From a bacterium (GTDB lineage Bacteria > Electryoneota > B3-LCP), in the NCBI GenBank assembly GCA_018812585.1, contig JAHJDJ010000112.1, forward strand, positions 1 to 32,012: a DNA stretch of 32,012 nucleotides. Direction: 5' to 3'. Positions 1-32,012 of this stretch are shown here, one piece after another (position 1 is the stretch's first letter; each line of letters opens with the position of its first letter). Made by a program: the position numbers and the translations under genes. The notes under the pieces were generated by a model. It was not told the origin of the DNA. It searched no databases and saw only the letters and a program-made list of their open reading frames with translations.

Positions 1-118
1 AGCAATCGCTAACATTAGTCATTTTAATGACTTGGATGCAAAAAGGGAGCACCCGACATTTACTTGTGCGCCTCTGGCGTATTCGGGTGTGAATTTGCAC
101 GGCGGTCGTCAGGTCACA
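1..118. repeat. Long direct repeat, copy 1 (pairs with 381-498)
   Basis: This stretch recurs 380 bp downstream at 381-498 with only scattered mismatches; positions 11-105 and 391-485 are almost identical. Inside it lies a perfect hairpin (7-bp arms at 17-23 and 26-32, TT loop). The whole of 1-590 lacks a convincing gene. It holds this repeat pair and several further hairpins listed separately. Confidence 0.85.
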
Positions 119-126
119 CTCCCGTA

Positions 127-174
127 ATCGGGGTCGCCCTCGACCCCGATATATCAAGGGGTTACAACCCCTTG
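127..174. repeat. Two adjacent perfect hairpins
   Basis: The first hairpin has 10-bp arms (127-136 and 141-150) around a CCCT loop. The second has 9-bp arms (155-163 and 166-174) around a 2-base loop. The second hairpin recurs at 4734-4753 with the same arms, so it is a dispersed element, not a terminator of a local gene. Neither is followed by a T-run. Confidence 0.75.
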
Positions 175-217
175 TTGACGAGTGCTGACAGAAACCTCAG
201 CGGGAATAATTTGGGAG

Positions 218-237
218 GACAGACATTCTTGTCTGTC
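218..237. repeat. Perfect 8-bp hairpin
   Basis: Arms at 218-225 and 230-237 (GACAGACA and its complement) enclose a TTCT loop. It belongs to the hairpin-rich non-coding block at the window start. Confidence 0.65.
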
Positions 238-363
238 TTGTGAGGAAAAACCTGAACCACAGATCAGCCTAAGGTTGACAAATTACGCTGTTTGCACAGA
301 TACCAAGTCGGGGTCTCTTGTTTTGCACCGGATTGAAATTCCGATGCTCAGCAAAGGCATCCA

Positions 364-412
364 ATTGACTGAAGTCAATGAGCGATTGTTAGCATTAGTC
401 ATTTTAATGACT
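364..412. repeat. Two tandem 7-bp hairpins with 2-base loops
   Basis: Arms at 364-370/373-379 (loop GA) and 397-403/406-412 (loop TT) are perfect. A further imperfect hairpin precedes them at 329-343. The same architecture recurs in 1317-1435. Confidence 0.65.
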
Positions 413-498
413 TGGATGTAAAAAGGGAGCACCCGACATTTACTTGTGCGCCTCTGGCGTATTCGGGTGTGAATTTGCACGGCGGTAGTCAGGTCACA
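381..498. repeat. Long direct repeat, copy 2 (pairs with 1-118)
   Basis: This is the second copy of the repeat at 1-118, in the same orientation. It runs directly into the nested stem-loop at 488-525, which takes a different form after copy 1. Confidence 0.85.
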
Positions 499-525
499 TC
501 CCGACAAGTCGGGACAAAACCTGAC
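488..525. repeat. Nested stem-loop
   Basis: An outer stem pairs 488-494 with 519-525 (GTCAGGT with ACCTGAC). An inner perfect stem pairs 499-505 with 508-514 around AA. It ends the non-coding block about 65 bp before the first gene. Confidence 0.65.
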
Positions 526-590
526 ACAACGGAAACACATAAGTTAAATGTCGAATTGCCCTAATAATTTACAGTAGTAGGGGGTCCGCT

Positions 591-1262
591 ATGGGAAAGT
601 GTAAATTATGTAACCGCTCAGGTATATTCTTGTCTATCACCTCCAATGGATTGTGTAAAAAGTGCGATCCAGTGTTCTATTTAGATTTTAAACAACGAGC
701 AAGGATTATCAATGAATCCATGAACCTCGTTGAAGACTCTAAGAAACTCGAAACTCGTATAAATAGATGCCAAGATATAGTTGAACATGCCAATTCACTG
801 TTAGAATATGAAAAGCGTGGCATCCCAACTATTCAGCCGCTTCCTTCGGAGCTTATTGATATATATGAGAATAAACCAGATGAGCTTATCAAAGAGACCC
901 TGCAAATTGATTGGGAAAAGACCGTGCAAAAGGTCAATGTCCCCAGTACAGCAAAAGTAAAAATAAATCATTTATCTAAGCTACTTCTAAGGATTGGTGA
1001 TCTAAAAAACGAAGTGAATAATCCCTCTTATTTAATTGAATTGGAAGATACAATAAATTCTAAAATTCGTGCAATACAGTTCGATGAATTGATGGATGAA
1101 GCTAAAAAGGCAGAATTCAAGGGACAGTATAAAAAGGCAATTGATAAATATTATGATGTATTATATTTTCTTAAGAATGAAGAGATTGATGATGCAAAAC
1201 AATCCAACCAGATTAAAGAAATAGAGTCTAAGATAAAAGAATTAGATGAAAAGATAAAATAG
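591..1262 (+). CDS. Zinc-ribbon plus helical hypothetical protein
   Basis: I do not recognise this 223-residue protein. The first 25 residues carry a four-cysteine motif (C4, C7, C22, C25), as in a small zinc ribbon. The rest is highly charged and rich in Lys, Glu, Asp, Ile and Leu, so it should be mostly alpha-helical. The last 70 residues look like helical-repeat or coiled-coil sequence. A G-rich ribosome binding site (GGGGG) lies about 8 bases before the ATG. The gene is clearly more A/T-rich than the pathway genes downstream, and it stands alone between two hairpin-repeat blocks, which suggests horizontal gain. There is no signal peptide or membrane segment. No role in the neighbouring pathways is implied. 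Confidence 0.75.
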   Translation: MGKCKLCNRSGIFLSITSNGLCKKCDPVFYLDFKQRARIINESMNLVEDSKKLETRINRCQDIVEHANSLLEYEKRGIPTIQPLPSELIDIYENKPDELIKETLQIDWEKTVQKVNVPSTAKVKINHLSKLLLRIGDLKNEVNNPSYLIELEDTINSKIRAIQFDELMDEAKKAEFKGQYKKAIDKYYDVLYFLKNEEIDDAKQSNQIKEIESKIKELDEKIK

Positions 1263-1316
1263 TTAAATATGGATTTAGAGGTTTTCATGTTATTAAAAAA
1301 CAAAAACACCTGACAC

Positions 1317-1435
1317 CGGATTGAAATCCGATGCCCAGCTCTCAGGTCAAGTGGCTGAAGCCACTAGTGCCAATACTTGAGACAGTCTCTTCAGAGACTT
1401 TACTTAAAATTTGGGCATCAGAATTCATTCTGGTG
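1317..1435. repeat. Series of four short hairpins with GA/TC loops
   Basis: Four perfect stem-loops follow one another: 1317-1330 (6-bp arms), 1350-1365 (7 bp), 1384-1399 (7 bp) and 1419-1432 (6 bp, extendable to 1416-1435 with a wobble pair). Each has a 2-base loop of GA or TC. The first resembles the element at 329-343. They occupy the spacer (1263-1484) before the SDR gene, and no T-run follows. Confidence 0.65.
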
Positions 1436-1484
1436 TGCTAAGTACTTAATTAATAACATAATACAGATAACCGGGGAAATTAAA

Positions 1485-2228
1485 ATGCACCTGAAAAACA
1501 AAAACGCCATTGTCACCGGTGGATCGCTGGGGATCGGAACTGCGATCAGCTTGGATTTGGCGAAAAACGGCGCCAATGTCGCCTTGAACTACCGCAAACA
1601 TGCTGACGAAGCCGAAGCGATTGCCAAACAGATCAACGAAATGGGCTGCAAAGGCATGGCCGTTCAAGCTGATGTATCCAGCTTTTCAGACGCTCAGGCG
1701 ATGGTGGACAAAGTTGTCGCCGAATGGGGCAGCGTTGACATTCTGGTCTGCAATGCCGGCGTCAACTGGGACGGCGTCATCTGGAAGATGACCGAAGAGC
1801 AGTGGGATACGGTCCTGAACATCGACTTGAAAGGCTACTTCAATTACATTCGCGCATGTGCTCCCCTGATGAGGGAACAAAAATCCGGACGCATAATCAA
1901 TCTTACCTCCATCAACGGCATGCGCGGCAAATTCGGTCAATCGAACTATTCAGCCGCCAAGGCAGGCATCATCGGTCTGACCAAAACCGTCGCCAAGGAG
2001 CTGGGTGGTCGAGGCGTGACTGTCAACGCGGTCGCTCCCGGATTGATCCTGACCGATATGATGGCTGCCATGCCCGAAGAAGCCAAACAGGCATCACAGA
2101 ATGAAACCGTACTGAAGCGCCTCGGTGATCCCGAAGACGTCGCCCATCTGGTCTCATTCCTGGCCAGCGACCTCGCCCGCCACATCACCGGAGAGGTGAT
2201 TAAAGTCGATGGAGGGCAATATATTTAG
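1485..2228 (+). CDS. Short-chain dehydrogenase/reductase, FabG/BzdZ-like
   Basis: A classical SDR of 247 residues, the usual length for the FabG family. It has the cofactor motif TGGSLGIG at residues 11-18, NAG at 90-92, and catalytic Ser142, Tyr155 and Lys159. The C-terminal HITGEVIKVDGG signature is typical of 3-oxoacyl reductases. The open frame extends upstream to 1377, but the ATG at 1485 fits the family N-terminus and follows a purine-rich stretch (GGGGAAAT). As first gene of the benzoyl-CoA block, it probably oxidises a 3-hydroxyacyl-CoA after ring opening, as proposed for BzdZ-type SDRs. A general fatty-acid role cannot be excluded from sequence. Confidence 0.85.
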   Translation: MHLKNKNAIVTGGSLGIGTAISLDLAKNGANVALNYRKHADEAEAIAKQINEMGCKGMAVQADVSSFSDAQAMVDKVVAEWGSVDILVCNAGVNWDGVIWKMTEEQWDTVLNIDLKGYFNYIRACAPLMREQKSGRIINLTSINGMRGKFGQSNYSAAKAGIIGLTKTVAKELGGRGVTVNAVAPGLILTDMMAAMPEEAKQASQNETVLKRLGDPEDVAHLVSFLASDLARHITGEVIKVDGGQYI

Positions 2229-2260
2229 GGATTAGTTAATGGGGATTAGGGGTTAGAAAT
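2226..2260. repeat. Heptad (7-bp) repeat array 1
   Basis: Five degenerate 7-bp units based on TAGGGAT start at the SDR stop codon and run to just before the S23 gene. The reverse complement of this pattern follows the same gene at 2629-2650, so the gene is framed by inverted heptad arrays. Confidence 0.65.
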
Positions 2261-2268
2261 AGAGAGTT

Positions 2269-2646
2269 ATGGTGAAATCTGTAATTCTGAGCTTTCGTGA
2301 TCTACGAATTTGGCGGTTGGGCATAGATATAGTGAAGGAGACGTATCGTATCACTAATTCTTTCCCAAAGAAGGAACCCTATGGTTTATGCAGTCAAATG
2401 CAAAGAGCCTCTGTATCTGTACCATCAAATATCGCTGAGGGTCACATCAGAGCGAGCCGGAAAGAATTCAACCAGTTCTTAAGAATCGCTTTGGGTTCTT
2501 TAGCAGAACTGGAAACCCAGGCAGTGATTTCCCTTGAATTGGGTTATATTCAACAGGAAACCTACAATGATTTTGTTAAGATGTTAAATGATGAATCCAA
2601 GCAAATAAGATCGCTGACGAAAAAATTACTAATCCCTAAACCCTAA
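2269..2646 (+). CDS. Four-helix bundle protein (23S rRNA intervening-sequence/S23 family)
   Basis: This 125-residue protein has the hallmarks of the S23/IVP four-helix-bundle family: an N-terminal FRDLRIWRLGID segment, SQMQRASVSVPSNIAEGH in the middle, and a SLAELETQ helix. The family is also related in fold to the Avd accessory protein of diversity-generating retroelements, but no reverse transcriptase is present here. The biochemical role of stand-alone copies is unknown. The gene separates the SDR from the thiolase and is flanked by inverted heptad arrays; its last codons (LIPKP) are encoded by the downstream array. It looks like an insertion into the catabolic operon. A second member lies at 6057-6410. 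Confidence 0.88.
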   Translation: MVKSVILSFRDLRIWRLGIDIVKETYRITNSFPKKEPYGLCSQMQRASVSVPSNIAEGHIRASRKEFNQFLRIALGSLAELETQAVISLELGYIQQETYNDFVKMLNDESKQIRSLTKKLLIPKP

Positions 2647-2650
2647 CCCC
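2629..2650. repeat. Heptad repeat array 2
   Basis: Three 7-bp units of the CTAANCC type overlap the 3' end of the S23 gene. They are the reverse complement of the pattern in array 1 (2226-2260). Confidence 0.6.
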
Positions 2651-2687
2651 TTGATAATAAAAGAGAAATAATATAGAAGAGGAACTA

Positions 2688-3881
2688 ATGAAACTAACCG
2701 ACATCGTCGCCATATCCGCCTGCAGAACTCCCATGGGAAGTTTCGGGGGGACACTGCGAGATATGAATTCGTATGACATAGGAGCGGTTGCGGTCAAAGC
2801 AGCTGTTGAACGCGCTGGCATTAAACCTGAGTCGGTTGATGACGTGATCCTCGGTTCCTGCCGTCAGGCGGGTAACGGAGTCAATCCTGCCAGAACCGCA
2901 TCGGTGTTTGGCGGTATCCCTAAGGATGTTCCAGCTATCACTCTGAACATGGCTTGCCCGTCAGGAATGCGTGCCATCGCCATGGCTTCACAGCAGATTC
3001 GTTTGGGAGACCATGAAGTGGTCTTGGTCGGAGGTTTCGATTCCATGTCAACGATCCCTTATCTGGTCAAAGGAACTCGCTGGACCGGCTTCAAGATGGG
3101 TGACAAAAAACTCGAAGACGGCTGGTCGGATTCTGTCGACCGTGTCATCATGCAGGGGATGGGTGTTACAGCCGAAAATCTGGTAGAGAAGTACAGCATT
3201 TCACGCCAGGAGATGGACCAATTTGCCGCCGATTCTCACGAAAAGGCCTTTAAAGCATGGGAAAATGGGCTTTTCAATGATGAGGTTGTGCCTGTAACAG
3301 TGCCACCTGCGACTAAAAGAGATGAACCGCAAGAATTTACCAAAGATGAGACCATCCGCTACCCAGTCAACCTCGAAAAGATGGCCAAGCTGCCGCCCGC
3401 CTTTAAAAAAGACGGTTCGGTGACGGCAGGCAACTCCTGTGGTATGTCTGACGGCGCCTGTGCGTTGATCTTCACATCGCGGGAGAAAGCGAAAGCTCTG
3501 GGAGCAACACCACTATTCTCCATTGTATCGTACGGTCAGGCTGCAGTGGACAATGAGACGATGGGTGAAGGTCCCGGAATTTCGATTCCTATGGCTCTGG
3601 AAAATGCGAGGATGACCCTGAATGATATGGACCTGTTTGAAGCCAACGAAGCTTTTGCGGCTCAGATGATCGCAAATCAGAGGGTGCTGAATTGGGATCC
3701 TGCCAAGGTCAACGTCAACGGTGGAGCGATTGCGCTGGGTCATCCGACCGGTATTTCGGGCGCGCGGATCGTGGTTACTCTGTACTACGCCCTGAAAAAT
3801 CACGACAAGGAATTCGGTGCAGCAGGAATCTGCGGTGGTGGTGGCGTTACCATGGCAATGGTCATCAAGCGCGAGAGTTAA
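2688..3881 (+). CDS. Acetyl-CoA acetyltransferase / 3-ketoacyl-CoA thiolase
   Basis: A full-length thiolase of 397 residues. The acyl-accepting cysteine is C90 in NMACPSGMRAI, where many relatives have CGSG. The catalytic His352 lies in GHPTG, and the second cysteine C382 is in GICGGGG. The NEAFAAQ motif is present. A GAGG ribosome binding site lies 7-10 bases before the ATG. It sits 28 bp upstream of the enoyl-CoA hydratase and follows the SDR, so the three together give the hydration, oxidation and thiolysis steps. In this context it most likely cleaves 3-oxopimelyl-CoA or acetoacetyl-CoA after ring opening; the sequence does not fix the substrate. Confidence 0.92.
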   Translation: MKLTDIVAISACRTPMGSFGGTLRDMNSYDIGAVAVKAAVERAGIKPESVDDVILGSCRQAGNGVNPARTASVFGGIPKDVPAITLNMACPSGMRAIAMASQQIRLGDHEVVLVGGFDSMSTIPYLVKGTRWTGFKMGDKKLEDGWSDSVDRVIMQGMGVTAENLVEKYSISRQEMDQFAADSHEKAFKAWENGLFNDEVVPVTVPPATKRDEPQEFTKDETIRYPVNLEKMAKLPPAFKKDGSVTAGNSCGMSDGACALIFTSREKAKALGATPLFSIVSYGQAAVDNETMGEGPGISIPMALENARMTLNDMDLFEANEAFAAQMIANQRVLNWDPAKVNVNGGAIALGHPTGISGARIVVTLYYALKNHDKEFGAAGICGGGGVTMAMVIKRES

Positions 3882-3909
3882 TCCACAAGAAAACAGATGG
3901 GAGAACGTC

Positions 3910-4680
3910 ATGAGTGATTATAAGCTTATCCGAGTAAAAGAATCGCTCGGACGATTCGACATTGTTCTGAATAATCCTCCAGTCAATATCCTGAACATCG
4001 CTATGATGGAGGAGATCTGCGACGCGCTGGAAAAGGCTGCGATGATTCCGGGGTTGAAGGTCGTGGTTTACCGTGCTGAAGGGAAACACTTTTCTGCTGG
4101 AGCGGACGTAGGTGAACACTCCGCTGACCAAGTCGTCGATATGATCGGCGCTTTCGGACGGATGTTCCGCTGCATGTCACGGGTGCCCGCCATCAATGTC
4201 GCTCTGGTGGAGGGATCCGCGTTGGGCGGAGGCTGCGAACTGGCGACTTTCTGTGATATTGTCTTAGCATCAGAGAAGGCGATATTAGGGCAACCGGAAA
4301 TCCTTCTGGGCGTTTTTCCTCCCATTGCCGTAGTGACGTTCCCGATCCTGGTGGGGCGCAACCGGGCAATAGAACTGCTGGTTACCGGGAAGATTATAGC
4401 AGCGGAAGAAGCGGAGAAAATCGGGCTGGTAAACCATGTCTATCCCACCGCGGAATTCGCTGTTAAAACAGATGAACTCATCGGCAGTATCCTGGCGCTA
4501 AGCGCTTCATCTATCGCGTTGACCAAAAAAGTCATAGACCGTGCCATGTACCAGCCGGTGATGGAAGCATTCCGTCATACGGATCGTGAATATATCGAAG
4601 AGCTGATGAAAACCGAAGACGCCAACGAAGGTATCGCGGCATTCCTGGAGAAAAGGAAACCACAGTGGAAAGACCGGTAA
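3910..4680 (+). CDS. dch: Enoyl-CoA hydratase family, probable cyclohexa-1,5-dienecarbonyl-CoA hydratase
   Basis: A 256-residue crotonase-fold protein. The first oxyanion-hole segment is in HFSAGADVGEHSAD and the second in GSALGGGCELATFCD, followed by GQPEILLGVFPPIA. The FSAGADV..H.AD pattern and the GQPEI.LGVF block match my recollection of dienoyl-CoA hydratases of the Dch/BamR/BzdW group better than general crotonases. The expected reaction adds water to cyclohexa-1,5-diene-1-carbonyl-CoA, the product of benzoyl-CoA reductase. The reading frame is open upstream to 3817 inside the thiolase gene, but the ATG at 3910, with GGGAG before it, fits the family start. The benzoyl-CoA reductase genes follow directly. 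Confidence 0.78.
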   Translation: MSDYKLIRVKESLGRFDIVLNNPPVNILNIAMMEEICDALEKAAMIPGLKVVVYRAEGKHFSAGADVGEHSADQVVDMIGAFGRMFRCMSRVPAINVALVEGSALGGGCELATFCDIVLASEKAILGQPEILLGVFPPIAVVTFPILVGRNRAIELLVTGKIIAAEEAEKIGLVNHVYPTAEFAVKTDELIGSILALSASSIALTKKVIDRAMYQPVMEAFRHTDREYIEELMKTEDANEGIAAFLEKRKPQWKDR

Positions 4681-4760
4681 TTGACAAGGTAGCGCGGGAG
4701 CTTGCCCCCGCTGGCGCTTCAAGAAAGAGTCATCAAGGGGTTGTAACCCCTTGCTGATGC
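4681..4760. repeat. Intergenic hairpin pair before bzdN
   Basis: The 176-bp spacer between the hydratase and bzdN contains an imperfect G/C-rich hairpin at 4691-4712 and a perfect one at 4734-4753 (9-bp arms, GT loop). The second hairpin has the same arms as the element at 155-174. No T-run follows, so a dispersed repeat is more likely than a terminator. I see nothing else in the rest of the spacer (4761-4856). Confidence 0.6.
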
Positions 4761-4856
4761 ACCAACCTTGAAGAGGGGAGTATGAGGTGATCAAATCGGT
4801 AGGTACTCTACTAATAATATCGAAATAGGAACATTTGATAAAACAAACAGGCGCAC

Positions 4857-5980
4857 ATGTTCTCACAATTCAAAGAATGGTATGAAAAAGGCACGACTAC
4901 GCCAAAGACTGGAAACAGCGCACAGGCGGGAAAGTCATGGGCTGTTTCTGCTCGTATGTCCCGGAAGAGATTCTGGTTGCAGGTAATATCCTACCAGTCA
5001 GGGTCTTGGGATCCCACGAACCGCAGAACGTCACCGAGCCGTACCTCTTCGGGATGTACTGCCCCTTCTGCCGCGACGTTCTGGCACAAGGACTAAAGGG
5101 AAGGTACGACTATTTAGACGGAATCACGCTGAGCCAATCCTGCCTCCACATCCGGCAATCGTTCATCGCCTGGCGCGAGCATGTCGAAGTTCCCTTCAAC
5201 TATTACATCTATATGCCCAACAAAGTGCAGACCAAAGCCGCAACGCCTTACCTGAAGACCGAGTTTGAGAAGTACAAAGCTCACGTCGAAGAAGTGGTCG
5301 GAAAAGAACTCACAGACGACGATCTCGATCGAGGTATCGCCGCCCTGAACCGCAACCGCGAACTGATGCATAAGGTTTACGAATATCGCAAGGGCGACAC
5401 ACCCATGCTCACTGGTTTGGAAGCGATGTACATGACCGTCAGTGGTATGTGGGTTGATAAAGACGAACATTCCGCTGAAATGGAAAAAGTCCTTGAGCAG
5501 CTTCCTGACAGGCAGATGATCCGCGATACAGGGACTCGTCTGCTTGTTGTAGGCAGTGAAAACGACGATACCGCTTTCATCGATATGGTAGAATCGGTGG
5601 GCGCTACGGTTGTCGTGGACGATCACTGCACTGGGACACGCTGGTTCTGGAACTCTGTCGAAACGGGTGATGACCGCATCAACTCTATCGCTGACCGATA
5701 CATAAAGCGTCCGCCTTGTCCCACCAAGGACTGGGAAGAGCGTTGGCGATTTCCGCACATTCTACAACTATGCAAGGACTTCAATGTTGAGGGCGCCATC
5801 GTCATTCAGCAGAAGTTTTGCGATCCGCACGAATGCGATATCATGCCTCTGCGCAAAACATTTGATGAAGCCAATATCCCCTCGCTTTTCCTTGAATTTG
5901 ACGTCACGGTTCCCATCGGCCAGTTCAAGGTGCGGGTTGAAGCGTTTCTGGAAATGTTTGGTGTGGATGATCTGTTCTAA
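4857..5980 (+). CDS. bzdN: Benzoyl-CoA reductase subunit N/C (HgdB-like), frameshifted near the 5' end
   Basis: Most of this gene (4937-5980) encodes a close relative of BzdN/BcrC, a substrate and iron-sulfur subunit of ATP-dependent benzoyl-CoA reductase. Landmarks are FCSYVPEEIL, GSHEPQNVTEPYLFGMYC, SQSCLHIRQ, DDHCTGTRWFW, QKFCDPHECD and the end FLEFDVTVPIGQFKVRVEAF. The conserved N-terminus is split. From ATG 4857, frame 1 gives MFSQFKEWYEK; the homologous continuation RHDYAKDWKQRTGGK is in the -1 frame from 4889. The break falls at an A5 run (4885-4889), and one extra A would restore a 374-residue protein. In the downstream frame a TGA at 4883 blocks any longer start, and the ATG at 4937 lies inside conserved sequence. 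A sequencing or assembly indel or a recent mutation is likelier than programmed frameshifting. Confidence 0.88.
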
Positions 5981-6014
5981 ACACTGTCAACGGTGAACAG
6001 TAAACTGTAAACAG
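5980..6014. repeat. Heptad repeat array 3
   Basis: Five consecutive 7-bp units of the TRAACWG/CGGTGAA type start at the last base of the bzdN stop codon. Their reverse complement forms array 4 on the other side of the S23 gene. Confidence 0.7.
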
Positions 6015-6056
6015 AAAAAAGCTTGCATTTATTTGTTGGATCTCATCAGGATTGGA

Positions 6057-6410
6057 ATGTACCGAAATTTAGAGGCATGGAAGAAAGCTTACGCGCTAGG
6101 ATTGAAGATCTACAAGCTAACATCAAACTTTCCACGTGAAGAGATGTTTGGTTTGATAAGCCAAATGAGACGATCGGCAACTTCGATTGCAGCAAATATA
6201 GCTGAAGGAAATGCAAGGAAATCACCTAAAGAATTCAGCCGATTTATATCAATTGCGAGAGGATCCGCTGCAGAGCTAGAAACTTGGATTATGTTCTCTA
6301 AGGATCTGGATTACATACCAAATGACGATTATGAAAATCTGTCAACTGATTTGGATAGGCTAAAGGGACTCCTCTATGGTTTACAAAAATCCATAGAGAA
6401 GCATAACTAA
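6057..6410 (+). CDS. Four-helix bundle protein (S23 family), second copy
   Basis: The product is 117 residues when started at ATG 6057. The frame is open from a TTG at 6033, but the family usually begins with a short MYRNLEAWKKAY-type segment. Diagnostic parts are the central SQMRRSATSIAANIAEGN and the SAAELETW helix. It resembles the protein at 2269-2646 in layout but is clearly divergent, so this is not a recent duplication. It lies between the two large subunit genes of benzoyl-CoA reductase and is framed by inverted heptad arrays (5980-6014 and 6416-6450). It is probably an insertion with no catalytic part in the pathway. Confidence 0.85.
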   Translation: MYRNLEAWKKAYALGLKIYKLTSNFPREEMFGLISQMRRSATSIAANIAEGNARKSPKEFSRFISIARGSAAELETWIMFSKDLDYIPNDDYENLSTDLDRLKGLLYGLQKSIEKHN

Positions 6411-6415
6411 TTATT

Positions 6416-6450
6416 TTCACCGTTCACCGTTCACCGTTCACCGTTTACTG
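6416..6450. repeat. Heptad repeat array 4
   Basis: Four exact copies of TTCACCG and a fifth variant unit (TTTACTG) run in perfect 7-bp register, ending 14 bp before the bzdO start. The reverse complement matches the units of array 3. Confidence 0.9.
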
Positions 6451-6464
6451 AATATGGAGTAATC

Positions 6465-7760
6465 ATGCAATACAAATCCGAAGCATTAAAATGCTGGGAT
6501 AAAGCCAAAGAATTACGCGATAAATACTATAGCGATTACGCTACCGCCCACGAACGCGGCGGCATTCGCTGGACGGGTGGAGCCTGGTCGTTTGATGCCA
6601 TCCCTTACGGTCTGGGCGATGATGTCTATCCCTTGACTGGCGAGCCCTACGCCGCCTCGATAGCCTTCATGAAGGACTTCTCTATTGAGTGTCTGGAAGC
6701 GACCGAGGCCAAAGGCTGGGCGCGCGATCTTTGTTCTTATATGCGCAATTACTGGGGATCGATGTATCTGAACAAGTGGGCGTTTGGCGGACCGTTTCCC
6801 AAGGCCGATTTCGCCTGGCAGGATCACATTTGCTGCACTCACGGCAAGTGGGATCAGCATGTTGCAGAGTATGAAAAGATTCCTTATTTCTGCATCGACG
6901 TGTCGGTAGGACCCTACCAAGACATCGATGAACCAAAACTTAAGTACGTCGTCGATCAGATGCATGAAGGGATCGAATTCCTCGAAAAAGCCACCGGAAG
7001 AGAGTACGACGATGAGAAGCTGATCCAGGCGGTCAATAATGAATGCCGCCTGACTTCAACCTGGGCTGAAATTTGTCTGCTGAACAAACACAAACCGGCG
7101 CCGCTGGACGAAAAGAGTATGTACTCGCTTTACGTTTTCGGGACTCTCTCTAAAGCAAAAAAAGAATTCGCCGACTTCTATGAAGAGATACGCGATGAGA
7201 TGAAAGACCGGATCGAGCGCGGTATCGCGGCGCTGCCAGAAGAAAGATGCCGGCTGATCTCAGATACTCAGCCGCCCTGGGCGTTTCTGAAAGTATTCCG
7301 CTATCTGGAGAAATTTGGCGCAGTTTCGGTGGGATCCTTGTATACCTTCGCGCTGGTTGGCATCTGGGAAGATAAGCCTGACGGAACCTGGGGTCCCAGA
7401 ACCACGCCAGCACAGGCAGGGATTAAAATCGAGACCCGCGATCAGGCTTTAAGGATTCTGGCGGACTGGAATCTTTCCAAGCCGGAATGGCAGCATTTCT
7501 ACGATCCCACCATCAAAACCCGCATGATGAAACGTATCTATGATGAGTGGGATCTGGATGGCGTTATGCTGCACCTGAACCGCGGCTGTGAAGGGTTGTC
7601 CTGCGGCATCATGGAAAATCATTATGGTCTGACTCAGGATGATGTTCCGGTGATGAGCTTCGAAGGCAATATGGGCGATTCCCGCGAATTCGACGAAGCC
7701 CGCACCATGGACCGCATCGATTCGTTCATGGAACGGTTAGACCTGAAGAAAATAAGTTAG
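6465..7760 (+). CDS. bzdO: Benzoyl-CoA reductase subunit O/B
   Basis: A 431-residue member of the HgdA/B-like (2-hydroxyacyl-CoA dehydratase) family, matching the BzdO/BcrB subunit in length and in pattern: [56 protein letters not shown], and near the end [16 protein letters not shown]. Cysteines in CCTHGK and GCEGLSCG are candidate ligands of the [4Fe-4S] cluster at the active site formed with BzdN. It probably holds benzoyl-CoA for two-electron ring reduction in the cytoplasm. A GGAG ribosome binding site precedes the ATG directly after heptad array 4. It is separated from bzdN by the S23 gene and is followed by the two ATPase subunits. Confidence 0.93.
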
Positions 7761-7837
7761 GCTCGCAGCACGCAACTCGCAACACGCAACACGCAACACG
7801 AAAAACGCAACTCGCAACTCGCAACTCGCAACTAGGA
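7761..7837. repeat. Heptad repeat array 5 (11 units)
   Basis: Eleven units based on ACTCGCA/ACACGCA in unbroken 7-bp register fill the whole spacer from the bzdO stop codon. The last unit grades into AGGAG, the ribosome binding site of the next gene. This is the longest of the six arrays. Confidence 0.92.
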
Positions 7838-7845
7838 GAAAATAC

Positions 7846-8613
7846 ATGATTACAGCCGGGATTGACATGGGAGCAAGGAGCATCCGGGTACTGATCTTGA
7901 AAGATGGTGAAGTCCTTGCCAGAGGTGAATCCACTGCCGGGTTTGATACTGCCGAATCGGCTGAACTTGCGTTCAACGAAGCATTGGAAAAGGCTGGCAT
8001 CACCAAAGATCAGCTCGATAAGATCGTCGCTACGGGAGCGGGCCGAGAATCAGCTCCACAGGCAACTGATACCGTTACAGACGTCGGCGCAGCCGCCCGG
8101 GGTGCACATGAAGTCGCGCCTCAGGCTCGTACCATCATCGACATCGGCGCTGAAGAGGGACGCGCCATCAAAACTAATGGCAATGGCAAAGTGATGGACT
8201 TTGCAGTCAATGAAAAGTGCGCCGCCGGAGCCGGATCCTTCACTGAGGCTATGTCGAGGGCTTTAGAAGTGGAGCTCGAAGAATTCGGAGCCTTATCACT
8301 TGAATCGACAGAATCCATTCCCATGAACGCGCAGTGCGCCGTTTTTGCAGAATCTGAGGTGGTTTCTCTGCTACATGCAAAGACTCCAAAGCAGGATATC
8401 GCTCGAGCGGTTCACGATGCTATCGCGGACCGCATCGTTTCCATGGTGCGGCGAGTTGGAATTGAGCCTGAAATCGCGCTGATCGGGGCTGTTTCCCGCA
8501 ATCCGGGATTTGTCGATGCGCTGAAGCGCGGCCTGGAAAGAGACGTTATCATTCCTGATGATGCTGAATTCGTGGGAGCGCTTGGTGCGGCGTTAGTGGC
8601 CACGGATGAATGA
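7846..8613 (+). CDS. bzdQ: Benzoyl-CoA reductase ATPase/activator subunit (BzdQ/BcrD-like)
   Basis: A 255-residue ASKHA-fold ATPase of the BadF/BadG/BcrA/BcrD activator family. The phosphate-1 loop is AGIDMGARSIRV at residues 3-14. The cysteine pair that binds the subunit-bridging [4Fe-4S] cluster is in NEKCAAGAG and AQCAVFAESE. The C-terminal EFVGALGAAL is the usual adenosine-motif ending. ATP hydrolysis here drives low-potential electrons to the BzdNO active site. Its short length, with a 289-residue partner next to it, fits the Azoarcus (bzd) architecture, not the bcr/bad type with one large A subunit. The P/Q naming is by length and may be swapped. AGGAG lies 9-13 bases upstream. Confidence 0.87.
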   Translation: MITAGIDMGARSIRVLILKDGEVLARGESTAGFDTAESAELAFNEALEKAGITKDQLDKIVATGAGRESAPQATDTVTDVGAAARGAHEVAPQARTIIDIGAEEGRAIKTNGNGKVMDFAVNEKCAAGAGSFTEAMSRALEVELEEFGALSLESTESIPMNAQCAVFAESEVVSLLHAKTPKQDIARAVHDAIADRIVSMVRRVGIEPEIALIGAVSRNPGFVDALKRGLERDVIIPDDAEFVGALGAALVATDE

Positions 8614-8670
8614 TTTCTTTCGATGGTGAAAATAGTTAATTTTGTAAGTAATCAAAACATGAGAATATAA

Positions 8671-9540
8671 ATGGCAGAAAAAGAATTCTGGCGCTGGAAA
8701 GAGTACAACTGGCATGATGAAAACATCGACTGGCACGGATGTGACGCCATCACCGCGGGTGTGGATGTCGGTTCCGTCAGTTCACAGGCTGTGATCTTAG
8801 TCGATGGAAAACTGTACGCCTTCGCTACCACCAGGACAGGAAGCGATAGTCCCAAGAGTGCGCAGAAAGCTATGGATTGGGCTTTGGAAGACACCGGGAT
8901 GACACTTGACGACATCCACTATAAGGTTGGAACCGGCTACGGACGCGTCAACGTCCCCTTTGCCGATCGCGCCATTACCGAAATCGCCTGCCACGCACGC
9001 GGAGGCAATTTCATGTATGGAAACAGTGTCCGAACGATCCTCGACATGGGTGGGCAGGATTGTAAAGCCATCCACTGCGACGAGCGTGGAAAAGTGACCA
9101 ATTTCCTGATGAATGACAAATGCGCCGCGGGAACAGGACGAGGGATGGAAGTATTTGCCAACCTTTTGTCTGTGCCGATTGAAGATATCGGTGAACTTTC
9201 GTTCCAGGTTGAAAAGGAACCGGAACCGGTTTCCTCCACTTGCGTTGTATTTGCCAAAACCGAAGCATCTGCTCTGCTGCGCAAGGGGTGGCCCAAGAAT
9301 AAAGTCATTGCCGCTTATTGCAACGCGATGGCGCACCGAGTCGTGACTCTGTTGGAACGCATCGGCGTCGAGAAAGATTTTGCCATCACCGGCGGTATCG
9401 GTAAGAATATCGGCGTGGTCAGACGTATCGAAAAAGAGCTGGGCATTACCGCGTTGAAAGCTGACGGCGATACTCAAACTGCTGGAGCATTGGGTGCTGC
9501 TCTTTTCGGAAAAGCACTATTAGAAAAAAGCCGGAAGTAA
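8671..9540 (+). CDS. bzdP: Benzoyl-CoA reductase ATPase/activator subunit (BzdP/BcrA-like)
   Basis: The second ASKHA ATPase, 289 residues. It has about 30 extra residues at the N-terminus (WRWKEYNWHDENIDWHG) before AGVDVGSVSSQAVIL, an extension I associate with BzdP. Cluster ligands are in NDKCAAGTGRG and STCVVFAKTE, and DMGGQDCK is the central nucleotide-binding segment. It should pair with the preceding subunit to form the heterodimeric electron activator of the reductase. The ribosome binding site is weak (GAGAAT). The 57-bp gap to bzdQ holds no array, unlike most spacers here. Confidence 0.88.
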   Translation: MAEKEFWRWKEYNWHDENIDWHGCDAITAGVDVGSVSSQAVILVDGKLYAFATTRTGSDSPKSAQKAMDWALEDTGMTLDDIHYKVGTGYGRVNVPFADRAITEIACHARGGNFMYGNSVRTILDMGGQDCKAIHCDERGKVTNFLMNDKCAAGTGRGMEVFANLLSVPIEDIGELSFQVEKEPEPVSSTCVVFAKTEASALLRKGWPKNKVIAAYCNAMAHRVVTLLERIGVEKDFAITGGIGKNIGVVRRIEKELGITALKADGDTQTAGALGAALFGKALLEKSRK

Positions 9541-9550
9541 TTGTTTTTAC

Positions 9551-9578
9551 TTATCCCAAATCCCTAACAGCTAATCCC
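9551..9578. repeat. Heptad repeat array 6
   Basis: Four 7-bp units of the TAATCCC type precede the ferredoxin gene. The unit resembles array 2, although no S23 gene is adjacent. Confidence 0.55.
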
Positions 9579-9582
9579 TGAT

Positions 9583-9864
9583 ATGAAAGCTAATTACGGC
9601 TACATGGACGGCAGCGGTGAGTACTACATAACCATCGATACCGACCACTGCAACAATTGCAGCCATCATGGTTGCATCACAGGCTGTCCCAAAGGCATGT
9701 TCCAGGTTATTACCGACGATTATGATGACGAAGTCGCCGAGATCAAGGAAGAATTCCGTAAGAAGATCAAGTACGATTGCGCTGACTGCAAACCGACCAC
9801 AGACAGACCTCCTCTTCCCTGTCAGGCAGCGTGCACGCCTGGTGCGATTACGCATTCATGGTAA
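9583..9864 (+). CDS. bzdM: 2[4Fe-4S] ferredoxin, BzdM-like
   Basis: A 93-residue ferredoxin-like protein. The first cluster motif uses C23, C26, C31 and C35 (CNNCSHHGCITGCP). The second is an atypical CADC, ten residues, then CQAACTP near the C-terminus. A long acidic linker (DDYDDEVAEIKEEF) separates the clusters. Unusual spacing is typical of ferredoxins that serve benzoyl-CoA reductases. It should carry electrons from the BzdV-like oxidoreductase to BzdP/Q. It was probably contiguous with bzdV before the REP/transposase block (9885-10723) came between them. No clear Shine-Dalgarno sequence is visible. Confidence 0.82.
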   Translation: MKANYGYMDGSGEYYITIDTDHCNNCSHHGCITGCPKGMFQVITDDYDDEVAEIKEEFRKKIKYDCADCKPTTDRPPLPCQAACTPGAITHSW

Positions 9865-9884
9865 AAACGAGAGTTTGGGTTCAA

Positions 9885-9954
9885 GGGTGGCATGCTTCCG
9901 GTTACACTTTAGTGTGAGTGAAGCATGTGAGTAACACAGCCCTACCTGAAAATA
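9885..9954. repeat. REP-like element, left copy
   Basis: This 70-bp element has a near-identical direct copy at 10584-10653. It contains the inverted repeat CATGCTTC...GAAGCATG around an inner ACACT/AGTGT hairpin. This is the structure expected of REP sequences mobilised by the adjacent transposase. Confidence 0.8.
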
Positions 9955-9969
9955 GCGTGAGCGAAGCAT

Positions 9970-10545
9970 GTGAAAAGACAAAAACATTCTATGAAGCATA
10001 AAAGAGTCAAACACTACAATGACCCGGGACATGCTCATGAATTAACTTTTTCATGTTTTCAAAACCAACCTTTTCTTAACACTGATTTACAATGTGAGTG
10101 GTTACTCGAAGCTGTTGAAAAAGCACGCATAGGACACAGATTTCACATATGGGCGTGGGTATTCATGCCTAACCACGTGCACCTTTTAATTTATCCTACA
10201 AAGCCAGTTTATGATATAGGAAGGATATTGTGGGCAATTAAAGTTCCTGTAGCCACTCGCGCCGTTGCTTATGCTAAGAAAAATGCGCCAGAATATCTTG
10301 AAAGCATGATGGACATTCAGCCCAATGGAAAATGCGCGTATCGGTTCTGGCAGCGTGGTGGGGGATATGATCGTAATATGAAAGAGCCTCAGTCTATAAA
10401 GAATGCGATTGAATATATCCACAATAATCCAGTACGTAGGAAATTTGTGGAGAAGCCTGAAGAATGGCAATGGTCCAGTGCTGGATTCTATGCGGGACGC
10501 GAAAATAGTCTGTTGAGAATAGACACTAAGTTCATTCCATCTTAG
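9970..10545 (+). CDS. REP-associated tyrosine transposase (RAYT, IS200-like Y1 family)
   Basis: A complete HUH/Y1 transposase-like protein of 191 residues from GTG 9970, or 184 from ATG 9991, which fits the family start better. Motifs are HELTFSCFQNQPFL, the metal-binding HUH in MPNHVHLLIYP, and the C-terminal YIHNNPVRR...EWQWSSAGFY block characteristic of RAYTs. It probably nicks and moves the flanking REP-like elements (9885-9954, 10552-10723). The gene lies on the pathway strand between ferredoxin and oxidoreductase, and appears intact. Confidence 0.92.
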   Translation: MKRQKHSMKHKRVKHYNDPGHAHELTFSCFQNQPFLNTDLQCEWLLEAVEKARIGHRFHIWAWVFMPNHVHLLIYPTKPVYDIGRILWAIKVPVATRAVAYAKKNAPEYLESMMDIQPNGKCAYRFWQRGGGYDRNMKEPQSIKNAIEYIHNNPVRRKFVEKPEEWQWSSAGFYAGRENSLLRIDTKFIPS

Positions 10546-10551
10546 CTAGGC

Positions 10552-10723
10552 GGGTGGCATGCTTTTTCTCACACGCTAACTGAGGGTGGCATGCTTCTGG
10601 TTACACTTTAGTGTGAGCGAAGCATGTAAGTATCTCAACCCAACCTGAAAATGACAGGAGCTAAGCAGACATCATCTTGACATGCTTCGTCCCCAATGAA
10701 TTGGAGCCAGAAGCATGCCACCC
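10552..10723. repeat. REP-like cluster, right side of RAYT
   Basis: It contains three related pieces. A partial copy starts at 10552 (GGGTGGCATGCTT). A full direct copy of the left element lies at 10584-10653. An inverted copy of the core lies at 10707-10723 (CCAGAAGCATGCCACCC). The direct plus inverted arrangement is a REPIN-like doublet. Confidence 0.78.
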
Positions 10724-10741
10724 AACCCAGCATAATCGATT

Positions 10742-13258
10742 ATGAACATCCAAATCACCATAGACGGCAAACCACTGACCGTCCCTGAAGGGCTGCCGAT
10801 CCGCAAAGCCGCATTTAAAAATGGGATCTATATTCCCGGTATCTGCGGCCATCCCTATCTGCCCTCAGCGCGCGAAGTGAAATGGTCGCAGCAGGTTTAC
10901 CGCGGCGGTGAGGTCATCGTCGGCGACTACCAGAATGAGACGGCTGGCGATGAAGGTAGCTGCAACCTCTGTCTGGTCGCCATAGAAGGCGTCGAAGATC
11001 TGGTGCGCGCCTGCTCCACGAAAGCATCCGATGGTCTGATCGTTCGCACCACAGGCGTTGATATCGTCAAGGCTCGGCAAAGCGCACTGGCCAAAATACT
11101 GGCTCACCACCCTCATGCCTGCTTGACCTGCGCCCAGCGGGAAGGATGTTCCTTAACTCAATGCTCCTCCAATGTCCCTGAAGACCAACGCTGCTGCATT
11201 CTCCTGAACCGCTGTGAACTGGGCAAAGTGGTCGATTTTATTGGTCTTCCCGACGGCACACCGAAATATCTGCACGAAGGATTCCCGAAGATCACCGATG
11301 ACTTCTTTTTTGACCGTGATTATAATCTCTGCATTGGCTGCCTCCGCTGTGTGCGTATCTGCCGTGATGTGCGTGGAGTCGATGCTCTGGCAGCGACCTG
11401 GAAAGATGGCCGAATCTGGGTAGGAACCTCTAAGCCCGGCTCCCTGCCGGAATCCGACTGCCGCTTCTGCGGAGCCTGCGTCGAGGTCTGCCCGACTGGA
11501 GCGCTCCTCGATAAACCGGATTCCAAACCGGTCCATCCGGGGGATCTGGCTCCCTGCGTCGCCGCATGTCCCGCCGGAATCGATATTCCAGCTTACATCA
11601 GGCATGTTGCTGTCGGTGATTATAAGGGAGCATTGGAAGTCATTCACAATCATGTCCCCTTCGCAGGAATCCTGGGTTATGTCTGCTTCCACCCTTGTGA
11701 GACTGAGTGTAAACGGAATACTCTGGGCTCGAGCGCTGCCATCTGTGCTCTGAAACGATTCGTCTATGAAACTGTCCCCAGGGATGAAATTCCAACCACT
11801 CAAATAACAGATTCCACAGGGAAAAAGGTATCCATCATCGGCGCTGGACCGGCGGGTTTATCGGCCGCATTTTACCTGCGGCGCAAAGGGCACGAAGTCG
11901 ACGTTTATGACTCCTCGCAGGAACCGGGTGGAATGCTGCGCTTTGCCATCCCTGAATACCGCTTGCCGCAAACAGTTCTGGATGACGAGTTGACTACTCT
12001 GACTGATCTGGGCATCGAATTTAAAACTGGGATGACTCTGACGCAAGATTTTAACATTGCTGACCTTTTAAACGACGGAAGCAACGCGGTTTTAGTAACT
12101 ATCGGAGCTTCACTTTCGAGAAAACTCGGGATTCCCGGAGAAGATCTGGGCAATGTTATTCAGACGCTTGACCTGCTGCGCGAAATACGAGAGGGAAGAA
12201 AGCGGGATCTGACCGGAAAAGTCGTCGTTATAGGTGGTGGGAATGTAGCGATCGATGCCGCCATGAGCGCCCGGCGTTTGGGAGCTGAAAACGTCACGAT
12301 GGTCTGTCTCGAACAGCGAGCAGAAATGCCTGCCCATGGTTGGGAAATAGACCAGGCTCTTGCTGAGGGAATTGAAATTCTTCCAGGTTGGGGACCAGTT
12401 GAATTCACAGGTGAAAATGGGAATGTCAAATATCTCCTCTTCCAGAGATGCCTGAAGGTCTTCGACGACCAGGGCAGATTTAATCCTGTCTTTGACGGAT
12501 CAGACACAAAAAGCATCGCAGCAGATTATGCCATTATTGCCATCGGGCAATCAGTTGGGAATACCGGGCTTAAAACCGGCCCTAACGGTCTGATCGACAT
12601 CGACCAAAGCTCATTCGAGACGGACATAAAGGGAGTATTCGCCGCAGGAGATGCCGTTTCCGGTCCGGCTTCAGTCGTCGAAGCGGTGGCGAAGGGAAGA
12701 TCTGCGGCAGATTCCATCGACAAGTTCTTAGGCGGTGACGGTGTGTCAGTCAGCTATCAGGCCGATGATCTGCGAGATGACCCTTTCCTGGGTAACGTCA
12801 GCGAATTCGACACCGGGAAGAGAGAGATCAGACTCTTGCCGATTGCTGAACGTATCAAGGGATTTGACGTCATAGAACAATCACTGCAGGAAAACGAAGC
12901 CCGGATTTTGGCTGCACAATGTCTGCGCTGCAATCTGCGCGCAACAATTTCGCCGGTTATCCTCCCCCCCGATAAGTGGCTGCCCTTGACGACTGAGAAT
13001 GTTGCCCAGATTCCTTCCGCCGAAGGTGTGTATCAACTGGCGAATCAAGCTAAAAAGGTTACCAAGATAGTGGGCACAACCGATGTCAGAGCGGCGCTTG
13101 AAAGCGAAATTGATTCACATGAAGCGGGAACGCTTTTCTCCTGGGAAGAGGAGCGCATGTATTCCAAGCGTGAAAGCGAATTGATCCAGTTGTATCTGCA
13201 GGAATACGGAGAGATGCCCGGCGGGGGTGGTAACGATGACCTGGATGATCTGTTCTAA
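10742..13258 (+). CDS. bzdV: Multidomain iron-sulfur NAD(P)H:ferredoxin oxidoreductase, BzdV-like (NuoG-N/GltD fusion)
   Basis: An 838-residue modular flavoprotein. Residues 1-95 form a [2Fe-2S] domain (C35, C74, C77, C91). Next is a NuoG-type His/Cys cluster motif (HHPHACLTC, C136, C141), then two [4Fe-4S] motifs (CIGCLRCVRIC and CRFCGACVEVC). From about 270 a GltD-type unit begins with PCVAACPAGIDIPAYI and CFHPCETECKR, followed by FAD site GAGPAGLSAAFYLRRKG and NAD(P) site GGGNVAIDAAMSARRLG. A C-terminal extension of about 80 residues (757-838) resembles a degenerate GIY-YIG fold and ends in an acidic DDLF tail. It should pass electrons from NAD(P)H to the BzdM ferredoxin. No Shine-Dalgarno sequence is evident, and the ATG lies in a palindrome (10732-10743). 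Confidence 0.87.
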   Translation: MNIQITIDGKPLTVPEGLPIRKAAFKNGIYIPGICGHPYLPSAREVKWSQQVYRGGEVIVGDYQNETAGDEGSCNLCLVAIEGVEDLVRACSTKASDGLIVRTTGVDIVKARQSALAKILAHHPHACLTCAQREGCSLTQCSSNVPEDQRCCILLNRCELGKVVDFIGLPDGTPKYLHEGFPKITDDFFFDRDYNLCIGCLRCVRICRDVRGVDALAATWKDGRIWVGTSKPGSLPESDCRFCGACVEVCPTGALLDKPDSKPVHPGDLAPCVAACPAGIDIPAYIRHVAVGDYKGALEVIHNHVPFAGILGYVCFHPCETECKRNTLGSSAAICALKRFVYETVPRDEIPTTQITDSTGKKVSIIGAGPAGLSAAFYLRRKGHEVDVYDSSQEPGGMLRFAIPEYRLPQTVLDDELTTLTDLGIEFKTGMTLTQDFNIADLLNDGSNAVLVTIGASLSRKLGIPGEDLGNVIQTLDLLREIREGRKRDLTGKVVVIGGGNVAIDAAMSARRLGAENVTMVCLEQRAEMPAHGWEIDQALAEGIEILPGWGPVEFTGENGNVKYLLFQRCLKVFDDQGRFNPVFDGSDTKSIAADYAIIAIGQSVGNTGLKTGPNGLIDIDQSSFETDIKGVFAAGDAVSGPASVVEAVAKGRSAADSIDKFLGGDGVSVSYQADDLRDDPFLGNVSEFDTGKREIRLLPIAERIKGFDVIEQSLQENEARILAAQCLRCNLRATISPVILPPDKWLPLTTENVAQIPSAEGVYQLANQAKKVTKIVGTTDVRAALESEIDSHEAGTLFSWEEERMYSKRESELIQLYLQEYGEMPGGGGNDDLDDLF

Positions 13259-13264
13259 CCCATC

Positions 13265-13468
13265 ATGACCTGGGAAAAACGAAACACTGTCGGACCCGAC
13301 CGCGTTGATGAGCTTAAAGAATTGTACGAATCTTTAGGCTTTGAAGTCAAGATAGAGCGCTACGAAGGACCCGAAAATGCGGACGAAACCTGCGGATCCT
13401 GTTATGGCAATCCGGCGGGTGAGTATTACATAATTTATACGAGAAAGAATCTTAATACAAATCTCTGA
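13265..13468 (+). CDS. Small cysteine-pair protein, unknown function
   Basis: This 67-residue protein starts 6 bp after the bzdV stop and ends 9 bp before the dehydrogenase start, so it is clearly co-transcribed. It has a VDELKELYESLGFEVKIERY alpha-beta unit, a CGSC pair in DETCGSCYGNPAGEYY, and a short strand at the end. I do not recognise the family. It looks like a small ferredoxin-fold-type domain that could bind a metal or modulate an electron carrier, but this is only a guess from size and context. Confidence 0.72.
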   Translation: MTWEKRNTVGPDRVDELKELYESLGFEVKIERYEGPENADETCGSCYGNPAGEYYIIYTRKNLNTNL

Positions 13469-13477
13469 GGAGACGAT

Positions 13478-14506
13478 ATGAAAGCAGCGCTGTTTTTAGG
13501 TTCAGGCAAACCTCTGGAAATCGCAGAGGTTCCGACTCCCACCCCTGGAAGTGGTGAAATTCTGGTGAAAGTCGCCGCCTGTGGAGTTTGCCACACGGAT
13601 CTCCATTATGTAGATCATAATGTGCCCACATTTAAAGATCCCCCGATGATTCTGGGCCATGAACCGTCCGGGATTATCGCCAGCGTAGGGAAAGACGTAA
13701 AAACCTTCAAAGAGGGCGACCGGGTATTGCTGCCTGCGGTTTTAACCTGCGGGTACTGCCGCAACTGCCGCATCGGCAAGGAGAACATCTGCGACAACAT
13801 GCAAATGTTCGGAAATCACATCGACGGCGCCTATGCGGAGTATGTATTAGCGCCCGCCAAGGACGCCATTCCCATGCCGGATGACGTTCCCCTGGAAGAG
13901 GGATCGATCATTGCAGACGCAATCTCTACCCCTTACCATGCTGTCGTCAACCGGGGGCAGGTCAAAGCTGGAGATAATGTCGTCATTTTTGGTTGCGGCG
14001 GTGTTGGTATCAATACTGTCCAGGTCGCTGCTGCGGTGGGAGCATCCGTAATAGCGGTTGATATCATACCGGAAAAGCTGGAGATGGCCAAAAAACTGGG
14101 AGCGCAGGAGACCATCAATGCCAAAGAAGTCGACCGCATCGATAAAGTCGTCAAGAAGATGACCGGGGGTGGCGCTGACGTGACTTTCGAAGCGGTCGGT
14201 AATCCTAAAACCATTCAGGATGCATTTGCCTGTATCCGCAAAGGTGGCCGCACCGTGCTGATTGGATATACCCACAAAACCGTCGAGCTTCCTGCCTCCA
14301 AGATCATGTTCTTTGAGCAGGAGATTATCGGATCTTTAGGCTGCCGGCCGGTGGACTATCCCAAAATAGTCGAGATGGCGCGTACTGGCAAGATTAAATT
14401 GAAAGAGCTGGTTACCGGGAAGTTCCCCCTGGAAGGAATCAACGATGCTTTCGATTTACTCAGAAACAACGACCCCCATGCGTTGAGGTCGATCGTCATC
14501 CCATAA
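13478..14506 (+). CDS. had: Zinc-dependent alcohol dehydrogenase, probable 6-hydroxycyclohex-1-ene-1-carbonyl-CoA dehydrogenase
   Basis: A medium-chain dehydrogenase of 342 residues. Catalytic zinc ligands are in CGVCHTD and GHEPSG. Structural zinc cysteines are in CGYCRNCRIGKENIC. The NAD motif is GCGGVGINTVQVAAAVGA. The MFGNHIDGAYAEYVLAPAKD block and the benzoyl-CoA reductase neighbourhood point to the Had/BzdX enzyme, which oxidises the hydrated dienoyl-CoA to 6-oxocyclohex-1-ene-1-carbonyl-CoA. A general alcohol dehydrogenase is possible. A strong ribosome binding site (GAGGAG) precedes the ATG. It is the last gene of the block; the hydrolase that would open the ring is not seen. Confidence 0.8.
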   Translation: MKAALFLGSGKPLEIAEVPTPTPGSGEILVKVAACGVCHTDLHYVDHNVPTFKDPPMILGHEPSGIIASVGKDVKTFKEGDRVLLPAVLTCGYCRNCRIGKENICDNMQMFGNHIDGAYAEYVLAPAKDAIPMPDDVPLEEGSIIADAISTPYHAVVNRGQVKAGDNVVIFGCGGVGINTVQVAAAVGASVIAVDIIPEKLEMAKKLGAQETINAKEVDRIDKVVKKMTGGGADVTFEAVGNPKTIQDAFACIRKGGRTVLIGYTHKTVELPASKIMFFEQEIIGSLGCRPVDYPKIVEMARTGKIKLKELVTGKFPLEGINDAFDLLRNNDPHALRSIVIP

Positions 14507-14628
14507 GATTACTTATCAGATTAATACTGCTCCCCGTCATACTTTATTGGACCAAAAGCTAAGGTGTGATTTTAGAGTTGCTCTGAAACTGAAAAAGTGT
14601 TAGTGTTAAGGGTGGCTGCAGAACCAGG

Positions 14629-14646
14629 CTTCCCCCATGGGGGAAG
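14629..14646. repeat. 18-bp perfect palindrome
   Basis: CTTCCCCCATGGGGGAAG is its own reverse complement. It lies 25 bp upstream of the transposase remnant, probably as part of the IS end or as a hairpin limiting read-through. No T-run follows, so it is a poor intrinsic terminator. Confidence 0.75.
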
Positions 14647-14670
14647 TTGCGAACGAAAAAGGAGCCACCC

Positions 14671-14784
14671 ATGCCCCGAAAGAAATCCGCAGCATCTCCC
14701 CTAGTCGTCGTACGCGACATCAAACGACAGACCCGCCGCAAGTTTTCATCCGAAGAAAAGATCCGCATTGTCCTGGAAGGATAA
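14671..14784 (+). pseudogene. IS3-family transposase orfA remnant
   Basis: The 37-codon frame ends in RRKFSSEEKIRIVLEG, the conserved N-terminus of IS3-type OrfA (helix-turn-helix) proteins, with GGAG upstream. It is stopped by TAA where relatives have a leucine (for example TTA). In the same frame after the stop, RSDANIGSIF resembles the expected continuation, which then decays by 14872. No orfB or DDE domain is present. The remnant marks the junction between the aromatic and purine blocks. Confidence 0.72.
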
Positions 14785-15135
14785 AGAAGCGATGCAAACA
14801 TCGGATCTATCTTCATCAACGATGCTGCCTGTCCAGATGCCTTCACGAAGTTATCGTGCTATGTAATGAGCACTCAATAATGCTTCTCTCGAGCCTTTCA
14901 CGAAATCAAAGATGCGAAAAGTGACAGTCTCTGAATGTCAAATAGATATAGCCACTGGCTAATGAGTAATTATCGGGATAGCCGCAGTATTTTATCCAAG
15001 GAACGAGTAATTTAGTTTCATAATGAACCATCTTAGTGACATTCTTTGCTTGACTTTCGACCTTAAATTATCTACATTCTAAACTGAATAAGCCCTTATC
15101 AGGGTGTTTCCACACCGCGAAAATCACAAGTATCG
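14785..15135. other. Non-coding spacer between the two catabolic blocks
   Basis: Apart from decayed transposase sequence up to about 14872, I see no gene here. The stretch is A/T-rich and holds a promoter candidate (15050-15078) and a small hairpin (CCCT...AGGG, about 15093-15104) in the presumed 5' leader of the purine operon. Confidence 0.6.
15050..15078 (+). promoter_or_regulatory. Sigma-70-type promoter candidate for the purine operon
   Basis: TTGACT (15050-15055) and TACATT (15073-15078) are spaced by 17 bp. They sit about 60 bp upstream of the first gene of the ten-gene operon, in the only sizeable A/T-rich spacer. The match is five of six at -35 and four of six at -10, so it remains a prediction. 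Confidence 0.45.
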
Positions 15136-16617
15136 ATGAAAGCTTCCAATTTAACAACTTCCATCTCATTCTTCTTGAACGCCCAGCATATCAAAGTTGC
15201 GGTCTCACCTGAAACAACCGCGCTGGGATTGATCCGTAATGAATTAGGCAAACGAGGCACTAAAGAAAGTTGTTCAGAAGGAGATTGTGGGGCATGTACG
15301 ATCGCGGCAGGTGAATTATCCGATGGGAAACTTAACTACCGCGCCATAAACTCCTGTCTCTGGCCTGCGATTCGTCTCCACGGGAAACACATCATAACCA
15401 TCGAAGGACTTAGTCAGGGAGAGGAACTGAACCTGATTCAAGAGCAGATGCTTGAACATCACGCAACGCAATGCGGATACTGCACACCTGGTATCATCAT
15501 GTCGCTATTCTGTCTGTTTACCAGAAAGCAATCCCCCAATAAGCAGGATATCGTGCAAGCCCTTGAGGGGAATCTATGTCGCTGTACGGGATACCAACCA
15601 ATCTTAAGCGCGGCTCAGAGTATAACTGAACTGCTGATAGGGAAAAAGCACACGAATGCAAACCACATATTACCCGGATATGTATCGGAGATCGAAAGTA
15701 AATTAGTCTCGCATTCCGAACCAATTAAAGTAATAGAAACTAACGCCTTTCAAGGTCGAGATATACACGGTTATTATGTACCTCGGACTTTAGAGGAACT
15801 TCATACCTGTATGGACAAGTTCGGTGATCCAGAACGGTACCGTATTGTCAGTGGCGGCACTGATTTAATGGTGGACATCAATATTAATCGAAATTTCCCT
15901 GAAAACATCATCGATATTTCCGAAATCGACGATCTCTCTGCTATCCGAATAAAACAAGATAGCATTTCCATAGGCTCGGGGGTTACACTTACCTCTATTA
16001 TCGAACATCCCGGAATACGAGAAAAACTTCCCATCTTGCGGGAGACATTATTACTGGTCGGCTCAGAACAGATTCGCAACATGGCTACCTTGGCGGGAAA
16101 TATTGCCAATGCTTCCCCCATCGCTGATGGAGTGGTGGCTCTCTTAGGGTTGGATGCAGATGTGACGTTACTCTCTAAGAACGGCAGAAGAAATGTGAAA
16201 TTAAGTGACTTTTTCATCGACTATAAGCAGACCGATTTACAGACCGGTGAGATTTTAGGAGAGATTCACATCCCCATCCAAGAAGGCTTCTTTAATTTTG
16301 AGAAATCTTCCAAACGGCAGGCCGTGGATATTGCCACCGTTAATTCATTCTGTTACTTAAAAGAAGATAGTGGATTGATTTCAGATTGCCGATTTGTTTT
16401 TGGCGGTATGGATAAAACAGTTCGATTGGCAGAATCCTGCCGACCCGTTGTACAGGGAAAGAAACTTGACGATAGATTAATTCTAAAATGCGCTGAGGCG
16501 GCTGTAAAGGAGTTTGAACCCATTTCTGACGTCAGAGGCAGCGCGGATTATCGTCGGCAGTTGGTGGAGAATCACATTGTCAAACATCTGCATAAATTCT
16601 TAAGTATAAACGAATAG
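15136..16617 (+). CDS. Xanthine-dehydrogenase-type [2Fe-2S]/FAD subunit (XdhA-like fusion)
   Basis: A 493-residue fusion of the iron-sulfur and FAD parts of a molybdenum hydroxylase, as in bacterial XdhA. Residues about 10-165 bind two [2Fe-2S] clusters through CSEGDCGACT and CGYCTPG...CRCTGY. From about 205, a CODH-type FAD domain follows with VSGGTDLMVDI and the flavin motif TLAGNIANASPIADG. It passes electrons from the Mo subunit at 16639 to NAD+ or another acceptor. No good Shine-Dalgarno sequence precedes the ATG (GCGAAAATCACAAG region), although the family N-terminus is complete. It is the first gene of the purine operon, behind the promoter candidate. Confidence 0.9.
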   Translation: MKASNLTTSISFFLNAQHIKVAVSPETTALGLIRNELGKRGTKESCSEGDCGACTIAAGELSDGKLNYRAINSCLWPAIRLHGKHIITIEGLSQGEELNLIQEQMLEHHATQCGYCTPGIIMSLFCLFTRKQSPNKQDIVQALEGNLCRCTGYQPILSAAQSITELLIGKKHTNANHILPGYVSEIESKLVSHSEPIKVIETNAFQGRDIHGYYVPRTLEELHTCMDKFGDPERYRIVSGGTDLMVDININRNFPENIIDISEIDDLSAIRIKQDSISIGSGVTLTSIIEHPGIREKLPILRETLLLVGSEQIRNMATLAGNIANASPIADGVVALLGLDADVTLLSKNGRRNVKLSDFFIDYKQTDLQTGEILGEIHIPIQEGFFNFEKSSKRQAVDIATVNSFCYLKEDSGLISDCRFVFGGMDKTVRLAESCRPVVQGKKLDDRLILKCAEAAVKEFEPISDVRGSADYRRQLVENHIVKHLHKFLSINE

Positions 16618-16638
16618 CCCGGATTGTAAAAGGGATCT

Positions 16639-18981
16639 ATGACCCCAAGTGGTGATAAAAAGCTGCAAGACAGAGCCCCGTACCATTTAAGCGGTGGCTT
16701 GCACGTCACAGGTCGGTCGAGGTTTATCGGCGAAGATAATCGCCCTGCTGAATTGCTGTTCGCGAAGGTTGTGTTAAGCCCTTATGCTCACGCGCAGATT
16801 CTAAATATCAACACCACACCGGCTGCCGAGATACCGGGAGTTGTAGCGGTCCTCACGCACTTGGACATTCCCGGTGAAAACCAGATTGGATTAGTTCCAC
16901 AAGACGAACCTTTGCTGCCGGTCGATCAGGTTCAGTACGTTGGTCAACCGGTAGCAGTCGTGGTAGCAACCACACCGCGCATCGCAGAACAGGCTGTTTC
17001 TAAAATAGAGGTGGAGTATGAGGAGTTAGACCCGGTACTGACGATTTCAGAAGCTCTTGATAAAGACCAGCTTTATATTCCTGAGCGGCGTATAAAGCGC
17101 GGTGATGTTGAACAGGGCTTGCAGAACTCTGAGTATTGCATGGAAGGTAAATTTGCCACCGGAGCGCAGGAACATTTTTATCTGGAGACTCAGTGTTGTA
17201 TCGCAGTTCCGGGTGAAGACCACCAGATCACCCTCTATTCAGCAACGCAGAGCATATCCGAGGTGCAAATTGCCGCGGCACGAATTCTTGGAATCCAATG
17301 CAAGGACGTCACGGTTGACGTTCCCAGGTTGGGAGGCGCTTTTGGCGGCAAGGAACGGACGGCAACCCTCTGGGCATGTCTGACCGCGTTAGCTTGTCAC
17401 CAAACGGAAAAATCCGTTGAGTTAAGACTGACACGAACCGAAGACATGCTGTCTACGGGAAAACGCCATCCCTTTGAAGCAGTCTACAAGGTGGGTTTCA
17501 ACCAGAATGGTAAGATCCAGGCTTATTCGGTTGAATTGAATTCCAACGGAGGCGCTTATACAGATCTGTCCATTGCGATCTTAGAGAGGGCGATGTTACA
17601 CGCTGAAAACAGCTATTATATTCCCAATATCAGCATTACAGGTCGTGCCTGCAGAACCAATCTGCCGCCGAATACTGCCATGCGGGGATTTGGCGCACCA
17701 CAATCAATCTTCGTAATTGAGCAGGTTATCGAACGGATCGCCAGAAAACTGAATATCGATCCTTTAGATGTAAGATTACAGAATATCTATAAAACAGGGG
17801 AGTTAACACCTTACGGACAACCTATAGAAGAAGCCAGCGGCGGAGAACTTTTAGAACGCTTAAGGCAAAATTCACAATACCTCGAGCTGCGCAAATCGAC
17901 CGATGAATTCAACCAGTGCCATCAATTTGTAAAGAGAGGTATTGGCGTCGTTCCCGTCAAGTTTGGGATTTCTTTTACGTCTGCTTTTTTAAATCAGGGA
18001 TCCGCGCTCATCTGGATATATGAAGACGGCACAATATCCTTAAGTCATGGCGGCATTGAGATGGGGCAGGAAGTCAATACCAAGGTTGCCCAGGTTGTAT
18101 CCAGTGAATTGGGAGTCAGCCTTGCCAGAATAAGACAGGAAAGCGCCAATACGAAACGCGTTGGAAATGCTTCTCCTACCGCAGCCTCGAGTGGGTCGGA
18201 CATCAACGGAAACGCGGCCAGAAATGCCGCGCTGCAGTTGAAAAAACGATTAGCGGAAATCGCCCAACAGATGTTGGCTGCTCGTTATAATCTGAAAGTA
18301 AAAGAACCGCGAATTATTTTTGCGGAAGACAGAATATTCGATACTGCAGCCCCAGATCGGAAGTTGAACTTTGAAGAAGTTGTCAAGCAGACCTACATGG
18401 AGCGGGTGCCCTTGGGCGCTCACGGATTCTATAAGACGCCGGGGCTGCATTTCGACCGCGAGAAGGGTGTGGGAAACCCCTTCCATTATTTTGTATTTGG
18501 ATGTGCTCTGACGCAGGTTGAGGTGGATCTGCTGACTGGACAGAGCGATCTTCTCAAAGTTTATATCGTCCATGAAACCGGACGCTCTCTTAATCCTGAG
18601 ATCGATAGAGGTCAAATCACAGGTGGTTTCATACAGGGGATGGGTTGGGTGTGTATGGAAGAAATAATCGCTGACGAAAAGGGCCGCTATCTGGCAACCG
18701 GACCCTCAACTTATAAGATTCCCACGATAAGAGATCTCCCCACAATATTTGAAATCGAAATGGTAGAGGTGGACCGGGAAGGTTCCAGCGTCTTTCGCAG
18801 CAAAGCTATCGGGGAACCCCCTTTCATGTACGCCGAAGCCGTCTATTTCGCGATTAAAGACGCCATCGAAGCCCTGACTGAACATGAAAAGGAAGTTGAA
18901 CTCCACATGCCGGCAACTCCAGAAGCGGTTGTCATGGCAGCAAAAAATCATATACATTTAGATTCTACAGGAACTACATAG
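16639..18981 (+). CDS. Xanthine-dehydrogenase-type molybdopterin subunit (XdhB-like)
   Basis: A full 780-residue Mo-binding subunit. The glutamate that contacts the purine in true xanthine dehydrogenases is present in GGAFGGKERTA, the substrate-binding arginine in AMRGFGAPQ, and the catalytic glutamate in KAIGEPPFMYA. These three favour a purine hydroxylase (xanthine or hypoxanthine) over an aldehyde oxidase. The N-terminal YHLSGGLHVTGRSRFIGED is the usual a/b hammerhead start. AAGGGA lies 5-10 bases before the ATG, and the gap to the FeS/FAD gene is 21 bp, so the two form one enzyme. No XdhC-type cofactor-maturation protein is encoded nearby. Confidence 0.9.
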   Translation: MTPSGDKKLQDRAPYHLSGGLHVTGRSRFIGEDNRPAELLFAKVVLSPYAHAQILNINTTPAAEIPGVVAVLTHLDIPGENQIGLVPQDEPLLPVDQVQYVGQPVAVVVATTPRIAEQAVSKIEVEYEELDPVLTISEALDKDQLYIPERRIKRGDVEQGLQNSEYCMEGKFATGAQEHFYLETQCCIAVPGEDHQITLYSATQSISEVQIAAARILGIQCKDVTVDVPRLGGAFGGKERTATLWACLTALACHQTEKSVELRLTRTEDMLSTGKRHPFEAVYKVGFNQNGKIQAYSVELNSNGGAYTDLSIAILERAMLHAENSYYIPNISITGRACRTNLPPNTAMRGFGAPQSIFVIEQVIERIARKLNIDPLDVRLQNIYKTGELTPYGQPIEEASGGELLERLRQNSQYLELRKSTDEFNQCHQFVKRGIGVVPVKFGISFTSAFLNQGSALIWIYEDGTISLSHGGIEMGQEVNTKVAQVVSSELGVSLARIRQESANTKRVGNASPTAASSGSDINGNAARNAALQLKKRLAEIAQQMLAARYNLKVKEPRIIFAEDRIFDTAAPDRKLNFEEVVKQTYMERVPLGAHGFYKTPGLHFDREKGVGNPFHYFVFGCALTQVEVDLLTGQSDLLKVYIVHETGRSLNPEIDRGQITGGFIQGMGWVCMEEIIADEKGRYLATGPSTYKIPTIRDLPTIFEIEMVEVDREGSSVFRSKAIGEPPFMYAEAVYFAIKDAIEALTEHEKEVELHMPATPEAVVMAAKNHIHLDSTGTT

Positions 18982-18995
18982 ATAAGAGCGATTTA

Positions 18996-21488
18996 ATGAG
19001 AAGCGGAATGCCACTCTTCCTCACCGATGCGCAACTGAGAGCTGAAATCGAAAAGTGCGAATATTGCGAGGACAAACCCTGTAAGAAAGCCTGTCCCGCG
19101 GATTGTTCGCCGGCCGATTTCATCATGGCTGTGGAAGTGGGCGGCCGTTCTGATTATAAACGATCCGCAGCCCATATCCTGAGCAGCAATCCCTTGGGCG
19201 GAGTCTGCGGCGCCGTCTGCCCGGATTACCACTGCATGAAAGCCTGTGTCCGGCGCACCTTCGACCGTGCAGTGAATATCCCCGCCGTCCAGGCAACGAT
19301 CATTCAAAAAGCGAAAGAATTAGGCATTCTGCCTTCATTCGAAGCAGTAAATCCGAACGGAAAGAAAGCTGCCGTTATCGGCGGTGGTCCAGCCGGTTTA
19401 GGAGCGGCTGCATTGTTAGCGCGCAGAGGATATGCTGTTACCGTCTATGAAAAAGAGAAGCAGGCAGGTGGCATGTGCCAGCTTATTCCTGATCACAGGC
19501 TGAACAAAGCTGTCTTAAGTTCTGATATCGATTTCCTGACTAATTTAGGGCAAATTGAATTTCTCTTCAACCAGAATATCGAAGAACCAGCTAAGCTCCT
19601 CGAAGAAGGATTCGCAGCTGTTGTTATCGCTTCCGGTTTAGATGAGCCGTATAAGGTCGGTTTTACGGGTGAGCAGCATGCCTATTCTTGGCGTGAGGCG
19701 CTGGCTGAACCCGATCAAATCCCACTGAAGTCGAGCCACCTCACCATCATAGGGGGCGGCGCGATTGCCGCAGATTGTGCCGTCATCGCACATCAAAGAG
19801 GCGCGGCGTCCATCACCATGATCTGCCTCGAAAAGCCGGATGAGATGCCTCTCACAGCCGCCGAAAGAGACTCTCTTCTGGAAATTGGCGCCGAAGTGGT
19901 GGGCCGGACCAGAGTAGTCGATCTGATTCACCAGGATGGCGAGGTTAAAGGAGTATCAACTCTGCCCGTTCGTTTACCGATGGGGGTGAAGTTCCATCCC
20001 CGGAATGTCGTGGATGATGACGATGCAAAGCTATCGTTCAGATCATCTGATCTGGTGATCGTGGCGATTGGCAGCCGTTCGACTATGACAGCCGACAGCC
20101 CTGCGGGGATATTCATTGCTGGAGATATGATCAACGGGCCGACAAGCATCGTCGAGGCAGTCGCAGCGGGGAAAAATGCAGCCGCCGAAGCAATTGCTTT
20201 CATGCAAGGGGAGAGACTACCTTCATTTGATAAACGCACCAAGAGTCGAATTGTGTTGCCAGGCACCCGGCAGCTTCCCGTTGATTTGGAATCATACTTC
20301 TTCGATAAACCGATACTATCACCCTTTCTTCTGTCTGCAGGACCCACGACAGATGGCTATGAACAGATGAAACGCGCCTATCAAGCAGGGTGGCCGGGCG
20401 GCGTCATGAAGACGGCTTTCGATAACGTCCCCATTCATATTCCTGCTGAGTATATGTTCCGTTTATCTTCATCGACTTATGGTAACTGCGATAATGTATC
20501 GGGGCACTCTCTGGATCGGGTCTGCGGCGAGATCGAAAAACTTAATAGAGAGTTTCCCGATCGCTTGACTTTAGCTTCCACAGGCGGCCCCGTCACGGAT
20601 CAAGATGACAACGACAGGCGTGTCTGGCAGTCGAACACGAAAAAGCTGGAGGATGCTGGCGCTGCCGGGATCGAATACAGCCTCTCCTGTCCGCAGGGAG
20701 GCGATGGCACTAAGGGAGACATCGTATCTCAAGACCCGGAACTTACAGCAAAAATTGTGGATTGGATCCTGTCTGAAGGGGATGGCCGGATACCCAAATT
20801 GTTCAAATTGACCAGCGCAGTAACGGCTATCGCCCCCATTATTAAAGCGATAGAGACGGTATTCCGCAGATATCCTGATAAAAAAGCGGGGATTACTCTG
20901 GCGAACAGTTTCCCCGGTATGGTCTTTCGTCCGAACTCCGGACAGACCCTTGGCGAAGGCGTTATGATTGGTCTGTCCGGCGCAGGCATCGTCCCGATCA
21001 GCAATCTTGTTCTAGCCAAAGTTGGCGCTTTGGGGATGGAAATATCGGGCAATGGCGGTCCTATGGATTACCGTTCTGCCGCAGGATTTTTAGCGCTGGG
21101 AGCGAAAACAGTTCAGTTCTGCACCATTGTCATGAAATACGGTTACGGAATCATCGATGAACTGCATTCAGGGCTGAGTTATCTGCTTGAAGAGCTGGAC
21201 CTCCATTCAGTCAGCGATCTAATTGGAATCGTGAATCCAAACCCGATCACTGATTTTGGCGAATTGAGCGACTGCAAAAGAATCTCCGATGTTGATTCTG
21301 ATTTGTGCCAGCATTGCGGTAACTGCAAACGGTGTCCCTATCTCGCGGTAACTTCCGATGAACATGGGATTCCTGTCACTGATCCAAGCCGTTGCATCGG
21401 TTGTTCTATTTGTGTCTTGAAATGCTTTGCAGGAGCGCTCTATATGCGTTCCAGAACTCCAGACGAACAGAGTGCATTAAAGGAATAA
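18996..21488 (+). CDS. ygfK: YgfK / dihydropyrimidine-dehydrogenase-like FeS flavoprotein
   Basis: An 830-residue fusion. The N-terminal GltD-like iron-sulfur domain has CEYCEDKPCKKACPADC at residues 21-37 and CGAVCPDYHCMKAC. FAD site GGGPAGLGAAALLARRG (about 130) and NADPH site GGGAIAADCAVIA follow. From about 425 a PreA/DHOD-type FMN barrel follows, then two [4Fe-4S] motifs (CQHCGNCKRCP and CIGCSICVLKC). The order is that of dihydropyrimidine dehydrogenase, but the protein is about 200 residues shorter than the human enzyme or E. coli YgfK. After LSCPQG, the residue that aligns with the catalytic Cys of pyrimidine reductases is Val, followed by Ser. The neighbours (ssnA, ygeY, ygeW) favour YgfK, implicated in anaerobic purine/urate metabolism, probably as a reductase. 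Confidence 0.82.
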   Translation: MRSGMPLFLTDAQLRAEIEKCEYCEDKPCKKACPADCSPADFIMAVEVGGRSDYKRSAAHILSSNPLGGVCGAVCPDYHCMKACVRRTFDRAVNIPAVQATIIQKAKELGILPSFEAVNPNGKKAAVIGGGPAGLGAAALLARRGYAVTVYEKEKQAGGMCQLIPDHRLNKAVLSSDIDFLTNLGQIEFLFNQNIEEPAKLLEEGFAAVVIASGLDEPYKVGFTGEQHAYSWREALAEPDQIPLKSSHLTIIGGGAIAADCAVIAHQRGAASITMICLEKPDEMPLTAAERDSLLEIGAEVVGRTRVVDLIHQDGEVKGVSTLPVRLPMGVKFHPRNVVDDDDAKLSFRSSDLVIVAIGSRSTMTADSPAGIFIAGDMINGPTSIVEAVAAGKNAAAEAIAFMQGERLPSFDKRTKSRIVLPGTRQLPVDLESYFFDKPILSPFLLSAGPTTDGYEQMKRAYQAGWPGGVMKTAFDNVPIHIPAEYMFRLSSSTYGNCDNVSGHSLDRVCGEIEKLNREFPDRLTLASTGGPVTDQDDNDRRVWQSNTKKLEDAGAAGIEYSLSCPQGGDGTKGDIVSQDPELTAKIVDWILSEGDGRIPKLFKLTSAVTAIAPIIKAIETVFRRYPDKKAGITLANSFPGMVFRPNSGQTLGEGVMIGLSGAGIVPISNLVLAKVGALGMEISGNGGPMDYRSAAGFLALGAKTVQFCTIVMKYGYGIIDELHSGLSYLLEELDLHSVSDLIGIVNPNPITDFGELSDCKRISDVDSDLCQHCGNCKRCPYLAVTSDEHGIPVTDPSRCIGCSICVLKCFAGALYMRSRTPDEQSALKE

Positions 21489-21503
21489 TAATCAGAAAAC
21501 CCA

Positions 21504-22838
21504 ATGATGCCTGATAAATTGCTGATTAAAAATGGCACAATTATCACTCTGGGCGATACTCCCCGTGTGCTCGATGACCATGTAGTTCTGATCGAAGACG
21601 GATTGATCATAAAGGTCGCTCACTCCGCGGATTTCGATGATAATTATGACCGCATCATCAATGCTGACGGGAAGATAATACTGCCGGGATTTATTAACGC
21701 ACACATGCACTTTTACAGTACCTTTGCACGAGGCTTGGGCCGAGCGGAGCCGGCGCATAATTTCAATCAGGTGCTGCAGAACCTCTGGTGGCGATTGGAT
21801 CAATCACTCACCCTGGAAGATTGTTACTTCTCAGCTCTGACAGCCATGCTGGATGCCATCCGTCACGGCACAACAACGCTAATCGATCACCATGCGTCCC
21901 CCAATGCGATCAGCGGCTCATTGGATAAAATTGCCGATGCCGCCCGGCAGACAGGTTTGCGAGTCTGCCTCTGTTATGAGACCTCCGATAGAGATGGGCC
22001 GCGCATCAGCAATCAGGGGTTAGAAGAAAACAGGACTTTTATCCGCTCTTGCATAAAAGAAAAAAGCGATTTCTTGAAGGCTTCATTTGGTCTGCATGCC
22101 GCGTTTACACTGGAAGATGCAACCTTGGAAATTGCTGCCAATATGGGTCAAGAACTGCAGTCGGGATTCCACATCCACGTCGCAGAAGCGCAATCGGATC
22201 AGGATCACAATCTTGATCGACATGGGATGCGGGTAGTTGAACGGCTGCACAGATTCGGTCTGTTAGGACCTAAAACAATCGCAGCGCATTGTGTGCATGT
22301 CGATGACCATGAAATTGATCTGCTGGCGAAAACAGAAACGAAAGTAATCCACAATCCACAATCGAATATGAATAATGCGGTAGGCATCATGGATTTGATC
22401 CGTCTGCACGACCGCGGAGTCACTGTGGGCCTGGGAACTGATGCCATGACGGTCAATATGCTGGAGGAACTGCGAGCATCGTTGTGGTCACAGCATCTGC
22501 TTAACCAGGATCCATCCGTCGGCTTTAGTGAGGTTACTGCTACTCTTTTACACAACAACGCCAACATCGCCAGCCAGTTCTGGGACTTGGCCTTAGGCGC
22601 TGTTGAGGAAGGCAGCGCAGGAGACGTCATCATTGTGGATTACCAGCCACCCACACCCCTTAACGGGGACACCTTTCTGGGGCATCTGGTCTTCGGAATT
22701 CCTCATGCTCTGGTGGACACAACTATCGTGGGCGGCCGTATCTTAATGGAAAACAAAAAAATACTATTAGATCTTGATGAACACGAAATCGCAGCCAAAG
22801 CCAGAGAACTGGCACTATCATTATGGAATCGTTTTTAA
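21504..22838 (+). CDS. ssnA: SsnA-like metal-dependent aminohydrolase
   Basis: A 444-residue amidohydrolase-superfamily protein, essentially the length of E. coli SsnA. The metal site is complete: NAHMHFYSTFARG (HxH), HIHVAEAQ, AHCVHVDDHEI and LGTDAMTVN; HNPQSNMNNAVG is the typical deaminase segment. Members of this ATZ/TRZ/guanine deaminase clan hydrolyse amino groups or ring C-N bonds of purines and triazines. The position after the ygfK-like gene matches the SsnA arrangement in other bacteria. Two ATGs (21504 and 21507) are possible starts. The exact substrate is not shown by sequence. Confidence 0.87.
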   Translation: MMPDKLLIKNGTIITLGDTPRVLDDHVVLIEDGLIIKVAHSADFDDNYDRIINADGKIILPGFINAHMHFYSTFARGLGRAEPAHNFNQVLQNLWWRLDQSLTLEDCYFSALTAMLDAIRHGTTTLIDHHASPNAISGSLDKIADAARQTGLRVCLCYETSDRDGPRISNQGLEENRTFIRSCIKEKSDFLKASFGLHAAFTLEDATLEIAANMGQELQSGFHIHVAEAQSDQDHNLDRHGMRVVERLHRFGLLGPKTIAAHCVHVDDHEIDLLAKTETKVIHNPQSNMNNAVGIMDLIRLHDRGVTVGLGTDAMTVNMLEELRASLWSQHLLNQDPSVGFSEVTATLLHNNANIASQFWDLALGAVEEGSAGDVIIVDYQPPTPLNGDTFLGHLVFGIPHALVDTTIVGGRILMENKKILLDLDEHEIAAKARELALSLWNRF

Positions 22839-22853
22839 CACCCTGGACCTCAC

Positions 22854-24062
22854 ATGAAGCAAATATATTCGGACATCGCCCACCGCGCTAAAGAGTACGA
22901 AAACCAAATCGCCCGTTTCCTGATGGATCTCATTTCGACTCCTTCCTTTTCTGGTAAAGAGCAGGCCGTTATTGAAGTGATTAAAAGAGAGATGCTGAAC
23001 AGCGGTTTTGACGAGGTGCGAATCGATGGCTTAGGAAGCATCATCGGCCGCCTGGGTAATGGCCCTCGTACTATCGCTTTCGATGCCCATATCGATACAG
23101 TCTATGCTGGCGATTTATCTCAATGGGAGAGCGATCCATTCCAACCGAAAATCGCAGACGGTAAAGTGTATGGGCGTGGCAGCGTCGACCAAAAGGGGGG
23201 GATGGCGGCCCTGGTTTATGCTGGCAAAATCATCAATGAGTTAGGCTTGAATAACCAGTACACACTCCTCTTTACCGGGACGGTCATGGAGGAGGATTGT
23301 GATGGGCTTTGCTGGCAGTACTTGATTCGTGAAGAGAACATTCGTCCCGAATTAGTGGTCATTACAGAACCCACAAATATGAATATCTACCGCGGCCAGC
23401 GCGGGCGTATGGAGATGGAGATCTCAGTCAGCGGATTGAGCGCCCACGGTTCCGCGCCTGAGCGCGGCGAAAATGCGGTCTATAAAGCTTCCAGGATAGC
23501 GCTGGAAATTGAGCAGCTAAACGGTCGTTTAAAGGGAGATCCATTTTTAGGTAAGGGATCTGTAGCTGTCACACAGATAACCTCTGCTTCGCCATCTCTC
23601 TGCGCGGTTCCCGATGGCGCCACCCTGCACCTGGATCGGCGGCTGACAGCAGGTGAAACCAAAGAGAGCGCTTTAGCGGAGATTCGGGAAGCAGCCCGGA
23701 AAGCGGCCTGTCCCGACGCCGAGGTCACCGTTCCAGTATACAACGAATCTTCCTATACCGGTCTCAAATATCCTGCTGAACATTATTATCCCACCTGGGT
23801 GATTGATGAGCAGTCTCATTACCTTCTGGAAGCGATCACTGCCTACGAAAATGTGCTGCAGAAAAAACCCGTCGTGGGTAAATGGACTTTCAGTACAAAT
23901 GGCGTTGCCATTGCGGGTATGTTCGGAATTCCCTGTATCGGGTTGGGGCCGGGCGATGAAACTTATGCTCATGCGCCCAATGAAGCCTGCCCCGTGGAAC
24001 AATTGAGTGCGGCAGCCGCTTTTTATGCGGCATTCGCGGCAAAACTGAATTCTGACGACTAA
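22854..24062 (+). CDS. ygeY: YgeY-like M20 family metallohydrolase
   Basis: A 402-residue member of the M20 (ArgE/DapE/CPG2) zinc hydrolases. Metal-binding motifs are FDAHIDTVYAGD, RGSVDQKGGMA, VMEEDCDGL and the C-terminal YAHAPNEACP. The length and the DAHIDTV...GRGSVDQKGG pattern match the YgeY group, named 'selenium metabolism hydrolase' because of its genomic context. In this operon it more likely hydrolyses a ureido or amide bond in a purine ring-opening intermediate. The 15-bp gap to the SsnA-like gene supports co-transcription. Confidence 0.85.
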   Translation: MKQIYSDIAHRAKEYENQIARFLMDLISTPSFSGKEQAVIEVIKREMLNSGFDEVRIDGLGSIIGRLGNGPRTIAFDAHIDTVYAGDLSQWESDPFQPKIADGKVYGRGSVDQKGGMAALVYAGKIINELGLNNQYTLLFTGTVMEEDCDGLCWQYLIREENIRPELVVITEPTNMNIYRGQRGRMEMEISVSGLSAHGSAPERGENAVYKASRIALEIEQLNGRLKGDPFLGKGSVAVTQITSASPSLCAVPDGATLHLDRRLTAGETKESALAEIREAARKAACPDAEVTVPVYNESSYTGLKYPAEHYYPTWVIDEQSHYLLEAITAYENVLQKKPVVGKWTFSTNGVAIAGMFGIPCIGLGPGDETYAHAPNEACPVEQLSAAAAFYAAFAAKLNSDD

Positions 24063-24080
24063 ATTACAGCGGGTTCGATT

Positions 24081-25307
24081 GTGGTCGAATTTTACTACCA
24101 GTGCAACGATTGTAACAAGCGCTATCAGCGTGATGAGGTGCGTTATCTCTGCCCTGCGTGCGGGCAGAAAACTAAGCCCGGTTATCCACTGCAGGGTGTG
24201 TTGTCCGTTCGTTTCGATTATGATTCGATCCGCCAGAGGTTTAAGTCGGATCGTACCGACTGGAGCTGCTTCTACGCTATTGAAGATCGTTACTTCCCAC
24301 CCTACCCGGTCGGCAATACGCCTTTTGCAAAGGTAGAATCTTTAGGGAAGGATCTCGGATTTACCAATGTCTGGGTGAAAAATGACGGTCTCAATCCATC
24401 TGGCTCCCTGAAAGACCGTGCTTCACAACTTCTGGTAGCCGAAGCCAATCGGTTGGATGAGAAGTCCATCGTCACCGCGTCTACCGGAAATGCAGCCTGC
24501 TCATTGGCAGCCGCAGCCGCGGCTGCCGGTAAACGGGCAATTATCTTGGTTCCCCATACTGCGCCGCAAGAGAAGTTAGTGCAGATGCTTATCCACGGCG
24601 CGCAGGTGATTCCCATCAAAGGGACCTACGATGATGCGTTTAGACTTTCTCTGGAATTCACCCAGTCCTATGGTGGACTAAATCGCAATACTGCCTACCA
24701 TCCCCTGACTATTGAGGGGAAAAAGACCGTGGGATTGGAAATCTGGGCGCAAAATAATTTTACCGTGCCGGACGTCATTGTCGTGCCGGTTGGCGACGGC
24801 GTCATCATCAGCGGAGTCTTCAAAGCATTTGAGGATCTTAAAAAGGCTGGTTTGACAGATCGGTTGCCGCGGCTGGTTTGTGTTCAGGCGGAAAGTTCAG
24901 CTGCAGTGCACCATTTCATCACGACAGGTGAGTTTCGACGTGCCGCTCCTGCGAGCATCGCCGATTCGATATCGGTCTCCGTGCCCAGCAATATTTTCAT
25001 GGCGAGTAGGGCGGTGCATGAATCCGGCGGTTTTTCTTTGACTGTGAATGAGAACGATATTCTGGCGGGTCAATCTCTCCTGGCGCGGAGGACGGGTATC
25101 TTCGCTGAACCTTCTGCCGCGGCAACCGTTGCGGCATTAGCTAAAATTCGAGACACGAAATCAGTTGATGCCGATGACCAGATCGTACTCTTGGTCACCG
25201 GTCATGGCTTGAAAGACGTGCGATCAGCTAAGCTGAATCTGCTAATTCCGGATGCCGTTGAGCCAAACATGGAAGCAATTAATGCAATGCTGACTGCCCA
25301 GAAATAG
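24081..25307 (+). CDS. Threonine-synthase-like PLP enzyme with zinc ribbon
   Basis: A 408-residue fold-type II PLP enzyme from a GTG start. The N-terminal 35 residues form a rubredoxin-like zinc ribbon (CNDC...CPAC). The PLP lysine is in NPSGSLKDRAS, the active-site loop is TASTGNAACS, and the cofactor phosphate site is near PVGDGVIISG. The overall pattern is that of ThrC-like proteins, but the operon contains no threonine genes. It may therefore carry out beta-elimination or ammonia-lyase chemistry on the amino-acid product of purine opening, as YgeX (diaminopropionate ammonia-lyase) does in E. coli. True threonine synthase activity is the alternative. Confidence 0.8.
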   Translation: MVEFYYQCNDCNKRYQRDEVRYLCPACGQKTKPGYPLQGVLSVRFDYDSIRQRFKSDRTDWSCFYAIEDRYFPPYPVGNTPFAKVESLGKDLGFTNVWVKNDGLNPSGSLKDRASQLLVAEANRLDEKSIVTASTGNAACSLAAAAAAAGKRAIILVPHTAPQEKLVQMLIHGAQVIPIKGTYDDAFRLSLEFTQSYGGLNRNTAYHPLTIEGKKTVGLEIWAQNNFTVPDVIVVPVGDGVIISGVFKAFEDLKKAGLTDRLPRLVCVQAESSAAVHHFITTGEFRRAAPASIADSISVSVPSNIFMASRAVHESGGFSLTVNENDILAGQSLLARRTGIFAEPSAAATVAALAKIRDTKSVDADDQIVLLVTGHGLKDVRSAKLNLLIPDAVEPNMEAINAMLTAQK

Positions 25308-25363
25308 TTTTGCATTTTGAGTGGACGAATTATCGATTCAAAGAATCCGAAAGGGATAAGGCT

Positions 25364-27628
25364 GTGCCTGAAGTAATGGAAAAAACCTGGCGCAACGATG
25401 CCTACGCTAAAGTAACCGGTCAAGCGCTGTATACCAATGATCTGGCTTTTCCAGACATGCTTCACGCCGTACCGGTCTATGCGGATTATGTACATGCCAT
25501 AATTGACCAGATTCACATCCAGGACGCAGAAGATCTTGATGGCGTCGTCAAAGTAATCACCAGCCAGGATATCCCCGGCAGTAATCGACACGGCCAGATA
25601 GAGAAAGATTACCGCATATTTGCAGACGATAAAATTCGTTATTGGGGGGATGTCGTTGCCTTGGTTGTGGCCCGAGACCGGAAAACTGCAATTGAGGCCG
25701 CTGAATTGGTTAAGGTTGAAGCGACACCTCTCCCTTCCATTCACGATCCTGAAGCAGCGCTAAAGCCAGACGCTATCTTGATTCACGAAGAACATGGATC
25801 AAATATAATCAATACACACCGTATCCGCAGAGGAGATATTGAGAAGGGATTCGATGCATCAGATATTATCATCGAGCATAAGTTTCAGACGCAATTCGTG
25901 GAACACGCTTACCTGGAACCGGAAGCCGCTTTAGCGGTGCCTCGAGCCGATGGAGTCATCGAGATTCATGGCAGTATGCAGCACCCCTTCAGTACGCGCA
26001 GATTCACCGCGGCCTTGCTGGGAATGCGCCTCTCCGACGTCGAGGTAGTCGGCACTCCTATGGGAGGCGGTTTTGGCGGGAAGGATGACACGGCTGCAGT
26101 TGTGTGTGCCAGGACAGCGCTGGCAGCAAAGTTGCTCGGAAAGCCCGTCAAAGTAAACTACGACCGGGAATGGTCGATCCGCGAAAGCTATAAACGTCAC
26201 CCCTACCGTGTAACTTACAAGATGGGGTTATCGTCTGACGGATTGATAAAAGCTGTTCGTTGTGAAATTATCGCTGATGGCGGCGCCTACTGTTCGACAA
26301 CGCCCTGGGTAACCTGGAGATCCACCGTGCAGTGCTGCGGCCCCTATCAAGTCGATCATGTTCACTGCGACACCGTAGGCGTCTATACGAACAACGTTTT
26401 TACCGGCGCCATGAGGGGATTCGGTTCACCGCAGATGAATTTCGTCGTCGAACAAATGGTCGAATTAGCAGCAGAAAAAGTTGGCATGTCCGCTGTCGAA
26501 TTGCGCCGTAAAAACATGGTGCAGCAGGGGAGCGCCACGATTACTGGACAGGTATTGGATAACCATACCGTCAGCATGGGTGAAGTTCTTAATGCCGTTA
26601 TCGAAGACATAGATTACGATGAGAAACTAAAGCAATGTTCGTTTGGCAAGCCCGAGGGTGATGAATTATATGGCATCGGCTTAGCCATGAGTTATCGGGG
26701 CATGAGTCTGGGCGCGGAAGGGGCTGACTTTTGTGCCGCGATCATCAACGCACAATTCGACGGATCAATCCTGTTAGAGGTTGGTATCCACGAAAACGGA
26801 CAGGGGGCTGAAAGCGCTTTCATCCTGGCGCTCGCCGCAGAGTTGGGAGTAAACCGAGAGCGCATCCGCTATCGGCAATCCTCGACCTCAAGCATTCCGG
26901 ATAGTGGAACGACGGTCGCTTCAAGAGGCACTCTGATGGGAACAGGCGCCGTGGTTAGAGCCGCAGACGAGTTCAAAAAGAAAATGTCCCAAGTAGTCGC
27001 CCCCAGTTTGAAATGCAATCCAGAAGAGGTGCATTTCAAAGATGACCGTCTGCACGGAGGGCAGTCCGATCATTCGATTTCTTTCGACCGGGCCATCCGC
27101 GTTATGTATCTGAACCGGAAGTTCCCCTTCGCTTTTGGTGAATTCCAAGGGCCGTCCGTTACCTGGGACGAGAAGCAGGGACGAGGGAAGCCATACTTCA
27201 CCTGGGTTTACGGATGCCAGGCAATTGAGCTGACCGTAAACAAGCAGACAGGAAGAGTAAAACTCCTCAATGCCATCGCCGCTCATGATGTTGGCCGAGT
27301 CGTAAATCCAGGAATGCTGAACGGTCAGATTTACGGTGGAATAGCCATGGGTTCAGGGTATGCGCTTTCTGAAGAAGTACAGTTGGACGCCGGTAAGATC
27401 ACCAACCTGAACCTGAACAATTATCGCATCCTGCGTTCCACCGATGTCCCTGAAATGAAGGCAATCGTCATCGAAAACCGAGATCCGAATTCACCTTTCG
27501 GAGCCAAGGGGATAGGTGAACCGACCAATGAAATCATGGCTCCAGCCATCGCCAATGCTGTCTATCGAGCCACCGGTAAGCGCTTCTTCAACCTCCCGAT
27601 TAAAATCGATGCCCAGAATGGGAGCTGA
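25364..27628 (+). CDS. Second molybdenum hydroxylase large subunit (XdhD-like)
   Basis: A second Mo-binding subunit of about 755 residues. Motifs are WRNDAYAKVTGQALYTND at the N-terminus, MGGGFGGKDDTAAV, AMRGFGSPQMN with the substrate arginine, and the catalytic glutamate in KGIGEPTNEI. Where the first Mo subunit has Glu after GGK, this one has Asp, so the two should differ in substrate or regiochemistry. I chose GTG 25364, which follows AAGG; TTG 25310 and ATG 25376 are alternatives. It pairs with the [2Fe-2S] gene that follows and has no FAD subunit of its own, so it may borrow one or use another acceptor, as in E. coli XdhD clusters. Confidence 0.86.
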   Translation: MPEVMEKTWRNDAYAKVTGQALYTNDLAFPDMLHAVPVYADYVHAIIDQIHIQDAEDLDGVVKVITSQDIPGSNRHGQIEKDYRIFADDKIRYWGDVVALVVARDRKTAIEAAELVKVEATPLPSIHDPEAALKPDAILIHEEHGSNIINTHRIRRGDIEKGFDASDIIIEHKFQTQFVEHAYLEPEAALAVPRADGVIEIHGSMQHPFSTRRFTAALLGMRLSDVEVVGTPMGGGFGGKDDTAAVVCARTALAAKLLGKPVKVNYDREWSIRESYKRHPYRVTYKMGLSSDGLIKAVRCEIIADGGAYCSTTPWVTWRSTVQCCGPYQVDHVHCDTVGVYTNNVFTGAMRGFGSPQMNFVVEQMVELAAEKVGMSAVELRRKNMVQQGSATITGQVLDNHTVSMGEVLNAVIEDIDYDEKLKQCSFGKPEGDELYGIGLAMSYRGMSLGAEGADFCAAIINAQFDGSILLEVGIHENGQGAESAFILALAAELGVNRERIRYRQSSTSSIPDSGTTVASRGTLMGTGAVVRAADEFKKKMSQVVAPSLKCNPEEVHFKDDRLHGGQSDHSISFDRAIRVMYLNRKFPFAFGEFQGPSVTWDEKQGRGKPYFTWVYGCQAIELTVNKQTGRVKLLNAIAAHDVGRVVNPGMLNGQIYGGIAMGSGYALSEEVQLDAGKITNLNLNNYRILRSTDVPEMKAIVIENRDPNSPFGAKGIGEPTNEIMAPAIANAVYRATGKRFFNLPIKIDAQNGS

Positions 27629-27635
27629 CAAAAAG

Positions 27636-28100
27636 ATGATTATTCAGATTAACAGAAACGATATTGCCATTCCGGAGCGTTCAACGGGTATGAATCTATT
27701 AACTTTTCTCCGAGAAGAGTTGAGACTTACCGGCGTAAAAATCGGATGCGGCAAAGGTTTCTGTGGATCGTGTACTATTCTGGTCGATCATAAACCGGCG
27801 AAGGCTTGCCAGAAAACCGTGGTCGATATTGCTGGAAGCAGTGTCTTGACTATTGAAGGAATGGCAAATCCCGATGGAACGTTACATCCTTTACAGCAGG
27901 CATTCATCGATGCAGGCGCTATACAGTGTGGATATTGTACCCCTGGGATGGTGTTGACCGCACATGGATATCTGATGCGAAATCCGAACCCTACACGAGA
28001 GCAAATAAAGAGGGCGATGGCGCCAAACCTCTGCCGTTGTACTGGCTATCAGCAGATCTTTGAGGCTATAGAGACTGCCGCGGAACACTATCATCTATAA
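27636..28100 (+). CDS. [2Fe-2S] subunit of molybdenum hydroxylase
   Basis: A 154-residue iron-sulfur subunit with a plant-type cluster (CGKGFCGSCTILVD...C) and a second all-helical cluster domain (CGYCTPGM...CRCTGYQ). This is the standard small subunit of the xanthine oxidase family. The reading frame is open far upstream, but MIIQINRNDIAIPE at ATG 27636 is the usual beginning, with GGGAG about 12 bases before it; ATG 27618 overlaps the preceding gene and is less likely. It should relay electrons out of the second Mo subunit. Confidence 0.92.
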   Translation: MIIQINRNDIAIPERSTGMNLLTFLREELRLTGVKIGCGKGFCGSCTILVDHKPAKACQKTVVDIAGSSVLTIEGMANPDGTLHPLQQAFIDAGAIQCGYCTPGMVLTAHGYLMRNPNPTREQIKRAMAPNLCRCTGYQQIFEAIETAAEHYHL

Positions 28101-28126
28101 TCCTTTACTATCGGACTTCTGCAATA

Positions 28127-29299
28127 ATGGAATCAACGTTGAAACATCAATTTGAGCAATTAAAGCGGCTGCAAACCGACCTGTACGGCCGGGATTTCCT
28201 CTTAACCTGGCAGCATTGTCAAGCTGAAATTCAAGCTGCTCTTTCAATCGCAGAGATCCTAAAAAAGCTGCACGCGAGTGGTAAATCTTTTCGCATGTTC
28301 GATACCGGGCTGGCTGTTTCGATTTTCCGGGATCAATCGACTCGCACCAGGTTAAGCTTTGCTTCCGCCGTCAATGCGCTGGGGTTGGGCCTGTCTGAGT
28401 TTGACGAATCGAAGTCGCAAATCGCTCACGGTGAAACTGTTCGTGAAACGGCGAATATGATTTCGTTTATGACGGAAGTTATCGGTATTCGGGATGATAT
28501 CTTCCTCGGTCAGGGTCATGCCTATATGAAGGAAGTCGGCGCGGCAGTTGAGGAGGGATTCAATGAGGGCGTCCTGCATCGCCGCCCCAGCGTCATCAAT
28601 CTCCAGTGCGATAAAGATCACCCAACGCAAACTCTGGCCGATCTACTGCATTTGAAGAATCATTTCGGTTCACTTGAGAACTTGCAGGGCAAAAAAATCG
28701 CCATGACCTGGGCCTATTCACCGAGTTATGGTAAGCCCTTATCGGTCCATCAAGGCATTATCGGTTTGTTAACGCGCTTTGGCATGGATGTAACCCTGGC
28801 TTATCCAGAAGGATACCACCTCCTGCCTGAGGTGATAGACTTGGCTAAGCAGAATGCCGCAGCTTCAGGAGGGCAATTTAACGTGATCCACGATATGCAG
28901 GAAGCCTTTCATGATGCTGTGGCAGTCTATCCAAAATCATGGGCTTCTTTCGAGGTGATGCAGCGTAGAACGGATTTATTGCATAAAGAGGATCAGCTCG
29001 GCTTAGAGGATCTTGAAAAAGAGTGTCTGTCTGAAAATGCCAAACATCGGGATTGGGAATGCAATGAATCTAACATGGGGATCACCGCCAACGGTGATGC
29101 GTTATACCTGCATTGCTTACCGGCTGACATCACTAATGTAAGTTGTTCCAGCGGCGAAGTATCAAGAGCGGTGTTCAATAAACACCGCCTTAACACGTAT
29201 CTGCAGGCAAGTAACAAACCCTTCATTATCGCCGCGCTTGTTTTGCTGACACGCGTGCAGAATGCTATTGACAAACTGGAAGCAATTAGCGACAGTTAA
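28127..29299 (+). CDS. ygeW: YgeW-like knotted carbamoyltransferase
   Basis: A 390-residue aspartate/ornithine carbamoyltransferase-fold protein. The carbamoyl-phosphate motif is STRTRLSF, the second phosphate-site motif is DHPTQTLADLLHL, and HCLPA lies near the end. The length (longer than ArgF/PyrB) and the position among ygfK-ssnA-ygeY relatives identify the YgeW family. In a catabolic direction it would phosphorolyse a ureido compound to carbamoyl phosphate, which a carbamate kinase could use to make ATP; no such kinase is in the window. The substrate remains inferred. Confidence 0.88.
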   Translation: MESTLKHQFEQLKRLQTDLYGRDFLLTWQHCQAEIQAALSIAEILKKLHASGKSFRMFDTGLAVSIFRDQSTRTRLSFASAVNALGLGLSEFDESKSQIAHGETVRETANMISFMTEVIGIRDDIFLGQGHAYMKEVGAAVEEGFNEGVLHRRPSVINLQCDKDHPTQTLADLLHLKNHFGSLENLQGKKIAMTWAYSPSYGKPLSVHQGIIGLLTRFGMDVTLAYPEGYHLLPEVIDLAKQNAAASGGQFNVIHDMQEAFHDAVAVYPKSWASFEVMQRRTDLLHKEDQLGLEDLEKECLSENAKHRDWECNESNMGITANGDALYLHCLPADITNVSCSSGEVSRAVFNKHRLNTYLQASNKPFIIAALVLLTRVQNAIDKLEAISDS

Positions 29300-29326
29300 C
29301 CATAATTTCCAAAATGAGATACCCCA

Positions 29327-30778
29327 GTGTCAAGAATAATAAAAGAAATTCACCCTGATATTCTTAAGAAAACCGCCCGCAAGTGCGGTGCAAGAGGCAT
29401 CATCCTCCCGACCTTCAAACAGCTTCAGGATCCTCAATCGATTCCTGAAACGATTAAAAATAAGCTGCCTGAAGTCGGTTTAGGGGATGTGAACCCCTTG
29501 AATTTATTCCGCATCACCTGGGAAAATGACGTTCAGACCGGCCTCTTCGGTGGAGTGAACTATCTTGAAATCCCGCCCGAAGTGACGGGAGTCAAGGCCC
29601 GAATTATCGGACTGATCGGTAAGCTGTTCCCCACGGGTTCTCATAAAGTCGGGGCGGCTTACGGGTGTCTGGCGCCGCACTTAGTCAGTGGAGAGTTTGA
29701 TCCGCAAGTGCACAAAGCGGTTTGGCCATCTACAGGTAATTATTGTCGCGGCGGCGCTTATGATTGTGCTCTTTTAGGATGCACTGCAGTAGCAATCCTG
29801 CCTGAGGAAATGTCACAGGAACGATTCCATTGGCTTAAAGATATTGGCGCGCAGGTAATTGCTACACCGGGCTGCGAATCAAACGTGAAGGAGATCTACG
29901 ACAAATGCTGGGAACTGCGCAAAGATCCAATTCATTTCATCTTCAATCAATTCGAGGAATTCGGAAATCCGCTCTATCATTATCATGTTACAGGTCCAGC
30001 CTTAGAAGAGGCATATAATGAAATCTCTGGGGATGCTTCCAATCTTGTGTTGTTTATTTCCGCTACTGGTTCTGGCGGAACGATTGCCGCAGGGGATTAC
30101 TTGAAAGAGCTATTCCCGCAGATCAAGATCGTCGCCGCCGAAGCGCTGCAATGCCCGACTATTTCAATGAATGGATTTGGCGGCCATAGAATCGAAGGAA
30201 TCGGCGACAAACATATCCCCTGGGTGCATAATGTCAGAAACACAGATGCCGTGGCAGCCATCGATGACGAAGATTGCATGAGGATTCTTAGACTGTTTAA
30301 TGAGCCGCAGGGCAGAGAGTTCTTAATCTCGCTGGGTGTTTCAGACAAATCGGTGGAGAGCCTGGAATTGCTGGGGATCTCAAGTATCTGCAATCTCTTA
30401 ACAGCTATAAAAACCGCCAAATACTTCGAGTTAGATAGCAGCGACGTCATTTTAACTGTCTTCACAGACTCAGCGGATCTCTACCGGACGCGTCTGACAG
30501 AAATGACTGAACAACGCGGAGCTTATAGCTCCTTAGATGCCGCGCGGGATTATTCAGGTCCACTGGCCGCTCAGGGTATCGATTATTTTAAAGAGCTCTC
30601 CTATTACGACCGAAAATCGATCCATAACTTAAAATACTTCACCTGGGTCGAACAACAAGGTAAGACCGTTGAAGAGCTTAACGAGCTGTGGAATCCTGAA
30701 TTCTGGCACAGTCTCTATTCTGATGAAGTGAAATACTTTGATCAACTGATAGATCAATTCAATCAGGAAGCTGAATAA
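29327..30778 (+). CDS. PLP-dependent fold-type II enzyme (cysteine synthase/TrpB-like)
   Basis: A 483-residue protein from a GTG start. The PLP lysine is probably in FPTGSHKVGAAYGC, with WPSTGNYCRGGA as the carboxylate-binding loop and SATGSGGTIAAGDYL as the phosphate cup. The first 110 residues have no recognisable motif, and the C-terminal 100 residues are longer than in cysteine synthases. I cannot name the reaction. As the last operon gene, beside the YgeW-like transferase, it may be the ammonia-lyase or beta-eliminase that E. coli fills with YgeX, or it may share that task with the ThrC-like enzyme at 24081. A strong hairpin terminator follows 25 bp after the stop. Confidence 0.78.
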   Translation: MSRIIKEIHPDILKKTARKCGARGIILPTFKQLQDPQSIPETIKNKLPEVGLGDVNPLNLFRITWENDVQTGLFGGVNYLEIPPEVTGVKARIIGLIGKLFPTGSHKVGAAYGCLAPHLVSGEFDPQVHKAVWPSTGNYCRGGAYDCALLGCTAVAILPEEMSQERFHWLKDIGAQVIATPGCESNVKEIYDKCWELRKDPIHFIFNQFEEFGNPLYHYHVTGPALEEAYNEISGDASNLVLFISATGSGGTIAAGDYLKELFPQIKIVAAEALQCPTISMNGFGGHRIEGIGDKHIPWVHNVRNTDAVAAIDDEDCMRILRLFNEPQGREFLISLGVSDKSVESLELLGISSICNLLTAIKTAKYFELDSSDVILTVFTDSADLYRTRLTEMTEQRGAYSSLDAARDYSGPLAAQGIDYFKELSYYDRKSIHNLKYFTWVEQQGKTVEELNELWNPEFWHSLYSDEVKYFDQLIDQFNQEAE

Positions 30779-30802
30779 TAATCCCATCTATAAAAACCAA
30801 CT

Positions 30803-30840
30803 AAAGCCTCAGGAATATCTCCTGAGGCTTTGTCTTGTTG
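30803..30840 (+). terminator. Intrinsic terminator of the purine operon
   Basis: A perfect 12-bp stem (30803-30814 with 30820-30831) encloses a 5-base loop, followed by a T/G-rich tail (GTCTTGTTG). It begins 25 bp after the last operon gene. The A-rich 5' side of the stem suggests it may act in both directions. Confidence 0.85.
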
Positions 30841-31162
30841 GGTGCTGGGACTAAATTCAAACTTTTTGTGCCTGGGATCAACTCTTTGAAATCGTAAATG
30901 CCGCTTGACTGGAGGGGTATCATCAATAAGCTATTTGTGCAACAAAGCAAAAAGCATATTTTGTCAATCAGTTATTCATGATAGTAAACCGCTATTTAGC
31001 TGTTTGTCGCAACCCCAAAGGGCTAATGAGCTATAAAAAGTTTCCTCATCAAACTCTTGCAGATAACCAATCCATTCCTTAAATTTGGATAATAATCGTT
31101 AAGATACTACTTCATCCTGCCGCTCCCTGCACAACTGCTTTTCTAAAATCTACAGGTTCCAT
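30841..31162. other. Spacer before the citrate-synthase-like gene
   Basis: About 320 bp without a gene. A TTGACT at 30905 lacks a convincing -10 at the right distance. No repeat or hairpin comparable to those upstream is visible. Confidence 0.55.
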
Positions 31163-32012
31163 ATGCCCTCCAAGTTTGATACTCTTGATCCAAATTTCGA
31201 TTGGCGCTCGAAGCAAGTTGAATGGCCAGTCACCACAAGTACAGCACACGGATTATCCGGTGTGATAGCTTGTGAAACCAAGGTAGCATGGGTTAATCCA
31301 AATAGCGGTGACCTCTACTATCGCGGGATACCCATCGAAGAGCTTGCAGATAGCGCAACATTCGAAGAGGTCGCTTATCTCCTGGTTGAGGGTAAACACT
31401 GGAAAAAACGCCCGAATGAGTTTCAGTCTTTCTGCGAACGATTGCATCGCGTGAGACAGATGCCAGCCGAAGTGTTGCAGATCATTGCATCGCAACCGGC
31501 GGAGTCTCATCCCACCCGGTTATTACGTGCAGCAGTTTCAGCTCTCGGCTGTTTTGAGATGTATTCCAGGGAGAATGAAGAAGAAAAGCATCACTGGGAA
31601 GATGTATGGATGATCAGCCAGGTGGCGGCGCTTGTCGGGCACATCGCTCGCTATCGCAATGGTCTCAAACCACTGATTTCGGATTATCGGCAATCGCTTG
31701 CTAAAGATATGCTTTATATGATATTAAACTCCAAACCTTCTGCCGAGCAAGTTCGGCTGTTGGATCTCTTATGGGTGCTTTACGCAGATCATGGGCTGGA
31801 TGCTCCTACTTTTGCGGGTCTTGTTGTTGGCAGCACCGTGGCTGATCCTTATTACATTATCGTAGCAAGTCTAAGCGCTCTTCGAGGACCGCTTTTAGGC
31901 GGTGCAACGGAGCGGGTCATCCAAATGTTACTTGGACTTCGTGACGCGAATGTCGCAGAAGCATGGACAAAGGGTATGTTAGCCAAGGGATATATAATCC
32001 CCGGTTTTGGAC
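31163..32012 (+). CDS. Citrate-synthase-family protein, partial at 3' end
   Basis: The frame from ATG 31163 stays open to the window end (283 codons). It matches citrate/2-methylcitrate synthases: GVIACETKVAWVN and LYYRGIPIEELA at the N-terminus, LYADHGLDAPTF with one catalytic histidine, and KGYIIPGFG just before the edge, where the HR motif should follow. The usual GPLHGGANE loop reads GPLLGGATE, so Leu245 replaces the conserved active-site histidine. It may be a non-catalytic or divergent paralogue that acts with another subunit. A possible sequencing change cannot be excluded (TTA versus CAx needs two base changes, which makes it unlikely). It lies outside the purine operon, after the terminator. 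Confidence 0.85.
   Translation, partial: MPSKFDTLDPNFDWRSKQVEWPVTTSTAHGLSGVIACETKVAWVNPNSGDLYYRGIPIEELADSATFEEVAYLLVEGKHWKKRPNEFQSFCERLHRVRQMPAEVLQIIASQPAESHPTRLLRAAVSALGCFEMYSRENEEEKHHWEDVWMISQVAALVGHIARYRNGLKPLISDYRQSLAKDMLYMILNSKPSAEQVRLLDLLWVLYADHGLDAPTFAGLVVGSTVADPYYIIVASLSALRGPLLGGATERVIQMLLGLRDANVAEAWTKGMLAKGYIIPGFG

Follow-up and report, generated by a model that had tools for sequence, protein, structure and literature searches.

The bzdN gene in the window, by which is meant the whole stretch of 32,012 nucleotides analysed here, is interrupted by a single frame break, and the deposited gene lacks one base at the codon of a conserved arginine (residue 12) while the rest of the gene is intact. 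On the sequence comparisons presented below, the balance tips slightly towards this loss being an isolated consensus or assembly error, such as may arise in a metagenome from poor coverage or a mixture of strains, with the living gene probably read in one frame; the missing base would then be present in the organism itself. The break most likely represents no new way of reading genes, and neither an error nor a recent deletion would constitute new biology.

An earlier note on this DNA had described bzdN as encoded in two frames joining at 4885-4889, with a TGA at 4883 blocking the downstream frame, and both observations are confirmed in the sequence. The elements concerned are the following.

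4857..4886, + strand: opening piece of the bzdN N-terminus, MFSQFKEWYE (ten codons), in the frame of ATG 4857 (ATG 4857-4859).
4857..5096, + strand: zero-frame ORF of 79 codons followed by TAA 5094-5096, with no BzdN likeness past residue 11.
4883..4885, + strand: TGA at the junction, in frame with the main bzdN ORF.
4885..4889, + strand: A5 run at the frame junction, as read in the sequence.
4892..4936, + strand: remaining piece of the N-terminus, reading HDYAKDWKQRTGGKV in the main-ORF frame and without a start codon.
4937..5980, + strand: main bzdN ORF of 347 aa from the first available start, ATG 4937, covering HGD-D profile positions 1-341 of 342.

The frame of ATG 4857 reads MFSQFKEWYEK and then departs from the family. 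Across the junction the main-ORF frame reads '...MV*KRHDYAKDWKQRTGGKVMGCFCSYVPEEIL...', so that immediately after the TGA at 4883-4885 it gives KRHDYAKDWKQRTGGKVMGCFC, which continues to the end of the gene. Joined, the two pieces match the N-terminus of an intact relative (MFSQFKEWYDKRHEYARDWKQRTGGKVMGCFC in locus L009). With one base missing at codon 12, no single ORF spans bzdN together with its N-terminal helix. The profile search gave a single match to the bzdN model TIGR03190 at 4877-5977 with one internal TGA (486.8 bits; cut-off 453.8), and the ORF from 4937 by itself scored 449.2 bits, slightly below that cut-off. No second bzdN was found by this search in the host assembly (G000), whose completeness is estimated at 93.87%; an intact copy elsewhere was rejected, as the sole other hit, on contig C16, covered profile positions 245-372 and scored 39 bits, short of the cut-off.

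With the stop read through, the gene belongs at near full length to the BzdN family of the class I ATP-dependent benzoyl-CoA reductases of the bzd type (TIGR03190; 8s02 chain B, PMC11971306), with which it shares six cluster cysteines and the succession of bzdO and two activator subunits, and from which it differs by one base at codon 12. The bzd cluster of the window consists of an SDR, a thiolase, an enoyl-CoA hydratase-like gene, bzdN, bzdO, two BadF/BcrA-type activators and a dehydrogenase, the top model of the last being 6-hydroxycyclohex-1-ene-1-carbonyl-CoA dehydrogenase at a score under the model cut-off. The bzdO and activator genes are intact.

6465..7760, + strand: bzdO, 687 bits against a cut-off of 448.6.
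7846..8613, + strand: BadF/BcrA family activator subunit, by profile match.
8671..9540, + strand: bzdQ, the second activator, 447.6 bits against a cut-off of 380.2.

The activator gene at 7846..8613 occupies the slot expected for bzdP, which we take to be its name. The window is one of the 383 contigs of the host assembly, which totals 3.85 Mb. Among named genomes, the nearest bzdN genes are in assemblies of candidate division LCP-89 (L009 at 86% identity, L010 at 82%); a search of the available literature combining LCP-89 with benzoyl-CoA found no paper. The family search yielded six genomes, and since each comes from another genus a same-species comparison was impossible; G001, G004 and G005 are among the relatives used here.

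Comparison with close relatives, which the earlier note had proposed, found the break of the window in none of the 41 distinct loci inspected, and in 40 of these the N-terminal segment is read in one frame. The count derives from 46 loci with an N-terminal match, corresponding to 40 distinct ones of which 39 are intact, together with G005, which was examined separately; not included were L056, which matches only from residue 34 onward, and L058 to L060, which are distant. The bzdN of G005 is itself cut by contig ends, with its start on C6 (L071) and the remainder on C168 (L070). The one exception, L039 from the Desulfobacteraceae assembly CSMAG_2422, has several frame changes, internal stops and an unrecognisable C-terminus (L039:3385-4400); it looks decayed, although poor assembly is possible. 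It is like the window copy in being unreadable in one frame and unlike it in the number of its lesions, the window copy having one only.

The junction codon specifies an arginine, R12, that is invariant in 16 aligned sequences. Addition of one A had been proposed to restore the reading frame, but this identity of the missing base is not borne out: the arginine is restored by A (AGG) and equally by C (CGG), and the four nearest relatives have C at this codon. It is CGG in L009, L010 and L011, and G005 reads GAA AAA CGA, with the same A5 and then a C, while its gene is intact; L031 reads through GAA AAA CGC in frame. The tally of junction codons is approximate, because the codon column was located via the next histidine and this rule misplaced three of the 39 intact rows (L015, L023 and L028), L009-L011 being placed correctly. 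In the 133 ORFs of the host assembly that have relatives, CGG outnumbers AGG about twofold (351 vs 182), but where AAA precedes they are about equally frequent (8 vs 6). Taken as sequence evidence, these data make a C after the A run more likely to be the missing base than an A. A miscounted homopolymer is therefore possible and not favoured, and if the absent base is a C it would not be the cause at all. The evidence from G005 lowered the homopolymer reading and left the odds between error and deletion unchanged.

Apart from the junction, no decay of bzdN is apparent, given that pN is well under pS on both sides of it. Of the N-terminal codons, 25 could be compared to either side of the junction, and these differ from L009 by three non-synonymous and five synonymous changes (pN 0.048, pS 0.411). 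The main ORF compared with G001 gives pN 0.082 and pS 0.813, in line with its neighbours (0.065 and 0.622 for bzdO, 0.047 and 0.777 for bzdQ). Six cluster cysteines at main-ORF residues 5, 42, 69, 231, 261 and 295 are invariant in 17 sequences and were matched to 8s02_B via the alignment with L009; in the solved enzyme the ligands of the [8Fe-9S] cluster are Cys36/73/100/263/293/327 (PMC11971306). The gene thus has a single lesion and no relaxed constraint. An old pseudogene was rejected on the grounds that there is no second lesion and constraint is normal; a pseudogene of very recent origin would be indistinguishable from this. The gene was probably functional until very recently, or may still be.

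A frameshift-aware screen placed this break against the rest of the assembly. Proteins of the relatives (64 loci, 1.26 Mb; 63 from G004 and one stretch from G001) were aligned to the window and 60 further loci of the host assembly (762 kb of 3.85 Mb), a frame change being allowed at a cost, which gave 128 protein-gene pairs and 121,731 nt aligned, some places being covered by both relatives. One -1 frame change in bzdN improved the score by 42 against G001 and by 35 against G004, and nine further queries that were rescored, including one from the reverse comparison, gained 1 to 7; the bzdN break is well above chance. Events, either a frame change or a stop, occurred in 14 of the 128 pairs, and ten of these were rescored; of the remaining four, two had stops only and two coincide with a rescored event in L178. 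Aligned the other way round, 107 pairs yielded four with events, three of them stops only, and the lone frame change gained 6. Recovery of simulated one-base deletions was 335/348 overall and 33/45 for those no more than 45 nt from the end of an alignment, as is the case for the bzdN break. Among the 128 pairs no further frame change was convincing, and an indel-rich assembly was rejected because this alignment leaves bzdN as the sole convincing case. An earlier BLAST-only test had found no break, yet it recovered only 130 of 223 simulated deletions and missed bzdN too. The non-redundant BLAST-covered sequence of the host assembly amounts to 114,074 nt and holds 307 runs of at least five identical bases; with this as the tested length, zero events and a recall of 0.96, the rate of frame changes elsewhere is at most about 1 per 36 kb at 95%. 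The sampled part of the assembly has no general homopolymer problem and is not error-prone. A search of the host assembly for ABC-transporter domains gave 25 matches with no internal stops, which is too little sequence for an error rate.

Since the gene is otherwise healthy, the likeliest cause is either an assembly error confined to this place or an ordinary mutation that arose very recently. Of the three options that the earlier note had offered, error and recent mutation both stay viable, although the homopolymer form of the error is weakened, and slippage is unsupported. A survey of frame transitions in prokaryotes holds that an isolated frameshift confirmed by BLASTp should be expected to reflect a sequencing error and not a genuine indel, and adds that singletons confirmed by homologues may also be indel mutations of pseudogenes (PMC3711429). 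The case in the window resembles those singletons in having one frame change, homologue support on both sides and no sharing among the inspected relatives, and no point of difference from them was found (PMC3711429).

Against an error, the sampled assembly is clean elsewhere, and a run of five A residues is not difficult for short reads. It is a serious possibility, if one with less than an even chance, that the deletion is genuine, having arisen very recently in the strain or being the majority allele of the population, and that it inactivates bzdN, in which case the cells would be unable to reduce the ring until the gene was restored by reversion or recombination. The cleanness of the sampled assembly speaks for such a deletion, as does the decayed look of bzdN in L039, with the proviso about the assembly of that locus, and loss of a catabolic operon need not kill the cell. 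Against it stand the intact remainder of the bzd cluster, the single lesion and the normal constraint on either side of the junction; owing to the last two, a genuine deletion would have to be very recent.

It is improbable that the gene is used as deposited, with translation from ATG 4937 giving a shortened yet working BzdN. Downstream of the TGA no start is available before this ATG, which is preceded by a candidate ribosome-binding signal.

4924..4929, + strand: AGGCGG, Shine-Dalgarno-like, seven bases before ATG 4937, of moderate energy (-6.9 kcal/mol).

The corresponding energy at ATG 4857 is -2.5, and the shortened product would retain HGD-D positions 1-341 of 342 and all six cysteines. 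However, the signal means little, given that 21% of the 644 + strand ATGs of the window have an energy as good and that at the equivalent internal codon four of six intact relatives are stronger than the window. The site at ATG 4857 is weak (80% of ATGs are as good), as are those of several other genes of the window. Furthermore, an internal start would remove 27 residues, eight of them at positions invariant in 16 aligned sequences (W8, R12, H13, Y15, A16, W19, G25 and V27). In the predicted structure of the L009 protein this part contains helices 3-10 and 12-23, in a block with pLDDT 93 to 95, and the first strand (26-30) begins in it, so that its first two residues would be removed. According to the crystal-structure paper, the N-terminal helix of BzdNO belongs to a bundle with three middle-domain helices, which lends the protein stability and contributes to the CoA channel (PMC11971306). 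For the shortened protein of the window, the model has a mean pLDDT of 67.9 against 79.7 for L009, with a poorly defined N-terminal domain; this comparison is weak and a hint only, because the two models differ in sequence and alignment besides length, and the alignments are shallow.

It is very improbable that full-length BzdN is made by recoding, be it a -1 frameshift of the ribosome or slippage during transcription at the A run. The direction of recoding suits the break (-1, or one extra A), the A run lies at the junction and the codons on either side are conserved. Nevertheless, the zero-frame codons are TAT GAA AAA GGC, in which the X_XXZ_ZZN heptamer is absent in phase and the in-phase motif is the weak tetramer A_AAA alone (PMC4066793). 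Within the 12 bases at 4870-4881, read by eye under the spacing rule, there is no SD-like stimulator of the published list (PMC4066793), and folding downstream is ordinary (z -1.78; equalled or bettered by 11 of 200 shuffles), so neither an upstream SD-like element nor a stable downstream structure was found to stimulate a programmed -1 frameshift. In addition, the break is shared by no inspected relative, 40 of 41 being intact and the other being the multiply broken L039, and L031 and G005 read GAA AAA followed by C in frame. As for slippage, one genome survey finds selection against it evident at nine-base runs in a large share of genomes and allows shorter runs in some bacteria (PMC1088944); the A5 run falls short of that nine-base length. 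Runs of at least five A residues number 77 on the + strand of the window. Corrective slippage in reduced endosymbionts relies on long A runs (PMC5009743). It is scarcely credible that low-level corrective frameshifting or slippage at this short run keeps benzoyl-CoA reductase very low or switchable. With no in-phase heptamer, stimulator or conservation, recoding was rejected as unsupported by the sequence data at hand.

The significance of an error or recent deletion in bzdN lies mainly in annotation. An automatic caller might record the gene from 4937 without its N-terminal helix, or as a pseudogene, and a lineage related to LCP-89 could then be deemed unable to reduce benzoyl-CoA despite an otherwise intact cluster. 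If the deletion is true, it would mean that one population has newly lost the anaerobic degradation of aromatic compounds.

The layout of the locus is largely shared with the relatives. Synteny with G004 extends over 1377-14506 except for the ORF 9970-10545, and with G001 it runs from bzdN onward, G001 carrying extra sequence after bzdO; the gap between bzdO and the activator is about 2.8 kb in G001 (L066:3374-6217) and 85 bases in the window. Two genes for four-helix-bundle proteins (TIGR02436, 23S_rRNA_IVP) lie inside the bzd cluster, at 2269-2646 and 6033-6410, the latter separating bzdN from bzdO, and the arrangement of bzdN, four-helix gene and bzdO recurs in G001, G004 and G005. Homologues of both are confined to the bzd locus in the 1.24 Mb of G004 examined, and one further homologue, in L184, occurs in the 762 kb of the host assembly examined. 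In L012, L014, L017 and L043, bzdN is preceded by similar genes at a distance of about 1 to 2.5 kb, and a connection between the four-helix gene and the reductase may be suspected.

A palindrome was also noted upstream of bzdN, for which no link to the frame break is claimed.

4734..4753, strand not assigned: palindrome CAAGGGGTTGTAACCCCTTG, between the hydratase gene and bzdN, repeated elsewhere in the host assembly.

Its consensus is CAAGGGGTT[AG][CT]AACCCCTTG, with copies in the window at 155-174 and 4734-4753. There are 12 copies in 762 kb of the host assembly, a count biased by the inclusion of contigs C149, C246 and C252 after they had matched this region, against none in 1.24 Mb of G004. 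The contig starts with a 118-base direct repeat (1-118 and 381-498, 95% identical, 380 apart), and downstream of the bzd cluster a purine-type cluster at 15136-30778 encodes xanthine dehydrogenase subunits, an SsnA-like aminohydrolase and a YgeW carbamoyltransferase.
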